This document shows positions 1 through 64,000 of a DNA stretch of 64,000 nt, piece by piece. The DNA comes from Rhizobium sp. Pop5. GTDB lineage: Bacteria; Pseudomonadota; Alphaproteobacteria; Rhizobiales; Rhizobiaceae. Where the stretch lies: assembly GCF_024721175.1 (NCBI RefSeq), contig NZ_CP099399.1, forward strand, positions 1,116,001-1,180,000, given 5' to 3'. Under the pieces are notes generated by a model, which saw only the letters and a list, made by a program, of their open reading frames with translations, was not told the DNA's origin and did no database searches. Within the stretch, counting starts at the first letter, position 1, and every line of letters begins with the position of its first letter. A program made the position numbers and the translations under genes.

Positions 1-566
1 CCCGGATTGAAGTAGGAATAGACCATCGACAGCCCGTCGCTCATCGTGTCGGTCAGAGCGGCGGCAAGCAGTTCGCCTTTCGGCCTCGGTTCCAGTCCGG
101 AGCCTTCCTCGCGCAGGCGATATTCGATGATTCTGGTATTCACATGCGTGTCTTCGACCATGATCGCATAATCGAGCACGGTCATGTCGGACATCCCGCC
201 CTGCTGGTGGCGAAAATCGAGATAGCGCCGGAAGAGTGAATATTGCTCGCTGGAAGGCTGGGCTGCGAATTCGGTGGCAATCACGTCGGAATTGGCGGCG
301 AGCACTCGCTTCATCGATTTCGTCGGCTCGAATTCCTGGGCGAGAATTCGCACGGAAACGCAGGCGCGGCAGGATTCGCAAGCTGGGCGATAGGCGATGT
401 TTTGCGAGCGGCGGAAACCGCCCTGCGTCAGGATATCGTTCATCTCGGCGGCGCGCGGACCGACCAGATGGGTGAAAACCTTGCGCTCCATCTCATGCGG
501 CAGATACGGACACGTAGCCGGAGCCGTCAGATAAAACTGCGGGGATGGCGTCGTCTGCGTATTCAT
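1..566 (-). CDS. bpt: Aspartate/glutamate leucyltransferase (N-end rule), partial
   Basis: Transfers leucine (or arginine in relatives) from aminoacyl-tRNA to proteins with N-terminal Asp or Glu, marking them for ClpS/ClpAP degradation in the cytoplasm. Reading leftwards from the ATG at 566, the frame is open to the window edge (188 codons). It shows the family N-terminus: an [13 protein letters not shown] stretch near residue 11, a [11 protein letters not shown] cysteine cluster near residue 70, and the middle segment with [16 protein letters not shown]. The C-terminal part lies outside the window. The gene stands alone on this strand, separated from the RDD gene by about 190 bases. Family assignment is firm; leucyl rather than arginyl specificity is inferred from the bacterial origin. 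Confidence 0.9.
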
Positions 567-759
567 TTGTCGCGGAAGTTTCCTTGTCGAGACAGTGCCG
601 TTTTCTGACAGCATGACCTAAGAATAAAAAACGTCAACAGCGGGACGGTTCTCGCCCTCCATTTCAGTCTTCTAATTTTAAATATGGAGCGTCGCGCGTG
701 CCCGGCAAAGGGAAGGCGGAGAGTTTTTTCGTCTCCGCCACGAAGTCTTGGTCGAGGTT

Positions 760-1218
760 TCAAGCCGTGCGCACCGTCACCGTGCCAACCAGCAGGTCGT
801 GGATGAGACGGCTGCGCTCGATAAACAGGCCGGCCAGCAGGATGAGCGGCGTCAGCACCGAGTTGAGGATCCAGAACAGCGCCAGATGCACGATCGCCGT
901 CAGGAAATCCATCGGCCGTCCGTCGACGCGCACGATCGCGATGCCCATTGCGCGCATGCCGAGCGAGGCCTGGCTCGGTCCGCCCACAGTCAGGCCGAAG
1001 TAGATGCCGGCGACGATGACGAAGAGTGCAGGGTAGAGGAAAAAGCCCAGTCCGAGGGTGACGATCGACAGGAAGAACAGCACGATTGCCGCAGGAATGC
1101 ACAGCAGCGCCACGATTAGGTAGTCGAGGATGAAGGCGAAGACACGGCGGCTCAACACGCCGCTATAGGCGCGCCAGTCGTCCGGGGCGGCATAAAGCGG
1201 ATTGGGGTTGTAGCTCAT
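760..1218 (-). CDS. RDD family membrane protein
   Basis: A 152-residue inner-membrane protein of the RDD family, whose members are small transporters or accessory membrane proteins of mostly unknown substrate. There are three hydrophobic segments: around residues 27-62 (a long stretch, probably a pair), 66-86 and 107-132. The Arg and Asp residues that name the family fall near the first membrane segment (SRRVFAFILDYLIVALL) and just past the middle (VRVDGRPMDFLTAIVH). The ATG is preceded by GAGGAGATTGAG, a clear ribosome binding site. It lies upstream of hemB on the same strand, separated by about 70 bases downstream, so co-transcription is possible. Exact function unknown. Confidence 0.85.
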   Translation of the reverse strand: MSYNPNPLYAAPDDWRAYSGVLSRRVFAFILDYLIVALLCIPAAIVLFFLSIVTLGLGFFLYPALFVIVAGIYFGLTVGGPSQASLGMRAMGIAIVRVDGRPMDFLTAIVHLALFWILNSVLTPLILLAGLFIERSRLIHDLLVGTVTVRTA

Positions 1219-1290
1219 CTCAATCTCCTCAGGAAAAGCGATGCCGCTGATATGGTGATGGCAGGGCGAAATGCAATAATTCGCGCTGTA

Positions 1291-2304
1291 CTAGCGTTTG
1301 CTTAGAATTTTCGCGACCTCGACCGCGAAATAGGTGAGGATGCCGTCGCATCCCGCGCGCTTGAACGACAGCAGCGTTTCGAGCATTGCCCGCTCACCGT
1401 CGATCCAGCCGTTCATCGCTGCAGCCTTGATCTGCGTATATTCGCCGGACACCTGATAGGCGAAAGTCGGCAGGCCGAAGGCCTCCTTCACGCGCCAGCA
1501 GATGTCGAGATAGGGCAGGCCCGGCTTGACCATCAGCATGTCGGCGCCTTCCTCGACGTCGAGGGCGGCGTCGCGGATCGCTTCGGTGCCGTTGGCGGGA
1601 TCGAGATAATAGGTCTTCTTGTCGCCTTTCAGCAGTCCGCCCGTCGAGATCGCCTCGCGATAGGGCCCGTAGAAGGCGGAAGCGAATTTCGTCGCATAAC
1701 TCATGATGCCGACGCTCTGATGGCCTGCCGCATCGAGCGCCATGCGGATCGCGCCGATGCGCCCATCCATCATTTCCGACGGCGCGATGATGTCGGCGCC
1801 TGCGTCGGCCTGCATCACGGCGGCGCGCGCCACCTGATCGACCGTCTCGTCGTTGACGATCTCGCCGTCTCTCAGGATGCCGTCATGGCCGTGGCTGGTG
1901 AAGGGATCGAGCGCGACGTCTGTGATGACGCCGATATTGGGCACCGCCTTCTTGATCGCCGCTGTTGCCTGGTTGATCAGGTTGTTGGCTTCGAGGCTGT
2001 TCGAACCGGTCTCGTCGCGCAGCTCCATCTCGATGTTTGGAAAGGTCGCAAGTGCCGGAATGCCGAGGTCTGCCGCCTCCCGTGCGGCTTCGACGGCTTT
2101 GTCGACGCTCATGCGGTTGACGCCGGGCATGGCCGGAATCGGATCGACGATGCCGGAACCCGGCACGATGAAGATCGGCCAGATCAGGTCGTCGACGGTC
2201 AGCCGGTTCTCCTGTACAAGGCGGCGCGTCCAGTCCGCCTTGCGGTTGCGCCGCATGCGGCGATGGCCGGTGATTTCGTCGACGAGATGCGTCCTGTCCT
2301 GCAT
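1291..2304 (-). CDS. hemB: Delta-aminolevulinic acid dehydratase (porphobilinogen synthase)
   Basis: Condenses two 5-aminolevulinate molecules to porphobilinogen, the second step of haem synthesis. At 337 residues it is full length. The two active-site lysines are visible in ATKFASAFYGPYREA (about residue 206) and MLMVKPGLPY (about 261). The metal-site segment near residues 128-141 reads DVALDPFTSHGHDG: the three zinc-binding cysteines of the animal and E. coli type are replaced by Ala and Asp. This matches the Mg-dependent, zinc-free class described for Bradyrhizobium HemB. It is transcribed away from the membrane-protein gene that starts at 2436. Confidence 0.97.
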   Translation of the reverse strand: MQDRTHLVDEITGHRRMRRNRKADWTRRLVQENRLTVDDLIWPIFIVPGSGIVDPIPAMPGVNRMSVDKAVEAAREAADLGIPALATFPNIEMELRDETGSNSLEANNLINQATAAIKKAVPNIGVITDVALDPFTSHGHDGILRDGEIVNDETVDQVARAAVMQADAGADIIAPSEMMDGRIGAIRMALDAAGHQSVGIMSYATKFASAFYGPYREAISTGGLLKGDKKTYYLDPANGTEAIRDAALDVEEGADMLMVKPGLPYLDICWRVKEAFGLPTFAYQVSGEYTQIKAAAMNGWIDGERAMLETLLSFKRAGCDGILTYFAVEVAKILSKR

Positions 2305-2435
2305 GATATCTATCCCTGGCCCATTCCATTTATTGGAGGGCTCATTATCATGGCGCCTGGAAAATCCAAACCGGACGATTGGCCGCGGCGGAAGACTGCT
2401 CGTAATGATACAACTCCCAAACCGAAGTTTGCGCT

Positions 2436-2873
2436 ATGGAAACCGACTCACCGACGATACCGAAACGCACGCTGGCGGATCTTCTCTTCATCCTCTTCCT
2501 GAGACTGGTGGCCGTATCCTGCTTCTGGTTCGGGCTGCAATATTGGGCGATGCTCGTCGGCTATTCGCTGGTCGGCGCCGGGCGCTTCGATCTTTTAAGT
2601 CTGCCATGGAAGGTGGCGAGCACCAGTCTGGCGGTGCTTTTCCCTGTCGCCTCCCTCGGTCTATGGCTCACCGTCTCCTGGGGTCCTGTCATCTGGGTGT
2701 TGGCGGCCGGCGGTCAGATTCTTATGTACGGCCTCCTGCCAGACATATTCGGCCCCAACAAGCTGATCATTCTGCTGCATGTCATGGTGGCCGCCGTCTA
2801 CTGGACTTTCCGCCTGCTGCTCTGGCTGGAAAAGCGCCGTCACCGCCGTCAGGTAAGCGTTGATTTACCCTGA
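2436..2873 (+). CDS. DUF6163-type small membrane protein
   Basis: A 145-residue protein with four strongly hydrophobic stretches (about residues 15-45, 60-80, 82-102 and 108-130) and a basic tail (EKRRHRR), so an integral inner-membrane protein with a cytoplasmic C-terminus is likely. I recognise it as the conserved rhizobial membrane protein found immediately upstream of ldtR, but no function is established. It starts 131 bases from the divergent hemB start and ends about 130 bases before ldtR on the same strand. Confidence 0.75.
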   Translation: METDSPTIPKRTLADLLFILFLRLVAVSCFWFGLQYWAMLVGYSLVGAGRFDLLSLPWKVASTSLAVLFPVASLGLWLTVSWGPVIWVLAAGGQILMYGLLPDIFGPNKLIILLHVMVAAVYWTFRLLLWLEKRRHRRQVSVDLP

Positions 2874-2920
2874 GACAACGTGGGGTTTCCGGTAAGGCTC
2901 CATTAAGCCTGCGGTTTAAG

Positions 2921-2941
2921 TCGAATTTTATATGTATTCGA
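2921..2941. promoter_or_regulatory. Inverted repeat upstream of ldtR, candidate MarR operator
   Basis: TCGAAT and ATTCGA form a perfect inverted repeat separated by 9 bases (TTTATATGT), about 60 bases before the ldtR start codon. The AT-rich spacer contains TATATG-like -10 sequence. MarR-family proteins usually bind palindromes of this size in their own promoters, so autoregulation by LdtR is a reasonable inference. I did not find a second full copy upstream of the transpeptidase gene. Confidence 0.45.
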
Positions 2942-3001
2942 TAGGGTCTCACTCAAGGCGGGAAGAAAACACACCGCCAACCAAACAGTGAGGCAGTCAA
3001 C

Positions 3002-3517
3002 ATGAATACGAAAATCAAGCCGCAGGCGGTATCGAACTTCCGTGACCAGCAGGATCAGGGCATCCGTGATCTTTACATGGAATCCCTTCATCTTGTCGAA
3101 CGTCTTCACCGCCGTCTTCTCGACGTCATCAAGGACGAGTTCGACCGTCAGGGTCGCAGCGACGTCAACGCCATCCAGGCGCTGCTCCTTTTCAATATCG
3201 GCAACTCCGAGCTGACCGCCGGCGAGCTGCGCTCGCGGGGCTACTATCTCGGCTCCAACGTCTCCTACAACGTCAAGAAGCTGGTCGACCTAGGCTTCAT
3301 CAACCACCAGCGCTCGCGCATCGACCGCCGCTCGGTCCGCATCAGCCTGACCGAAACCGGCCAGGACATCGCCGAAACGGTCGCCAAGCTCTACGAACGC
3401 CACATCGCCTCGATCGACAAGGTCGGCGGCATCGGCACCGACGAGTTCACCCAGATGAACAAGCTGCTCCAGCGGCTGGATCGCTTCTGGAACGATCAGA
3501 TCCTCTATCGCCTCTGA
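3002..3517 (+). CDS. ldtR: MarR-family regulator LdtR
   Basis: A 171-residue winged-helix regulator. The helical N-terminus (YMESLHLVERLHRRLLDVIKDEF) is followed by the DNA-binding region (LTAGELRSRGYYLGSNVSYNVKKLVDLGFI, about residues 73-102), the wing (RIDRRSVRISLTETG) and a C-terminal dimerisation helix. The sequence and the downstream L,D-transpeptidase gene match LdtR of Liberibacter and rhizobia, which controls cell-wall remodelling and osmotic tolerance through its partner ldtP. A terminator follows about 30 bases after the stop, so regulator and transpeptidase are probably separate transcripts. Confidence 0.88.
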   Translation: MNTKIKPQAVSNFRDQQDQGIRDLYMESLHLVERLHRRLLDVIKDEFDRQGRSDVNAIQALLLFNIGNSELTAGELRSRGYYLGSNVSYNVKKLVDLGFINHQRSRIDRRSVRISLTETGQDIAETVAKLYERHIASIDKVGGIGTDEFTQMNKLLQRLDRFWNDQILYRL

Positions 3518-3545
3518 GACCCGAGACCTCCTTCCAGGGTTGAAG

Positions 3546-3578
3546 AAAACCGGATGCGTTCCCTGCGCGTCCGGTTTT
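3546..3578 (+). terminator. Rho-independent terminator after ldtR
   Basis: AAAACCGGA and TCCGGTTTT form a 9-base stem around a 15-base loop, ending in a short T run. It lies 29 bases after the ldtR stop. Confidence 0.75.
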
Positions 3579-3955
3579 GCCGTTTGCGCCCGCGTGTCAT
3601 CTTTGCAACGCATGGCTGACAAGCGCAAAGGCCGGTATTCAAGTCGTTTTTTAGCCGTTATTAACCGGCACGGTTTAGCCCGTCATATGGTTCGTTGCGT
3701 TGTGTTCCCCGGCAACCGGAGTCCTCTCCCGCTCTGGCAACACGAATTGGCCATATTGGTGTGGCAGCGGAAGGCTGACAACCGGCGCTTTCAATGGACC
3801 AGGAACGTCCAGGCTTTCCTATCGCAATCGTGTGATGGGACGCGCGGAATTTCCTGATGCGCCGGAAGAACGAATGGATGGGATCTGCGTTTGCAGGCGC
3901 AGTGATATCGCAAAAAGGCCGCGCTTTTTATGGCGGCATTGAGTGGTTGGGACGA
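3579..3955 (+). other. Intergenic/leader region before the L,D-transpeptidase
   Basis: About 375 bases without a convincing gene. It includes an AT-richer segment near 3640-3690 (tttttagccgttattaacc), which is the best place for the transpeptidase promoter. An in-frame upstream ATG at 3857 would extend the transpeptidase by 33 residues, but that would place a non-signal sequence in front of its signal peptide. I see no RNA gene or repeat here. Confidence 0.4.
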
Positions 3956-5257
3956 ATGTCGAAGAAAAACGGAATTGAAGCTCTCTCGCGCCGCGCTTTC
4001 CTTGCGTCCGCGGCAACGGTTGGTGCCGGCGCGCTTGCCGCCCCCGCATTCGCGCAATCGGCGCTCGATGGGCTCCTGAATGCCCCGAAACGCGGCAACT
4101 GGGACGACCAGTTCGACGCCAAAGCGGCTTCGCGCACGGCAACCGCCGTCCTTTCCAACACCCCGATCCTCAGCCCCCAGTCGGTCGCGAGCGCACAGCA
4201 GGCGATCATGCAGTATCAGCAGATCGCTGCCGCCGGCGGCTGGCCTGAAGTCAATCCCGGGGACCAGCGCCTGCAACTCGGCGTTTCCTCTCCCGCCGTC
4301 CAGGCGCTGCGCCAGCGCCTTGCGATCACCGGCGACCTGCCGCGCGAGGCCGGCATGTCGAGCGCCTTCGATTCCTATGTCGATGGCGCCGTCAAGCGCT
4401 TCCAGGCGCGCCATGGCCTGCCGGCCGACGGCGTTCTCGGCGAATTCACGCTGAAGGCGATGAACATTCCGGCCGATGTGCGCCTTCAGCAGCTGAATAC
4501 CAATCTGGTCCGCCTGCAGACCTTCCCGGAGGATCTCGGCCGCCGCCACCTGATGGTCAACATTCCGGCTGCCTATGTCGAAGCCGTCGAAGACGGCAGT
4601 GTCGCGACGCGCCATACCGCGGTTGTCGGCCGCTTGAGCCGCCCGACGCATCTCGTCAACTCGAAGATCTACGAGGTCATCCTCAACCCGTACTGGACCG
4701 CGCCGCGCTCGATTGTCGAAAAGGACATCATGCCGCTGATGCGCAAGGATCCGACCTATCTCGAAAAGAACGCCATCCGCCTGATCGACGGCAAGGGCAA
4801 CGAAGTCGCCCCCGAGACCGTCGACTGGAACGGCGAGGCGCCGAACCTGATGTTCCGTCAGGACCCGGGCAAGATCAACGCCATGGCGTCGACGAAGATC
4901 AACTTCTACAACAAGAACGGCGAGTACATGCACGACACGCCGCAGCAGGGCCTGTTCAACAAGCTCATGCGGTTTGAATCGTCGGGCTGCGTGCGCGTCC
5001 AGAACGTCCGCGACCTGTCGACGTGGCTGCTGCGCGAGACGCCTGGCTGGAGCCGCCAGCAGATGGAGCAGGTCATCGCAACCGGCGTCAACACGCCGAT
5101 CAAGCTCGCCACCGAAGTGCCGGTCTATTTCGTCTATATCTCCGCCTGGGGCATGCCCGACGGCGTCGTCCAGTTCCGCGACGACATCTACCAGATGGAC
5201 GGCAATGCCGAGCTGGCGCTCGATACCACGGCCGGCATGGAACAGCCGGTCCAGTAA
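3956..5257 (+). CDS. ldtP: L,D-transpeptidase with peptidoglycan-binding domain (LdtR target)
   Basis: A periplasmic YkuD-type enzyme that makes 3-3 cross-links in peptidoglycan or attaches proteins to it. The chosen start (MSKKNGIEALSRRAFLASAA) gives a Tat-like signal with an SRRAFLA twin-arginine motif and an APAFAQ cleavage site; an ATG at 3857 is the alternative. A PG_binding_1 module lies around residues 90-165 (VQALRQRLAITGDLP, then FQARHGLPADGVLGEFTLKAMN), then the catalytic domain from about 190. The active-site motif is ESSGCVRV with Cys near residue 345. At 433 residues it belongs to the long YcbB-like class. Its place after ldtR supports the ldtP assignment. Confidence 0.9.
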   Translation: MSKKNGIEALSRRAFLASAATVGAGALAAPAFAQSALDGLLNAPKRGNWDDQFDAKAASRTATAVLSNTPILSPQSVASAQQAIMQYQQIAAAGGWPEVNPGDQRLQLGVSSPAVQALRQRLAITGDLPREAGMSSAFDSYVDGAVKRFQARHGLPADGVLGEFTLKAMNIPADVRLQQLNTNLVRLQTFPEDLGRRHLMVNIPAAYVEAVEDGSVATRHTAVVGRLSRPTHLVNSKIYEVILNPYWTAPRSIVEKDIMPLMRKDPTYLEKNAIRLIDGKGNEVAPETVDWNGEAPNLMFRQDPGKINAMASTKINFYNKNGEYMHDTPQQGLFNKLMRFESSGCVRVQNVRDLSTWLLRETPGWSRQQMEQVIATGVNTPIKLATEVPVYFVYISAWGMPDGVVQFRDDIYQMDGNAELALDTTAGMEQPVQ

Positions 5258-5285
5258 TAAGCGGCGACCTCTGCATCGTGACTTG

Positions 5286-5315
5286 AAACCGCGCTTTCCC
5301 GGCGCGGTTTTTTTT
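5286..5315 (+). terminator. Rho-independent terminator after the L,D-transpeptidase gene
   Basis: AAACCGCG and CGCGGTTT pair across a 9-base loop and are followed by a run of T. This is the strongest intrinsic terminator in this part of the window and separates ldtP from glyA. Confidence 0.9.
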
Positions 5316-5466
5316 ATGCAGGGAGAGGTGGTGACTGAAGTGGCCGCCGAGCGGTGACGCAAAAGTGTCAGAGCGCGCGCTTTGCCCAGCAAATGTCGTT
5401 CTTCGTATTGCTCTCGCCCCGGCGGAAGGCTAATACCTCAGCGCATTCCAGTTGAGGAGCCCGCCC

Positions 5467-6765
5467 ATGACCAATGCTTCCACCGAATCCTTCTTCAATC
5501 GCTCGCTTGCGGACGTCGATCCGGAAATCTTCAGCGCGATCGGAAAGGAACTCGGTCGCCAACGGCACGAGATCGAACTGATCGCTTCCGAGAACATCGT
5601 CTCCCGCGCCGTGCTGGAAGCCCAGGGCTCCATCATGACCAACAAATATGCCGAGGGTTATCCCGGCAAGCGCTATTACGGCGGCTGCCAGTTCGTCGAT
5701 ATCGCCGAGGAACTGGCGATCGAGCGCGCCAAGAAGCTGTTCGGCGTCAACTTCGCCAACGTCCAGCCGAATTCCGGCTCGCAGATGAACCAGGCCGTGT
5801 TCCTGGCGCTGCTGCAGCCCGGTGACACCTTCATGGGTCTCGACCTGAATTCGGGCGGCCACCTCACGCACGGCTCGCCGGTCAACATGTCCGGCAAATG
5901 GTTCAACGTCGTTTCCTACGGCGTGCGCGAAGGCGACAACCTGCTCGACATGGATGAAGTCGCCCGCAAGGCCGAAGAGCACAAGCCGAAGCTGATCATC
6001 GCCGGCGGCACTGCCTATTCCCGCATCTGGGACTGGAAGCGCTTCCGCGAGATTGCTGACAGCGTCGGCGCCTATCTGATGGTCGATATGGCCCACATCG
6101 CCGGCCTCGTTGCCGGTGGCCAGCATCCGTCGCCGTTCCCCCATTGCCATGTCGCGACGACCACGACCCACAAGTCTCTGCGAGGCCCGCGCGGCGGCGT
6201 CATCCTCACCAATGAGGAGGATCTGGCCAAGAAGTTCAATTCGGCCGTCTTCCCGGGTCTGCAGGGCGGTCCGCTGATGCACATCATCGCTGCCAAGGCG
6301 GTCGCCTTCGGTGAGGCGCTGCAGCCGGAGTTCAAGGAATACGCCGCTCAGATCGTCAAGAACGCCCGTGCGCTTGCCGAAACGCTGATCGCAGGCGGCC
6401 TCGATGTCGTCTCCGGCGGCACCGACAACCATCTGATGCTCGTCGACCTGCGCAAGAAGAACGCCACCGGCAAGCGCGCCGAGGCCGCTCTCGGCCGCGC
6501 CTACATCACCTGCAACAAGAACGGCATTCCCTTCGATCCGGAAAAGCCCTTCGTCACCTCGGGCGTGCGCCTGGGTGCACCGGCCGGCACGACGCGCGGC
6601 TTCAAGGAAGCGGAATTCCGCGAAATCGGCAACCTCATCGTCGAGGTTCTCGACGGCCTGAAGGTCGCCAATTCCGATGAAGGCAATGCCGCCGTCGAAG
6701 CCGCCGTGCGCGGCAAGGTGGTCAACCTCACCGACCGCTTCCCCATGTATGGCTACATGGGGTAA
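5467..6765 (+). CDS. glyA: Serine hydroxymethyltransferase
   Basis: A PLP enzyme that converts serine and tetrahydrofolate to glycine and methylene-tetrahydrofolate, the main one-carbon source. It is full length (432 residues). The PLP-lysine motif [16 protein letters not shown] is near residue 236, and the N-terminal signature [33 protein letters not shown] is intact. The ATG at 5467 is chosen over upstream in-frame codons because GAGGAG lies 7 bases before it. nrdR starts 9 bases after its stop, so glyA probably heads the glyA-nrdR-ribD-ribE transcript. Confidence 0.98.
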
Positions 6766-6774
6766 GGAGTAGGG

Positions 6775-7251
6775 ATGCGCTGCCCCTATTGCGGTTCGGA
6801 AGATACCCAGGTTAAGGATCTGCGTCCGGCGGAGGACAATACGTCCATCCGCCGGCGGCGTATCTGTCCGGATTGCGGCGGCCGTTTCACCACCTTCGAA
6901 CGCGTGCAGTTGCGCGAGTTGATGGTCATCAAGAAGACCGGCCGCAAGGTGCCGTTCGACCGCGACAAGCTGGTGCGCTCCTTCGAAGTGGCGCTGCGCA
7001 AACGCCCGGTCGAGCGCGACCGCATCGAGCGCGCTGTTTCCGGCATCGTCCGCCGGTTGGAAAGCTCCGGCGAGACCGAGATCTCCTCGGAGCAGATCGG
7101 CTTGCAGGTGCTCGAAGCCATGAAGAGCCTCGACGATGTCGGCTTCGTGCGTTACGCCTCGGTCTATCGGGATTTCACGCTTGCCGAGGATTTCGAGAAG
7201 GTCATTTCGGAAATCAACGCCAAGATCGCCCGCGATCCGCTGGACGTCTGA
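6775..7251 (+). CDS. nrdR: Transcriptional repressor NrdR
   Basis: A nucleotide-sensing repressor of ribonucleotide reductase genes. Its 158 residues hold the zinc ribbon (Cys3, Cys6, Cys31, Cys34) followed by an ATP-cone from about residue 47 ([22 protein letters not shown]). GGAGTAGGG before the ATG is a good ribosome binding site. Only two bases separate it from ribD. The nrdR-rib gene order is common in alphaproteobacteria. Confidence 0.97.
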
Positions 7252-7253
7252 CC

Positions 7254-8450
7254 ATGGGCGAGGGGATCGCTCAGCCTGAGGACCAGCGCTTCATGGCTGC
7301 CGCGATCCGTCTTTCGCGCCGGCATCTCGGGCGCACTGCCACCAATCCATCCGTCGGCTGCGTCATCGTTCGCGACGGCTTCATCGTTGGCCGGGCCGTG
7401 ACCGCGCTCGGCGGGCGCCCGCACGCCGAGCCGCAGGCGCTCGCCGAAGCAGGCGAACTCGCCCGCGGCGCCACGGCCTATGTCACGCTCGAACCCTGTT
7501 CGCATCACGGCAAGACGCCGCCCTGCGCGGAGGCCTTGATTGCCTACGGCGTTTCCCGCGTCGTCATCAGCGTAACCGACCCCGATATCAGGGTTTCCGG
7601 CCGAGGCATTTCCATGCTGCGCAACGCCGGCATCGAGGTAACGACGGGTGTGCTGGAGGAAGAGGGCAGGCGTTCGCTCGCCGGCTATCTCACCCGCCAG
7701 ACGAAGAATCGCCCTTATGTGACTCTCAAGCTTGCCGTTTCCGCTGACGGCATGATCGGGCGAGAGGGGGCAGGGCAGGTGGCGATCACCGGCCCGCAAG
7801 CCCGCGCCCAGGTCCAGGCGCTGCGCGCCGAGACGGATGCGATTCTGGTCGGGATCGGCACGGCGATATCAGACGATCCGCTGCTGACGGTGCGGACACC
7901 AGGTCTTGAGGCGCAGTCGCCTGTTCGTATCGTGCTCGATCCTCTTCTGGCGCTGCCGCTGACGAGTAAGCTGGTTCAGACGGCGCGGGAAGTGCCGGTC
8001 ATCGTTGTCGCGAGCGAGGAAGTATCTTTATTGCGGGCTGACGCGGAAGGCTTACCCCCCTCTGCCCTGCCGGGCATCTCACCCACAAGCGGCAGGGCAG
8101 AGGAGGGTGTCCCACCCACCGACGTTGGCATTCAAACCCGCGGCACCGCGCTCGAAGCCGCTGGCGTCGAAATCGTCTACTGTAGCCCCTATCATCCCGA
8201 TGTCCTGCTGCCGGCCCTTGCCACACGCGGCATTTCCTCGCTTCTCATCGAGGGCGGCGCAAAGACCGCGAAGCTTTTCCTCGAAGCCGACCTCGTCGAC
8301 CGCATCCAGCTCTATCAGTCGCCCATTGTCATCGGCGATGGAGGTATTGAATCTCCGTTGCAGGCAACCGACATACCATCCGGTTTCGCCCACCGGGGCA
8401 CTTATATGTTCGGCGCTGATCGCCTGGATGAATATGAAAGAGAGAATTGA
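7254..8450 (+). CDS. ribD: Bifunctional pyrimidine deaminase/reductase RibD, with repeat insertion
   Basis: Catalyses the deaminase and reductase steps of riboflavin synthesis. The N-terminal deaminase carries the zinc ligands HAE (about residue 57) and PCSHHGKTPPC (Cys about 81 and 90). The reductase begins near residue 155 (RPYVTLKLAVSADGMIG) and ends with the LLIEGGAKTAKLF segment. At 398 residues it is longer than usual because of an extra stretch around residues 265-295 (GLPPSALPGISPTSGRAEE), encoded by a palindromic repeat inserted without breaking the frame. The stop overlaps the ribE start as TGATG, suggesting coupled translation. Confidence 0.95.
   Translation: MGEGIAQPEDQRFMAAAIRLSRRHLGRTATNPSVGCVIVRDGFIVGRAVTALGGRPHAEPQALAEAGELARGATAYVTLEPCSHHGKTPPCAEALIAYGVSRVVISVTDPDIRVSGRGISMLRNAGIEVTTGVLEEEGRRSLAGYLTRQTKNRPYVTLKLAVSADGMIGREGAGQVAITGPQARAQVQALRAETDAILVGIGTAISDDPLLTVRTPGLEAQSPVRIVLDPLLALPLTSKLVQTAREVPVIVVASEEVSLLRADAEGLPPSALPGISPTSGRAEEGVPPTDVGIQTRGTALEAAGVEIVYCSPYHPDVLLPALATRGISSLLIEGGAKTAKLFLEADLVDRIQLYQSPIVIGDGGIESPLQATDIPSGFAHRGTYMFGADRLDEYEREN
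8054..8108. repeat. Palindromic repeat element inside ribD
   Basis: ACCCCCCTCTGCCCTGCCG (8054-8072) and its near-perfect complement (8090-8108, one mismatch) flank a 17-base loop, GGCATCTCACCCACAAG. The arm and loop text resembles an intergenic palindromic repeat common in Rhizobium genomes (RIME-like). Here it is in frame and lies between conserved reductase segments, so it probably forms a surface loop in RibD. Confidence 0.8.
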
Positions 8451-9070
8451 TGTTCACCGGAATTGTCACTGATGTCGGTACGATCGAAGCCGTTTCGCAG
8501 CTCAAAGAGGGCATCAAGCTCCGCGTTGCGACGAGTTACGACCCCGCGACCATCGATATGGGCGCGTCGATCTCCCATTCCGGCATCTGCCTGACCGTCA
8601 CCGGCCTGCCGCAGGAAGGCAGCAACGGCCGCTGGTTCGAAGTGGAAGCTTGGGAAGAGGCGCTGCGGTTGACGACGATCGGTACCTGGCGCGAAGGCAG
8701 CCGCATCAATCTCGAACGGTCGCTGAAGATCGGCGACGAGCTCGGCGGCCATATCGTGTCCGGCCATGTCGACGGCAAGGCGGAAATTCTCTCGGTGACA
8801 TCGGAAGGCGACGCCGTGCGTTACCGCCTGCGCGCGCCCGAACATCTGGCGAAATTCGTGGCGCCCAAGGGGTCGATCGCACTCGACGGCACCTCGTTGA
8901 CCGTCAACGCGGTCGACGGCGCGGATTTCGACGTCCTGCTCATTCGCCACACGCTCGAGGTTACCACCTGGGGCGACCGTAAGGCCGGCGATTTCGTCAA
9001 TTTCGAAGTCGATACCATGGCGCGTTATGCCGCCCGGCTCGCCGAATTTCCTACCGCAAAAACTGAATGA
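8450..9070 (+). CDS. ribE: Riboflavin synthase, alpha subunit
   Basis: Dismutates two 6,7-dimethyl-8-ribityllumazine molecules to riboflavin. The 206 residues begin with the family signature MFTGIVTDVG and hold two lumazine-binding repeats: ISHSGICLTV with LGGHIVSGHVDG in or after the first, and SIALDGTSLTVN in the second. The ATG overlaps the ribD stop. Its last 20 bases overlap the 3' end of the convergent GNAT gene, so the ribE transcript ends within that convergent region. Confidence 0.97.
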   Translation: MFTGIVTDVGTIEAVSQLKEGIKLRVATSYDPATIDMGASISHSGICLTVTGLPQEGSNGRWFEVEAWEEALRLTTIGTWREGSRINLERSLKIGDELGGHIVSGHVDGKAEILSVTSEGDAVRYRLRAPEHLAKFVAPKGSIALDGTSLTVNAVDGADFDVLLIRHTLEVTTWGDRKAGDFVNFEVDTMARYAARLAEFPTAKTE

Positions 9071-9566
9071 TCTCGCCGTTATATTGGGTGCGCGCCGTCT
9101 CGCGGAAACCGAGTTTGGCGGCAACCCTCAGCGACGCCTGGTTTTCGGGGCTGATGATGCAGGTCATTGGCCTTGCCGGAAAATGCACTTCCGCCCAGCC
9201 GATCAGGGCGGTCAGCGCCTCGGTGGCATAACCGCGGCCATGCATCGAGGGCAGCAGCGCCCAGCCGAGTTCCATGGTCCCCTCGATCGAGGGTTCCATT
9301 TCGCGGCGAGCCTCCAGAAAGCCTGCTTCACCGATGAAGAGGCCGCTTTCTTTTTCCACGATCGCGAGAAAGCCGAAGCCCATATGGTGCCACATGCCGG
9401 CAATGCGCAGCATGCGGCTCCAGCTCTGCTCGCGCGTCGACGGCACGCCGGTGATGAAGCGAACGACGTCTTCGTTCGCCCACAGCACTGCATGGGCCGC
9501 AAAATCGTCGAGGCGGTGAGGGCGAAGCATCAGCCGCTCGGTTTCGAGGGTCGGGATGTCGGTCAC
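9051..9566 (-). CDS. GNAT N-acetyltransferase (RimJ/RimL type)
   Basis: A 171-residue acetyltransferase of the ribosomal-protein/antibiotic acetyltransferase type (Acetyltransf_3). It opens with the typical ETERLMLRPHRLDDF, and the acetyl-CoA loop falls around MHGRGYATEALTALIGWA (about residues 110-127), ending with AAKLGFRETARTQYNGE. The start is GTG with AAGGATCC about 6 bases upstream. It is the last of three minus-strand genes that lie between ribE and ribH. Substrate unknown. Confidence 0.88.
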   Translation of the reverse strand: MTDIPTLETERLMLRPHRLDDFAAHAVLWANEDVVRFITGVPSTREQSWSRMLRIAGMWHHMGFGFLAIVEKESGLFIGEAGFLEARREMEPSIEGTMELGWALLPSMHGRGYATEALTALIGWAEVHFPARPMTCIISPENQASLRVAAKLGFRETARTQYNGEIIQFLR

Positions 9567-9592
9567 GTCGGATCCTTTTGGAAATGGCGCTC

Positions 9593-10090
9593 TCAGGCGC
9601 CGGGCTCGCCGTCCCAGTAATCGAGATTGCTTTCAAGCCGCCCGATATGGCGGAAGCGCTTCGCAGCATCCCTGTTCGTTTTGGCAAGAAACTTTCCGGA
9701 ATCGGGATATTCGACGATCTCCGTCTTCGCCATCGTCGAAATGCCGAGATAGATGAGCGTCGTCGTGCCGGTGTTGATGATCTGGTGTGCCGTTTCCGGC
9801 CCACCGGCCGGTGCGCCGAGCACATCGCCCGCCTTGATCGAATGGCGTTCGTCGCCGAAGCGATATTCGCCGGCACCCGAAATCACGTAGAAAAGCTCGT
9901 CCTCGACATGGTGATTGTGGAAGGGGCAGCTCGATTTGCCCGGCGGCACCTCGTTGTAGCTGATGCCAAGGCCGGCAAGGCCCAGCAGCGCGCCGAACGA
10001 AGTATCGGCGCTTTCGTAGAACTCGCCCTGTTTCCAGTGGTCGAGCTTGAGATCGGCGATATTGATCACTGCTTTTGCTTCCGTCGCCAT
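9593..10090 (-). CDS. Cupin-domain protein
   Basis: A 165-residue single-domain cupin. The metal-binding motif 1 is visible as CPFHNHHVEDELFYVISGAGEYRFG (about residues 55-79), followed by AGDVLGAPAGGPETAHQIIN as motif 2, with the His/Glu ligands in place. Such proteins are small metal-dependent enzymes or sugar-binding proteins; the specific role is unknown. AGGAG lies upstream of the ATG. It sits 26 bases upstream of the GNAT gene, so the two probably share a transcript. Confidence 0.85.
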   Translation of the reverse strand: MATEAKAVINIADLKLDHWKQGEFYESADTSFGALLGLAGLGISYNEVPPGKSSCPFHNHHVEDELFYVISGAGEYRFGDERHSIKAGDVLGAPAGGPETAHQIINTGTTTLIYLGISTMAKTEIVEYPDSGKFLAKTNRDAAKRFRHIGRLESNLDYWDGEPGA

Positions 10091-10228
10091 GATGCTCTCC
10101 TGTTGCAGGAAGAGAAGCTATCATCATGGGGAAAAATTCAATGGCTTTCCGCATGATACCCCCGCATGGGCGGAGAGGAGACCGCCGCCCATGCCTGGAG
10201 CGCCTCGCCACGAATTGGGCAGAGGCCG

Positions 10229-10588
10229 TCAGCGAACGTAGAACGTCATGCTTCCGTCGGCCGCCTGTTCGGCATTGACGATATTGCGGACATCGACGCC
10301 TTCATTGTTGAGCCGGTGGGCAAGCGACTTGTTGGCGTCGATCGAGGCTTGGATGCCGCGAATGGCCTCGCCGGAACGCTCCGGTGCCGAACGCGGGCCG
10401 GTCGTCTCGTCATCGAGATTGCGCCAGTTGTGCACTTGCTCGATATTGAAATCATTGCTCTGGAAGGTCCTGAGCGTCTGCTCGATACCTTGGGCGGTAT
10501 TCATTCCAAGGCTTTCGGCCCGACCGATGCCGGCAAAGGCGAGGGAGGAGAGCGTTGCTGCGAGGGTAATGGTGATAACGCGGTTCAT
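10229..10588 (-). CDS. Small exported protein of unknown function
   Basis: 119 residues with a clear Sec signal peptide (MNRVITITLAATLSSLAFAGIGRAES, cleavage near residue 24). The mature part is polar, without cysteines or membrane segments, and contains IRGIQASIDANKSLAHRLNNEGVDVRNIVNAEQAADGSMTFYVR. That end resembles other short rhizobial periplasmic proteins. AAGGATACTATC before the ATG serves as ribosome binding site. I cannot assign a function. Confidence 0.75.
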   Translation of the reverse strand: MNRVITITLAATLSSLAFAGIGRAESLGMNTAQGIEQTLRTFQSNDFNIEQVHNWRNLDDETTGPRSAPERSGEAIRGIQASIDANKSLAHRLNNEGVDVRNIVNAEQAADGSMTFYVR

Positions 10589-10934
10589 GATAGTATCCTT
10601 TCATCTGCTTTGACGGTCGGCTGTCGTTGCAGGGGATCGTCTGCGTTACGATATCGAAGTGGCGCCCCGCCATTCCCGTTTCAATGGGGTAAGTCACTGA
10701 AGAACAATTAAAAATTGTTCATGAAAACTGCCCTCGAATTGCCGTTTTCCAGGCATCGGGCAGAGCCAAGTCAAGGGGCTTGTCCGACCGCGCGCGGCAC
10801 GCGCAGCTATCCCTTTGCGGATATTTCCTCTTTCCGCATTGCGGCATCTGGCGAAATCACTTGCCATTCGCACGAAGGCGTGTTTTGACCGCGGGCTGCC
10901 GAGTGGAAAACGCCCCTCCAACCGAAGGTGAACC
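10589..10934. other. Intergenic region between exported protein gene and ribH
   Basis: About 345 bases between divergent genes. It holds a perfect palindrome at 10702-10720 and presumably the ribH promoter. I looked for an FMN riboswitch before ribH and did not find its conserved core. No further gene is supported. Confidence 0.5.
10702..10720. promoter_or_regulatory. Perfect palindrome, candidate operator
   Basis: GAACAATT and AATTGTTC are perfect complements around AAA. The site lies 113 bases upstream of the exported-protein start and about 215 bases upstream of ribH. Its short AT-rich form fits a dimeric regulator site; no regulator can be named. Confidence 0.45.
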
Positions 10935-11390
10935 ATGCCAAGAGAGACCGCTCCCCATATTTTGATCGTTGAGGCCCGCTTCTACGACGACATGGCCGAT
11001 GCGCTGCTCGAAGGCGCGACCTTTGCGCTTGACGAAGCCGGCGCCACGTACGAAGTCGTCACCGTTCCCGGTGCACTGGAAATTCCAGCGGCGATTGCCA
11101 TGTCGCTCGATGGGGACGACAATGGCGGCACGCATTATGATGGCTATGTCGCCCTCGGCATGGTCATCCGCGGCGAGACCTATCACTTCGATATCGTATC
11201 GAACGAATCCTCGCGCGCTTTGATGGATCTCGCGGTCAGCGAATCCCTTGCCATCGGCAATGGTATCCTGACCGTTGAAAACGACGAACAGGCCTGGGCG
11301 CGCGCACGCCGCTCGGAAAAGGACAAGGGCGGATTTGCCGCTCGCGCGGCTCTGACGATGATCGGGCTGAAGCAGAAATTGGGTGCATAA
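10935..11390 (+). CDS. ribH: 6,7-dimethyl-8-ribityllumazine synthase
   Basis: Builds the lumazine precursor that RibE converts to riboflavin. The 151-residue protein shows [17 protein letters not shown] at the N-terminus, the substrate-binding [11 protein letters not shown] (about residue 50), [14 protein letters not shown] (about 76-89, with the catalytic His) and [16 protein letters not shown]. nusB begins 3 bases after the stop. In many alphaproteobacteria ribH follows ribE directly; here three opposite-strand genes lie between them. Confidence 0.97.
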
Positions 11391-11393
11391 CGA

Positions 11394-11876
11394 ATGAACG
11401 ACGACAAGACGGAACGGCCGGTCAAGACTGCGAACCAGCGGGGCGCTGCCCGCCTTGCTGCGGTCCAGGCGCTTTATCAGATGGATGTCGGCGGCACGGG
11501 CGTTCTGGAAATCGTGGCTGAATACGAGGCGCACCGCCTCGGCCAGGAACTCGACGGCGCGACCTATCTGAAGGCCGACGCCGCCTGGTTTCGTTCCATC
11601 GTCTCCGGCGTCGTTCGCGATCAGGTCCGCCTCGATCCACTGATCGCCCAGGCATTGCAGGATGATTGGGCTCTGTCGCGCCTCGACAGCACCGTGCGCG
11701 CCATCCTGCGCGCCGGCGTTTTCGAGCTCATCGATCGCAAGGACGTTCCGGTCGCGGTCATCGTCACCGAATATGTCGAGATTGCCCAGGCCTTTTTTGA
11801 GGACGACGAGCCGAAGCTCGTCAACGCCGTGCTCGACCGCATTGCAAAGCAGGTCCGCGGCGAGGCGAAGAAGTAA
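11394..11876 (+). CDS. nusB: Transcription antitermination factor NusB
   Basis: An RNA-binding factor that, with NusE (S10), forms rRNA antitermination complexes. The 160 residues are typical: the N-terminal [16 protein letters not shown] helix and the C-terminal core [51 protein letters not shown]. It follows ribH with a 3-base gap, a conserved pairing in proteobacteria. Confidence 0.97.
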
Positions 11877-12075
11877 GTCCTTAGCCGCCAAATAATCTTC
11901 CCGCTTCTTTCGTCGCACTGCAATGGTTTTCGCCCATTGCGGTCTTGACGCCACGTGATCGACCACGCAATCTCCGCACCGCTTAGCTGTGGCGTTTCTG
12001 TGGAGAGGAAAGGCGATTCGGCGGCGTTTTCGCCGGAGTAGGAGTGAGCTCCGGCCTACGGGAGGAAAGAGCGAA

Positions 12076-14214
12076 ATGACCATTCTTTTATGCGTAATTG
12101 CATGCGGTCTGCTCTCGGTGGCCTATGCCGCCTGGGCAACCCGGTCGGTGCTTGCCGCCGATCAGGGCAACAGCCGCATGCAGGAGATCGCGGGTTATAT
12201 CCGCGAAGGCGCTCAGGCCTATCTGACCCGCCAGTATAAGACCATTGCCATTGTCGGCGTTGTTGTTTTCATCGCGGCATGGCTGCTTCTTTCCGCAACG
12301 GCCGCCATCGGTTTCCTGATCGGTGCCGTACTATCGGGCGCTGCCGGTTTCATCGGCATGCACGTCTCCGTCCGTGCCAACGTGCGCACCGCGCAGGCTG
12401 CTTCCGCCAGCCTTTCCGCCGGCCTCGACATCGCCTTCAAATCGGGCGCCATCACCGGCATGCTGGTGGCGGGTCTCGCGCTGCTCGGCGTCTCCATCTA
12501 CTATACATTTTTGACCTTCGGGCTCGGACATGAGAGCGGCTCGCGCGAAGTCATCGATGCGCTCGTGGCGCTCGGCTTTGGCGCCTCGCTGATCTCGATC
12601 TTCGCCCGTCTCGGCGGTGGCATCTTCACCAAGGGCGCCGATGTCGGCGGCGATCTCGTTGGCAAGGTGGAAGCCGGCATTCCCGAAGACGATCCGCGCA
12701 ACCCGGCAACGATTGCCGACAACGTCGGCGACAATGTCGGCGACTGCGCCGGCATGGCAGCCGACCTGTTCGAGACCTATGCGGTCTCGGTCGTCGCCAC
12801 CATGGTTCTCGCCGCGATCTTCTTTGCCGGCGCGCCGATCCTCCAGTCCGCGATGATCTATCCGCTGGCGATCTGCGGGGCTTGCATCATCACCTCGATC
12901 ATCGGCACCTTCTTCGTCAAGCTCGGCTCGAACGGCTCGATCATGGGTGCACTCTACAAGGGCCTGATCGTCACCGGCCTGCTGTCCATCATCGGACTCG
13001 GCGCGGCCACCTCGCTGACGGTCGGCTGGGGTTCGCTCGGCACCGTAGCCGGCGCCGACATATCGGGTACGAACCTCTTCATCTGCGGTCTCGTCGGCCT
13101 CGTCGTTACCGCTCTGATCGTCGTCATTACCGAATATTACACCGGTACCGGCAAGCGCCCGGTCGTTTCGATCGCCCAGTCGTCGGTAACCGGCCATGGC
13201 ACCAACGTCATCCAGGGTCTGGCGGTTTCGCTGGAATCGACGGCCCTGCCGGCCATCGTCATCGTCGGCGGCATTCTGGCCACCTACCAGCTCGGCGGCC
13301 TCTTCGGCACCGGCATTGCGGTCACCGCCATGCTCGGCCTTGCCGGCATGATCGTTGCGCTGGACGCCTTCGGGCCCGTCACCGACAATGCCGGTGGCAT
13401 CGCGGAAATGTCGCATCTTCCGCCGGAAGTGCGCAAATCGACCGACGCGCTCGACGCCGTCGGCAACACTACCAAGGCCGTGACCAAGGGCTATGCGATC
13501 GGTTCGGCCGGTCTCGGTGCGCTGGTGCTGTTTGCCGCCTACGCCAACGACCTGCAATATTTCGCGGCCCATGGCGATCAATATCCATACTTCGCCAATA
13601 TCGGCGCGATCTCCTTCGAGCTGTCGAACCCCTACGTCGTCGCCGGCCTGCTGTTCGGCGGTTTGATCCCCTATCTCTTCGGCGGCATCGCCATGACCGC
13701 CGTCGGCCGCGCCGCCGGCTCGATCGTCGAGGAGGTGCGCCGTCAGTTCAAGGCAAAGCCGGGCATCATGCAGGGCACGGAGAAGCCGGACTACGGCAAG
13801 GCCGTCGACCTTCTGACCAAGGCAGCCATTCGCGAGATGATCGTGCCGTCGCTGCTGCCCGTGTTGGCACCCGTCATCGTCTATTTCGGCGTGCTGCTCA
13901 TTTCCGGTTCCAAGGCCTCGGCCTTTGCCGCTCTCGGCGCATCGCTACTCGGCGTCATCATCAATGGCCTCTTCGTCGCCATTTCGATGACATCAGGTGG
14001 GGGCGCCTGGGACAATGCCAAGAAGAGCTTCGAGGACGGTTTCGTCGACAAGGACGGCGTGCGTCACATGAAGGGTTCGGATGCGCACAAGGCATCCGTC
14101 ACCGGCGATACGGTCGGCGATCCCTACAAGGATACCGCCGGCCCAGCCGTCAACCCGGCGATCAAGATCACCAATATCGTCGCGCTGCTGCTGCTTGCCA
14201 TTCTTGCCGGCTGA
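12076..14214 (+). CDS. hppA: Membrane proton-translocating pyrophosphatase
   Basis: Hydrolyses pyrophosphate and pumps protons across the membrane. The chosen ATG ([13 protein letters not shown]) follows GGAGGAAAG and gives 712 residues. About 15 hydrophobic segments are visible. The catalytic loop around residues 190-225 reads [19 protein letters not shown] and then [18 protein letters not shown]. The K+-dependence segment is GNTTKA (Lys near residue 466); a lysine here marks the K+-independent class. A second acidic loop, [19 protein letters not shown], is intact. It stands alone between its own promoter region and a terminator. Confidence 0.98.
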
Positions 14215-14261
14215 TCGGTAGAGCCCAGGCGCTGCGGTTCGCCGCGGCGCCGTGACCATTG

Positions 14262-14293
14262 AAAAACCCGCCGGAGCGATCCGGCGGGTTTTT
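14262..14293. terminator. Bidirectional terminator between hppA and bamE
   Basis: AAAAACCCGCCGG and CCGGCGGGTTTTT pair perfectly (13 bases) around AGCGAT. A/T runs at both ends let it terminate hppA on the plus strand and bamE on the minus strand. Confidence 0.92.
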
Positions 14294-14311
14294 CGTTGAA
14301 GACATGTCCGA

Positions 14312-14845
14312 TCAGCGCAGGCTGCTCGGATTCTGCGGCGTGCCGCCGGCGCCACCGCCGAACAGGCTGCGCGCGGCGCTTGCGGCGCTGCCGCCGGAGA
14401 GCATCTGCTGCAGGAAGGTGAGTTCCTTGCCGCCGGTCGGCGTGACGCGCGAGATCGTGTCGAACACCTTGCCGTCCTGCAGCGCGTAGTTGGCGCGGCG
14501 GGTGACGACGCCGTTCTTGTCGAAATAGACGGCCAGAATGCTCTGGTCGACGACCTTCAGTTTCTGGAAGGCGACGGCGCGTGAGCGCCGCTGCGAGATG
14601 TAATAGAAAACTTCGCCATCAAAAGTTGCCGTCGTCGACGGCGTGCCGAGCGAAAGCAGCACCTGCTCGCGGCTGGAGCCTTCAGGTACCAGGTTCAGCG
14701 ACTGCTGGTCGACGATGTAGCCGCCATTAAGCACCGTGCTCGTCTGGCAGCCCGAAAGTGCTGATGTGGAGGCGATTATGAAGGCAATGGCCGCGCTGCT
14801 GAAGAATTTCATGTCAGACTTGAAATACCGTTTCTTCAACGACAT
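14312..14845 (-). CDS. bamE: Outer membrane assembly lipoprotein BamE
   Basis: A SmpA/OmlA-family lipoprotein of the BAM complex, which inserts beta-barrel proteins in the outer membrane. The signal peptide ends in a lipobox, SALSGC, giving a lipidated Cys near residue 33. The fold signature follows: LNLVPEGSSREQVLLSLGTPS and then GEVFYYISQRRS. The ATG at 14845 is chosen because AAGGGAG lies 5 bases upstream; the inner ATG at 14812 lacks such a site. The C-terminal GSAASAARSLFGGGAGG tail is low-complexity. Confidence 0.92.
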   Translation of the reverse strand: MSLKKRYFKSDMKFFSSAAIAFIIASTSALSGCQTSTVLNGGYIVDQQSLNLVPEGSSREQVLLSLGTPSTTATFDGEVFYYISQRRSRAVAFQKLKVVDQSILAVYFDKNGVVTRRANYALQDGKVFDTISRVTPTGGKELTFLQQMLSGGSAASAARSLFGGGAGGTPQNPSSLR

Positions 14846-15089
14846 TTACTCCCTTGAGTGTCGATAGCAGCCATTTGGGGCCTTGCACGCTTCCCTCCTG
14901 CAAAACCATTGTGGCCATTCCGAGTCGAATGTCCCGAATTCGGCTCGCCGGCGTCTTGAGGGGCGCCGTCCCGAAACTGGTCACGATCAGCATTGCAATT
15001 CGCGCCTGCTTCGGTAAACCAGCTTTCGAAATCATGCAACAAGGCCGGACGCCAGCCGGCGCGAAGAATGAGGCATTTCCGGAAAAAAC

Positions 15090-15623
15090 ATGATCTTCGG
15101 GCTGTTCCGTAAGAAAAACAACAATCAGGCGATCGTTGACAGGCAATATGCGGCGCTGACAGCGGCCGCGCGCATGCCCGAACTCTATATCAGGCTGAAT
15201 GTGCCGGACACGGTCATGGGCCGTTTCGAGATGCTGTCGATTGCCATGATTTTGTTTTTTCGCCGCACACGGGCTTCTGCCGTAAGTGGTCAGGAGATAG
15301 CCCAGGAGATCGTCGACGCCTTCTTCCAGGATATCGACTATTCGATTCGCGAGCTCGGCATCGGCGACAACAGCGTGCCGAAGCGCATGAAGAAGCTCGC
15401 CGGCATGTTTTACGGCCGGCTCGAAGCCTATTCGAAGGCAATGGATGCCGGTGATGCCGAAGCGCTTGCTCTTGCACTGACGCGCAATATCTACCCCGAA
15501 ACCACGACGCCGGCCGACATGTCCGGCCTTGCCGGATGGATGATGGCTGCGGAATCCCATCTGTCTGTTGTTCCGGAAGAGGTGATGGCCACCGGTTCGG
15601 CAACGCTCCCGCCTGTTGCCTGA
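15090..15623 (+). CDS. Ubiquinol-cytochrome c chaperone family protein
   Basis: A 177-residue protein of the UQCC/CBP3 family (PF03981), which in mitochondria helps assemble the cytochrome bc1 complex. The helical core includes RQYAALTAAARMPELYIRLNVPDTVMGRFEMLSIAMIL and FFQDIDYSIRELGIGDNSVPKRMKKLAGMFYGR. No signal peptide or membrane segment, so it is cytoplasmic or peripheral. It lies 11 bases before the yceD-like gene, and the pairing with the yceD-plsX-fabH cluster is common in rhizobia. Confidence 0.88.
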   Translation: MIFGLFRKKNNNQAIVDRQYAALTAAARMPELYIRLNVPDTVMGRFEMLSIAMILFFRRTRASAVSGQEIAQEIVDAFFQDIDYSIRELGIGDNSVPKRMKKLAGMFYGRLEAYSKAMDAGDAEALALALTRNIYPETTTPADMSGLAGWMMAAESHLSVVPEEVMATGSATLPPVA

Positions 15624-15634
15624 AGGAGCAAGCA

Positions 15635-16189
15635 ATGAAGCACGATCGGGACGAAGTTCCCTTCTCCTATCACGTCAAGGTCGGCCATATCTCGGCCAAT
15701 CCCGTCGAAGTCCATATCGAGGCCGACGACAACGAACTGAAGGCGCTTGCGAAGGCCTGGAGCGTCGTTTCCGTCGACGGTCTGCACGCCGACCTGCAGA
15801 TTGCCCGCTGGAAGCGTGACGGCGTTCGCGTCAAAGGCCGCGTGCAGGCGAAGATTGTCCAGTCCTGCGTCGTGACGCTGGAACCCGTCGAAGCTGCGAT
15901 CGACGAGAATTTTGAGCAGATTTTCGTGCCGGAGGGTTCCAAGCTCGCCCGCCAGCCGGGCAATGACGCCGGCGAGATGCTGCTTGATCCCGACGGTCCT
16001 GATCTGCCCGAGACCTTCGTAGGCGATACGATCGACGCCGGAGAGGTGGTTGCCGAATTCGCGGCTCTTGCGATCGACCCCTATCCGCGCAAGGAGGGTG
16101 TCGAATTCGCCGGCCATATCGAGGATAGCGGCGAGAACGATAAAAAGCCCTCCGCTTTCGCGGCCCTCAAGGACTGGAAAAAGGACTAA
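15635..16189 (+). CDS. DUF177 (YceD-like) protein
   Basis: A 184-residue member of the YceD family, linked in E. coli and plants to 23S rRNA accumulation. The core motif [21 protein letters not shown] lies around residues 75-97, followed by an acidic segment. GAAGGAGCAAGCA before the ATG supports the start. In E. coli yceD is followed by rpmF and then plsX; here rpmF is absent and plsX follows directly after about 100 bases. Confidence 0.88.
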
Positions 16190-16286
16190 GCTTCGCTGGC
16201 ATTTGATACTATTCAGTTGTAAGCGACGCCAAAACCGGTATTTTGGCCGAAATTTCGCCCTCGGCGAAAAGAAGGATCAGGGACGC

Positions 16287-17333
16287 GTGATCAGAATATC
16301 TATCGACCTCATGGGTGGCGACTTTGGTCCCCAGGTTGTCATCCCCGGTGCCGCCAAAGCGCTGGATCGGCATCCGGATATTTCCTTCGTTTTCTACGGC
16401 CTCAAGGAACAATGCGAACCGGTTCTCGCCAAGTTCCCGAAACTCAGGGAAAAATCGGTCTTTCACGATTGCGAGCTCGCCGTCAGCATGGAGGAGAAGC
16501 CGAGCCAGGCACTGCGCCGCGGCCGTTATATCTCCACCATGTGGCGTTCGATCGAGGCGGTGAAGACGGGCGATGCCGATGTCGCGGTCTCGGCCGGCAA
16601 TACCGGCGCCCTGATGGCGATGGCGAAGTTCTGTCTTCGCACCATGGCCAACATCGAGCGCCCGGCGATTGCGGCGATCTGGCCGACGCTGAAGGGCGAG
16701 AGCATCGTGCTCGACGTCGGTGCGACGATCGGCGCCGATGCGCAGCAATTGATGGATTTCGCTCTGATGGGCGGTGCCATGGCGCGCGCGCTTTTCGAGA
16801 TCGAACGTCCGACGATCGGTCTTCTGAACGTCGGCGTCGAAGAGGTGAAAGGCCAGGAAGAGGTCAAGGAGGCCGGCCGGCTGCTGCGTGAGGCGAACAT
16901 CGATTCGCTCGAATATTCCGGCTTCGTCGAGGGCAATGATCTTGGCAAGGGCACGGTCGACGTCGTCGTGACCGAAGGATTCTCCGGTAATATCGCGCTC
17001 AAGACGGCCGAAGGTACCGCCAAGCAGATCGCCGAATATCTGCGTGCCGCCATGTCGCGCACCCTGCTCGCGCGCATCGGCTACCTTTTCGCCAAGAGCG
17101 CCTTCGACATGCTTCGCGAGAAGCTCGATCCGAGCAAGGTCAATGGCGGCGTCTTCCTCGGCCTGAACGGCATCGTCATCAAGAGCCATGGCGGGGCCAA
17201 TGCGGAAGGCATCGCAGCCGCCATCGAAGTCGGCTACGACATGGCTAAGAACGGCCTCAATCAGAAAATAGAAAACGATCTTAAGAAATATCATGCCAAG
17301 CGGCTGCCTCCCATAGGCCCGGAAGCGGCATGA
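16287..17333 (+). CDS. plsX: Phosphate acyltransferase PlsX
   Basis: Makes acyl-phosphate from acyl-ACP for phospholipid synthesis, acting at the membrane surface. The GTG start at 16287 gives [22 protein letters not shown], the family N-terminus, preceded by GAAGGATCAGGG. The 348 residues include [18 protein letters not shown] (about 98-115) and [22 protein letters not shown]. Its last bases overlap an in-frame ATG of fabH, consistent with one yceD-plsX-fabH transcript. Confidence 0.97.
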
Positions 17334-17353
17334 GCTACGGGGTTCAATCGAAT

Positions 17354-18325
17354 ATGATCCGTTCAGTGGTTCGCGGGTTCGGAGCCGCACTTCCGAAGCG
17401 CGTGATGACCAATCGCGACATGGAGGCTATCGTCGATACGTCGGACGAATGGATCGTCCAGCGCACCGGCATTCGGCAGCGTTATATCGCCGGCGATGAC
17501 GAGACAACGGCATCGCTCGGCGAGGCGGCCGCGCGCGCGGCGCTTGCCAATGGCGGCCTGACGCCGGCGGATATCGATCTCGTCATCTGTGCCACCTCGA
17601 CGCCCGACAACACCTTTCCGGCGACCTCGGTCAATATCCAGAACCGCCTCGGCATGAGCCATGGCTTCGCTTTCGACGTCCAGGCTGTCTGCACCGGTTT
17701 CGTCTATGCGGTCACGACGGCGGATGCCTATATCCGCGGCGGGCTTGCAAAGCGCGTTCTTGTCGTCGGTGCTGAAACCTTTTCGCGTATTCTCGACTGG
17801 AACGACCGCACCACCTGTGTACTTTTCGGCGACGGCGCAGGCGCGATCGTACTCGAAGCTGCCGAAGGCGAGGGCACGTCCTCCGACCGCGGCGTGTTGA
17901 CCGCGCATCTGCGCTCGGACGGCTCGCACAAGGACAAGCTTTTTGTCGATGGCGGCCCGTCGTCGACCGGCACCGTCGGCAAGCTGCGCATGGAAGGCCG
18001 TGAGGTCTTCAAATATGCTGTCGGCATGATCACCGATGTCATTCAGGCCGCCTTCGATTCGACCGGTACCACCGCCGAAGACCTCGACTGGCTGGTGCCG
18101 CACCAGGCCAATCGGCGCATCATCGACGGTTCGGCGAAGAAGCTGAACATCGATGCGGAGAAGGTCGTCGTTACCGTCGACCTGCACGGCAATACGTCGG
18201 CCGCTTCGATCCCGTTGGCCCTGGCGACTGCTGCCGGCGACGGCCGCATCAAGAAGGGCGACCTGGTGATGCTCGAAGCGATGGGCGGCGGCTTCACCTG
18301 GGGCGCCGTTCTGCTGCGCTGGTAA
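17354..18325 (+). CDS. fabH: Beta-ketoacyl-ACP synthase III
   Basis: Starts fatty-acid synthesis by condensing acetyl-CoA with malonyl-ACP. The start [20 protein letters not shown] gives the usual 323 residues; an ATG at 17330 overlapping the plsX stop would add 8 residues and could serve in translational coupling. The catalytic triad is visible: Cys in [11 protein letters not shown] (about 113), His in VPHQANRRI (about 250) and Asn in [10 protein letters not shown] (about 280). Confidence 0.97.
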
Positions 18326-18401
18326 GCACGAATCCTAAAAAACTGGCGGCGAACAAGAGCTTGACCGTAAGGCGCAAGACAAATACTCTTCGTTCGCTTT
18401 C

Positions 18402-18415
18402 ACAAAATATTTTGT
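18402..18415. promoter_or_regulatory. Perfect palindrome just upstream of ihfA
   Basis: ACAAAATATTTTGT is a perfect 14-base palindrome ending 16 bases before the ihfA start codon and just before its GGGG ribosome binding site. Its location would let a bound protein block initiation, or the mRNA hairpin affect translation. Function inferred only. Confidence 0.45.
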
Positions 18416-18431
18416 AATGGGCGGGGAAACC

Positions 18432-18770
18432 ATGACCGGAAAAACAGTGACGCGAGCAGACCTGGCGGAATCCGTTTTCCGAAAGGTTGGGCTTTCCCGG
18501 ACCGAATCCGCTGAGCTGGTCGAAACCGTCATCGATGAAATCTGCAACGCCATCGTGCGTGGCGAAACCGTCAAGCTTTCGTCCTTTGCAACCTTTCAGG
18601 TGCGCGACAAGAACGAGCGGATCGGCCGCAACCCGAAAACCGGCGAGGAGGTTCCGATCTCCCCCCGTCGCGTCATGACCTTCAAGGCGTCGAATGTGCT
18701 CAAGACGCGCATCCTCAAGGCCCATGTTTCTCGCAAGGTCAAGCTGAAGCCGCAGAATCCGGCTTCCTGA
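18432..18770 (+). CDS. ihfA: Integration host factor, alpha subunit
   Basis: A DNA-bending nucleoid protein that works as a heterodimer with IhfB. The 112 residues carry the HU/IHF fold: [21 protein letters not shown] at the N-terminus and the beta-arm signature [27 protein letters not shown]. The start [10 protein letters not shown] is chosen over an upstream ATG at 18417 because of GGGG and family length. It follows fabH by about 105 bases, and fabH-ihfA-MerR is a conserved order in proteobacteria. Confidence 0.97.
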
Positions 18771-18919
18771 TACCGCTTTCCCGTTTAGGAACGACATTTT
18801 TTCCCTCGCACGCCGTCCTTGCTTGTGCGCAACGCCAAGACATGACTTGAATTGTCGGCGCCAAACCTTTGAAATATGATGAGTCGCCGTTGGATCGAGC
18901 CGCGAGGTCGCGTAGCAGT

Positions 18920-19462
18920 ATGACGTTGGACAAGAGCCCCGATGCCTTTCGCACCATCAGCGAAGTCGCAGACGATCTTGATCTGCCGCAGCATGTGCTG
19001 CGCTTCTGGGAGACGCGTTTTCCCCAGATAAAGCCGATGAAGCGCGGCGGCGGCCGTCGCTATTATCGGCCGGAGGACGTGGATCTCCTCAAGGGTATCC
19101 GGCATTTGCTCTATGATCACGGCTACACGATCAAGGGCGTTCAGAAGCTTCTGAAGACCAACGGCAATAAATTCGTCATATCGGTCGGCCACGGCGATCT
19201 CGCCAGCGTCGAGGCGCTGGCGTCGGGCGTGCAGGAGGCGGGCGTCGGCGAACCGCGTGTCGGCATGGCCGAGGAAGATCAGATCGTCGGCCGCGCGAAG
19301 CCGCCGATCACCCGCCGATTTTTCAATTTTGTCGCCGGCGACGACGACCAGCCGGAGGTTTCCATCGGCAAGTCGAGTGTCGGCAAGGAAGACAGGGCGC
19401 TGCTGCAGGAGGCGCTCTACGATCTCCTGGAATGCAAGCGCCTGCTCGACCAGGTACGCTGA
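18920..19462 (+). CDS. MerR-family transcriptional regulator
   Basis: A 181-residue regulator with an N-terminal MerR helix-turn-helix ([50 protein letters not shown], about residues 10-60). The C-terminal half is variable and has no cysteine effector site, so it is not a classic metal sensor. The ATG at 18920 is preferred; an in-frame TTG lies at 18869. This MerR protein after ihfA is conserved in alphaproteobacteria, but its ligand is not known. Confidence 0.9.
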
Positions 19463-19475
19463 GCTGGAACGCAGG

Positions 19476-19820
19476 TCAGGCTTGCGTCAGCCGCTTCATC
19501 GCCTGTTCGAGTTCGCTGAGCTGAAAGGGTTTCCGCAGCACGGACTGTGTGCCTGTACTGCCTTCGGGGGCGCTGCCATATCCCGTCGCGTAGAGATAGG
19601 GTTTGCCGCGTTCGTCGAGCAGCTTTGCGACCGGCAGCGAACTGTGGCCGGCAAGAGAGACGTCGAGAATAGCTGCGTCGAACTCCGAGTCCTTGGCGGT
19701 TGCCAGCGCCCGTTCCAGGTCGGGCGCGCTTGCGCAGACCCGATAGCCGAGATCGCCGAGCATGTCCTCGAGCAGCATGGCAATCAGCGTATCGTCCTCG
19801 ACGATGAAGATGTCTTTCAT
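19476..19820 (-). CDS. Single-domain response regulator
   Basis: A CheY-like receiver of 114 residues with no output domain. It shows the acidic pair in IFIVEDDTLIAMLLEDMLGDLGY, the phosphoacceptor Asp in AAILDVSLAG (about residue 50) and the conserved Lys in VLRKPFQLSELEQAM. The start MKDIFIVEDD is used; an upstream ATG at 19853 would add 11 residues. It ends 13 bases from the convergent MerR gene and starts 168 bases from the divergent hybrid kinase. The two may be a signalling pair, which is an inference from position. Confidence 0.9.
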   Translation of the reverse strand: MKDIFIVEDDTLIAMLLEDMLGDLGYRVCASAPDLERALATAKDSEFDAAILDVSLAGHSSLPVAKLLDERGKPYLYATGYGSAPEGSTGTQSVLRKPFQLSELEQAMKRLTQA

Positions 19821-19988
19821 GGTCACGTTCACCCATTTCCCCTTGCCGGGCATCAAGCTTATGTGGACCGCAGCTGGCGCTCGTCAAGACATGCTGCCCC
19901 GACGTGTGAGAAAGAGCATATTGCCGGGTGAAATTCGATGTGCAAAAGCTGGGATACCGTTTCTGAAGCGGAGGGAAAGAGGCCTGGG

Positions 19989-21635
19989 ATGGATTTGCTG
20001 AGTGCCACGGACTGGTTGCGTCACAGGCCCGGTTACACATATCCGCTGGCGCTTGTCGCGGTTGGCTTGACCTTTCTTCTAAGGATTGCAGCCAGTGACT
20101 ATCTTTCCGGTTTTCCCTTCCTGAGCTTCCTCCCGGCGATATTGCTCGCGAGTTTCATCGGTGGCGCGGGACCGGGCCTTCTCGCGGCCGTGGTCGCCGG
20201 CTTCATCGTCCAGCAGTTTTTCGTCGAACCTCACAATGTCTTCTGGCCGGTCAGCGCCGGGCAATGGATCGGCCTGTCGACCTATCTCGTCAATGCGGGG
20301 ATCATCGTCGGGCTGATGGAGATGATCATCGTCGCCCATTCCAGGCAGAGCCGCCTTCGCAGCGAGCTCAACAGCTTCAATACCCGCCTGGAACAAACGG
20401 TTGCCGAGCGTACCGCCGAGCTCAAGCATGAGATGAACGAGAATGCCGCCGCCCAGGCGCAGGTCCGCCAATTGCAGAAGATGGAGACGATCGGCCAACT
20501 GACCGGCGGCGTCGCTCATGATTTCAACAATATGCTGGCAATCATCATCGGCAGCCTCGACCTCGCTCAGCGGCGCATGACCGGAAACGAGGATCCTCGC
20601 CTGCTGAATTCGATCCAGAATGCCAGGGACGGCGCACAAAGGGCGGCCGTGTTGACCGCCCGTCTTCTCGCCTTCTCACGCCAGCAGCCGCTTGCCCCGG
20701 AGATCATCGACGCCAATAAACTGGTCGGCGGCATGTCGGAGCTGCTGCGGCGCACCCTCGGCGAGCAGATCCGGATAGAGACCGTTCTTGCCGGCGGTCT
20801 CTGGCAGAGCTTTGCCGATCTCAGCCAACTCGAAAACTCCATTCTGAACCTTGCCGTCAATGCCCGCGACGCCATGCCCGGCGGCGGCCATCTGACCATC
20901 GAGACCGCCAATACTGAACTCGACGAGCGATATGCGCGCATGCATTCCGAGGTCGAGGCCGGCCAGTATGTGATGATCAGCATCACCGACACCGGTACCG
21001 GCATGTCGCCCGAAGTCATCGACCGCGCCTTCGACCCGTTCTATACGACCAAGGGACCTGGCAAGGGTACCGGTCTCGGCCTCAGCCAGGTCTACGGCTA
21101 CATCAAGCAGAGCGGCGGCCACATCAAGATCTATTCGGAGATCGACAGGGGCACGACGGTGAAGATCTATCTTCCCCGTCATGTCGGCGTAACGGATCCT
21201 CGGTTGAGCGCTGTGGGCGCCCACCCAATCCCCCAGGGTAGCGTCAACGATACGATTTTGGTGGTGGAGGATGATGAGCACGTCCGCAGCATGACCGCCG
21301 AAAGCCTGCATGAACTCGGCTACACCGTATTGGAAGCGGCAAGCGGCATGGAGGCGCTTGTCCTTCTGGAGCAGAATGCGGCCGTCGACCTGATCTTCAC
21401 CGATATCGTCATGCCGCAGATGAGCGGACGCCAGCTTGCCGATATCGTTCAGCAAAAATGGCCGGCAATCAGGATCCTCTACACAACGGGCTACACCCGA
21501 AATGCCATCGTTCACAACGGCGTGCTTGATCACGGCGTTTCCCTGCTCGCCAAGCCCTTCAGCCTCGAGCAGCTCGCCCACAAGATCCGCGAGCTTCTCA
21601 ATGCGCCTGCGAGAAGGGAAGGCGAGCGGACGTGA
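19989..21635 (+). CDS. Membrane-bound hybrid histidine kinase
   Basis: A 548-residue sensor with an N-terminal DUF4118-like membrane block (about residues 12-115, helices YPLALVAVGLTFLL, FLPAILLASFIGGAGPGLLAA and LVNAGIIVGLMEMII). A short coiled region follows, then HisKA with the H-box GGVAHDFNNMLA (His near 174), HATPase (MSPEVIDRAFDPFYTTKGPGKGTGLGLSQVYG), and a C-terminal receiver (Asp in IFTDIVMPQMSG near 470, Lys in LLAKPFSLEQLA). There is no PAS domain. GAGG lies before the chosen ATG; an in-frame ATG at 19938 is the alternative. The signal is unknown. Confidence 0.92.
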   Translation: MDLLSATDWLRHRPGYTYPLALVAVGLTFLLRIAASDYLSGFPFLSFLPAILLASFIGGAGPGLLAAVVAGFIVQQFFVEPHNVFWPVSAGQWIGLSTYLVNAGIIVGLMEMIIVAHSRQSRLRSELNSFNTRLEQTVAERTAELKHEMNENAAAQAQVRQLQKMETIGQLTGGVAHDFNNMLAIIIGSLDLAQRRMTGNEDPRLLNSIQNARDGAQRAAVLTARLLAFSRQQPLAPEIIDANKLVGGMSELLRRTLGEQIRIETVLAGGLWQSFADLSQLENSILNLAVNARDAMPGGGHLTIETANTELDERYARMHSEVEAGQYVMISITDTGTGMSPEVIDRAFDPFYTTKGPGKGTGLGLSQVYGYIKQSGGHIKIYSEIDRGTTVKIYLPRHVGVTDPRLSAVGAHPIPQGSVNDTILVVEDDEHVRSMTAESLHELGYTVLEAASGMEALVLLEQNAAVDLIFTDIVMPQMSGRQLADIVQQKWPAIRILYTTGYTRNAIVHNGVLDHGVSLLAKPFSLEQLAHKIRELLNAPARREGERT

Positions 21636-21674
21636 GGCCGCAAGGCGGCCGCACGCTCACAGGCTTTGATCGCG

Positions 21675-21989
21675 TTATTCCAGGACCTGGATCACGCGGT
21701 GCGTTTGCGGCTCGACGATCACGCGCCGGTTGTTGACGACGGTATAGGCATAGCTGTCGACATTCGGCACCCTATGCACTTCGACTGTATCCGGCAGCGT
21801 TACGCCGACCGTGATATCGCCGTCATAGACGACAGACGGTGTGTTTTGCTCCATCACATATGTGCGCACCTCACCAGGCAGTACGACCGAGCCTGTCGGT
21901 GCAGGATCGGTGACGATGACGGTGCTCTGCGCGAAGGCGGCGGAGCTGATGGTCAGCATTGCTGCTGCGGCCAGCATGATCTTGTGCAT
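21675..21989 (-). CDS. Small exported DUF1236-like protein
   Basis: 104 residues with a Sec signal peptide (MHKIMLAAAAMLTISSAAFAQ). The C-terminal part contains VTLPDTVEVHRVPNVDSYAYTVVNNRRVIVEPQTHRVIQVLE, the form seen in DUF1236 proteins common in Rhizobiales, often periplasmic and of unknown function. AAGGAG lies 8 bases before the ATG at 21989, which rules out a longer start. It converges on the hybrid kinase gene. Confidence 0.82.
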   Translation of the reverse strand: MHKIMLAAAAMLTISSAAFAQSTVIVTDPAPTGSVVLPGEVRTYVMEQNTPSVVYDGDITVGVTLPDTVEVHRVPNVDSYAYTVVNNRRVIVEPQTHRVIQVLE

Positions 21990-22382
21990 GGGAGTTCTCC
22001 TTTTCCAGCCCCAGACATCAACGCAACGCGGACAATGCTGCATAGTTCCCGTGTCTGCCTTTCGCAGCGCGGATGGGCTTGTCGATGCTTGGCAGTCGAA
22101 ATTCCCCTCTTACCGACGCGCGTGCTTCGGCCATTGCCGATGAGACAAACGCGGGGAGAGAACGATTGAGTTGTTGGCGAATCGTTTTGTGCATCATACG
22201 GTTGAGCGTCCGAACAATGTCCACGGGTTCTTCCGGTGATGCCAGGACTCGGTTCTTTACGTTTCGTTAACCATGTTGGCGGTTTATGTCAGCTGAACGG
22301 CCTGCTGGTCGTTGATTCGAAGATCCCTCGCGTTTCGGCTTGCGAATGGATATCTGGAAAGACGATTGCGGCGGCTCGAAAC
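21990..22382. other. Intergenic region upstream of the cellulose operon
   Basis: Nearly 400 bases between the divergent exported-protein gene and bcsN. A minus-strand frame at 22018-22224 (68 codons, ending GNYAALSALR) is open, but I recognise no family and no ribosome binding site, so it is not called. The AT-richer segment near 22250-22290 (ttctttacgtttcgttaacc) is the best candidate for the bcs operon promoter. Confidence 0.4.
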
Positions 22383-23363
22383 ATGCACTTGCGTAAGACG
22401 ATATCGCTGGTGGCCGTGGCCGGCATGATGGCCGGCTGCACATCGACAGGCGGTGTGCGTCAGCCTTCCGGGCCGGAGACAGTGGCGCCCGAAAAGGCGC
22501 TGGTCCTGCCGCCGCCGGGAGGTCCGTCGATCGTCAGCGTCGTCGAGCGCAAGCGTGGCAATGGCGTCGAGCAGAACATCTCACTATTTACCTCATCCTC
22601 CGTGCCTGGCCAGAATTTCCTGAAAGTCCAGTTCTTCGGGGCCTCCGGGGCAAATCCTGGCACGGGCGATGCGGGCTTCAGCATGATCAACGAGAGTGGA
22701 ATTGCCCGCGAGGTGGCACGTTCGGCCCCGGGCGTTCCAATGGCGACATCCGCAACCTTCCTGCAGAACAGCTATGGTCCCTTCGGTTACGCGTCCGGCG
22801 TTAGCCGTGCCGGCGACACGTGCATCTATGCCTGGCAGCAGATCCGTTCGAGCGTCGCCGCCAATACTCAGGCGCGCAATTTCGGCATGATCCAGCTGCG
22901 CCTGCGTCTTTGTGACGCCAGGGCGAGCGAGCGTCAGTTGCTCGGTATCGTCTACGGCTACACCGTCACCGGCACCTTCGACGGTGAGATCTGGAACCCG
23001 TACGGCCACGCGCCCCCCGCCGACGCAGCACTCGGAGGCTCCGGTCAGCCGATCTACCCCGACGAGGGCGGTTATCGCGCCAGCCCGATGCCGATCGGTT
23101 ACGAGCCTGCGCCTGCCGTTGTCAGCCGGCCACGCGCCGCTCTTGTTCGCAGCGCCTCGGCCGCGCCAGTTCAAGGCGTCGCGCCGCTGCCGGCACCGGT
23201 TGGCCCGCGTGTGCCGCTGCCTGGCGAGACACCTCAGACGAACGCAAAGCCGGACGCGGCAGCAGCCGGGCCGGACGATCAATCAGCAAGGGCGATCGGT
23301 GCCGCCGTGCCGTCGCCGGACTGCGTAGGCGACGCGGCCATGACAGCCGTCTGCCGGAGATAA
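22383..23363 (+). CDS. bcsN: Cellulose biosynthesis lipoprotein BcsN
   Basis: A 326-residue protein with a lipoprotein signal (MHLRKTISLVAVAGMMAGC, lipidated Cys near residue 19). A conserved core follows (ISLFTSSSVPGQNFLKVQFFGA, then RAGDTCIYAWQQIRS and FGMIQLRLRLCDARASERQLLGIVYGY), with a proline/alanine-rich C-terminus. It matches the BcsN family, found with cellulose operons of Agrobacterium and Rhizobium; the mechanism is not established. bcsA begins 56 bases after the stop, so it is probably the first gene of the operon. Confidence 0.88.
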   Translation: MHLRKTISLVAVAGMMAGCTSTGGVRQPSGPETVAPEKALVLPPPGGPSIVSVVERKRGNGVEQNISLFTSSSVPGQNFLKVQFFGASGANPGTGDAGFSMINESGIAREVARSAPGVPMATSATFLQNSYGPFGYASGVSRAGDTCIYAWQQIRSSVAANTQARNFGMIQLRLRLCDARASERQLLGIVYGYTVTGTFDGEIWNPYGHAPPADAALGGSGQPIYPDEGGYRASPMPIGYEPAPAVVSRPRAALVRSASAAPVQGVAPLPAPVGPRVPLPGETPQTNAKPDAAAAGPDDQSARAIGAAVPSPDCVGDAAMTAVCRR

Positions 23364-23419
23364 TAAGCATGCCCGGAACGCCCACGGTGTCCCGGTTGAG
23401 CAATTTCGAAGGAACGTCT

Positions 23420-25612
23420 ATGCGCAAAGCCCGCAGTGTCATCATATGGGCCGTGGTTTCGCTCTGCATGATCGTGCTGATCACGCTGCCGGTCAATTTG
23501 CAGACCCAGCTCATCACCAGCATCACTGTCGTGACCGTCATGGCGCTCATCAAGATTCTGAAAGGCGAGGGAACGTGGCGCCTAGTGGCGCTCGCTTTCG
23601 GCACTTCGATCGTGCTGCGCTATGTCTACTGGCGCACCACAAACACGCTGCCGCCGGTGAACCAGCCGGAAAACTTCATCCCCGGCCTGCTGCTCTATCT
23701 TGCTGAAATGTATAGCGTCGCAATGCTGGCGCTCAGCCTCTTCATCGTCGCCACACCGCTGCCGTCGCGGCCCTCGCGGGCGGCCAAGAACGAGCGTTTC
23801 CCACATGTCGACGTCTTCGTGCCATCCTACAACGAGGATGCCGGTCTTCTTGGAAACACGCTGGCCGCCGCGAAGGCGATGGATTATCCGGCTGAGAAGC
23901 TGCATGTCTGGCTGCTCGACGATGGCGGTACTTTGCAGAAGCGCAATTCGGGCAAGCTGCTCGAGGCACAGGCTGCTGCCGCCCGCCATATCGAGCTGAA
24001 GCAGCTCTGCGAGGATCTCGACGTCAAATACCTCACGCGCGACCGCAACGAGCACGCCAAGGCCGGCAATCTCAACAACGGCATGAAGCATTCGACCGGT
24101 GAACTCATCGCCGTCTTCGACGCGGACCACGCGCCGGCCCGCGATTTCCTGCTCGAGACGGTCGGTTACTTCGATGACGATCCGAAGCTCTTTCTCGTCC
24201 AGACCCCGCACTTCTTCATCAATCCCGATCCGCTGGAGCGCAATCTGCGCACCTTCGATAGGATGCCGAGCGAGAACGAGATGTTCTACGGCATCATCCA
24301 GCGCGGCCTCGATAAGTGGAACGCTGCCTTCTTCTGCGGTTCGGCCGCGGTTCTGAGCCGCAGGGCACTCGAATCCCAGAACGGCTTTTCCGGCATCAGC
24401 ATCACCGAGGATTGCGAGACGGCGCTGGCGCTCCACGGCAGCGGCTGGAACAGCATCTATGTCGACAAGCCCCTGATCGCCGGTCTGCAGCCGGCCACCT
24501 TCGCAAGCTTCATCGGCCAGCGTAGCCGATGGGCGCAGGGCATGATGCAGATCCTGCGCTTCCGTTTCCCGCTTCTGAAGCGCGGGCTCTCGATCCCGCA
24601 GCGCCTCTGCTACATGTCCTCGACGCTTTTCTGGCTCTTTCCGTTCCCCCGCACGATCTTCCTGTTTGCGCCGCTCTTCTACCTGTTCTTCGATCTGGAA
24701 ATCTTCACCGCCTCTGGCGGCGAATTCCTTGCCTATACGCTTGCCTATATGCTCGTGAACCTGATGATGCAGAACTACCTCTACGGGTCGTTCCGGTGGC
24801 CGTGGATTTCCGAGCTCTACGAATATGTCCAGACCGTGCATCTGCTGCCGGCCGTCGTCTCGGTCATGCTCAATCCGAGGAAGCCGACCTTCAAGGTCAC
24901 CGCCAAGGACGAATCGATCGCCGTCAGCCGCCTGTCGGAAATCAGCCGTCCGTTCTTCGTCATCTTTGCAGTGCAGATCATCGCGCTCGTCATCACCATC
25001 TACAGGATCTATGCCGAGCCCTATAAGGCCGACGTCACGCTCGTCGTTGGTGGATGGAACGTCATCAACCTGATCATGGCCGGCTGCGCGCTCGGCGTCG
25101 TGTCGGAGCGCGGCGAGCGCGCCTTGTCCCGCCGCGTCCGCGTCAACCGGCGCTGCGAATTCGCTGCCAACGGCAAGTCGTACGCAGCCTCGATCGAGGA
25201 TGTCTCCGTCCATGGCGCCAGGCTTCACATCTTCAACAAGCACCTCGACGAACTGGTGGTCGGCGTGCCGGGCGAGATCCGCTTCCAGCCCTATAGCGGC
25301 GCGGATATGGAAACGCTGCCGCTCATCGTGCGCAACATCGAGCCATCAGGCGACATCACCAATCTCGGTTGCCAATACGTGCCGAAAAGCGCGCTTGACC
25401 ATCGTCTGATCGCCGATCTGATGTTCGCCAATTCCGACCAGTGGACGCAGTTCCAGACGTCACGCCGCCGCAACCCCGGTCTCATCCGCGGCACCATCTG
25501 GTTCCTCGGCCTGTCGTTCTATCAGACTAGCCGCGGCCTCGTTTATTTCTTCCGCAGTATGCGGCCGGAGCGGGAAGCGCAGCAGCAGGCGGCAAAGGTC
25601 AACGCCGGATGA
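23420..25612 (+). CDS. bcsA: Cellulose synthase catalytic subunit
   Basis: A processive GT2 enzyme that polymerises UDP-glucose and moves the chain through its membrane domain. The 730 residues contain N-terminal membrane helices, the catalytic residues LLDDGGT (about 165), FDADHAP (about 233), TEDCET (about 328) and QRSRWAQGMMQ (about 366), then four or more C-terminal helices. A PilZ domain at about 566-640 (RRVRVNRRCEF and EDVSVHGA) retains the RxxxR and D/NxSxxG c-di-GMP ligands, so activation by c-di-GMP is expected. GAAGGA precedes the ATG. Its stop overlaps the bcsB start. Confidence 0.98.
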   Translation: MRKARSVIIWAVVSLCMIVLITLPVNLQTQLITSITVVTVMALIKILKGEGTWRLVALAFGTSIVLRYVYWRTTNTLPPVNQPENFIPGLLLYLAEMYSVAMLALSLFIVATPLPSRPSRAAKNERFPHVDVFVPSYNEDAGLLGNTLAAAKAMDYPAEKLHVWLLDDGGTLQKRNSGKLLEAQAAAARHIELKQLCEDLDVKYLTRDRNEHAKAGNLNNGMKHSTGELIAVFDADHAPARDFLLETVGYFDDDPKLFLVQTPHFFINPDPLERNLRTFDRMPSENEMFYGIIQRGLDKWNAAFFCGSAAVLSRRALESQNGFSGISITEDCETALALHGSGWNSIYVDKPLIAGLQPATFASFIGQRSRWAQGMMQILRFRFPLLKRGLSIPQRLCYMSSTLFWLFPFPRTIFLFAPLFYLFFDLEIFTASGGEFLAYTLAYMLVNLMMQNYLYGSFRWPWISELYEYVQTVHLLPAVVSVMLNPRKPTFKVTAKDESIAVSRLSEISRPFFVIFAVQIIALVITIYRIYAEPYKADVTLVVGGWNVINLIMAGCALGVVSERGERALSRRVRVNRRCEFAANGKSYAASIEDVSVHGARLHIFNKHLDELVVGVPGEIRFQPYSGADMETLPLIVRNIEPSGDITNLGCQYVPKSALDHRLIADLMFANSDQWTQFQTSRRRNPGLIRGTIWFLGLSFYQTSRGLVYFFRSMRPEREAQQQAAKVNAG

Positions 25613-28056
25613 GAACAATCCTCGCTGCCTCGCTTCTCCTGCTAAATGCTTCTGCGTTCGCCCAGGCGCAGACATCGCCTTTCGACATGTCCGGCGAGCG
25701 GCCGCCCGGCGCGCCCGCTACCCCGCGATTGACGCCGGCCGCCCCGCCTGCCGCCACCGCGCCGGCTCCCGTCACGCCTCCTGTTTCGGTCACACCCGCG
25801 CCTGCCGCTCCGGCTGTGCCCGCGCCGCCGGTCGCCGTGCCGCCGCAGACGACCATGCCCGCATCCCAGCCTACCGTCGAGGCAAATGCAGCTGCGCCAC
25901 CGCGCGCCGGCGATGCCCGTCGCTACGTGCTGCCCTTTTCGAACCTCAGTCTCAGCGGCGAATACGACCGGCGTTCGTGGTCCGTTTATCTGACACCGGA
26001 ACAGGCGGCGGCCAAGGCAAGCTTTACCTTCGCCTACCAGAATTCGATCGTCGTTGCGCCCGAAGCGTCCGCGCTGACCGTCTATCTCAATAATCGTCCG
26101 ATCGGCCAGCAGCGTATCGGCTCTCCGGATGGACCGACCGCCGTCACCTTCGAAGTTCCCTCCGGTCTGTTGCAGCCGGGCGCCAACGTCGTCACCTTCG
26201 AGGCCGACCAGCGCCACCGCACCGATTGCAGCATTCAATCCACCTACGAATTGTGGTCGAACATCGATCCGGCTGGAACCTATCTGCGTTTCGCCGACAG
26301 CGATGCCGCCCAGTTGGCAAGTGCGGACGCCGTCCGCGCGATCGGCGTCGATGGCGCCGGCAAGACCGAGTTTGACATCGTTGTTCCGGCGCTGGAACAG
26401 CCCGGAACCACCAAGCCGCTGCTGCGGCTTGCGCAGGGCCTATCGGTGCTGAGCAGCATGCCGAACCAGATCTTCGCCTTCAGCACCGATTCGCTTCCGG
26501 CCGCCGGGCCGGGCAAGCTCAGCGTGCTCGTCGGTACCGCGGCGGAATTGAGGCCGCTTTTCCCCGGCTTGCCGCCGGGCGCCGAAAGCGCGGCACTGGC
26601 CGCGTTCGTCACCGATCCGCGCAGCGGTTCGCCGGTGCTTCTCATCAGCGGCCCTTCCTGGCAGGCCGTCTCCTCGGCGATCGATACCATCGTCTCGCCG
26701 ACGGACAGATCCCAGGATATCCGTCGCGACGCGCTGACCACCGAGCGCTGGAGCGCACCGAACGCGCCGCTCGTCTTTTCCGATACGAACATCGCTCTGT
26801 CCCAACTCGGCGTGAAGACCACCGAGTTTTCGGGCCGGCGGTTCCGTACCAGCTTCAATGTCGCCGTGCCGGCCGATTTTTATGCCAATGCCTACGGCGA
26901 GGCGAAGGTGCTGCTCGACGCCGCCTACACCGATAACGTGCTGCCCGGTAGCCACATCGACATCTACGTCAACGACAACATCGCTTCCACCGTGCCGATC
27001 ACCACGACCACGGGCGGCATCCTGCGTCATCTGCCGATCCGCGTGACGATGCGGCACTTCAAGCCCGGTCTCAATTCGGTGGCGATCGAGGCGATCCTGA
27101 TGACCAAGGACGATGCGGCTTGCGCGCCCGGGGCGACCGCCGGTGCCAATCCGCGCTTTGCCCTGTTCGACACATCCGAATTGCACATTCCCGATTTCGC
27201 CCGCGTCGGTCAGCGGCCGAATCTGGCTGCCATGGCCGGTACCGGCTATCCCTATGGGCGGTCCGCGGAGCCGACGCCGCTCTTCATCGACCGCGTCGAT
27301 GCCGACACGCTTTCGGCCGCCGCCACGCTGCTCGGTCAGATGGCGATCATGGCCGGCCATCCGATCCCCGTCGAAACCGTCGCCTCGCCGAATACGATCG
27401 GCGATCATGACGCTATCTTCATCGGCTCGATCTCGCAGATGCCGGCAACCGCGCTGACGCAGGCCAATATCTCCACGGCCAGCCAGGCATCGTGGCGTCC
27501 GGTCGTCGATGCGCAAACCGGCGTCGTCGATACCGGCACGGCCTTCGAGCAATGGAATTCCAAGGTCGGCGGTGGTGTATTGCGCAGCCGGATCACCGCC
27601 TTCCGCGATTGGCTCTGGCGCAACTTCGATATTTCCCGCAGTTCGCTGCAATTCGTCCCCGGCGCCGAGGAGATTTTCACACCGTCCAACGCCGCCACGC
27701 TTCTGGTCGCCCAAGGCTCCAGCCCTACGGGAGGCGGTTCATGGACCTTGGTGACGGCGCCGTCGGCGAAGGATTTGCGCGAAGGGCTCGAGGTCGTGAC
27801 CGCGCAATCGAACTGGCCGCAGATCGCGGGCCACATCACCACCTATTCGAGCAAGACCGGAAAGATCGAGACGGTGCCCGTCACCCGCTTCGATTTCGTG
27901 CCTTCCGTTCCGTGGTCGATCGGCAATTACCGTCTGATCGCCGCCAACTGGCTGTCGACAAATATTCTTTCCTACGCTTTCCTGCTCGTCGTCTTCCTGC
28001 TGCTGATCGGCCTCACCACGGCGAGCATGCTGAGAAAACTGGGTCGGTCGAAGTGA
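25609..28056 (+). CDS. bcsB: Cellulose synthase regulatory subunit BcsB
   Basis: A periplasmic, membrane-anchored partner of BcsA that guides the glucan through the periplasm. The 815 residues start with a signal peptide (MRTILAASLLLLNASAFAQ), then a Pro/Ala-rich linker (about 25-95), the carbohydrate-binding and flavodoxin-like repeats, and a C-terminal anchor helix (ILSYAFLLVVFLLLIGLTTA). The ATGA junction with bcsA and the GTGA junction with celC point to tightly coupled translation. Confidence 0.97.
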   Translation: MRTILAASLLLLNASAFAQAQTSPFDMSGERPPGAPATPRLTPAAPPAATAPAPVTPPVSVTPAPAAPAVPAPPVAVPPQTTMPASQPTVEANAAAPPRAGDARRYVLPFSNLSLSGEYDRRSWSVYLTPEQAAAKASFTFAYQNSIVVAPEASALTVYLNNRPIGQQRIGSPDGPTAVTFEVPSGLLQPGANVVTFEADQRHRTDCSIQSTYELWSNIDPAGTYLRFADSDAAQLASADAVRAIGVDGAGKTEFDIVVPALEQPGTTKPLLRLAQGLSVLSSMPNQIFAFSTDSLPAAGPGKLSVLVGTAAELRPLFPGLPPGAESAALAAFVTDPRSGSPVLLISGPSWQAVSSAIDTIVSPTDRSQDIRRDALTTERWSAPNAPLVFSDTNIALSQLGVKTTEFSGRRFRTSFNVAVPADFYANAYGEAKVLLDAAYTDNVLPGSHIDIYVNDNIASTVPITTTTGGILRHLPIRVTMRHFKPGLNSVAIEAILMTKDDAACAPGATAGANPRFALFDTSELHIPDFARVGQRPNLAAMAGTGYPYGRSAEPTPLFIDRVDADTLSAAATLLGQMAIMAGHPIPVETVASPNTIGDHDAIFIGSISQMPATALTQANISTASQASWRPVVDAQTGVVDTGTAFEQWNSKVGGGVLRSRITAFRDWLWRNFDISRSSLQFVPGAEEIFTPSNAATLLVAQGSSPTGGGSWTLVTAPSAKDLREGLEVVTAQSNWPQIAGHITTYSSKTGKIETVPVTRFDFVPSVPWSIGNYRLIAANWLSTNILSYAFLLVVFLLLIGLTTASMLRKLGRSK

Positions 28057-29099
28057 GGAGGTGGCGCGCGCTCATGCTGGCGGCAATGGTCGCGCTCGCC
28101 CCCGCGGGCTCGCCTGCCATCGCGCAGCAGGCGATGATCAATGCCGGCGCATGGTCCGCCTACAAGGCGAAGTTTCTCGATGCGAGCGGCCGCATCATCG
28201 ATAATGGCAATGGCAATATCAGCCACAGCGAGGGGCAGGGCTACGGCATGCTGCTTGCCTATCTCTCGGCGAACCCCGCCGATTTCGAGCAGATCTGGTA
28301 TTTCACCCGCACTGAGCTGCTGCTGCGCGACGATGGCCTGGCGGTGTGGAAATGGGATCCGAACGTCAAGCCGCACGTCACCGACACCAATAATGCCTCC
28401 GATGGCGATATGCTGATCGCCTATGCGCTGGCGCTTGCCGGCACGGCGTGGAAACGCGAGGACTATATCGTCGCCGCCTCCCGGATGGCGCAGGCGCTGC
28501 TTGCCAAAACCGTGGTCCGTTCCGGCGACCGGACCCTGCTGATGCCGGGGACCGACGGCTTTGCCGCTGCCGACCGCGACGACGGTCCCGTCGTGAACCC
28601 GTCCTACTGGGTTTACGAGGCTATCCCCGTGATGGCGGCGCTTGCTCCGTCGGATCAGTGGAAGAAGTTGTCGGAAGACGGCGTGGCGTTGTTGAGCGCC
28701 ATGCAGTTCGGCCCACGCAAACTTCCGGCCGAATGGGTAAGTCTGCACGGCAAGCCGCAGCCGGCAGAGGGTTTCGATGCCGAATTCGCCTATAACTCCA
28801 TCCGTATTCCGCTCTATCTCGTCCGCGGGGGCGTCAGCGACAAGGCGCTGCTGACCCGCTTGCGGCAGGGAATATCGCAAGGTGGTGTCCTCGCTACCGT
28901 CGACCTGACCACCGGCCGGCCGAAGACCGTGCTGTCGGACCCCGGTTATCGAATTGTTAACGATGTTGTGGCCTGTGTAGTCGACGGGACCAAGCTTCCG
29001 GTCTCCGCCCTGCAATTTGCGCCCAAGCTCTATTATCCGTCCACGCTTCAGCTGCTGGGGCTGGCTTATATCGGGGAGAAGCATCCGGAGTGTCTGTGA
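28053..29099 (+). CDS. celC: GH8 endo-1,4-beta-glucanase (CelC/BcsZ)
   Basis: A secreted cellulase that trims the nascent cellulose. In R. leguminosarum the homologue CelC2 is also needed for root-hair infection. The GTG start overlapping the bcsB stop gives VRRWRALMLAAMVALAPAGSPAIAQ as signal peptide; an ATG at 28074 is the alternative. The catalytic Glu is in SHSEGQGYGMLLA (about 58), and the GH8 signature ASDGDMLIAYA (about 114) is present. At 348 residues it is full length. Confidence 0.96.
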   Translation: MRRWRALMLAAMVALAPAGSPAIAQQAMINAGAWSAYKAKFLDASGRIIDNGNGNISHSEGQGYGMLLAYLSANPADFEQIWYFTRTELLLRDDGLAVWKWDPNVKPHVTDTNNASDGDMLIAYALALAGTAWKREDYIVAASRMAQALLAKTVVRSGDRTLLMPGTDGFAAADRDDGPVVNPSYWVYEAIPVMAALAPSDQWKKLSEDGVALLSAMQFGPRKLPAEWVSLHGKPQPAEGFDAEFAYNSIRIPLYLVRGGVSDKALLTRLRQGISQGGVLATVDLTTGRPKTVLSDPGYRIVNDVVACVVDGTKLPVSALQFAPKLYYPSTLQLLGLAYIGEKHPECL

Positions 29100-31471
29100 A
29101 GTCTTCTCTCGTGGCGATTTCAGCGGCAGTCGTGGTCGGGACCCTCGTCACCGGGCTGAGGGACCGTGCCGCCTTGCAGGAGAGGTTCGGTCTCGCCTCT
29201 GGCGCCAAGCCGGCGCCGGAGTTGATGATGGTGGGACGCATCAAGCCGACGGAGGTTCCTGCCGCCGATCCGGATTTCAATGTGCAGACAGTCGCCGACA
29301 GGATCGAGGCGATCACCTCCTCGCCGCCGTCCGAACCGGTTACGGTTGAACCGAAGACCGCCGCGCCGCAGCCCGAGGCACAACAACCGGCCGCGCCGCA
29401 AACGGCGGCCCAGCCGACGCCGGTCACCCCGCCCATCGTTTCCGAGCCGCCGGCACAGCAGCAAGCGGCGGCACAGCCGCAGCCTGCCGTCGATGAAAGT
29501 GCGCTTCGTTATTTCGCGAGCCGCGGCGACAAGGTGCGCCTGCAGGCCGAAATCTCCCGCCTGCAGGCGCTCTACCCGAACTGGGTCCCGCCGGCCGATC
29601 CGCTCGCCGTGCCGCAGAATGGCGACAAGCAGCTCGAAGCCATGTGGAAGCTTTATTCCGATAGCCGCTATGCGGAGCTGCGCAAGGCGATCGCCGACCG
29701 CCAGGCAACGGATGCAGGTTGGCAGCCGCCAGCAGATCTGCTTGACCGGCTCGATGTCGCCGAAGCTCGCGCACGTCTCGTCAACGCTTCGGACCTCAAG
29801 CAATATGCGACGGTAGTCGACATCGGTGCCGCGACCCCGAGCCTGCTCACCTGCAGCGAGGTCGACGTTCTCTGGCGTGTCGCCGAAGCCTTCATTCACA
29901 CGAAGAGGGCGCAGCGCGGCCAGGATGCTTACACTTATATCCTGAAGAACTGCACCAATCCCGCCGAGCGGCAGGCGACGGTCGAAAAGGCCTCGACGCT
30001 GCTTGGCTACCAGCCGATGCAGGCACTGCTCGCGCTGGAAAAGCCTGCAGCCGACGGCAGCAAGGAATTCGACGCGATCCGCGACAATCTTGCGCGGCGC
30101 TTCATGGCTGAAGGCAATGAAGACCCGAATCTTGCCGTTGCGCCAGATTATGTCGCCCGCATCGAAAAACTTGTGGGAACTGAAGGGCTTGCCTCCGATG
30201 CGCTGTTGCTCGGCTGGTATCAGCTTCGTCGCAACAACGACGCCGATGCCGAGAAGTGGTTCCGGGCCGCCCGCGCCAAGGAGGATTCGGCAATCGCGTC
30301 GCAGGGACTGGCGCTGGCGCTGATCGCCCGCAAGGCGCCTGTGGAGGCCGAGGACGTCATGTTCCGCTGGCGCGCGGATTCCGAGGATGCGACCGCCACC
30401 TATCTCGCCGCCACCGCCAACGTGATGGCGCTGCAGCCGCCGGCCGATCTGAGCGAAGACGTGCTGCACCGCATCGCCGTGGAAGTCATCGCCCGTAAAT
30501 ATGTGCCGACGGCCCAGCAGTTCGGCTGGTATGCCCGCTCTCTCAACCAGTTTCAGACCGCCGCCCGCTGGTTCGAGACGGCGCTTGCGTGGAAGCCTGA
30601 CGACGAACCATCCGCCTATGGCCTTGTCGTCACCCGCGAACAGTTGGGCGACCGCAAGGGCGTGCGCGACATCCAGCAGGCTTGGGTCGGCCGGTCGGCC
30701 CGGATCGCCAATCTCGAAGACACCTCGTCGCAGGCGATGAATGCCGTCACGTCGCCGCTGGAAAAGGGTGAGGCCACTCCGCAGCAACCCGCTTCCCGGC
30801 CGTCGACCCTGCCGCCGCAGCGTCCTGTCGCGGATGAACCGCATCCGGTCGAGCGTCGTACCGAGGTGCGGCCGGGATCGGAAGCCGCCGTTCGCCCATC
30901 GAAGCCCGCGATGCAGACGGTCACCATCGAGCGTGGCCCGCGCCAGACGCGCGGCTGCTCGACGACCCTCGATGCCGGGCAACTCAGCCCGGCCGATGCG
31001 CTGTCGCGTGGTTGGTGCCTGATGGATATCAATCGGCCGATGGAGGCAATTGCGGCCTTCGAGGCGGCTCTGCAGAGCCCGGTCCGCAAGGTTCGTGAGG
31101 ACGCTGCCTATGGTCAGAGCCTCGCCTATCTGCGCGCCGGCCTTTCCAGCAATGCCGCCGTGGCGGCCACCAAGGCGCCGCAGAACCGCCAGCGCGCTGC
31201 CGAACTGCAGGTGGCGATCCTCGCCGACCGCGCGCTTTCGGCCTTCGACGCCGGGCGTTACCGCGAAACCCTCATCTATCTCGATCAGCGCGCTCAGCTG
31301 CAGCAGGAGCGCATCGACCTGATGGTCCTGCGTGGCTACAGCTATCTCAATCTCAAAATGTACGACGATGCGGGCCGCATCTTCGAAGCCGCCGCCGCAA
31401 CCGGCAGCCGCGATGCAACACGCGGCCTCGCCGACCTGCGCAAGATCACCCACCCCGACGTCAACGACTGA
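29096..31471 (+). CDS. bcsK: Cellulose operon tetratricopeptide-type protein (BcsK-like)
   Basis: 791 residues: an N-terminal hydrophobic anchor (about 5-22), a Pro/Ala/Gln-rich stretch (about 70-130), a long helical repeat region typical of TPR/Sel1 proteins (for example ASDALLLGWYQLRRNNDADAEKWFRAA), a second disordered linker (about 560-625), and further repeats at the C-terminus. Large repeat proteins after the cellulase gene are named BcsK in Agrobacterium-type operons; the name rests on that position. The GTG at 29096 overlaps the celC stop and has GGAG in front; a GTG at 29090 is also possible. Confidence 0.85.
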   Translation: MKSSLVAISAAVVVGTLVTGLRDRAALQERFGLASGAKPAPELMMVGRIKPTEVPAADPDFNVQTVADRIEAITSSPPSEPVTVEPKTAAPQPEAQQPAAPQTAAQPTPVTPPIVSEPPAQQQAAAQPQPAVDESALRYFASRGDKVRLQAEISRLQALYPNWVPPADPLAVPQNGDKQLEAMWKLYSDSRYAELRKAIADRQATDAGWQPPADLLDRLDVAEARARLVNASDLKQYATVVDIGAATPSLLTCSEVDVLWRVAEAFIHTKRAQRGQDAYTYILKNCTNPAERQATVEKASTLLGYQPMQALLALEKPAADGSKEFDAIRDNLARRFMAEGNEDPNLAVAPDYVARIEKLVGTEGLASDALLLGWYQLRRNNDADAEKWFRAARAKEDSAIASQGLALALIARKAPVEAEDVMFRWRADSEDATATYLAATANVMALQPPADLSEDVLHRIAVEVIARKYVPTAQQFGWYARSLNQFQTAARWFETALAWKPDDEPSAYGLVVTREQLGDRKGVRDIQQAWVGRSARIANLEDTSSQAMNAVTSPLEKGEATPQQPASRPSTLPPQRPVADEPHPVERRTEVRPGSEAAVRPSKPAMQTVTIERGPRQTRGCSTTLDAGQLSPADALSRGWCLMDINRPMEAIAAFEAALQSPVRKVREDAAYGQSLAYLRAGLSSNAAVAATKAPQNRQRAAELQVAILADRALSAFDAGRYRETLIYLDQRAQLQQERIDLMVLRGYSYLNLKMYDDAGRIFEAAAATGSRDATRGLADLRKITHPDVND

Positions 31472-31546
31472 CGTTGACGCTGCCGCTGCTCTCAGCTACT
31501 CGCCTGCGTGGAGGCGCCCCGGCCTCACGCCCGTAAGGAGAAACCC

Positions 31547-32215
31547 GTGTCCACTCTCCATGATATCCGCGACAGGTCTTATGATGCTTTCCTCTTCGAC
31601 ATGGATGGAACGCTGCTGAATTCCATCGCCGTCGTCGAACGTGTCTGGAGCGAATGGGCAAGGCGCCACGGCTTCGAGCCGGAGGTTTTCCTGAAGACGA
31701 TTCACGGCATTCGCGCCAGCGATGTCATCCGCGGGCTGGGCCTGCCCGGCGTCGATCCGGCCCACGAAGCGGACCTGCTCCTCGCCGAGGAGATGGAGGA
31801 TGTCACCGGCATCGTCGAAATCCCCGGCGCCGTCCGCTTCCTCGAAGCCATTCCCGATGGACGATGGGCAATCGTAACCTCGGCCCCGATCGAACTCGCC
31901 AGGCGCCGAATGGCCGCTGCCGGCATTCCGATGCCGAAGGTCATCGTCAGCGGTGGCGAGGTCAAGTCAGGCAAACCCAGCCCCGAAGGCTACCTGCTCG
32001 GCGCAAGCCGCCTCGGTGTCGATCCGTCGAGATGCCTGGTCTTCGAAGATGCCGTCGCCGGCATTCTCGCCGGGGAGGCTGCCGGCGCCGACGTGACCGT
32101 CATCACCGAAACCCACACGACACCCTTCGAAACACCGCATTTTTCGATCGCCAATTATGAGACATGGCAACCTCGCCAAACCGCTGATGGCCGGTTGATG
32201 CTGGCAAGCGTCTGA
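31547..32215 (+). CDS. HAD-superfamily sugar-phosphatase-like hydrolase
   Basis: A 222-residue HAD-IA phosphatase. Motif I is FDMDGTLLNS (nucleophile Asp near residue 16), motif II IVTSAP, motif III lysine in GEVKSGKPSPEGYLLG, and motif IV VFEDAVAGILAGEAAGA. The helical cap between motifs I and II fits the beta-phosphoglucomutase/sugar-phosphatase subgroup. The GTG at 31547 is chosen because AAGGAG lies 6 bases upstream. It begins 75 bases after the cellulose operon; a functional tie to sugar phosphate turnover there is only a guess. Confidence 0.9.
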   Translation: MSTLHDIRDRSYDAFLFDMDGTLLNSIAVVERVWSEWARRHGFEPEVFLKTIHGIRASDVIRGLGLPGVDPAHEADLLLAEEMEDVTGIVEIPGAVRFLEAIPDGRWAIVTSAPIELARRRMAAAGIPMPKVIVSGGEVKSGKPSPEGYLLGASRLGVDPSRCLVFEDAVAGILAGEAAGADVTVITETHTTPFETPHFSIANYETWQPRQTADGRLMLASV

Positions 32216-32312
32216 GCGTCACTGCCAAGTGTCTCTTTTTCTTGGAGGCAGGCTTTTTCCGCTTGCATTGCACGCGCTGAAAAACTAAACGAAGCAAGCC
32301 GTTTCGGCAGGT

Positions 32313-32389
<77 letters not shown>

Positions 32390-32590
32390 TTTAAAATAAA
32401 CAATGCGATGAAATGCTCCCCCAGGGTGTAGTCGCAAGAAAATCCCTTAGTTCATTTTGGCACTCCTTCAATTGGAGTGTGAAGTGCTTGTTGCTTTTTG
32501 TTAAGGCTATACCAGTTTATTAGTTGAATGCCCCAGTTTTGGATTGAAAGTAATCTGAAACCGCTTCGCATTCTCGCGAATACGTGTAGA

Positions 32591-32618
32591 TTGACATTAT
32601 CCCTGTCACAGATAGCCT
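32591..32618 (+). promoter_or_regulatory. Possible sigma-70-type promoter
   Basis: TTGACA (32591-32596) and TAGCCT (32613-32618) with 16-base spacing lie just before the small gene at 32630. The implied leader is only a few bases long, so the assignment is tentative. Confidence 0.3.
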
Positions 32619-32629
32619 AGTGCGAGCGC

Positions 32630-32851
32630 ATGGCCGATATTAAGCAGAATGTAACTTGCAGGCAGAGTCTCGCCAGCGCGTTCCAAGCTCTGTCGGACGA
32701 GGCGGTCAAAGCCGGCTGGTCGGAGGGCGATGTTGCCCTGGCGCTCGCGGAACTCGCCGAGGAGCGGGTCATCGAGATCAGCGCCAAGGTGATCACGGAG
32801 GGCTTCATGCCTTTTCAGGTCGCAGCCTCGGGTAGCCGGCGCAACAGCTAG
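32630..32851 (+). CDS. Small conserved-type hypothetical protein
   Basis: 73 residues, soluble and largely helical: SLASAFQALSDEAVKAGWSEGDVALALAELAEERVIEISAKV looks like a regular amphipathic helix pair. No family is recognised. There is no good ribosome binding site, but the frame uses typical GC-rich codons and sits in an otherwise gene-poor patch after tRNA-Pro. Confidence 0.6.
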   Translation: MADIKQNVTCRQSLASAFQALSDEAVKAGWSEGDVALALAELAEERVIEISAKVITEGFMPFQVAASGSRRNS

Positions 32852-33181
32852 CTGGAGCATGTCGCGCCAAAGTGCGTAGCGCTTAGCGCTCGCGAAACGC
32901 GTCCGTCTTCGCAAACGTAACGAAGGATGATCGCGCCCGCACTTGGCCGGCCATCTCTTCGGATAAATCGGTGAGAACGGGCAGGCTGCCGTTGCCGTTG
33001 ACGAAGGGATTCGCGCGGGGGAGGGCAAGCGCTCTTCGCTCGCGTCTGCACTTGTTAATCCTGCCGCGAAACGCGCCTTAACGCCTGAGACAAAATATTG
33101 TTCCATAGAATTTGCGCCGTTGCTAAAATTCAGGCGCTCGCGCATAATGACTTTATTGTCGGTTGTGGAGGGCGGCCGACG
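32852..33181. other. Gene-poor stretch with possible repeat fragment
   Basis: 330 bases with no supported gene. Its left end (gagcatgtcgcgccaaagtgc, from 32857) begins with the same 11 bases as the repeat at 39495 and may be a decayed copy. A minus-strand frame across 32848-33051 is rich in Arg and Ser and looks like a chance reading. Confidence 0.35.
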
Positions 33182-33439
33182 ATGCAGGCGGTGAATGCGT
33201 CTGCCCTCGGAGGGAGCTGTGGCGTGATGCTGCGATCGTCAATTCACCCCCATGATTTACCGCTATTTTCGGAAGATCTCGATTTGCTTTCGCAAGTGCT
33301 AGACAAGGTTTGCGACGAACGCGGCCTTCTCAAGACGACACCGGAAGCCGAGCGGATCGGGGCGGTCATCATCCAGCTCTACAGGCAAGGCGTAAAGGAC
33401 AGCGGCAAACTCGCCGACCTTGCAAAAACCTATCTCTAA
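33182..33439 (+). CDS. Small hypothetical protein
   Basis: 85 residues with a compact C-terminal half (LFSEDLDLLSQVLDKVCDERGL and AERIGAVIIQLYRQGVKDSGKLADLAKTYL) that looks like a helical bundle. GGAGGGCGG lies before the ATG, which decides the start over an upstream in-frame TTG. Proteins with this ending are common as short orphan genes in rhizobia; no function is known. Confidence 0.65.
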   Translation: MQAVNASALGGSCGVMLRSSIHPHDLPLFSEDLDLLSQVLDKVCDERGLLKTTPEAERIGAVIIQLYRQGVKDSGKLADLAKTYL

Positions 33440-33442
33440 CCT

Positions 33443-33592
33443 TCAATTCTGCTCGATCGACACACCGTTCTTGTCGATGCTGAGTTCGACCCCCTGCGGC
33501 TTGCTTTCCTCGTGGAAGACATAGGCGCCGAGGCCGATGACGGCGACGACAAGAACGGCGATGATGACGTAGAGACTATTGCTGCGGTTCAA
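33443..33592 (-). CDS. Small single-pass membrane protein
   Basis: A 49-residue peptide beginning at a TTG (LNRSNSLYVIIAVLVVAVIGLG): one membrane helix (about residues 7-24) followed by a polar tail (HEESKPQGVELSIDKNGVSIEQN). The short charged tail after a single helix recurs in rhizobial hypothetical proteins. The start codon is inferred from where the helix begins; no ATG or strong ribosome binding site is present. Confidence 0.5.
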   Translation of the reverse strand: MNRSNSLYVIIAVLVVAVIGLGAYVFHEESKPQGVELSIDKNGVSIEQN

Positions 33593-33650
33593 GAGGCTGC
33601 CCCGATTTGTGATGGGACAGCGAAAACGCCTTGGCGGCCAATTGGTTCCC

Positions 33651-33944
33651 TCAGTCGTCGTTGGCGGCGTTGAGGTTTTCCGGCCGTATGCCGTCGTCGC
33701 TGGAGGTGCGGGCACGCAGCCGGATCCCGGGACCGCCTTCGTCCTGATTGCCACTGGACAGGAAGATGATGCCGTGTGCCTCGAGAGCGTTGCGCACGTC
33801 GAACAGCGCGTGCAGCTCGCCCGTGAAATCGCCGGTTTCCAGCGCCGTCAAGGTCTCGACCGGCAGGCCGCTTGCGGCGGCGAGCTCTTCGAGACTCATT
33901 CCGATCATGGCGCGCGCGCCGCGTATCTGCGTTGCCGTTATCAT
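33651..33944 (-). CDS. XRE-type helix-turn-helix protein
   Basis: 97 residues with an N-terminal Cro/C1-type DNA-binding domain (ATQIRGARAMIGMSLEELAAASGLPVETLTALETG, residues 4-38), then LFDVRNALEAHGIIFLSSGNQDEGGPGIRLR, the short extension common in this group, and a polar tail. Target unknown. It is transcribed away from the start of the ROK gene region. Confidence 0.82.
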   Translation of the reverse strand: MITATQIRGARAMIGMSLEELAAASGLPVETLTALETGDFTGELHALFDVRNALEAHGIIFLSSGNQDEGGPGIRLRARTSSDDGIRPENLNAANDD

Positions 33945-34026
33945 GGTCGAAAATCTAGCGCATTTGCAGCGCTTCTCAAGTGGTGTAGCGATTCATTGGC
34001 GAACGTACTGCTGCTGCATGCATTCT

Positions 34027-35208
34027 TCAGACTTCCCGCAGCTTTACACCAAACAGATCGTCATGCATGCGCTCGACCGCGATCCCCACTCCACCCATGA
34101 GAGCGGCCCGGCTGCCGAAACGGCTGATCTCGATACGCGGCGGGTAAGGTGTACAACGCGGCAGAAAGCGCCGGATCGCGTCTACAAGTTCTGATCTTGC
34201 GCCAATGCTGCCGCCGATGATCACCAGTTCAGGGTCGAGAGTGGCTCCGATGGCGGCAATGGCGACGGCCACCAGCCTCGCGGTCTCTTCGATCGCGGCC
34301 TCAGCACTCGTTTCTCCTGCATTGAATGCGGCAAAGAGATCGGCCACCGTGGATGCGTTCCGTCCGCCAAAGCCAATGTAGCGGCGGAGCATCGCGACGC
34401 TGCCAACCGCGCTCTCGAACGTTCCGAGAGTAAATCCGCCGGGGTCAAAAGCATCCCCCCCGATCGGAAGATAGGCGATCTCTCCGGCCGCACCGCGCGC
34501 GCCGCGCAATAGGGCTCCGTTGGCGATAATGCCCATGCCGACACCGGTTCCGAGGGCAATGAAGGCAAAATTGTCGGTTTCGACACCATGTCCCCGCCAT
34601 TTCTCCCCTTGCGCAGCGAGGTTGACGTCGTTTTCGACGATCACGGGTATACCCATTCTGTCGCTGAAAACTTGCCGCAGATCCATCGCGTCGACGCCGG
34701 GGATGTTCGGCGCGACGTTGATATGTCCGGTAGCTGGATCGAGCACGCCGGGACTGCCTAAAACGACGAGACGGAGCTTGTCAGCGGTCGTTCCGGCCGC
34801 AAGCGCGAGTTCGACGATAGCGTCGCTGAACTGATTGACGAGATGCGTGCCGCCGCGAGGGTCGGTGGATATTTTGGTTTCGGCAACCACATTTCCCAAC
34901 AGATCGCAGATGGCAGCAGCGATCTTGGTGCCCCCCAGATCGATGGAAACAGCCAGCCCCGCGCTGGCATTGATTTCGTAGGTGATCGCATTCCTGCCCG
35001 GGCGACCATCGGTCCGACCGACAGGTTTCAGCCATCCGTCATCCTCAAGGCCGCGCACGACATCGGAAATCGTCTGTTTCGACAAGCCGGTCAGCTTGGC
35101 GATATCGGCGCGGGAGATCGACCCGTTTGCCAGGACGGTTCTGATCACGGCATTGGTTGAAATCTTACGTGCGATGGGAGTCTGTGTGACGGGCGATGTC
35201 ATTGCCAT
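34027..35208 (-). CDS. ROK-family transcriptional repressor
   Basis: A NagC/XylR-type regulator of 393 residues. It has an N-terminal winged helix (STNAVIRTVLANGSISRADIAKLTGLSKQTISDVVRGLEDDGWL) followed by a ROK sugar-kinase-like domain with the ATPase-type loop VSIDLGGTKIAAAICDLLG. The segment that normally carries the ROK zinc ligands (GAAGEIAYLPIGGDAFDPGGF) lacks cysteine, so it belongs to the zinc-free clade. The ATG at 35208 is used, with a TTG at 35226 as alternative. It is divergent from the glycosidase and ABC genes, which it probably represses. Confidence 0.93.
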   Translation of the reverse strand: MAMTSPVTQTPIARKISTNAVIRTVLANGSISRADIAKLTGLSKQTISDVVRGLEDDGWLKPVGRTDGRPGRNAITYEINASAGLAVSIDLGGTKIAAAICDLLGNVVAETKISTDPRGGTHLVNQFSDAIVELALAAGTTADKLRLVVLGSPGVLDPATGHINVAPNIPGVDAMDLRQVFSDRMGIPVIVENDVNLAAQGEKWRGHGVETDNFAFIALGTGVGMGIIANGALLRGARGAAGEIAYLPIGGDAFDPGGFTLGTFESAVGSVAMLRRYIGFGGRNASTVADLFAAFNAGETSAEAAIEETARLVAVAIAAIGATLDPELVIIGGSIGARSELVDAIRRFLPRCTPYPPRIEISRFGSRAALMGGVGIAVERMHDDLFGVKLREV

Positions 35209-35222
35209 CCGGCTAGCTCGTT

Positions 35223-35252
35223 CCAATTAGTTCGGAGCGCATACTTAATTGG
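35223..35252. promoter_or_regulatory. Inverted repeat near the ROK start, candidate operator
   Basis: CCAATTA (35223-35229) and TAATTGG (35246-35252) are complementary around a 16-base spacer, immediately upstream of the regulator gene. The spacing suits a dimeric repressor acting on its own promoter. Confidence 0.45.
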
Positions 35253-35310
35253 GGCCATGCGGAGCCACAATTATCGCGACAATTTGGAATTCCATACACC
35301 GGGACTAACA

Positions 35311-35333
35311 ATTTGTCTATGTCCTTGACAAAT
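35311..35333. promoter_or_regulatory. Perfect inverted repeat over a -35 hexamer, candidate operator
   Basis: ATTTGTC and GACAAAT form a perfect 7-base inverted repeat with a 9-base spacer. The right arm overlaps TTGACA (35325-35330), which could be the -35 element of a promoter reading toward the glycosidase gene. A repressor bound here would block that promoter. Confidence 0.55.
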
Positions 35334-35539
35334 GGGAGGCCGTCTGTAGGCTGGGATAAACGTGCGATGCAATGCGCGATGGAAATAAAGAGGGTCGAGG
35401 AGAAGTATGCACCATACATATGCTCTGGTTGACTGCGTGCCCGCGAAGATCGCCCAAAGAGGAACTGGCCTGATCTCATCCAGTTGTTCTCTCCTTCGCG
35501 TCCTGTTGTCTCTTTGATTTGGCTGCCGGGGATTTACGC

Positions 35540-37297
35540 ATGATAAAGCCCGCGACCGATGGACAGCTTTCCGCTCAAGAGCCCGTCTTACTGCCTATCA
35601 TGGCGCCACGCCTGCAGGGGGACATCCATCCGGAAGGATATGCCGATCTTGCCTTGTGGGGGGCAGGCACTTTGGGACGTGTGAGATTTTCCCCGATCGG
35701 TGGCCCTTACACTTATGCCCCCAACCGGGTCGTTTCGAAGCATGGCGGGGTATTTGTCGCACAGTCGCTGCCCGTTATGTTGATCAGGGGAGCCGCACTC
35801 CAGGGCATCTATCCGGCGCGCCGTTGCGCATGGTGGCATGAGCCGGATGGCAAAGGCGCCAGGGCGAAGGCCACTCGGAGCCATCATCGACAGACTATTG
35901 AAATGGCATGGGGCATTCTCATCGTGGAAGCCTCGGGTTCGGATTTGCGGATTGCCGTCGGCGCCTCACGAGATGAGGCCGAGAAAGCTCTGAGCCTCAG
36001 CAGCGAAGCCATCTTTGCAGAAGCCGCTGAATATGTGGCGCGCTGCGATATGATGCCCGAGGCCGATCCACTGATGCGCAGCATGGTCAGTCAGGGTGTG
36101 CATGCCGCCCTTTCCAGCATAAGGCGCGACGAAAACGGCGCCTTTGCGGGCCTTGCTGCGGGGCAGGCCTACAGTGCTCCCGCGCGGACCTATTACCGCG
36201 ATGGTTACTGGACGATGCAGCCCCTTTTGACGCTGGCGCCGGAGGCGGTGCGCGACGAGATCCGGATTCTCGCCAAGGGGGTACAGCCGGACGGAGAGGC
36301 CCCCAGCGGCGTGATCTTGACGGGGCCGGCGCAATCGCAGGCCTGGCAGCACTTCGTAGCCGACAGCAAGGCCAATCCCAAAAATCACAAAAGGGCAGTT
36401 CCGGAATATCACAACCGTCCGCAGGACTGGTGGAGCGACCATTTTGACAGCCCGCTTTTCTTCATTCTTTTCCTGGACGAATATTTCAGTGCAACCAAAG
36501 ACTTGGCCGAGGTGGAGCGACACTGGCCTGTCGTGAAGGCGATCACCGACCGCTATCTTAGTCTGGCTGGTCCCGGCAGCGTTCTGCCGCTCAAACCGCG
36601 CAACGACCGGGATTGGGCCGACAATGTCTATCGTGAGGGCCTCGTCTCTTATGATCTGGGACTTTTTGTCGGCGCCATGGACGCGGTGGCGAGGCTGGGC
36701 AAGGAGCATGACCTGGCTCTTGCAGAACGCGCGCTGAACACCGCAAATCTGGCCCGCCAGGAAATCGAAGCCAAACTCTTTGTGCCGGCAACGGGAGGAT
36801 ATATCGATTACGGAACGCCCGGCGCTTTTGTCGAGGATCATCTGGTTCTCGACAGCCTGACCTTGTCGCGATTCGGCGCGATTTCGAAGCAGCGGGCCGT
36901 GGGCTTGTTGCAGGCTTTTGAAACTAAGCTGGAAACACGCAACAATCGACAGCAGCCCTATGGCAGTTGGGGTGTCATGTGCGCCTATCCGCCGTTCAAG
37001 CGGCAGAGCGATTTACGATCCAAGACGGCTTTTCCCTACCGCTACCATAATGGTTCGGACTGGCCATATTGGGATGGAGCCTATGCCGAAGAGCGCCTTC
37101 GCCACGGGCTTGGAGGCGCACGCTACGCGTTGACGCGCTGGTGGGAAATCTGCCTCGACAATGGCTGGATCGGCGCAGTGGAATATTTCTCGCCGCCTTA
37201 TGGGCGCGGCTCCCTGCTTCAAGGTTGGAGCGCCATGCCGGCGGCAACGGTTCTGAAATATGGGCTGGACGCTGCAAATGCGGAGCCAGTGTCATGA
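35540..37297 (+). CDS. Six-hairpin (alpha/alpha)6-barrel glycosidase-like protein
   Basis: 585 residues, no signal peptide, so a cytoplasmic enzyme. The central and C-terminal parts carry the pattern of six-hairpin glycosidases: RPQDWWSDHFDSPLFFILFLDEY, LPLKPRNDRDWADNVYREGLVSYDLGLFVGAM and FPYRYHNGSDWPYWDGAYAEERLRHGL, with acidic residues suited to acid/base catalysis. I cannot choose between GH families (debranching, trehalase-like or others). CCGGGGA before the ATG sets the start. It lies downstream of the candidate operators. Confidence 0.7.
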   Translation: MIKPATDGQLSAQEPVLLPIMAPRLQGDIHPEGYADLALWGAGTLGRVRFSPIGGPYTYAPNRVVSKHGGVFVAQSLPVMLIRGAALQGIYPARRCAWWHEPDGKGARAKATRSHHRQTIEMAWGILIVEASGSDLRIAVGASRDEAEKALSLSSEAIFAEAAEYVARCDMMPEADPLMRSMVSQGVHAALSSIRRDENGAFAGLAAGQAYSAPARTYYRDGYWTMQPLLTLAPEAVRDEIRILAKGVQPDGEAPSGVILTGPAQSQAWQHFVADSKANPKNHKRAVPEYHNRPQDWWSDHFDSPLFFILFLDEYFSATKDLAEVERHWPVVKAITDRYLSLAGPGSVLPLKPRNDRDWADNVYREGLVSYDLGLFVGAMDAVARLGKEHDLALAERALNTANLARQEIEAKLFVPATGGYIDYGTPGAFVEDHLVLDSLTLSRFGAISKQRAVGLLQAFETKLETRNNRQQPYGSWGVMCAYPPFKRQSDLRSKTAFPYRYHNGSDWPYWDGAYAEERLRHGLGGARYALTRWWEICLDNGWIGAVEYFSPPYGRGSLLQGWSAMPAATVLKYGLDAANAEPVS

Positions 37298-37317
37298 ACA
37301 TTACGGCGCCGTCGGCT

Positions 37318-37932
37318 CTAGCAAGATCCTTCATCGATCCGCATTGCAAAGGCCATGGCGCCATCCCGTTCGAATTGCGAAAAGCCGAGGTGGCGGTAGA
37401 ATCCCTTGGCGCCTTCGTTGTTCGGGTCGACACCGAGATGTACGGCGCCGACTCCGTGATTTCGAAGCGCCTGAAGCTCGGTGCTGATCATCCTGCGTCC
37501 CCAACCGCTTGCCTGAAGGCCGGGAAGGATGTTGATATGAAGATGCGCGGGATATTCGTCTTGAAGCCACGGCGTTCCGCTGCGGGGATTGTGAATTCGC
37601 TCTATCACGTCGGCGTCGCGCGCACAGACGGGTGCCAAGTCGGCGATTTGCCCACGGACGAACGGCCACCAGTTTGCAGCCAGGTCTTTGTCGAACCTAT
37701 TGGTATCCGGCGTGCCGACGACATAGCCGACCGTACGGCCGTCCTGGACCAGGACAAAGGCAAAGTCTCCGGCGAATTTGAGATAAGGCACCGACCAGAT
37801 GTAACCGGGCAGGTGCGGGTCGCTGTAAAGCGCGCTGGCATCCTTGCCGCCATTGGCGGTTTTGAGGCAGATTTCGAAAAGGGCTTCGCTGTCCGCGTCA
37901 GTCGCCGGGCGGATGAAGCAGTTGCTGTCCAT
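37318..37932 (-). CDS. GNAT acetyltransferase
   Basis: 204 residues beginning MDSNCFIRPATDADSEALFEICLKT, with AGGAGG about 9 bases upstream; a longer in-frame reading from 37992 is less likely. The acetyl-CoA-binding stretch lies around LQASGWGRRMISTELQALRNHG, followed by VHLGVDPNNEGAKGFYRHLGF. The segment with HLPGYIWSVPYLKF and HINILPGLQASGWG resembles the acetyltransferase-like half of O-GlcNAcase relatives. It sits on the opposite strand inside the sugar locus, 20 bases from the glycosidase 3' end. Confidence 0.85.
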   Translation of the reverse strand: MDSNCFIRPATDADSEALFEICLKTANGGKDASALYSDPHLPGYIWSVPYLKFAGDFAFVLVQDGRTVGYVVGTPDTNRFDKDLAANWWPFVRGQIADLAPVCARDADVIERIHNPRSGTPWLQDEYPAHLHINILPGLQASGWGRRMISTELQALRNHGVGAVHLGVDPNNEGAKGFYRHLGFSQFERDGAMAFAMRIDEGSC

Positions 37933-38109
37933 CACTTTGCCACCTCCTGCGTGGCGTTTTGTCATTTCAGGTTGCGAGGGAGGCTCATGCATTGACGATT
38001 ACCTCAGATTCGCCAGCCCGGCAAAGCTCTGGGGAAAGAAAACGTTCGGCCGCTGTTAAGCGCAAGGACCGAACGGAGAGTGGAGAATAAACCAAGTGAG
38101 GTGGAACAG

Positions 38110-39447
38110 ATGAATAGAAGCTTGAAGTCGATCAACATACTGTCAACACGGCAATTGAAAGCAGCCGTCGCGCTCGCCGGCGCGGCGCTTGTCAGCTTCA
38201 GCCTTTCAGCAGCGGCGCGCGCCGACGATCTGGCTGTCTGGGATGACCAGACCTATGAAGGTCAGAGCGCGGTTATCGAGCAACTGAACAAGGAGTTCGA
38301 AGCGGCCCATTCGGGTGTCACGATCAAACGCACCGCAAGAACCTTCGACGACATGAAATTGACGTTGAAACTTGCAGTTTCGGCAGGCGACGGCCCTGTG
38401 ATCACGAAGGTCAACCAGGGCGCCGGCGATATGGGCGCGATGGTCAAGGAAGGCCTGCTCCTGCCCGTCGACGACTACATCAAGAAATATGGCTGGGACA
38501 AGCGGCAGTCGGATTCCGTACTTGCTCGCGACCGCTGGGACGGACCGAAATTCGGAGTGGGTAAGACCTACGGCATATCGGGCCTCGCCGAAATCGTTGG
38601 CCTCTACTACAATAAGAAGATCCTTGATGATGCGGGCGTAGCGCTGCCGCAAACCTTCGAGGAGCTCCTGGCCGATCTCGACAAGCTGAAGGAAAAAGGT
38701 GTCGCGCCCTTCATGATGGGCTCGGCAAAGCAGCATCTGGCCCTGCATATGATCGGCGCCATCGATCAGGCCCATATCGATGCGAGCAATCGTGCCGAAC
38801 TTGACAATCTGATTTACGGCAAGGGCGGCTCCTGGAACACCAAGGGTAATATCGAATCCGCCAAACTTGTGCAGAAGTGGGCGCAGGGCGGCTATTTCTA
38901 TCCCGGTTTCGAGGGCATCTCGGGTGACGACGCCGTCCAGCTTTTCATATCAGGGCAGGGCGCCTTCCTGATCTCCGGGACCTGGTATTTCGGTGATATG
39001 CAGCACAATCCCGATATCGGCTTCATGGCCATTCCCGCCCCGAAGGGTATTTCCAAGCCCCTGAGTGTCGGAGGCGTGGACCTTGCCTGGGCGATAACGA
39101 GCCTTGCCAAAGACAAGAAGACGCAGGATCTGGCCGGTGAATATATCGACTACATGGTTTCGGAAAAGGCTGCCGAAACCTGGGCCAATGCCAGCTATCT
39201 TCCGGCAACATCGCTTGCGGCGGACGCAAAGCCGAAGCTGACGCCACTTCTGAGCGCCGGCATCGATATGTGGAAGAAGCTCAACGCCAACGACGCGCTC
39301 GGCCACTACCCCGATTGGTCGAGCCCGACGATGCTGAAGACAATCGACGACAACACGCCGCTTCTCTTGTCGGGCAAGATCACGCCCGAAGCCTTTGTTG
39401 ACGCGATGGACAAGGATTATCAGGCGTACCTGAAGGGTCAGAAATAA
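38110..39447 (+). CDS. Sugar ABC transporter substrate-binding protein
   Basis: A 445-residue periplasmic binding protein of the CUT1 (family 1) type. The signal peptide runs to about residue 38 (AALVSFSLSAAARADD), and the mature protein has EQLNKEFEAAHSGVTIKRTARTFDD, GDGPVITKVNQGAGDMGAMVKEGLLLPVDDYIKKYGWD and the typical GLYYNKKILDDAGVALPQTFEELLADLDKLK. GAGGTGG lies before the ATG. The two permease genes follow after a repeat-containing gap. Substrate unknown, probably an oligosaccharide. Confidence 0.93.
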   Translation: MNRSLKSINILSTRQLKAAVALAGAALVSFSLSAAARADDLAVWDDQTYEGQSAVIEQLNKEFEAAHSGVTIKRTARTFDDMKLTLKLAVSAGDGPVITKVNQGAGDMGAMVKEGLLLPVDDYIKKYGWDKRQSDSVLARDRWDGPKFGVGKTYGISGLAEIVGLYYNKKILDDAGVALPQTFEELLADLDKLKEKGVAPFMMGSAKQHLALHMIGAIDQAHIDASNRAELDNLIYGKGGSWNTKGNIESAKLVQKWAQGGYFYPGFEGISGDDAVQLFISGQGAFLISGTWYFGDMQHNPDIGFMAIPAPKGISKPLSVGGVDLAWAITSLAKDKKTQDLAGEYIDYMVSEKAAETWANASYLPATSLAADAKPKLTPLLSAGIDMWKKLNANDALGHYPDWSSPTMLKTIDDNTPLLLSGKITPEAFVDAMDKDYQAYLKGQK

Positions 39448-39493
39448 ATGGCGCGGACGCAGGCCGCGTTCGTGGCCTGCGTCTCGTCGACCT

Positions 39494-39588
39494 TAGAGCA
39501 TGTCGCATAAAACTGTGCAGCGGTTTTGCGATAACGACATGCGTAAAAACAAAGACCTAAAGCTAAAGCGCGACGCGCTTTAGGTAAA
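39494..39588. repeat. Rhizobium-type intergenic repeat
   Basis: The sequence begins tagagcatgtcgcataaaac, continues through GCGGTTTTGCGATAACGACATGCGTAAAAACAAAG, and ends in CCTAAAGC...GCTTTAGG, a terminal inverted repeat. I recognise it as one of the abundant extragenic repeats of Rhizobium. It lies between the binding-protein gene and the permeases, where it could form an mRNA hairpin that lowers permease expression relative to the binding protein. Confidence 0.75.
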
Positions 39589-39652
39589 AATCAGCGCCGC
39601 GATCTCAGGCTTGCGGGGCAACGACGATAGCTTTGGCTTCATGGAGTACCGG

Positions 39653-40546
39653 ATGAAGCGCTCCCCACTTGATGGATCCGAACGTACCAGTTGGATCTAT
39701 TTATTGCCTGGATTGCTCATTTACACGGCTTTTGTCTTCGGGCCGATTGTCGCGGCTTTGGGATTGAGTCTGACTAGCTGGGACGGCCTCACTGTGCCCA
39801 AGTGGGTTGGCCTCGGCAATTACGTCGATCTCTTTTCCGATGATCGATTTTATATTGCCCTGCGCAATAACGCCGAGCTCATGATTTTCTATTGTGTCCT
39901 GCCGCTCGTGCTAGGCATAACCCTTGCTGCGTGCGTCTGGAATCTGAAGCAACGCGAACAGCTTGCCCTGCGTACGTTCCTGTTCCTGCCATATATCATG
40001 CCGACTGCCGTGTTGGGCATCATCTGGGCGTGGCTCTACAATCCCGCATTTGGCCCATTCAATCAGTTTCTGAGAGGGGTGGGTTTGGGCATGTTGGCAC
40101 TCCCATGGCTGGGAGATTTCGACTTCGTGCTTCCCGCAGTCGGCATCGTTGCGACCTGGTATTTCTTCGGCTTTTGCATGGTCATCTTCCTCACAGGAAT
40201 TCAGCGCATCGACCCATCGCTTTTCGACGCCGCCAAGGTCGACGGTGCTTCGGCGCGAAAGACCTTTTTCTGGATTACGCTGCCGCTTTTGATGCCTGAA
40301 ATCAGGGTGGTTTTGCTCCTGACGGTCATTGCGTCGATCAAGAGTTTCGACCTGATTTTCACGATGACGCGGGGCGGGCCTGCCAATGCGACGCTCGTGC
40401 CGAATATCTACATGTATCAGCTCGGCTTTGAGCTCAATCGGTTCGGAGCCGCAGCCGCCATCGCCATTGTCGGTGCGCTCCTCACATTCGCAATCAACTT
40501 TGCAATTCACCGGTTGGTGGGCTCGCAGAATAAAGGGCAGGCTTGA
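39653..40546 (+). CDS. Sugar ABC transporter permease (first)
   Basis: A 297-residue CUT1 inner-membrane permease with six helices and the EAA loop near the C-terminus (DPSLFDAAKVDGASARKTFFWITLPLLMPEIRVVLLL). Periplasmic-side text such as SLTSWDGLTVPKWVGLGNYVDLF is typical of the MalF/UgpA-like partner. GGAG 6 bases before the ATG at 39653 decides the start. Its stop overlaps the next gene as TGATG. Confidence 0.94.
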   Translation: MKRSPLDGSERTSWIYLLPGLLIYTAFVFGPIVAALGLSLTSWDGLTVPKWVGLGNYVDLFSDDRFYIALRNNAELMIFYCVLPLVLGITLAACVWNLKQREQLALRTFLFLPYIMPTAVLGIIWAWLYNPAFGPFNQFLRGVGLGMLALPWLGDFDFVLPAVGIVATWYFFGFCMVIFLTGIQRIDPSLFDAAKVDGASARKTFFWITLPLLMPEIRVVLLLTVIASIKSFDLIFTMTRGGPANATLVPNIYMYQLGFELNRFGAAAAIAIVGALLTFAINFAIHRLVGSQNKGQA

Positions 40547-41379
40547 TGAGCCGTTCGTCTAACATCCCCGCCGCTACGCTGTCATTTCGCCTGATCCTCT
40601 GGCTTCTTGCTTTCGTAACGATCACGCCGTTCCTGCTTCTGCTTCTCACCTCGATAAAGAGCAAGGCTGACGTCCTGAAGGGCGCGTTCGCATTGCCCGC
40701 ATATCCGCATTTCGAAAATTACCTGGACGCTTGGAACGCCGGTCATTTCAACATCTACTTCTGGAATTCGATTATCGTTGTCATCCCTGTGGTGGCAGCC
40801 AGCGTCTTTTTGGGCCTGCTCACGGGTTTTGCCTTTGCTTTCCTGTCATTTCCGCTCCGGCGCACGCTGTTCGGCATCCTGACAATCGGCATGATGGTGC
40901 CGGCGGAGGCCTTCATCATCCCCCTCTATTATGAAATGCGCTATCTTGGCTTGATCAATACCTATGCCGCCGTGATCGTGCCGCAGATCGCGATGTCGAT
41001 ACCATTCTCGACGATCTTCCTCGCCAGCGCGATGCAGCAATTGCCCGAAGAAATTCTCGAGGCGGCGGTCCTCGATGGCGCCGGGCGCTTTTATATCCTG
41101 CGCAAGATCGTCGTCCCGCTCATGGTGCCGGCAATGTCGACGCTGGCGCTGTTCCTGTTCATATGGACCTGGAACGAGTTTCTCATTCCCTTCATTCTGG
41201 TCAACGATGACGCCTATCGGACGCTGCCTCTCGGCATGCTGTTTTTCCAGGGGCGCTACACCGTCAACACGCCGGTTCTGACCGCCGGTGCGGTTATTGT
41301 CATTGCCCCGCTCATCCTGACCTATCTGGTCTTCCAGCGGCGGTTCATTGCCGGCTTGACGGCCGGAGCAACGAAATAG
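40546..41379 (+). CDS. Sugar ABC transporter permease (second)
   Basis: A 277-residue MalG-like permease with six helices. The EAA loop is EEILEAAVLDGAGRFYILRKIVVPLMVPAMSTLALFLFIWTWNEFLIPFILV (about residues 166-217). The ATG overlaps the preceding stop. No ATP-binding protein follows, so the pair must use an ATPase encoded elsewhere, as is known for several CUT1 systems with a shared MsmK/UgpC-type ATPase. Confidence 0.94.
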   Translation: MSRSSNIPAATLSFRLILWLLAFVTITPFLLLLLTSIKSKADVLKGAFALPAYPHFENYLDAWNAGHFNIYFWNSIIVVIPVVAASVFLGLLTGFAFAFLSFPLRRTLFGILTIGMMVPAEAFIIPLYYEMRYLGLINTYAAVIVPQIAMSIPFSTIFLASAMQQLPEEILEAAVLDGAGRFYILRKIVVPLMVPAMSTLALFLFIWTWNEFLIPFILVNDDAYRTLPLGMLFFQGRYTVNTPVLTAGAVIVIAPLILTYLVFQRRFIAGLTAGATK

Positions 41380-41382
41380 AGA

Positions 41383-41412
41383 GCCGCGCCACTGCAACGC
41401 GGCGCGTCTTTT
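41383..41412 (+). terminator. Possible terminator after the second permease
   Basis: GCCGCG and CGCGGC pair around a 9-base loop, followed by a short T run (gcgtctttt). It is 4 bases after the stop and faces the convergent polysaccharide gene. Confidence 0.5.
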
Positions 41413-41443
41413 CGTCCTCGTACCGGTCGATGGGGGCGATACC

Positions 41444-42688
41444 TTACGCCGTTGCCTTGGGATTTCGTCCGCGCTTGTGGCGTGCTTCAAGTGCCACACA
41501 GCCCCAGACCGTGCCGAGCAGCAGATAGACATGGCGCCAGTGGTCGATGTCGATGACGTTGCCGATCGACGCGTGACCGAGAACGGAGATCCAGGCGATC
41601 ATCAGGAAGGGTTGCCAGGGCCGATCGAGCAGCAGGTTGCGGAAGCCGATGGTGAGCGTCCAGAGCAGCATGCCGACATAGCTGACGAAGCCGAGCCAGC
41701 CGTAGGTGGTCAGCGATTTCAGCCAGATATTGTGCTCGTCCTCGGGAAACATCGTGCCGAACACCAGCGGCCCGATGCCGAGCGGGCGCTCCATCATCAT
41801 GGTGAAGCCGATCCGGTGGCGCTCGAAGCGGCCGAGATGCTCGCCGTCATACTGCTGCACCAGCTGGGCGCGCGCTGAAAACAGCTGGCTGACCTTCGGG
41901 ATCTGCAGGGCCACCAAGAGCGAGGCGACCAGCATGATGATCGCGGCCAGCGAGAGGACCAGGACCCGCAAGCGGAAGGCGCCGCTGCGTTCTTTCAGCA
42001 GCATGATAAAGATCAGCAGCACGACGCCGAGGGCAAAAAGCCCCCAGGCCGCGCGGGAAAAGGAGAGGAAAATGCCGAGCGCGAGCACGAGCAAGGCCAA
42101 GGCCTTCATCGGCGCTTTCTTCAGGTCGCCAGCGAGAATGCCATGGACGAGATAGAGCGAGGGCGGCACCAGAAAGGGGCCGAAGACGTTCGGATCCTGA
42201 AAGGCGCCCTTGGCGCGATCATAGAGCGTGAAGACTTCCGAGCCCGGAAAGGCGTGGAAATAGCCGAGCACACCAAGCGTTGAAGTGACGACAGCGGCAA
42301 AGGTCCAGGCGTTGAACATCAGCGGCAGCCGCTTGTGGCTATCCTCGATGATTGCCGCGTAGAAGACCGCCGTCAGCGCCAGGAAGGTCGAAACGGCGAT
42401 ATACATCGGCCCTGTCGCCAGATCCTTCATCTGCGTCAGCGACAGCATGCCGCCGATATTGAAGGTGAGAAGCAGAGCAAGCAGTGGCGCCACGCCGCGC
42501 GAGATCTTGAGGCCGAGAATGAACCATAGGCCGACCAGTCCTGCCATCCACAGCTCATAGGGCGCCGGCTCATCGATCACGAAGCCGGACAGAAAGACGC
42601 CGAAGGCGACGAAGGCCGAGCCGATCAGGCGCAGCGTCATCCGCTGCGGCTGGGCGACACGGGGATATGTCGCCTCGATCGCGCTCAA
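41444..42688 (-). CDS. O-antigen ligase/Wzy-type polysaccharide polymerase
   Basis: 414 residues with about ten membrane helices and a long periplasmic loop (ARAQLVQQYDGEHLGRFERHRIGFTMMMERPLGIGPLVFGTMFPEDEHNIWLKSL) that is the Wzy_C/ligase signature with its paired Arg and His. It would join polysaccharide repeat units or ligate them to an acceptor. The TTG at 42688 overlaps the stop of the upstream transferase gene; an ATG at 42640 is the other candidate. It is the last gene of the minus-strand polysaccharide operon. Confidence 0.88.
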   Translation of the reverse strand: MSAIEATYPRVAQPQRMTLRLIGSAFVAFGVFLSGFVIDEPAPYELWMAGLVGLWFILGLKISRGVAPLLALLLTFNIGGMLSLTQMKDLATGPMYIAVSTFLALTAVFYAAIIEDSHKRLPLMFNAWTFAAVVTSTLGVLGYFHAFPGSEVFTLYDRAKGAFQDPNVFGPFLVPPSLYLVHGILAGDLKKAPMKALALLVLALGIFLSFSRAAWGLFALGVVLLIFIMLLKERSGAFRLRVLVLSLAAIIMLVASLLVALQIPKVSQLFSARAQLVQQYDGEHLGRFERHRIGFTMMMERPLGIGPLVFGTMFPEDEHNIWLKSLTTYGWLGFVSYVGMLLWTLTIGFRNLLLDRPWQPFLMIAWISVLGHASIGNVIDIDHWRHVYLLLGTVWGCVALEARHKRGRNPKATA

Positions 42689-44247
42689 TAGGCGTTTTCC
42701 GTGTTGAGCAGCCGGACGGGCGTCAGGAACAGGATCTTGAGGTCGAACCACAGCGACCAGTTTTCGATGTAATAGAGGTCGTAGGCCGTGCGGAACTTGA
42801 TCTTCTCGTCATTGTCGACCTCGCCGCGCCAGCCGTTGATCTGCGCCCAGCCGGTGACGCCGGGCTTGACGCGGTGGCGGGCGAAATAACCCTCGACGAC
42901 ATCGCCGAAGGCGCGGTCGCGGGCCTGGGCGAGAACGGCATGCGGACGCGGGCCGACGAGCGAGAGATCGCCCCTCAGCACGTTGAAAAGCTGCGGCAGC
43001 TCGTCGATCGAGGTCTTGCGGATGAAGCGGCCGACACGGGTGACGCGCGGATCACCCTTGGTGACCGCGGCCTTGCCTGTGGGGTCGCTCATGTTGGTGT
43101 ACATCGAGCGGAACTTGAAGACGTTGATGATTTCGTTGTTGAAGCCGTGGCGCTTCTGCATGAAGAAGACAGGGCCTTCCGAGGTCGCCTTGATGGCAAT
43201 CGCGGTCACGAGCATCAGCGGCCAGAGCAGCGCAAGAGCGACGATCGTGAAGAAGATGTCGAAACCGCGCTTGGCGACGGAATCCCAGTCGCGGATCGGC
43301 TTCTTGAAGATGTCGAGCATCGGCACGGAGCCGACATGAGAATAGGCGCGCGGCCGGAACCGCAGCCTATTGGCATGCGCGGCAAGGCGGATATCGACCG
43401 GCAGAACCCAGAGCTTCTTCAGGAGATCGAAGATACGGGCCTCGGCCGAAAGCGGCAACGCGATGATCAGCATGTCGATGCGCGTCAGCCGCACGAATTC
43501 GACGAGTTCCGCCACGGTACCGAGCTTCGGATAACCGGCGACCATGATCGGCGAGCGCTTCTCGCCGCGGTCGTCGAAGATACCGCAGACGCGGATGTCG
43601 TTGTCTGCCTGCTGTTCGAGCATTCGGATCAGGTCTTTGGCCGGCTCGCCACCGCCGACGATAACGGCGCGCCGCTCCATGATGCCGTTGCGCGCCCAGT
43701 TGCGGATGCCATAGGCGACGAGGAAGCGCTCGGCCGCAAGGAATAGCGCACCTGCAGTGAACCAAGGGATATAGGCATCGAACATCGCCCAGGTCGTTCC
43801 GCGGACCAGCGCGAACAGGCCGGCTGTCAGGAGAAGCGCGATCGTCCAGGAGCCGAGGATGCGCGGCATTAGCCGGAGCTTGGCCCGAAGCGCAGGGATA
43901 GTGTAGGTATCGGCAAGCTGCAGGCCGATGACGGTCAGGGCCGAGGCGATCGCCGCCATGCCCGCCCGCGCCAACAGGGAATCGCTGCCGTCGCCGGACC
44001 AGAAAGTGTGAGCGATCAGGGCGATGGCGAAGAGTGCCAGGAATTCCAGTAGCCGCAGCTGCCCGATGATGATCGCGGGCGAATAGGGTCCGTCGCGGAA
44101 TTGTTCGGCGATCTGCCGGGCATAGGGATTGATCTCTGTCGGCTCGGAAGGTTTTTCCTGAGCCGCGTCGCCGCGCACTTCGATGTCGGAAACCTGCTTG
44201 CGCAGTGCTTCCACGTCGAATTGATCGCTTTTTTCCAGCTTGTTCAT
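42685..44247 (-). CDS. Undecaprenyl-phosphate glycosyl-1-phosphate transferase (initiating)
   Basis: A 520-residue PHPT enzyme that starts polysaccharide synthesis by attaching the first sugar phosphate to undecaprenyl phosphate. There are four or five N-terminal helices (about residues 60-190), then a CoA-binding-like domain (RRAVIVGGGEPAKDLIRMLEQQ), then the C-terminal transferase (about 330-520) with KRGFDIFFTIVALALLWPLML, FKFRSM and SIDELPQLFNVLRGDLSLVGPRPHA. It is followed by the polymerase gene with overlapping stop and start, and preceded by the GT4 gene. Confidence 0.93.
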   Translation of the reverse strand: MNKLEKSDQFDVEALRKQVSDIEVRGDAAQEKPSEPTEINPYARQIAEQFRDGPYSPAIIIGQLRLLEFLALFAIALIAHTFWSGDGSDSLLARAGMAAIASALTVIGLQLADTYTIPALRAKLRLMPRILGSWTIALLLTAGLFALVRGTTWAMFDAYIPWFTAGALFLAAERFLVAYGIRNWARNGIMERRAVIVGGGEPAKDLIRMLEQQADNDIRVCGIFDDRGEKRSPIMVAGYPKLGTVAELVEFVRLTRIDMLIIALPLSAEARIFDLLKKLWVLPVDIRLAAHANRLRFRPRAYSHVGSVPMLDIFKKPIRDWDSVAKRGFDIFFTIVALALLWPLMLVTAIAIKATSEGPVFFMQKRHGFNNEIINVFKFRSMYTNMSDPTGKAAVTKGDPRVTRVGRFIRKTSIDELPQLFNVLRGDLSLVGPRPHAVLAQARDRAFGDVVEGYFARHRVKPGVTGWAQINGWRGEVDNDEKIKFRTAYDLYYIENWSLWFDLKILFLTPVRLLNTENAY

Positions 44248-44302
44248 GGGGTTTTATCGCTCGTTGTCACAAGCGAAATAACAGGAAGCCCCTAAGAAAC
44301 AT

Positions 44303-45472
44303 TTACGAGGCGATGGGCATTACTTGGCCGGCAGCGGGATTGACCAGCTCATAATACAATTTCAGGACATCGCGCGCCATGACGCTTGAGGAAAACACGG
44401 CCTTTATCGCTTCGGGCGGCGGCATCGTCTTGGCGTGCCAGCCGGGCGTGCTCAACGATTCCGCCATGACGCGGGCGAGATCGTCGGAATTGCCGGGCTC
44501 CACAAGTGCGGCACTATCCTTGCCGAGCACCTCGGGGATGCCGCCGACGCGGCTGGCGATGATCGTCTTGCCGGCGCCGAGCCCTTCGAGCACGATATAG
44601 GGCATGGCTTCGGCGCGCGAGGGAACGACCAGATTTTGCGCCATGGCGAAGGCTTCGTGGATGCGCATCGCCGGCAGCATGCCGATGCGCTTGCCGAGTC
44701 CGCGCTCGACCATCATCTCGCGGTAGCGATCGCGGTCGGGGCCGTCGCCGATCATCAGGGCCGACAGCGGCCTGCCGAGCAGCCGCTCGGTCTTGGCGAA
44801 GGCATCGATAAACAGATCGGGACCCTTAAGGTCCCGCAGCATTCCGACATAGATGAAATGCACGGCATCCGACCGGGTGTAGACTGGCGCGAATTCACGC
44901 TCGCCGATGCCGTTATAGATCAGTCTGGTCTTCGTCCGTGGCCGGCCGACCTTGCGCGAATAGGTGTCGCGCTCGTATTCGCAGATGAAGACCAGCGCAT
45001 CGGTGAAATATTCCTGCAGGCGCTCCATCCTGAGGACGAACTGTCCACCGAGCGACGAGCGCGAATAGTGCAGGCTTCCGCCATGCGCGGTATAGAGGCG
45101 GGCTACGCGATACCTGTTCACCCGCAACGCTGAGCCGGCAAGTCGCGCGAGCACGCCGCCTTTGGCGCCGTGTCCGTGCAGCACATCCGGCCGCAAACTT
45201 TTGATTTTCTTGTATGTATCCCACATCGTCGCAATGTCGGACGGGCTGATCGAGCGCCGGATCGGGACGCGTGTCAGGCCGAGCGAGAGGAAGGGACGAA
45301 TGTCGTCGAACAGGCGGTCCTCATATTCGCCGCCGGTCGAACTGTCGCAGAGAATGCCGATCTCATGACCGGCCTTGCTGTGCTCCTCGACGAGATCGCG
45401 GACATGACGGAAGATCCCGCCGACCGGCGACCTGAAGCAATGGAGGATGCGGAGCGGCCTCTGTTCTGCCAT
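44303..45472 (-). CDS. GT4 glycosyltransferase
   Basis: A 389-residue GT-B fold retaining glycosyltransferase. The N-terminal half has ILHCFRSPVGGIFRHVRDLVEEHSKAGHEIGI and LHGHGAKGGVLARLAG. The C-terminal half has HFIYVGMLRDLKGPDLFIDAF and the donor-binding EX7E region near VVPSRAEAMPYIVLEGLGAGKTIIASRVGGIPE. It adds a sugar to the lipid-linked intermediate. It starts 3 bases after the OPX gene stop and is the only glycosyltransferase of the cluster besides the initiating enzyme. Confidence 0.93.
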   Translation of the reverse strand: MAEQRPLRILHCFRSPVGGIFRHVRDLVEEHSKAGHEIGILCDSSTGGEYEDRLFDDIRPFLSLGLTRVPIRRSISPSDIATMWDTYKKIKSLRPDVLHGHGAKGGVLARLAGSALRVNRYRVARLYTAHGGSLHYSRSSLGGQFVLRMERLQEYFTDALVFICEYERDTYSRKVGRPRTKTRLIYNGIGEREFAPVYTRSDAVHFIYVGMLRDLKGPDLFIDAFAKTERLLGRPLSALMIGDGPDRDRYREMMVERGLGKRIGMLPAMRIHEAFAMAQNLVVPSRAEAMPYIVLEGLGAGKTIIASRVGGIPEVLGKDSAALVEPGNSDDLARVMAESLSTPGWHAKTMPPPEAIKAVFSSSVMARDVLKLYYELVNPAAGQVMPIAS

Positions 45473-45475
45473 CGC

Positions 45476-46051
45476 TCAGAAAAGCCGTTCGCGAACGTAG
45501 ATCGTATCGCCTGCGATGATCGGTCCAGATATGTTGATACGGCCGGTCAGCACCTGGCCATTGATCTTGCGGGTGACGTCGACCATGCTCTGGTTGGCGC
45601 GGCTGGTGAAGCCGCCGGCAATGGCGATGGCGTTCTGCACCGTCATGCCGGGAACATAGGCATACTGGCCTGGCTGGCCGACTTCGCCCATGAGGAAGAT
45701 CGAACGGTAGCGATCGACGTCGATGGTGACGTCCGGATCGCGAAGATAGCCCTGTTGCAATTTCTGGGCGATCTGCCCCGAAAGTTGCTGCAGGGTTCGG
45801 CCGCGGGCAGGGACCTGTCCGATGAGGGGAAACGCGATATAGCCGGCCTGATCCACCGTATAGGTGTTCGTCAGGCTCTGCTGGTCGAACACGGTGATGC
45901 GCAGCCGATCGCCGCTGTCGAGCGTATAGGGCTGGATGGTCGCCTCGTTGAAAGCCTTTGGAGCCGGCTTGTACGTCGTACAGCCGCCCAATGCTGCCGT
46001 CATGGCTGCAAGGCTCAGGGCCAAAAGGATATTGGGCCGGGCGAGGGGCAT
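45476..46051 (-). CDS. Polysaccharide export lipoprotein (OPX/Wza family)
   Basis: A 191-residue outer-membrane lipoprotein with the lipobox LGGC (lipidated Cys near residue 24), followed by the Poly_export motif (YTLDSGDRLRITVFDQQSLTNTYTVDQAGYIAFPLIGQVPARGRTLQQL) and a SLBB segment (FLMGEVGQPGQYAYVPGMTVQNAIAIAGGFTSRANQ). It is short compared with E. coli Wza, like the rhizobial ExoF/UppC type, so the barrel-forming C-terminus is absent. It is the first gene of the minus-strand operon, divergent from the PCP gene. Confidence 0.93.
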   Translation of the reverse strand: MPLARPNILLALSLAAMTAALGGCTTYKPAPKAFNEATIQPYTLDSGDRLRITVFDQQSLTNTYTVDQAGYIAFPLIGQVPARGRTLQQLSGQIAQKLQQGYLRDPDVTIDVDRYRSIFLMGEVGQPGQYAYVPGMTVQNAIAIAGGFTSRANQSMVDVTRKINGQVLTGRINISGPIIAGDTIYVRERLF

Positions 46052-46243
46052 CCGCTTTTGCTCACAGAAAAAAATGAACTCGGTGAAGCCGTTATCGATC
46101 CGTTAGGGTTAATGCCCGGTAAAGGGCGCAGCAATTTCCGGAGTTCCTTTCGAGATCGTCGCTCATTTCTAGGCGCAATACCATTAACCGTTGAGTTACC
46201 ATGGTCGTTTACGCTTGCGGCACCTTTGTTGTGGAGTAAGAGC

Positions 46244-48415
46244 ATGTCCGGCGTAGCTCGTGATCAGGATGTGGACATCGACCTTGGCCAGCTGGTCCGC
46301 GCGGTCTGGGCCCGCCGTTTCAGGATTCTGGCGATTACCCTCGTGGGGGCGGGCGTTGCCTTTGCCGGCGCCAAGATCATGTCGCCGCAATATCGCAGCG
46401 AAACGCGCATCCTCATCGAACCGCGCGCGCCGGCTTTCGCCAATACCCAGCAGATCAACGACGCCAGCGCCGCCCCGCTGATGGACGAACTGAATATTGC
46501 GAGCCAGGTGCAGCTGCTGCAGTCGGCCGATCTCCTCAAGAAGGTGATCAACGACCTGAAGCTCTATAACCTGCCGGAATTCGACGATGCCGCCAACGGC
46601 TCGGCCATGAGCAGCATCCTGGTTAAGCTGCACCTGAAGAAGAACCCGCTGGAAAACCCGCCCGAGGAGCGCATCATCGACGCCTTCATCGAGCGTCTGC
46701 AGGTCTATCAGGTACCGGGTTCGCGCGTCATCGGCATCAATTTCACCTCGAAAGACCCGAAACTCGCCGCCGCCATTCCGAATGCGATGGCGAATGTCTA
46801 TCTTTCGACCCAGAGCGGCGCCAAGCTCGACTCCAATTCCGAGGCGACGCGCTGGCTGGAGCCGGAGATCGAAAGCCTGCGCCAGAAGGTCAGCGACGCC
46901 GAAAAGAAGGTCGCCGAATACCGCACCACCCATGGGCTGCTGCAGACGAACGGCACGACCACCTTTCCCGCTCAGCAGTTGAACGATATTTCCGCCGAGC
47001 TGACCCGCGTGCGCGGCGACAAGGCCAATGCCGAGGCGAGGGCGCAGGCGGTGCGCAACGCGCTGTCTTCGGGCGAGGCGTCCGATACGCTGCCTGACAT
47101 CATGTCCTCCCAGGCGATCCAGCGGCTGAAGGCGACGGAATCGGGCCTGCAATCGCAGATTTCCGACCTGCAGACCAGCCTTCTCAACAATCATCCGCGG
47201 CTGAAAAGCCTGCGCGCCCAGCTCTCTGATATTCGCGGCCAGATCCGCCAGGAGACCCAGAAGATCCTAGCGAGCATCGAGAACGAGACCAAGGTTGCCG
47301 ATCTCAGAGCGAAGGAGCTCGAGCGCCAGAAGGACGCGGTTCAGGCCAACAGCGCCCGCGCCGGCGAAGACGAAGTCGGCCTCAACGCGCTGGAACGCGA
47401 GGCAAACGCCCAGCGCCAGCTGCTCGAAACCTATCTGGTGCGTTACCGCGAGGCCGCTTCCCGCGCCGACAGCAATTCAAGCCCCGCCGATGCCCGCATC
47501 GTTTCCAGGGCGATCGAGCCGGTCGATCCCTATTTCCCCAAGGTCGTGCCCATCGTCATCGTAGCGGCCGTCGCGACGCTGATCGTCAGCGCCATCGTCA
47601 TCATGCTGGCCGAGCTCTTCAGCGGCCGGGCGCTGCGCCCCGTCGATACTTCTCCGAGACGGGCCGAGGAGAACAGCGCGATCGAGGAAGAGGACGTGCG
47701 GGAAGCGGCTCCCGTCGTCGTCGCGACCGTCAGAAAGCCCGTTCAACCAAGCATGCTCGCTATTGTCGCGGACGAAGATGACGCCGTCGAGGAAGCGAAG
47801 GCTGCTGAGGAGGTGCCGGAGGACGACAATGAATTCTCGGTCGCTTCCGTTGCGGATTATCTCACAGGCAGCCGCGCGCCGCTTGCCATCGCCATATCTC
47901 CGACCGGTGACAATGGTTCGGCGGCGACGGTTTCGCTGACCCGCATGCTCGCCGATACCGGCCGTCGCGTCATCCTGATTGACATGACCGGTTCCGGATG
48001 CCCGACCGCACTGATGGCCGAAGACCGGTCCGCCCTTGGCGTAACCGATCTGCTTTGCGGCGAGGCCGCCTTTGGCGATACGATCCACAGCGATCGCCTG
48101 TCCGATGCCCATTTGATCCCGCAGGGCCAGAGCGATGTTCGCCGCGCCATGCGCGGCGTCGACAGGCTGTCGCTGCTGCTTGATGCGCTCGCCGCCGCCT
48201 ATGACCTGGTAGTGGTCGAATGCGGAGCTGCCGATGTCGCCGGCGTCTCACGGCTGACACGCAGCCGGAACGTCGAGATCATCCTCTCCCTGCCGGACGT
48301 CGAGGAGACGATTTTCGTGACGCTGATGACGGAGTTCCAGGCGGCGGGTTACGAGCGCGTCGTGCTGATGTCGAACGGCGACGGGACAGAGCAGGAACTC
48401 GGCCGGGCCGCCTGA
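46244..48415 (+). CDS. Polysaccharide co-polymerase with degenerate BY-kinase-like domain
   Basis: 723 residues. A Wzz domain (DIDLGQLVRAVWARRFRILAITLVG, first helix about 20-45) is followed by a long coiled periplasmic region and a second helix near 430-455 (VVPIVIVAAVATLIVSAIVIMLAELF). The cytoplasmic C-terminus (from about 545) has a BY-kinase-like fold, but the Walker A stretch reads ISPTGDNGSAATVSL instead of a P-loop with lysine, and Walker A' is VILIDMTGSG. No tyrosine-rich tail is seen. It would control chain length and export with the OPX protein. GGAG lies before the ATG. Confidence 0.9.
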   Translation: MSGVARDQDVDIDLGQLVRAVWARRFRILAITLVGAGVAFAGAKIMSPQYRSETRILIEPRAPAFANTQQINDASAAPLMDELNIASQVQLLQSADLLKKVINDLKLYNLPEFDDAANGSAMSSILVKLHLKKNPLENPPEERIIDAFIERLQVYQVPGSRVIGINFTSKDPKLAAAIPNAMANVYLSTQSGAKLDSNSEATRWLEPEIESLRQKVSDAEKKVAEYRTTHGLLQTNGTTTFPAQQLNDISAELTRVRGDKANAEARAQAVRNALSSGEASDTLPDIMSSQAIQRLKATESGLQSQISDLQTSLLNNHPRLKSLRAQLSDIRGQIRQETQKILASIENETKVADLRAKELERQKDAVQANSARAGEDEVGLNALEREANAQRQLLETYLVRYREAASRADSNSSPADARIVSRAIEPVDPYFPKVVPIVIVAAVATLIVSAIVIMLAELFSGRALRPVDTSPRRAEENSAIEEEDVREAAPVVVATVRKPVQPSMLAIVADEDDAVEEAKAAEEVPEDDNEFSVASVADYLTGSRAPLAIAISPTGDNGSAATVSLTRMLADTGRRVILIDMTGSGCPTALMAEDRSALGVTDLLCGEAAFGDTIHSDRLSDAHLIPQGQSDVRRAMRGVDRLSLLLDALAAAYDLVVVECGAADVAGVSRLTRSRNVEIILSLPDVEETIFVTLMTEFQAAGYERVVLMSNGDGTEQELGRAA

Positions 48416-48419
48416 ATGG

Positions 48420-49661
48420 TCAACCGATCCGGGCCCGGATGCCTTGGGCGAATTTATAGAGCTTCGGGAGCGCCTTGATATGCGCCTTGCTGCGGGTGAC
48501 GATCCGGTGAGCGGCGGCGCCGACGATGCCGAAAGGCGAAACCGGCAGCACCACGTCGTAATGCGCGGTCTCGACCGGCGCCCACGAGCGCTTGTAGGTC
48601 TGGTCGCCGAGGCCGAAATCGAACAGCGCGACTTCCTTGCCATGCAGTCCCGAGATGGTTTGCCAATAAAGGAACTCGCCTGGGCTCGTATCCGGCACGA
48701 GCGCCTCGTCGATCGCGCCGAACTGGCAGATGATGTGGTCGCCCTTGCGTGAAATCCCTGAAATCGCGGCGATGCGGCCCTGATTTTCGCCCTTGAGTCG
48801 GAGCACATGCATCTGCAGAGCGAAATACTGGTTGGCGTCATCCCGCTTGTCGAGGAGGCCGTGCAGAAAGGTCCGGGTCTCCTTGTCTGCGAAAACGTCG
48901 GGCAGGCCGAGGTTGGCGAAGCGGACACTCTTCAGGCGGAAGAACGTATCGAGCAGGTGGTGCTGTTCTTCCGACGTATCGGGGATGACATATTCGAAGC
49001 CGCCGGCTGCCTCGAGGCGCTTCGACTGAACACGGAATTTCTTGCGCCGGGTCTTGGCATTGAGCTGCTTCAGCGTTTCCTCGAAAGTGGAGTGGAACGG
49101 CAGCTGATAGGCATGATTCTGGTTTTGCACCATCGGCAGCCCCGTGAGCGGGGTCTGCCGCCCGCGCCATTCCAGGGGAATGTTCTGCAGCAGCAAGAGA
49201 TCGGCCCGACCCTTCAGCGCGTGCTGGAGTTGGCCGGCGAACTTTTCGGCGTCGATGCTGCCGCCGCTTTCTGCGAAATTCTCGGAAAACAGGCCGGTAT
49301 TGATGTTGCTGTGGTCGGCGGCGATGAACTTCGCGATGGAAAGCCCTCGGGACCTGACGATCTCGAGCGGCAGAATGAAAGCGGCCTGGCCGGCATAGGT
49401 GCCTTTGAGGATCGCAAGCGGCCGCTGAAAGGCGCTCACCCAGGCGGCGCACCAGTCGTAGCTTTGATGCAAGGATTGAAGGTTGTCGCGTTCCAACACC
49501 CGCCAGTCGTCCTCCAGCGGCTGCATGCTGTCGAAAACGCTGATGTCGATTTCGGCCATGGCGAGCTTCATGCTCAGCTGGCGCAGACGGGAAATGGCCG
49601 TCTCGGCCAGCGCTGCGCCGTCCGACGGCTGTACATGGACATCGAGCTTTTGCGTCTGCAC
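48420..49661 (-). CDS. Acetyltransf_6 (BioF2/FemAB-like) GNAT protein
   Basis: 413 residues of the GNAT group that includes the cellulose-associated BcsL/CelD. Typical stretches are LHQSYDWCAAWVSAF, QLPFHSTFEETLKQLNAKTRRKKFRVQSKRLEAAGG and YKRSWAPVETAHYDVVLP. A role in acetylating the polysaccharide or its precursor is inferred from the neighbours: it converges on the PCP gene with a gap of only 4 bases. The GTG at 49661 has GGAG 7 bases upstream; an in-frame GTG at 49730 is the alternative. Confidence 0.85.
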   Translation of the reverse strand: MQTQKLDVHVQPSDGAALAETAISRLRQLSMKLAMAEIDISVFDSMQPLEDDWRVLERDNLQSLHQSYDWCAAWVSAFQRPLAILKGTYAGQAAFILPLEIVRSRGLSIAKFIAADHSNINTGLFSENFAESGGSIDAEKFAGQLQHALKGRADLLLLQNIPLEWRGRQTPLTGLPMVQNQNHAYQLPFHSTFEETLKQLNAKTRRKKFRVQSKRLEAAGGFEYVIPDTSEEQHHLLDTFFRLKSVRFANLGLPDVFADKETRTFLHGLLDKRDDANQYFALQMHVLRLKGENQGRIAAISGISRKGDHIICQFGAIDEALVPDTSPGEFLYWQTISGLHGKEVALFDFGLGDQTYKRSWAPVETAHYDVVLPVSPFGIVGAAAHRIVTRSKAHIKALPKLYKFAQGIRARIG

Positions 49662-49837
49662 GGGTGGTCTCCGGTCAAGAATATTGAGCGGAAGGTAGGG
49701 GTGCCGGACGTATAATTGGTTTAACCGCACGCGATGGGCGAAGTTTTCCGCCGATCACGGTTATTCCACTATTAATGCATGCCGCGCGGAAGTGTGCTGC
49801 GCATGAATCAAGTTCAATGCGACGCGCTGTAATGGGC

Positions 49838-50047
49838 TCACTGCTGCCGCGGTCCGGCCATCCATTTGATGATCACCATTGCCGGCAAGACCCAAAGCAG
49901 CCCGGTCAGCAGGAAATAGAGCAGATGTCCCCACCAGGGCGCGTTGCCGAGCGTTGCAACGGCGATCGTGTTCGCCACCAGCGCATAGACGAGCACGAGC
50001 ACGATGATGAGGATCGTGCCGATGAATTTGCGCAGACGGACGGGCAT
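49838..50047 (-). CDS. DUF2842 membrane protein
   Basis: 69 residues with two helices (about 9-31 and 42-63) and a basic N-terminus ([10 protein letters not shown]). I recognise the DUF2842 family, which occurs in alphaproteobacteria, often beside ctaA as here. Function unknown. Confidence 0.85.
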
Positions 50048-50163
50048 CGGTTATCTCTTGCAATAGAGGGGTCGAACCGGCGCGACGGCATGCCGCAAAG
50101 GTTCGGGGCTTGTTTTGCATGAGCCGGTGGGGCAAATCAACTGCCGGATCAGAAGGAGACATC

Positions 50164-51267
50164 ATGGCCGTCGCGAACCTCACCACGGAACAGGCGATCC
50201 TGAGTGAAATGCGCAAGCAGAACAGCGACCGCCGCGCCGTTCGCCTTTGGCTTGGTTTCGTCCTATTGGCGCTCTTCTGTCTGGTGCTCGTCGGCGGCGC
50301 CACACGGCTGACCAATTCCGGCCTGTCTATCACCGAGTGGAAGCCGATCCATGGCGTCATTCCGCCGCTGTCGGCCGCCGAATGGGAGGAGGAATTCCGC
50401 CTCTACCAGCGCATTCCCGAATTTCAGCAGTTGAACAGCTCCATGACTGTCGATGAGTTCAAGGGCATCTTCTGGTGGGAATGGGCGCATCGGCTGATCG
50501 CCCGCGGCATCGGCGTCATCTTCGCGCTGCCGCTTATTTATTTCTGGCTGACAGGGCGGATCGAGCGACGCCTGCGCTGGCCGCTCGCCGGCATTCTGGC
50601 GCTCGGCGGGCTGCAGGGCTTCATCGGCTGGTGGATGGTATCGTCAGGCCTTGCCGTCCGCACCGACGTCAGCCAGTACAGGCTCGCGACCCATCTCGTC
50701 ATGGCCTGCCTGATCTTTGCCAGCTGCATGTGGATCATGCGCGGTCTCTCCAGACATTCGGACGATCCGGCGCCGGCACGAAGCTCGCGCGGCTTTGCCG
50801 CCGCGATCGCCATTTTCGCGCTGTTTCAGATCTATCTCGGCGCTCTGGTGGCGGGGCTCGACGCCGGCTTTTCCTATAATACCTGGCCGCTGATGGATGG
50901 TGCCATCATCCCGTCGGATCTTTTGATCCAGCAGCCCTTCTGGATCAATGCCTTCGAAAACCCCAAAACCGTGCAGTTCATCCACCGTTTCGGCGCCTAT
51001 ACGCTCTTCGCGCTGACGCTGATCAACATGGTGATCTCGCTTCGCGCAGCACCTTGGACCACGCATGCGCGCCGCGCCGTCGTGCTCTTTTCGTTGGTGA
51101 CGGTGCAGGCGGCGATCGGCATCGCTACCTTGCTGATGCAAGTGCCGCTTCATTGGGGCCTGCTGCATCAGGCCGGCGCGCTTGTTGTTTTCGGTTTTGC
51201 GGTCGCCAACTGGCGCGGCTTTTACGGCGAATATCCGCGCGAGACGGTGATCGCCGAACGCGATTGA
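50164..51267 (+). CDS. ctaA: Haem A synthase
   Basis: Oxidises haem O to haem A for cytochrome oxidase, in the inner membrane. The 367 residues have eight helices. [21 protein letters not shown] follows the first helix, [15 protein letters not shown] and [19 protein letters not shown] segments carry haem-ligand histidines, and [16 protein letters not shown] is near the C-terminus. AAGGAGACATC before the ATG fixes the start. No other cytochrome oxidase genes are in the window. Confidence 0.96.
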
Positions 51268-51277
51268 GCGGGCGAGC

Positions 51278-52069
51278 TTAGCGCAGCACCCCATCGAGGA
51301 GCGGCATGCCGATGATCGCGGCGGCGGCGATGAGGACGTAGCAGGCGATGCGGAAGGTCCGCTCCTCGGCAAGCCCGAACAGTTTCGAGCCGCCATAGAG
51401 GCCGACCGCATAACTCGGCAGGATGACGACGGTGAGCGCGAAGACGGCAGGCACGAACAGTCCGCCGAAATAATAGCTGATGGCGCTGAAGACGCTCGAA
51501 ATCGAGAAATAGAGCACGACATTCGCCCTCACGCGTGTGAAGTCGCTCTTGCCGCCGAGCCAGTAGGCGACAACAGGCGGCCCGCCGAGCTGCGCCGCGC
51601 CGCTGAAAAGTCCGGCAATCAGCCCGACGCCGCTGGTGAGCGGCGCTGTCGGCTCCCCATGGTAGCGCCATCCCGATACCAGCAGCGCAAGCAGGCTGAT
51701 GGCGATGATCGTGATGCTCCAGCGCAGGATCAGTGGGTCGAGCAACGCCAGTATCGCCGTGCCGGCCGGGACGCCGAGGGCGGCACCTGCCGCCATGACA
51801 AAGACTTCTCGGCGGTTGGCGCCGCGCCAGGCCGGCGGGATCATCCCGAGTGACGCGATGCCGTCGATGACTAGCAGGATCGGCGAGATCATTTTCGGAC
51901 CGACGATCGCGCCGCCGAGCGGAACGAAGATCAGCGCGGCGCCAAACCCCGAAAAGCCGCGCGCGAGCCCGGCAATGAAGGCGAACGCCATCAACGCATA
52001 GATGCCGTGGTCGGGCAGGGCTGTTGTAAACCATGCGTGCACGCCGGCGATGAGCGCACCCAGCGTCAT
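51278..52069 (-). CDS. TauE/SafE-family anion/sulfite exporter
   Basis: 263 residues and about seven to eight helices, with the family repeats FIAGLARGFSGFGAALIFVPLGGAIVGPK and SGVGLIAGLFSGAAQLGGPPVVAYWLGG. Members move sulfite, sulfoacetate or related anions; the substrate here is unknown. AAGGAG precedes the ATG. It converges on ctaA, with 10 bases between the stops. Confidence 0.93.
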   Translation of the reverse strand: MTLGALIAGVHAWFTTALPDHGIYALMAFAFIAGLARGFSGFGAALIFVPLGGAIVGPKMISPILLVIDGIASLGMIPPAWRGANRREVFVMAAGAALGVPAGTAILALLDPLILRWSITIIAISLLALLVSGWRYHGEPTAPLTSGVGLIAGLFSGAAQLGGPPVVAYWLGGKSDFTRVRANVVLYFSISSVFSAISYYFGGLFVPAVFALTVVILPSYAVGLYGGSKLFGLAEERTFRIACYVLIAAAAIIGMPLLDGVLR

Positions 52070-52233
52070 GACTCAGTCTCCTTGTTTGGGATTGGCTGCG
52101 AGCGGGAACCTGCTCATAGCTCAATCCTCCGTGTTGATCGAGCTGAAAGCAAGGCCGCGGCCGCCAGCATGAGCAGGCGGCCGCGGTGGCAGATCATGAT
52201 GAAGACTGGTGGTAAAGCCGGGCTGGCCGAGCC

Positions 52234-53166
52234 TTACGAGGCGAGCATCAGGTCCATGTTCTGGACGGCAGCGCCGGAGGCGCCCTTGCCAAGATTGTCG
52301 AGCAGCGCCACCAGATTGACCTGCGAGCCGCCCGATGTGCCGAAGACGAAGAGCTTCATCGTGTCCTTGCCTTCGAGTTCGACGGCGTTGACACGGGGCA
52401 GGGCCTTGCTTTCGGCGAGCCGCACGACATGGACGATGTCCTGCCCGGCATAATGGGCGACGAGCGCGGCATGGATGCTCTCCATGGTCGTGCCTTCGGC
52501 GAGGTCGCCGAGATGCAGCGGCACCTGAACGATCATGCCCTGTGCGAACTTGCCGACCGACGGCGAGAAGATCGGCGCGCGGTCGAGCAGGCCGTGCACG
52601 GTCATCTCCGGCACATGCTTGTGGGTCAGCGGCAGGCCGTAAAGGAAATGCGGTGCGGTGATGGCATCCGGGTGATCGGGGTTTTCCATCTGCGCGATCA
52701 TCTGCTTGCCGCCGCCGGTGTAACCGGAGACCGCGTTGACCGTGACGGGATAGCCGTCCGGCAGAATGCCTGCAGCGCGCAGCGGCCGGATGAGACCGAT
52801 TGCGCCTGTGGGGTAGCAGCCGGGATTGGCGACGAAACGGGCGGCCTTGATCCGGTCGGCCTGTTCGCTGTCCATCTCGGCAAAACCGTAGGCCCAACCC
52901 GGATTGACGCGAAAGGCGGTCGAGGTGTCGATGACGCGGACGTTGTTATTGGCCGAAACCATCTGGACCGCTTCCTTCGACGCGTCGTCGGGCAGGCAAA
53001 GAATGGCGATGTCGGCGCTGTTCAGCATGTCCTCGCGCATGGCGGCGTTGCGCCGCTCGGCCTCGGGAATGGACAGAAGCTCGACATCGCGACGGCCGGC
53101 CATGCGCGTACGGATCTGCAGACCCGTTGTGCCGTGTTCGCCGTCGATGAAGATTTTCGGTGCCAT
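52234..53166 (-). CDS. argC: N-acetyl-gamma-glutamyl-phosphate reductase
   Basis: Makes N-acetylglutamate semialdehyde in arginine synthesis. The 310-residue length fits the short AGPR type. The catalytic Cys is in [11 protein letters not shown] (Cys117), and an acid/base His lies in [18 protein letters not shown]. The N-terminal NAD-binding segment starts [18 protein letters not shown]. It follows speB on the same strand with 61 bases between, so arginine synthesis and agmatine metabolism genes are neighbours. Confidence 0.97.
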
Positions 53167-53227
53167 GTTAGACCTGCGCTTTCAATGGGTTATGAAGGTT
53201 TCCGGATTCAGTTTGAGCGATGATAAG

Positions 53228-54190
53228 TCAGCCTTGTGACACGGCGATGGCGCGTCGCTCCGCATGAAGCCCCAGCATATACATTGCCACCGTTGCCCCC
53301 GCAATGGCGGTGATATCGGCATGGTCGTAAGGCGGCGACACCTCGACGACATCGGCGCCGCGGATATCGAGCTGGTGCAGGCGCTGCAGCACCGAGAGGA
53401 TCTTGGCGCTCGACGGTCCGCCGGCAACCGGCGTGCCGGTGCCGGGCGCAAAGGCCGGATCGAGGCAATCGATATCGAAAGTGAGATAGGCAGGCGCGCC
53501 GCGTGTATGCGAGATGATCGCCGAGGCGATGTCGCTGGCGCTCATCTCCTCGACCTGGTGACCGTAAAGGATACTGAGGCCGCAATCCTCCGGCGCATGC
53601 GTGCGGATGCCGATCTGGATCGAGCGGTCGGGATCGATGATGCCTTCGCGGGCGGCCCGCGCCACGAAAGAACCATGATCGATGCGGCGTTCTTCGTCGA
53701 ACCAGGTGTCCTGATGCGCGTCGAATTGCACGAGCGCCAGCGGCCCATGTTTTGCCACGTGGGCTTTCAGCAGCGGCCAGGTGACGTAATGGTCGCCGCC
53801 AAGCGTCAGCAGGAAGGCGCCGCTGTCGAGGATGACATTCGCTTGGCGTTCGATGGCGGCCGGCGTGTCCTGATGGTTGCCGTAGTCGAGAAGGCAATCG
53901 CCATAGTCGATCACTGCCATCTCGGCGAAAAGATCGCGATTAAAAGGATATTGCGCATCATTGTCGAAGATGGCCGAGGCGCGCCGGATCGCCTGCGGCC
54001 CGAAGCGCGTGCCGGGCCTGTTCGATGTCGCGGCATCGAAGGGAATGCCCCAGACGGCAACGTCGACACCGGCAAGGTCCTTGGTGAAACGGCGGCGCAT
54101 GAAGGACAGCGCGCCGGCAAAGGTCGGGTCGGTGGCGGCGGAGGTGAGACTGGTCGCCGTAAAGGCATGATCGATCGATTTATTCGCCAT
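53228..54190 (-). CDS. speB: Agmatinase-family ureohydrolase
   Basis: Hydrolyses agmatine (or a related guanidino compound) to putrescine and urea. The manganese ligands are in GGDHYVTWPLL, FDAHQDTWF and FDIDCLDPAFAPGTGTPVAGG. The 320 residues start MANKSIDHAFTATSL at 54190, where AAGGAG lies 7 bases upstream. The start overlaps the end of the frameshifted gene to its right by 11 bases. Specificity inside the arginase family cannot be fixed from sequence alone. Confidence 0.92.
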   Translation of the reverse strand: MANKSIDHAFTATSLTSAATDPTFAGALSFMRRRFTKDLAGVDVAVWGIPFDAATSNRPGTRFGPQAIRRASAIFDNDAQYPFNRDLFAEMAVIDYGDCLLDYGNHQDTPAAIERQANVILDSGAFLLTLGGDHYVTWPLLKAHVAKHGPLALVQFDAHQDTWFDEERRIDHGSFVARAAREGIIDPDRSIQIGIRTHAPEDCGLSILYGHQVEEMSASDIASAIISHTRGAPAYLTFDIDCLDPAFAPGTGTPVAGGPSSAKILSVLQRLHQLDIRGADVVEVSPPYDHADITAIAGATVAMYMLGLHAERRAIAVSQG

Positions 54191-54547
54191 GGGAAGCTCC
54201 TTCCTCTGCGGTAGATTCATAGGCGCGTTCTACCCGCGCAATGCGAACCTTATATTGCTTGTACCAACGCTCACGGCCGAGGCGTTGGGCGGCGAGATGG
54301 CTGACGACCTGTTTCCACGCCTTCAGGCTTTCCTCGTCGGCCCAGTATGAATTGGTGATACCGAAGCCGTCGGCATCCCGCGCGCTTTCGGCCCCGAGAC
54401 GGCCCGGCTGCTGCAGCGCCAGCTCCGCCATCCGATCCGCCATAGCACCGTAACCATGTCCCCTTCTGTGCGAACAGAAGAAAAGGTCACGACGTAATAG
54501 GGTGGTTCGGGCGTGTTGGCAAAGGGAGAGGGCCATGCAGTCGACAT
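54180..54547 (-). pseudogene. Antibiotic biosynthesis monooxygenase-type gene with frameshift
   Basis: Two frames together give one typical ABM-family protein. The N-terminal part (MSTAWPSPFANTPEPPYYVV through VRTEGD, from 54547) stays in one frame. The rest (HGYGAMADRMAELALQQPGRLGAES to the stop at 54180) lies in the next. They meet near 54459, where adding one C would restore RTEGDHGYGAMADRM. The members are small haem- or quinone-associated monooxygenases with a ferredoxin-like fold. A real mutation or a sequencing error are both possible. Confidence 0.82.
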
Positions 54548-54681
54548 GAGCGGGTTCCTTGATCTCTAGGGGAGCGGCGGGCCGATTGCAAGCGGATGCC
54601 GCTTTGGCTTCGGTCGTGCGTTGACTTCTCAAATCGCTTCCAAGAAGCTGCGACAGGCAAATCACAAGGGAGCCACAGGCA

Positions 54682-55059
54682 ATGTTCGATCACATTTCGA
54701 TCGGGGTAAAAAGCCTCGATAGATCGCGCCAGTTCTATGATGCTGCACTGGTGCCGCTCGGTTATGAGCGGCTGTCGAATTTTGACGGAACGATTGGCTA
54801 CGGCGCCGAGAGGCCTGCCTTCTGGGTGAGTGAAGTGGAGCGTCCGGTGCCGGCCGATCGAGGTTCGGGGCTGCATTTCTGCTTCGTCGCCACGAGCGAG
54901 GAAGCCGTCAACGCCTTTTATGCCGCCGCACTTGCCAATGGCGGCGAGGACAACGGCGCGCCGGGCATTCGTCCGGACTATGGCCAGTTCTATTATGCCG
55001 CCTTCATCGTCGATCCCGACGGTTATCGGCTTGAGGCTTTCTTCCACAAGCCCGAATAA
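54682..55059 (+). CDS. VOC (glyoxalase/bleomycin resistance) family protein
   Basis: 125 residues with the paired beta-alpha-beta-beta-beta module of the family: MFDHISIGVKSLDRSRQFYDAALVPLGYERL and, at the end, YYAAFIVDPDGYRLEAFFHKPE. His4 and the Glu in RLEAFF are in the usual metal-ligand places. The substrate is unknown. A terminator follows 3 bases after the stop. Confidence 0.9.
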   Translation: MFDHISIGVKSLDRSRQFYDAALVPLGYERLSNFDGTIGYGAERPAFWVSEVERPVPADRGSGLHFCFVATSEEAVNAFYAAALANGGEDNGAPGIRPDYGQFYYAAFIVDPDGYRLEAFFHKPE

Positions 55060-55061
55060 AC

Positions 55062-55089
55062 AAAAAGGCCGGGCGAAAACCCGGCCTTT
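55062..55089. terminator. Terminator between the VOC gene and rpsI
   Basis: AAAGGCCGGG and CCCGGCCTTT pair around CGAAAA. Read on the minus strand the stem is followed by a run of five T, so it best terminates the rplM-rpsI transcript; it can also serve the VOC gene. Confidence 0.85.
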
Positions 55090-55113
55090 CCATGAAAGCA
55101 TGTCTGAAAGCGA

Positions 55114-55581
55114 TTAGCGCTTCGAGAACTGGAACGAACGGCGAGCCTTGGCCTTACCGTACTTCTTACGTTCGACGACACGGCTGTCGCGGGTCAGGAA
55201 GCCACCCTTCTTCAGCACCGAGCGCAGGCCCGGCTCGAAGTAGGTGAGCGCCTTGGACAGGCCATGGCGAACCGCACCGGCCTGGCCGGAGAGACCGCCG
55301 CCGGCAACGGTTGCGACGATGTCGAACTGGCCGTCACGGGCAGCCGCGACGATCGGCTGGCGCAGGATCATCTGCAGAACCGGACGCGCGAAATATTCCG
55401 CGAATTCCTTGCCGTTGACGATGATCTTGCCGGAGCCCGGCTTGACCCAGACGCGGGCGACAGCGTTCTTGCGCTTGCCGGTCGCGTAGGAGCGGCCGAG
55501 CGAATCGACCTTGCGGACGTGTGCCGGAGCAGCAGCTTCGGAAGACGTGCCGAGATCCTTCAGGGAGGAGAGGTCAGCCAT
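55114..55581 (-). CDS. rpsI: 30S ribosomal protein S9
   Basis: A 155-residue small-subunit protein. The core [21 protein letters not shown] and the C-terminal [24 protein letters not shown] are diagnostic. The N-terminal 25 residues are the alphaproteobacterial extension. It starts 1 base after the rplM stop, giving the usual L13-S9 operon. Confidence 0.98.
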
Positions 55582-55582
55582 A

Positions 55583-56047
55583 TCAGGCGCTCCTTACGTT
55601 CTTTTTGTTGAGCGCGGCGACGTCGAGGGCGACCGGCTGCTGGGCTTCATGAGGATGGTTGGCGCCGGCGTAGACGCGCAGGTTCTTCATCTGGCGGCGG
55701 CCGAGCGGGCCGCGCGGAACCATGCGTTCGACGGCCTTTTCGAGGACGCGCTCCGGGAAGCGGCCTTCGATGATCTGGCGCGCGGTGCGCTCCTTGATGC
55801 CGCCGGCATAACCGGTGTGCCAGTAGTAGACCTTGTCGGAATACTTCTTGCCGGTGAAAACGACCTTGTCGGCATTGATGACGATGACGTTGTCGCCGTC
55901 GTCAACGTGGGGCGTGAAGGTTGCCTTGTGCTTGCCGCGCAGGCGCATAGCGATGATGGAAGCGAGACGGCCAACGACCAGCCCTTCGGCGTCGATGATC
56001 ACCCACTTCTTCTCCACCTCTGCAGGCTTCTGGGAGAAGGTTGCCAT
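55583..56047 (-). CDS. rplM: 50S ribosomal protein L13
   Basis: A 154-residue large-subunit protein with the signature [28 protein letters not shown] and [30 protein letters not shown]. It is the first gene of the rplM-rpsI operon. Its promoter lies in the 300 bases upstream, which also hold a perfect palindrome. Confidence 0.98.
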
Positions 56048-56354
56048 AGTGAATACTCTCTTTTAGGACCCTTGGCCGGAGCTTGAAGGGCGTTTCTTGT
56101 TGCTTGGATTGGCACGCTTTAGGCATGCCAAAAAGAAAGCAGCCCGGAAAGGCTGCGTTCTGGCGCGGTGTATAGAGGGAATATGACATCGGGTCAATAT
56201 CGCCATTTCCGGCGGCCTGAAAAAATCATAAGCAAAAACAAATGGTTATGACTGAGGTATTATAATACCTCACATTTGCAGCTCACGGCCGGCGACGTTT
56301 GGCTGTTTTAGTGTCGTCCGTGCCGCGGCGTTCCGGCCGGTCGCGACGCGCAGC
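56048..56354. other. Intergenic region between rplM and the LysR gene
   Basis: 307 bases, AT-rich in the middle. It contains the rplM leader and promoter region, a 20-base perfect palindrome at 56253-56272, and the 3' end of the LysR transcript. No gene is supported here. Confidence 0.55.
56253..56272. promoter_or_regulatory. Perfect 20-base palindrome
   Basis: TGAGGTATTA followed by TAATACCTCA, with no mismatch and no spacer. It is 206 bases upstream of rplM and 83 bases past the LysR stop. Perfect symmetry of this length suggests a site for a dimeric regulator (GntR- or similar type); no regulator is identified. Confidence 0.5.
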
Positions 56355-57233
56355 CTAGCTTTTGAATTCGCGCAGGCATGTCATCATTTCGCGCAAACCC
56401 CGCGTCAGATGTTTGTCCCGGCGCAGAACCATGGCGAGCCGGCGCGTAAGCTTGGGCTTCAGCGACGATGTCGTCACGAGGCCAGCGCGATCGCGCTTCA
56501 GCGCCAGCCCTGGCAGAATCGACCAGCCGAGGCCGACGGCCACCAGCTCCTTGATCGCTTCGATACTGCCGAACTCCATCGCAGGCCGGATCCTGCTGTC
56601 CGGGGCGGCCAACCATTCGTCGATCGCGCGCCGCGTGTTGCCGCCTTCATAAAGCAGCAGCGTCTTCTCGCGCATGAAGGCGGCGTCCGGCCCGTCTTCG
56701 GGCATCGAGCTGCCCGCCGGAGCAACGGCCAGCAGTTCCTCCTCATAGAACGGTTCGATCTCGAAATTCCGCCCGGCGGCCGGCAGGGCGACGACGGCGA
56801 TATCGAGGTTGTTGGCCTCCAGATCGCGCAGAATGTTGTCAGCGTTGCCGATGTGGACGGTGATTTCGAGGCCCGGCATGCTTTTCCTGGCGGCGGCGAC
56901 GACGCGGGGAAGCAGATGGATCGACGCCGTGCTGCCGGTGCCGATGCGCACGCGACCGCTCGCGCCGTCTCGGTATGGCGTCATCGCCTCTTCCGCGGCC
57001 GCCGATTCGCGAAGCAGACGCCGTGCATACACGAGCAGGTCGTGCCCCGCCGCGGTGGGCTGCGCCCGCCGGCCGACACGCTCGATCAGCCGGACGCCGA
57101 GCCGCTGCTCAAGCGCTTTGACCTGCAGGCTGACGGCCGGTTGCGTCAGTCCTTCCTTGTCGGCCGCAGCCGTAAAGGTTCCGAGATCGGCGACGTTGAC
57201 GAAGGTTGCGAGCTGATCGAGGTTGAGAGGCAT
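56355..57233 (-). CDS. LysR-family transcriptional regulator
   Basis: 292 residues: an N-terminal LysR helix-turn-helix (LNLDQLATFVNVADLGTFTAAADKEGLTQPAVSLQVKALEQRLG) and a C-terminal effector domain (SGRVRIGTGSTASIHLLPRVVAA onward). The start MPLNLDQLATF at 57233 follows AAGGA; an ATG at 57254 is possible. A LysR-type box lies just upstream. It is divergent from the DUF1127 gene, which is its likely target along with its own gene. The inducer is unknown. Confidence 0.93.
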   Translation of the reverse strand: MPLNLDQLATFVNVADLGTFTAAADKEGLTQPAVSLQVKALEQRLGVRLIERVGRRAQPTAAGHDLLVYARRLLRESAAAEEAMTPYRDGASGRVRIGTGSTASIHLLPRVVAAARKSMPGLEITVHIGNADNILRDLEANNLDIAVVALPAAGRNFEIEPFYEEELLAVAPAGSSMPEDGPDAAFMREKTLLLYEGGNTRRAIDEWLAAPDSRIRPAMEFGSIEAIKELVAVGLGWSILPGLALKRDRAGLVTTSSLKPKLTRRLAMVLRRDKHLTRGLREMMTCLREFKS

Positions 57234-57245
57234 ACAAAAGAAATC

Positions 57246-57271
57246 CTTATGCATATCATAATATCCATAAG
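57246..57271. promoter_or_regulatory. Candidate LysR box between the LysR and DUF1127 genes
   Basis: TTATG-CATAT-CATAA (57247-57261) is a perfect T-N11-A type inverted repeat, and a second CATAAG arm at 57266-57271 is complementary to CTTATG at 57246. It covers the region just upstream of the LysR start codon, so it fits the autoregulatory site of LysR proteins. Confidence 0.55.
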
Positions 57272-57327
57272 CTTCTTTCACGGCTTCTTCCAGCGCATCT
57301 TCTCTTCGTTGAGGAAAGGAAGAAGAG

Positions 57328-57558
57328 ATGGCTTTGGAAACAAGCGAGCTTACTGAAACATTCCCTGTTGTCGGCCGATCGAAACTGCGCGAGATCATGT
57401 CTCGGGGTCGGCGGCTGCTGGCAGCCATCGAGCATCGCCTCGAAAAGCGTCACAGCCGCCGAAGGCTTTCGGAGCTGACGGAGGACGAGCTTCGCGATAT
57501 CGGATTGACCGGTGCGCAGGCGAGGGCCGAGGCATCGAAGTCCTGGTTCTGGTCCTGA
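57328..57558 (+). CDS. DUF1127 protein
   Basis: 76 residues ending in the arginine-rich DUF1127 motif (HRLEKRHSRRRLSELTEDELRDIGLTGAQARAEASKSWFW). Short proteins of this family in Agrobacterium and relatives affect RNA turnover, phosphate and carbon responses. The N-terminal half is a variable helix-rich segment. It is divergent from the LysR gene and begins 94 bases from its start. Confidence 0.85.
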   Translation: MALETSELTETFPVVGRSKLREIMSRGRRLLAAIEHRLEKRHSRRRLSELTEDELRDIGLTGAQARAEASKSWFWS

Positions 57559-57655
57559 CCGCGGCCGCGTGCTCCGGGATAGGGCGATCCTGCTCGAAAT
57601 TGCCGGCGCCTTGTGGCACAACGGCTGTCTGGAAATCGAGCGCAGGAGCAGCATC

Positions 57656-58489
57656 ATGGCGGAGATCGTATCCTTCCGGAAGGACGCAGACAGGATGGAG
57701 GAGGGTGGCTTGCTGGTACGCTCGCTGCAGGACGGCGTCTTGCGGCTCGTGCTCAACAATCCGCCGACCAACGTGCTATCGATCGCCCTTCTCGAAACGC
57801 TGATGGCCGCGCTTGAAAAGGCCGAAGTGGACCCGGATGTGCGCGTTGTCGTCATTGCCTCGACCGGCAACGTCTTTTCGGCCGGGCATGATCTCAAGGA
57901 ACTCACGGCCCATCGCGCCGATGAAGATCAAGGCGCCGGCTTCTTCGAAAGAACCTTCCGGCTCTGCGCCGATCTGATGCTGAGGATCTCGCACCTATCG
58001 AAACCGGTCATCGCCGAGATCGACGGGCTTGCCACGGCCGCGGGCTGCCAGCTCGTGGCTTCCTGCGATCTGGCGATCTGCACGGATACCTCGACATTCT
58101 GCACGCCGGGCGTCAACATCGGCCTGTTCTGCTCGACGCCCATGGTCGCCGTTACCCGTGCCGCCTATCGCAAGCAGGCGATGGAGATGCTGTTGACCGG
58201 CGAAACGATCGACGCCTCGACCGCCAAGGATTTCGGTCTCGTCAATCGCATCGTGCCGAAGCAATATCTGGCGCAGGTTGTTTCCAAATATGCCGGCGTG
58301 ATCGCCAGCAAATCGCCTCTGACCCTGAAGATCGGCAAGGAGGCCTTCTACCGCCAGCTCGAACTGCCGGCGGAGGCGGCCTATGATTACACCGCCAAGG
58401 TCATGGTCGAAAACATGCTGACGCAGGATGCGCAGGAAGGGATCGGCGCCTTCCTCGGCAAACGGAAGGCGGAATGGAAGGGCGAGTGA
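57656..58489 (+). CDS. Enoyl-CoA hydratase/isomerase family protein
   Basis: 277 residues of the crotonase fold. The oxyanion-hole motifs are NVFSAGHDLKEL (about 76-87) and the second at DGLATAAGCQLVASCDLAI (about 121-139). The glutamates usual for hydratase are not both obvious, so isomerase or other crotonase activity is possible. AGGAG lies 8 bases before the ATG. It overlaps no neighbour and ends next to the convergent EamA gene. Confidence 0.9.
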   Translation: MAEIVSFRKDADRMEEGGLLVRSLQDGVLRLVLNNPPTNVLSIALLETLMAALEKAEVDPDVRVVVIASTGNVFSAGHDLKELTAHRADEDQGAGFFERTFRLCADLMLRISHLSKPVIAEIDGLATAAGCQLVASCDLAICTDTSTFCTPGVNIGLFCSTPMVAVTRAAYRKQAMEMLLTGETIDASTAKDFGLVNRIVPKQYLAQVVSKYAGVIASKSPLTLKIGKEAFYRQLELPAEAAYDYTAKVMVENMLTQDAQEGIGAFLGKRKAEWKGE

Positions 58490-59326
58490 TCACGCCAATT
58501 TCAGGACCAGTCCGCCGATGGCGATGACGACACCGGCGGCGTAGCGCCAGATACTCGCCTTTTCCTTGAATACGGTGACTGAGATCACCAGTGCAAAGAG
58601 GATTGCGGTTTCGCGCAAAGCGGCAACGGTGGCGACGGGCGCTTTTGTCATCGCCCAGAGTGCGAGCCCATAAGATGCGATCGAACCCGCGCCGCCGATC
58701 AGGCCACGCCACCAGTTGTGGCGGATATGCTTGGTCACGGCGAAAGCGCCACGCCGGAATGTCGCCCAGGCAAACAGCAGGACGGGCGGCAGCAGCGACA
58801 TCCACAACGTGTAGGAAACCGCATTGCCGGAAAGGCGCGCGCCGATGCCGTCGACATAGGTATAGCTGGCGATGACGCAGGCATTGGCGAGCGAGAAAAT
58901 GACGGCACGGCCGCTGCCGGCCCGCGCCTCCAGAGCGAGCGTCAGCACGCCGGCTGAGATTGTCATAATGCCCGCAAGAGCGCCGGCGGAAAGACTTTCA
59001 TGCAGGATGACCCCGCTCGTCGCGGCAATCAGCAGCGGCGCGCAGCCGCGCATGAGGGGGTAGACGAGGCCGATATCGCCGGTCCGGTAAGCGGCGGCGA
59101 CCAGCTGGAAATAGGCGAACTGCAGGACGGCCGAAGCGCCGATAAACGGCCAGGCGGCGGTTTGCGGCAACGGCAGGAAGGCGAGGAAAGGCAGCGCCGA
59201 AACCGCGCCGCCGGCTGAGATCAGCGCCGCGTCCAGCGATTTGTCACTGCCGGCCTTGACGATGGCGTTCCATGTCGCATGCAGCAATGCGCCGAAGAGA
59301 ACGAGTAGGATGACGTCAACAGGCAA
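58490..59326 (-). CDS. EamA/DMT-superfamily transporter
   Basis: 278 residues and ten helices in two EamA repeats (LLVLFGALLHATWNAIVKAG and later IGGAGSIASYGLALWAMTKAPVATVAALRETAILFALVISVTVFKE). Likely a metabolite exporter of unknown substrate. The start is inferred as TTG at 59326 because the first helix begins there and no ATG fits. It meets the enoyl-CoA hydratase gene end to end. Confidence 0.87.
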   Translation of the reverse strand: MPVDVILLVLFGALLHATWNAIVKAGSDKSLDAALISAGGAVSALPFLAFLPLPQTAAWPFIGASAVLQFAYFQLVAAAYRTGDIGLVYPLMRGCAPLLIAATSGVILHESLSAGALAGIMTISAGVLTLALEARAGSGRAVIFSLANACVIASYTYVDGIGARLSGNAVSYTLWMSLLPPVLLFAWATFRRGAFAVTKHIRHNWWRGLIGGAGSIASYGLALWAMTKAPVATVAALRETAILFALVISVTVFKEKASIWRYAAGVVIAIGGLVLKLA

Positions 59327-59802
59327 GGGAAAAAATCCGGAAGGAGACGAAAAAGAGCATACGCTTCGTCATAGGCGACCTAAATTCTTGAAAAGACAAC
59401 TGCGATTTGCACGAAAATCAACGGCAGCCGTCGCGCCTTGCGGTCAGAACGTCGAATGACATCCCTCCAATTGGCCAACAATGACCACCAAGGGGGCAAT
59501 TTTTACGTGCGCGCGACATGCGTTCAATCTGCGTTAGGCTTTCAACTATGAGATGTTTCTAATGGACGAGGGAACATAAGGCGGAATTACCATGAACAAA
59601 AACAGAAATAGCCCGGAGGGTTCCCATTGGCGACTATTCTATGCCGCTGAAATATAGATATTATTCTATAACTTTGATATAGCTGGAAATTTAAGCCAAT
59701 GATTGCATAATCCAGAAAAAATCGCAGCGCGCGATTGAGCCAAGGCTATTATGAGGCGCGAGAGGCGAGCAGTTTCCGCGTCTGTCTGATCCGCGAAAAT
59801 CA
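59327..59802. other. AT-rich intergenic region
   Basis: 475 bases between EamA and an exported-protein gene, clearly richer in A and T than its surroundings (for example near 59640-59710, atatagatattattctataac). A 21-codon frame at 59592 is the longest start-to-stop reading I noted, with no family match. No tRNA, repeat or gene is supported. Confidence 0.45.
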
Positions 59803-60126
59803 TCAAAGCTGATGATGCGGAACGAAAAACATCCCGTCAAGGTTGTCGATGCTCTGACAGTTCAGGACCGGACACCGCGGATCGTCTTTCGAGGGGATAT
59901 GGGCCCATTCCGCATAATCGGTCGCGTCGCAATAATCGCTGTTGCGGACATAGCGGTCGTAGAGCGGCAGCCCTCGGGGAGACTGGTAGCGGAAGATGAC
60001 GGCGCCTTGATTGTGGATGGCCGCACGCACACTGGCACAGTTCATGGTGAGTGGATTGTAGCGCGAGATTGCCATGGCCGGCGATGCGGCGAGCACGAGC
60101 GTGAGGGCAAGAGCGATTTTTTTCAT
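59803..60126 (-). CDS. Small exported protein of unknown function
   Basis: 107 residues with a Sec signal peptide (MKKIALALTLVLAASPAMA) and a mature part with four Cys spaced for disulfides (NCASVRAA, DYCDATDY, DPRCPVLNCQS). The start at 60126 follows GAGGATAATTCG. It resembles other short secreted proteins of rhizobia; no function is assigned. Confidence 0.75.
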   Translation of the reverse strand: MKKIALALTLVLAASPAMAISRYNPLTMNCASVRAAIHNQGAVIFRYQSPRGLPLYDRYVRNSDYCDATDYAEWAHIPSKDDPRCPVLNCQSIDNLDGMFFVPHHQL

Positions 60127-60245
60127 CGAATTATCCTCGTGTGGTATCCACTTCATATATACCGCAAAAGCGTGCGGCCGGTTTCAAGGAAATCTAAAAA
60201 ACCTGCAGGCCGCGCCAAGGGGCTTTCGGAAGTGGAGAAACGGAT

Positions 60246-60674
60246 ATGAATCACGACGCCTACACGGATGATTATCTCGCCGGAATCCTGCATTCGGTAA
60301 AAACCATCGCGCTGACCGGCGCCTCGCCCAATCCGGCCCGACCGAGCAACGGCGTCATGGGTTATCTGCTGTCGCGCGGCTACGAGGTCATTCCCGTCAA
60401 TCCGGGGCAGGCGGGCAAACAGATCCACGGCCGCACCGTCTATGCCCGGCTTGCCGACATTCCCGTGCCGATCGATATGGTGGACGTCTTTCGTGCCTCC
60501 GAATATCTGGATGGAGTGGTCGAGGAGGCGTTGGCGCTGACGCCGCTGCCGAAAGTCATCTGGTCCCAGCTCGGCGTACGCGACGATACTGCCGCGGCCA
60601 AGGCGGAAGCCGCCGGCATCAAGATGGTGATGAACCGCTGCCCCGCGATCGAGTATCCTCGTCTCGTCGCCTGA
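60246..60674 (+). CDS. CoA-binding protein (YccU family)
   Basis: 142 residues with a Rossmann-like CoA_binding fold: KTIALTGASPNPARPSNGVMGYLLSRGYEVIPVNPGQAGKQIHG and VDMVDVFRASEYLDGVVEEALALTPLPKVIWSQLGV. It binds CoA or a related cofactor; the biological role is unknown. It ends 115 bases before metY on the same strand. Confidence 0.92.
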   Translation: MNHDAYTDDYLAGILHSVKTIALTGASPNPARPSNGVMGYLLSRGYEVIPVNPGQAGKQIHGRTVYARLADIPVPIDMVDVFRASEYLDGVVEEALALTPLPKVIWSQLGVRDDTAAAKAEAAGIKMVMNRCPAIEYPRLVA

Positions 60675-60732
60675 ACTGCGATCGGCTGGATGGATTTTCC
60701 ACGGAACGCCCACGGGTTGAAATGGATCGCGA

Positions 60733-60760
60733 TTAACTTTCATCGCGGAGCGGCTATGAT
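60733..60760 (+). promoter_or_regulatory. Sigma-70-type promoter before metY
   Basis: TTAACT (60733-60738) and TATGAT (60755-60760) with 16-base spacing. The predicted start lies about 20 bases before the gene, which leaves no room for a SAM riboswitch. Confidence 0.5.
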
Positions 60761-60789
60761 CCGCCCGTCAATAACAACTGGGGGACGAC

Positions 60790-62073
60790 ATGGCCAAGAA
60801 CGATCCGGGATTTAACACGTTAGCGATTCATGCGGGCGCACAGCCCGACCCGGCGACCGGTGCGCGCGTAACGCCGATCTACCAGACGACCGCTTTCGTG
60901 TTCAACGATTCCGATCATGCCGCTGCCCTCTTTGGCCTGCAGGCCTTCGGCAACATCTACACCCGCATCATGAACCCAACGCAGGCCGTGCTCGAAGAGC
61001 GCGTCGCAGCGCTCGAGGGCGGGACGGCCGCCCTTGCGGTGGCCTCCGGCCACGCGGCGCAGATGATCGTCTTCCACACCATCATGCGTCCGGGCGAGAA
61101 TTTCATTGCAGCCCGCAGGCTCTACGGCGGCTCGATCAACCAGTTCGGCCACGCCTTCGAGAATTTCGGCTGGCAGGTGCGCTGGGCCGATTCCGCCGAT
61201 CCGGCAAGCTTCGAAAGCCAGATCGACGACAAGACACGCGGTATCTTCATCGAAAGCCTGGCCAATCCCGGCGGCACTTTCGTTGATATTGCCGCGATCG
61301 CCGACGTCGCGCACCGCAACGGCCTGCCGCTGATCGTCGACAATACGATGGCAACGCCCTATCTCATCCGCCCGATCGAGCATGGCGCAGACATCGTCGT
61401 GCATTCGCTGACGAAGTTTCTCGGCGGCCACGGCAATTCCATGGGCGGCCTCATTGTCGACGGCGGCACCTTCGACTGGTCGAAGTCGGGCAATTACCCG
61501 ATGCTGTCGAGCCCGCGGCCGGAATATAACGGCATGGTGCTGCACGCGACCTTCGGCAATTTCGCCTTCGCGATCGCTGCCCGCGTGCTCGGCCTGCGCG
61601 ACCTCGGACCGGCGATCTCGCCCTTCAATGCTTTCCTGATCCTGACCGGCATCGAGACGCTGCCGCTCAGGATGCAACGCCACAGCGACAATGCGATCGC
61701 TGTCGCCAGATGGCTGAAGGCGCACAGCAAGATCGCCTGGGTGAACTATGCCGGTCTCGAAGACGATCCGAACCACGCCCTGCAGCAGCGCTACTCGCCT
61801 AAGGGCGCAGGTTCCGTCTTCACCTTCGGCGTGAACGGTGGCTACGAAGCGGGCAAGGCGCTGGTCGAGGGGCTGGAGCTCTTCTCCCACCTTGCCAACA
61901 TCGGCGACACCCGTTCGCTCGTCATCCATCCCGCCTCGACGACCCACCGGCAGCTCAACGACGAACAAAGGATCGCGGCCGGCGCCGGACCCGACGTTGT
62001 GCGCCTTTCCGTCGGCATCGAGGACGTCAAGGACATCATCGCCGATCTGGAGCAGGCGCTCTCGAAGATCTGA
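60790..62073 (+). CDS. metY: O-acetylhomoserine sulfhydrylase-type PLP enzyme
   Basis: Forms homocysteine from O-acetylhomoserine and sulfide for methionine synthesis. The 427 residues have the Cys/Met-metabolism PLP fold: [26 protein letters not shown], the PLP lysine in [18 protein letters not shown] (about 209), and the C-terminal [20 protein letters not shown]. The length and the long form favour MetY over the shorter MetZ. GGGGGACGAC is the upstream site. Confidence 0.93.
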
Positions 62074-62583
62074 GTGTCCTTCGCAGCAAACGTTTGCAAT
62101 TTCGCAGACTATGTTTGCCTAATTCAACCATAGGATCAGCGTCCGATTCGAGCAGAGTCGGGCGCTGATTTCGTTTTGGAAGGGCGGAAAAATTCAAAAA
62201 AGTAGGGCTTTCGCGAACGGGCTGAAAACATGGTTAGCAATTCGGTGACGGTCCTCGGAGCTGGCATGCCCCATAAAATTTCGCACTCTTTTGTTAAGAA
62301 ACGGATCACCCGCGAAGGGGTCGTCACGTGACGGACGCCGAGGAAGCCGCGGCCCTCGCTGGATTTTCAGAGCCGCGACGAAGACCTCGCAAGAACTCGG
62401 TCTAGAGCTTGTGAGGGCTGACGTCTACTTCCGTATTCTACAGGCGCCTTGTGGCACTTGCGGCATATGAGAGCTGCAACATATGTTGCTCTAGTTTCCA
62501 GAATCCGTTTCGAGCACACATCTCGTTGACATCAACGCGCTGGAGACTACAATCTTCGATTGATAAAGTACGGAAGCTGACCA
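62074..62583. other. Intergenic region after metY
   Basis: 510 bases. A perfect palindrome, GCAAACGTTTGC, lies at 62086-62097, 13 bases past metY. The rest has short frames only and no family match. It holds the upstream region of the membrane-protein gene at 62584. Confidence 0.45.
62086..62097. promoter_or_regulatory. Perfect palindrome with LacI-operator form
   Basis: GCAAACGTTTGC is symmetric around a central CG, the pattern of LacI-family operators. A related half (ATGTTTGCC) lies about 17 bases downstream. It is not near a recognised promoter, so it may be a terminator-adjacent site or chance. Confidence 0.35.
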
Positions 62584-62979
62584 GTGAAAAGCCAAGTGCT
62601 CAAGGACTACCTTGTCTTTCTCGTGCCCGCGTTTGCCGTTCCGCTGGGCTTATATCTCACTGATCAGACCTCCTCGCCGACCAGTCTCTTCAAGCTGGGC
62701 TTGCTGTTTCCGCTCTTTTTGCTGGCGATGAAGGGACTGGCTGGTTTCTTTCCCCCCGAGAATCTGCGGGAACGCTCCGTAGCCCGAATAGCTGAATACG
62801 CTATCCTCCAGGGCTTGGTTTTTGCAGCATTTATGTCGATGTTCGGCGGCTTCATGCAACCTGAGTTGCAGTCGAGCTTCCTTTCGACGTTGCGTCAGTT
62901 TGCGTTCGCTGCTGTACCGGTGTCTGCGTTCCACTTTGCATCGGCGCTGAACACACAAAAGAAGCTGCGTGCCTCTTAA
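62584..62979 (+). CDS. Small membrane protein of unknown function
   Basis: 131 residues starting at GTG (VKSQVLKDYLVFLVPAFAVPLGLYL) with four hydrophobic stretches, about residues 8-27, 35-53, 70-90 and 104-120, and a basic tail. No family is recognised. It lies alone between two gene-poor regions near the IS110-type transposase, so it may belong to acquired DNA. Confidence 0.6.
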   Translation: MKSQVLKDYLVFLVPAFAVPLGLYLTDQTSSPTSLFKLGLLFPLFLLAMKGLAGFFPPENLRERSVARIAEYAILQGLVFAAFMSMFGGFMQPELQSSFLSTLRQFAFAAVPVSAFHFASALNTQKKLRAS

Positions 62980-63589
62980 ATGGTTCCACGAGCGCTATGG
63001 CCGAGGACTTAGTTGTCGGGCGGCGTATGCGCAGGTACAACGAAACGAAATTCGTAATCGAGTTGCACGGCATTCGGCCATGTCAGGCGACCACACCCTC
63101 GGCGGATCGGACTAATGTCGGTCATGGCCTCCAACCGGACGCTTCTGCCCACAATACTTACAGAGATGGACGAGCTTTCCAGTTCCGGTTCCGCGGATAC
63201 CGCGGCTTAGGGTTCAGGAGATGTGGCAGGCAGAAGGCAATGGTCGGGTCGCCGGACGTTCCGCCAGCCTACTCTTATGTTCATTTGCAAGCTTTTTGGT
63301 CATGATTTTCCTTTCCGACTTTGACGACGGAGGGACCAGTGTGAAGCTGTTGAACAAAGGAGGAGACAGGGCGTTTTGACGACGGCTGGCATACTCTTAT
63401 GCGCGGGTTGGATACCGCATTTCCGTTTGTTCGTCTGGGGCTACCTCGATCTAGGATCGGGCATGGACGGTGTCCGCCACATAGTAGGCGCGAGGATTCC
63501 CCACCGGAGCCCTGCCTCCATCTTTGTCCAACAGCAGATGACCTTTATGTTTCCACTAAAGCGTTGCTCTTCAAGCTGACCGATGAGGT
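62980..63589. other. Gene-poor flank of the IS110-type transposase
   Basis: 610 bases with short overlapping frames on both strands and no supported gene. TTTGACGACGG occurs twice (63320-63330 and 63375-63385). This stretch lies on the 3' side of the transposase gene and may contain the insertion-sequence end. Confidence 0.4.
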
Positions 63590-64000
63590 CTAGCCTTTTG
63601 CCGTGGGTGCGACCTCCTGCCCGATCGCCCACAGGAATGCTGCCATTTCCCGAGCAATGGCAGTGACTGTGATGACCTTCGGCTTGCCTGCCGCCATCAG
63701 CTTGCGATACCGCGCGCAAAGCCTCACTTGGCCTTTCCAGGCAATCTCTCGAACTGTCCTCGGTAATCCCTCTAGCCGGGTCTGGATCTTCGGACTTACA
63801 CGTGCGGGGAAGCGATACGTCCAGGCGCCTTCGATGAGGACCCGACGCACCCTTGCGTTGCCCGCCTTGGTGATCCCGCCCCGCTTGATCCGTGCGCCGG
63901 TTGAGCTCTCCGATGGCACGAGACCGAGATAGGCCATCAGCTGACGAGGATTGTCAAAGCGCCTGACATCGCCGATTTCGACGACAAAGGTAACCGCCGT
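63590..64000 (-). mobile_element. IS110-family transposase, 3' part
   Basis: The frame is open from the window edge to the stop at 63590 (136 residues visible). It carries the Transposase_20 C-terminal domain: VRRFDNPRQLMAYLGLVPSESSTGARIKRGGITKAGNARVRRVLIEGAWTY. The SSTG serine after YLGLVPSE is where IS110 recombinases place their catalytic Ser. The N-terminal DEDD domain lies outside the window. IS110-type elements are guided by a bridge RNA from a non-coding end. Confidence 0.9.

Follow-up and report, generated by a model that had tools for sequence, protein, structure and literature searches.

The window analysed here is a stretch of 64,000 nucleotides from Rhizobium sp. Pop5, a strain with R. 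pisi, R. vallis and R. leguminosarum among its close relatives. Within the window, the list of open reading frames and a Pfam/NCBIfam domain scan delineate a six-gene upp locus at positions 41444-49730, whose features, together with a neighbouring gene, are as follows:

uppF, 41444-42751, minus strand: Wzy_C-family membrane protein with the O-antigen polymerase/ligase fold, predicted polymerase (PF04932, 8.2e-14)
uppE, 42685-44247, minus strand: initiating phosphoglycosyl transferase (PHPT) of the WcaJ/HfsE class, predicted Und-P-P-glucose (PF02397, 1.1e-65; PF13727)
uppD, 44303-45472, minus strand: GT4 glycosyltransferase (PF13439/PF00534)
uppC, 45476-46051, minus strand: short OPX lipoprotein of 191 aa, 'class 3', without an outer-membrane segment (PF02563 and PF10531 only)
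uppC-uppB divergent intergenic region, 46052-46243, no strand: putative shared promoter region, from inspection of the sequence
uppB, 46244-48415, plus strand: PCP-2 protein with a Wzz domain (PF02706, 8.7e-15) and, fused in the same chain, a degenerate BY-kinase domain
uppA, 48420-49730, minus strand: GNAT/FemAB-type acyltransferase (PF13480, 2.4e-22)
ctaA, 50110-51267, plus strand: heme A synthase (PF02628), conserved beside the upp locus and a marker for it, though not one of its genes

Gene identities are thus read directly from the ORFs and their Pfam and NCBIfam domains, which bear out the six polysaccharide genes and the roles given to them in the earlier sequence-only reading, along with its divergent OPX and PCP genes and its tight gene packing. 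uppC and uppB diverge across about 190 bp, gaps of 3 bp and 55 bp separate uppC from uppD and uppD from uppE, respectively, and the convergent uppB and uppA have 4 bp between them. The spacing of uppE and uppF ranges from a 67-bp overlap to a 44-bp gap, depending on whether uppF starts at GTG 42751, TTG 42688 (which overlaps the PHPT stop) or ATG 42640, while the PCP frame likely starts at ATG 46244 and ends at 48415. Among NCBIfam models, UppE matches TIGR03023 at 456.7 bits, above the cut-off of 410.75, the top match of UppB (TIGR01005) falls under its cut-off and that of UppA to TIGR03019 is weak and likewise under the cut-off.

Among 80 named loci, 67, that of Agrobacterium tumefaciens among them, retain all six genes arranged and oriented as here, with ctaA also present in 63 of these 67, and the set is complete in 10 of 14 further loci picked across the order. 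Such conservation rules out chance ORFs, and orthology of the set to uppABCDEF means that the locus itself is already known. In the A. tumefaciens comparison strain, which is UMA610 and not C58, the upp genes follow the same order and adjoin ctaA and argC, with identities over the best segment of 72% for UppC, 63% for UppD and UppE, and 63% for UppF, whose orthologue occupies the equivalent position, but lower values for UppA (48%) and UppB (50%). A genome picked for its protelomerase domain does not serve as the Agrobacterium comparison, since its upp locus is reduced and its UppE is 74% identical to that of A. tumefaciens. Another sampled genome shares its exact UppF sequence with Sinorhizobium sp. 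BG8. Closer to the host, UppD is 91-97% identical to proteins of R. pisi, R. vallis and R. leguminosarum (91-94% for those of R. leguminosarum), and likeness to the gms genes of the latter (gmsA = RL1661) is known from this identity and from a passage of a review, which treats uppABCDEF (Atu1235-1240) and the glucomannan genes of R. leguminosarum as orthologues (PMC4018554). A gmsA mutant of R. leguminosarum is reportedly reduced in attachment at pH 6.5 and 7.0 (PMC11406972). The earlier proposal of an upp/gms-like attachment locus, to be compared gene by gene with Agrobacterium, hence stands on orthology, order and orientation, and the six genes very probably represent the Rhizobium orthologue of the upp/gms core cluster.

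PHPT, GT4, OPX, PCP and Wzy proteins are also components of exopolysaccharide (EPS) and capsule clusters, and seven PHPT matches occur in this genome, so that the locus could be an acidic, pss/exo-like cluster for a secreted polymer that merely resembles upp. Such a reading is highly improbable and was rejected, since it is largely refuted by synteny: the genes correspond one to one and in order to A. tumefaciens upp, and ctaA lies alongside in many genomes of the order. Furthermore, 0.53 Mb of this genome's own EPS regions together with the window yielded two other OPX proteins, which measure 445 and 504 residues stop to stop; both are long, and they differ from UppC.

Co-location with cellulose genes had been highlighted for its bearing on root binding. 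The operon is indeed nearby, with bcsN-bcsA-bcsB-GH8-TPR at about 22.2-31.5 kb of the window, and the distance between BcsA and UppF is 18 kb here and, in another genome of the genus, 19 kb, as might be expected if upp and cellulose genes formed one functional root-binding island. However, this closeness does not carry general weight, as only 2 of 17 sampled genomes that have both proteins, both of this genus, place them within 20 kb. Of the remaining 15, six have them at distances of 264 kb to 2.5 Mb and nine on separate contigs, where draft assembly may mask some closeness. Since the stretch between the two sets also holds further genes, among them those of an apparent ABC sugar transporter, a common island is improbable.

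As an upp/gms cluster, the whole set would encode a Wzx/Wzy-type polar adhesive polysaccharide, the catalytic and transport steps of which are all predicted from gene content. UppE would load a sugar phosphate, probably glucose, onto undecaprenyl phosphate, and the chain would be extended by UppD together with an unlinked WecG-type enzyme and perhaps further enzymes. UppA may acylate a precursor, which an unlinked flippase would turn outwards for polymerization by UppF, with UppB and its pseudokinase domain steering polymerization and docking to a short lipoprotein ring of UppC. The product is predicted to be a polar, lectin-binding adhesin, either glucomannan or another polymer: the Agrobacterium unipolar polysaccharide (UPP) is said to likely contain GlcNAc and GalNAc (PMC4018554), while the R. 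leguminosarum polymer consists for the most part of mannose and glucose (PMC4046570). In agreement with the absence of Wzx remarked on before, the Pfam scan, which covered 28 proteins of the window, found no flippase domain at E <= 0.001. A distant Wzx, taken from a fuller cluster of another genome, had no match in this genome, an empty answer that shows nothing. The suggestion that transferases act from elsewhere fits with two unlinked WecG genes in this genome and with the reported ability of R. leguminosarum wecG to substitute for the holdfast gene hfsJ in Caulobacter (PMC11340318).

The same kinds of components recur in the holdfast hfs genes of Caulobacter crescentus, a gene cluster separate from upp, for which published passages describe an OPX (HfsD), a PHPT (HfsE), a PCP with pseudokinase (HfsA/HfsB), a WecG (HfsJ) and a GNAT acyltransferase (HfsK), the likeness of UppA to HfsK being one of domain type and published description. 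However, HfsA and HfsB are separate proteins, whereas UppB is one fused chain. Its P-loop reads SPTGDNGS, without lysine, and the Tyr tail is absent; across 80 aligned UppB proteins, that of the window included, GK[ST] occurs in none and the last 40 residues hold 0-2 Tyr. Lacking both the Walker A lysine and a Tyr-rich tail, UppB fits a PCP-2 with a fused BY pseudokinase as judged by its motifs, a class already described (PMC12004946).

A less expected feature of the locus is the short UppC, which consists of Poly_export and SLBB domains only. Its C-terminus lacks an outer-membrane segment in all 84 upp loci compared (83 distinct), with the same end residue, and Wza chains align to UppC over only a part of their length, ending well short of the Wza C-termini. 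From its sequence, UppC thus does not appear long enough to span the outer membrane; the chain would therefore most likely exit via an unlinked BBP2_2 barrel. This genome contains a single PF10082 (BBP2_2) match, at C2:3351289-3352833, 2.2 Mb from the upp locus, whose predicted model has 18 strands at high confidence (strands 151-514). When UppC presence was called at E < 1e-28 in 199 genomes, 160 had UppC and the barrel, 6 UppC only, 3 the barrel only and 30 neither (Fisher 2.7e-26, or 1.2e-19 without nine reduced genomes), which places the barrel in 160 of 166 genomes with UppC versus 3 of 33 without it. This protein is thus a good candidate for the missing outer-membrane exit of UPP/glucomannan.

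Alternatively, UppC could form the exit by itself or together with some barrel that is not BBP2_2, with co-occurrence being a phylogenetic echo. The 2.2 Mb between the genes and the six UppC genomes without a detected barrel are in line with this alternative, as is the lack of an OPX in the stretch examined around the BBP2_2 gene at 14 of 51 such places outside the order. However, no membrane-spanning end is seen in UppC, genomes with only weaker OPX relatives have the barrel in 1 of 19 cases, and outside the order a UppC-type OPX lies within 1.5 kb of the BBP2_2 gene in 33 of the 51 places (39 genomes), the OPX proteins in such stretches sharing the short end in 37 of 37. This alternative is thus rather unlikely, though it retains appreciable weight, and the probable arrangement is a split translocon of UppC and an unlinked 18-strand BBP2_2 protein, a pair whose genes adjoin in many other Alphaproteobacteria and would have come apart in Rhizobiales, with BBP2_2 then serving class-wide as the exit for OPX proteins of this type.

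In structure comparisons with Foldseek and VIA-align, the barrel matches general 18-strand porins as well as AlgE, with tied Z, hence no function is claimed from the fold, and a sequence search of the PDB using the barrel alignment gave only weak matches, the best being a phosphoporin (E 0.036). Physiologically, the locus would provide the first-contact adhesin of a legume symbiont, a role already known for relatives; the analysis contributes a testable solution to the question of how a polar adhesin exits when its OPX seems to lack an outer-membrane segment, and the OPX/BBP2_2 pairing may extend to other alphaproteobacterial polysaccharides. Onyeziri 2022, said to deal with dual UPPs, may already name the barrel. 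In the literature search for a link between the barrel and UPP, none of the matches listed mentions PF10082 or BBP2_2, and PF10082, BBP2_2 and 'beta-barrel porin 2' do not occur in PMC9603273 and PMC9601211, the two papers that founded the concept of composite OPX/beta-barrel translocons. Passages of PMC9603273 describe a comparable design in the Myxococcus WzaX/S/B translocons, in which a short 'class 3' OPX needs an 18-strand outer-membrane barrel, but there the OPX and barrel genes are adjacent, unlike the unlinked pair described here. Among the matches listed, 'unipolar polysaccharide' occurs together with 'beta-barrel' only in PMC11340318. In this source, the prmC/prmD genes for Sphingomonas promonan likewise include an outer-membrane barrel gene numbered beside a Wza-type gene, and deletions of both are listed as EPS-minus, although that cluster is linked and complete and makes a different polymer.

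The six open reading frames, their domains and their close packing are as the sequence-only reading described them, judging from ORF reading and domain scans, with a right-to-left order of GNAT acyltransferase (-), PCP (+), OPX (-), GT4 (-), PHPT (-) and Wzy_C protein (-). Excerpts of PMC12727192 describe UppC as Wza-type and UppE as the enzyme that starts synthesis; on that basis this order corresponds to the upp order A to F, and we infer the roles for letters A, B, D and F from gene order. The window sits on contig C2 of a 6.74-Mb genome in five contigs, and the GT4 protein encoded there shares 97 % identity with a Rhizobium pisi protein and 96 % with one of R. vallis. The locus is of an already known kind, the upp/gms core, as had been proposed: the gene-by-gene comparison with Agrobacterium found all six genes in A. 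tumefaciens UMA610 (A to F 48, 50, 72, 63, 63 and 63 % in the best segment), and glucomannan genes of R. leguminosarum are stated to be orthologous to uppABCDEF in a review (PMC4018554).

Membership was examined in named genomes using a relative's PHPT as query, with the best 80 of at least 590 loci kept, a choice that in itself favours loci close to the query. Among these best 80, tblastn with the window proteins found all six genes in 67, with order and orientation of the window kept in 67/67 and ctaA also present in 63. Nine of the 13 incomplete loci lack, among the six genes, uppA only, some being short contigs; two short stretches (L208, L231) are without two or three of the genes, and L155 and L232 have no A, D or F. 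In a second sample of 14 loci, hand-chosen among strong matches in the order Rhizobiales, all six genes were found in 10, one of which (L109) appears to be the same genome as L199 of the 80-locus set. What seems worth following is firstly the split export pore and secondly the shrunken loci.

UppC, a short OPX lipoprotein, appears to lack an outer-membrane segment, and the proposed exit partner is a BBP2_2 (PF10082) barrel, encoded elsewhere in this genome. Features noticed outside the window are as follows.

Features outside the window (locus coordinates)
L008 1075-2622 (own genome, C2:3351289): single BBP2_2 protein with adjoining galU-like gene, proposed UppC export partner
L101 1994-19419 (genome G165 of the order): fuller cluster of the same kind, with flippase, PHPT, OafA-type acyltransferase, GNAT protein, GT2, OPX, BBP2_2 barrel and PCP
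L238 3212-15468 (own genome, C5, a 0.95-Mb contig): PHPT and WecG-type cluster with sugar aminotransferases and epimerases

UppC, at a threshold of E < 1e-28, and the barrel tend to occur together across the order, in a sample of 199 genomes (Fisher p values ignore kinship).

Co-occurrence of UppC and barrel (both; UppC only; barrel only; neither)
All 199 genomes: 160; 6; 3; 30 (Fisher 2.7e-26)
UppC cut-off 1e-35, 199 genomes: 153; 1; 10; 35
Only genomes with some OPX relative: 160; 6; 1; 18
Without nine genomes below 2 Mb: 160; 6; 3; 21 (p 1.2e-19)

Presence and absence of the two vary together within family f25 and mostly within f20, and less cleanly in f26 and f42. An OPX gene lies within 1.5 kb of the barrel at only one of 30 order-level barrel loci, that of G165, where the barrel gene adjoins uppC; thus, the pair is usually split in this order. 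BBP2_2 was found in 45 of 143 sampled genomes of the class, three of them in Rhizobiales, own genome included. Outside the order, all BBP2_2 places scoring at least 100 bits were fetched, 51 in 39 genomes; a UppC-type OPX lies within 1.5 kb at 33 of them, of which 27 are within 250 bp or overlapping (stop-to-stop frames) and 30 on the same strand; it occurs anywhere in the fetched stretch at 37 and was not found there at 14. By our estimate, chance proximity would be well under 1 % in a genome of about 4 Mb that carries only a few OPX genes. All 37 OPX proteins from the fetched stretches end 0-2 residues from the end of the UppC profile. UppC itself ends in GDT[IV]YVRER[LF]F (window 45479-45500 and orthologues, in six loci), with no residues past this tail in 84/84 loci, and the tail is perhaps the docking site for the barrel. 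Own sequence totalling 0.53 Mb, taken from the surroundings of PHPT genes and from the window, encodes three OPX proteins, of which UppC is the sole short one; the genome scan counted a fourth UppC-like match.

The C-terminal BY-kinase-like domain of UppB carries SPTGDNGS at the expected P-loop position. After removal of the short fragments L226 and L228 from 82 proteins (window, five extra loci and named loci, with L153 and L167 being one genome), GK[ST] was found in none of the 80 aligned proteins, S[PL]xGDx[GA][SA] fits 79, and the last 40 residues contain 0 to 2 tyrosines. Fused PCP-pseudokinases are already known, including Sinorhizobium SMc01795 (excerpts of PMC12004946). In the reduced loci L150 (7447-8106, 219-aa ORF) and L155 (about 8277-8849), which lack A, D and F, UppB is matched in its pseudokinase part only, next to uppC and uppE, and such a separate pseudokinase recalls the split HfsA/HfsB of the Caulobacter holdfast. 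UppA and HfsK, a c-di-GMP-binding holdfast protein (PMC5362036), are both of GNAT/FemAB type.

The absence of a flippase and the single glycosyltransferase reported from sequence hold for the 28 window proteins scanned, cellulose synthase apart. The upp cluster was called incomplete, with Wzx and Wzy then still to be identified, in PMC4018554. The natural candidate for the cluster's polymerase is UppF, which belongs to the Wzy_C family, suggesting a polymerase or ligase, and is matched by an orthologue in A. tumefaciens UMA610. The UppE score exceeds the cut-off of an Und-P glucose phosphotransferase family, which fits glucomannan. In Caulobacter, the second sugar, following UndPP-Glc, is believed to be added by HfsJ, an enzyme of WecG type that can be replaced in function by R. 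leguminosarum wecG (excerpts of PMC11340318). The own genome has two WecG genes, one near flagellar genes (C2 381967-382941) and one on C5, adjoining another PHPT in a sugar-biosynthesis cluster; either may serve UPP.

Co-location with cellulose genes had been called notable. Strong BcsA (at least 700 bits) was present in 22 family-sample genomes, 17 also having UppF: the two lie within 20 kb in two genomes, each a member of this genus; the distance is 264 kb to 2.5 Mb in six, and the genes are on different contigs in nine, where draft contigs may hide some closeness. From these distances, co-location seems to be a feature of the genus and is not taken as a sign of a joint system. The stretch between cellulose and upp genes (window 34027-41379) looks like an oligosaccharide uptake operon: it encodes a regulator of the ROK family, a protein of 592 aa that matches PF06202 weakly, under the family cut-off, and, going by the ORF translations, an apparent ABC transporter for sugars.
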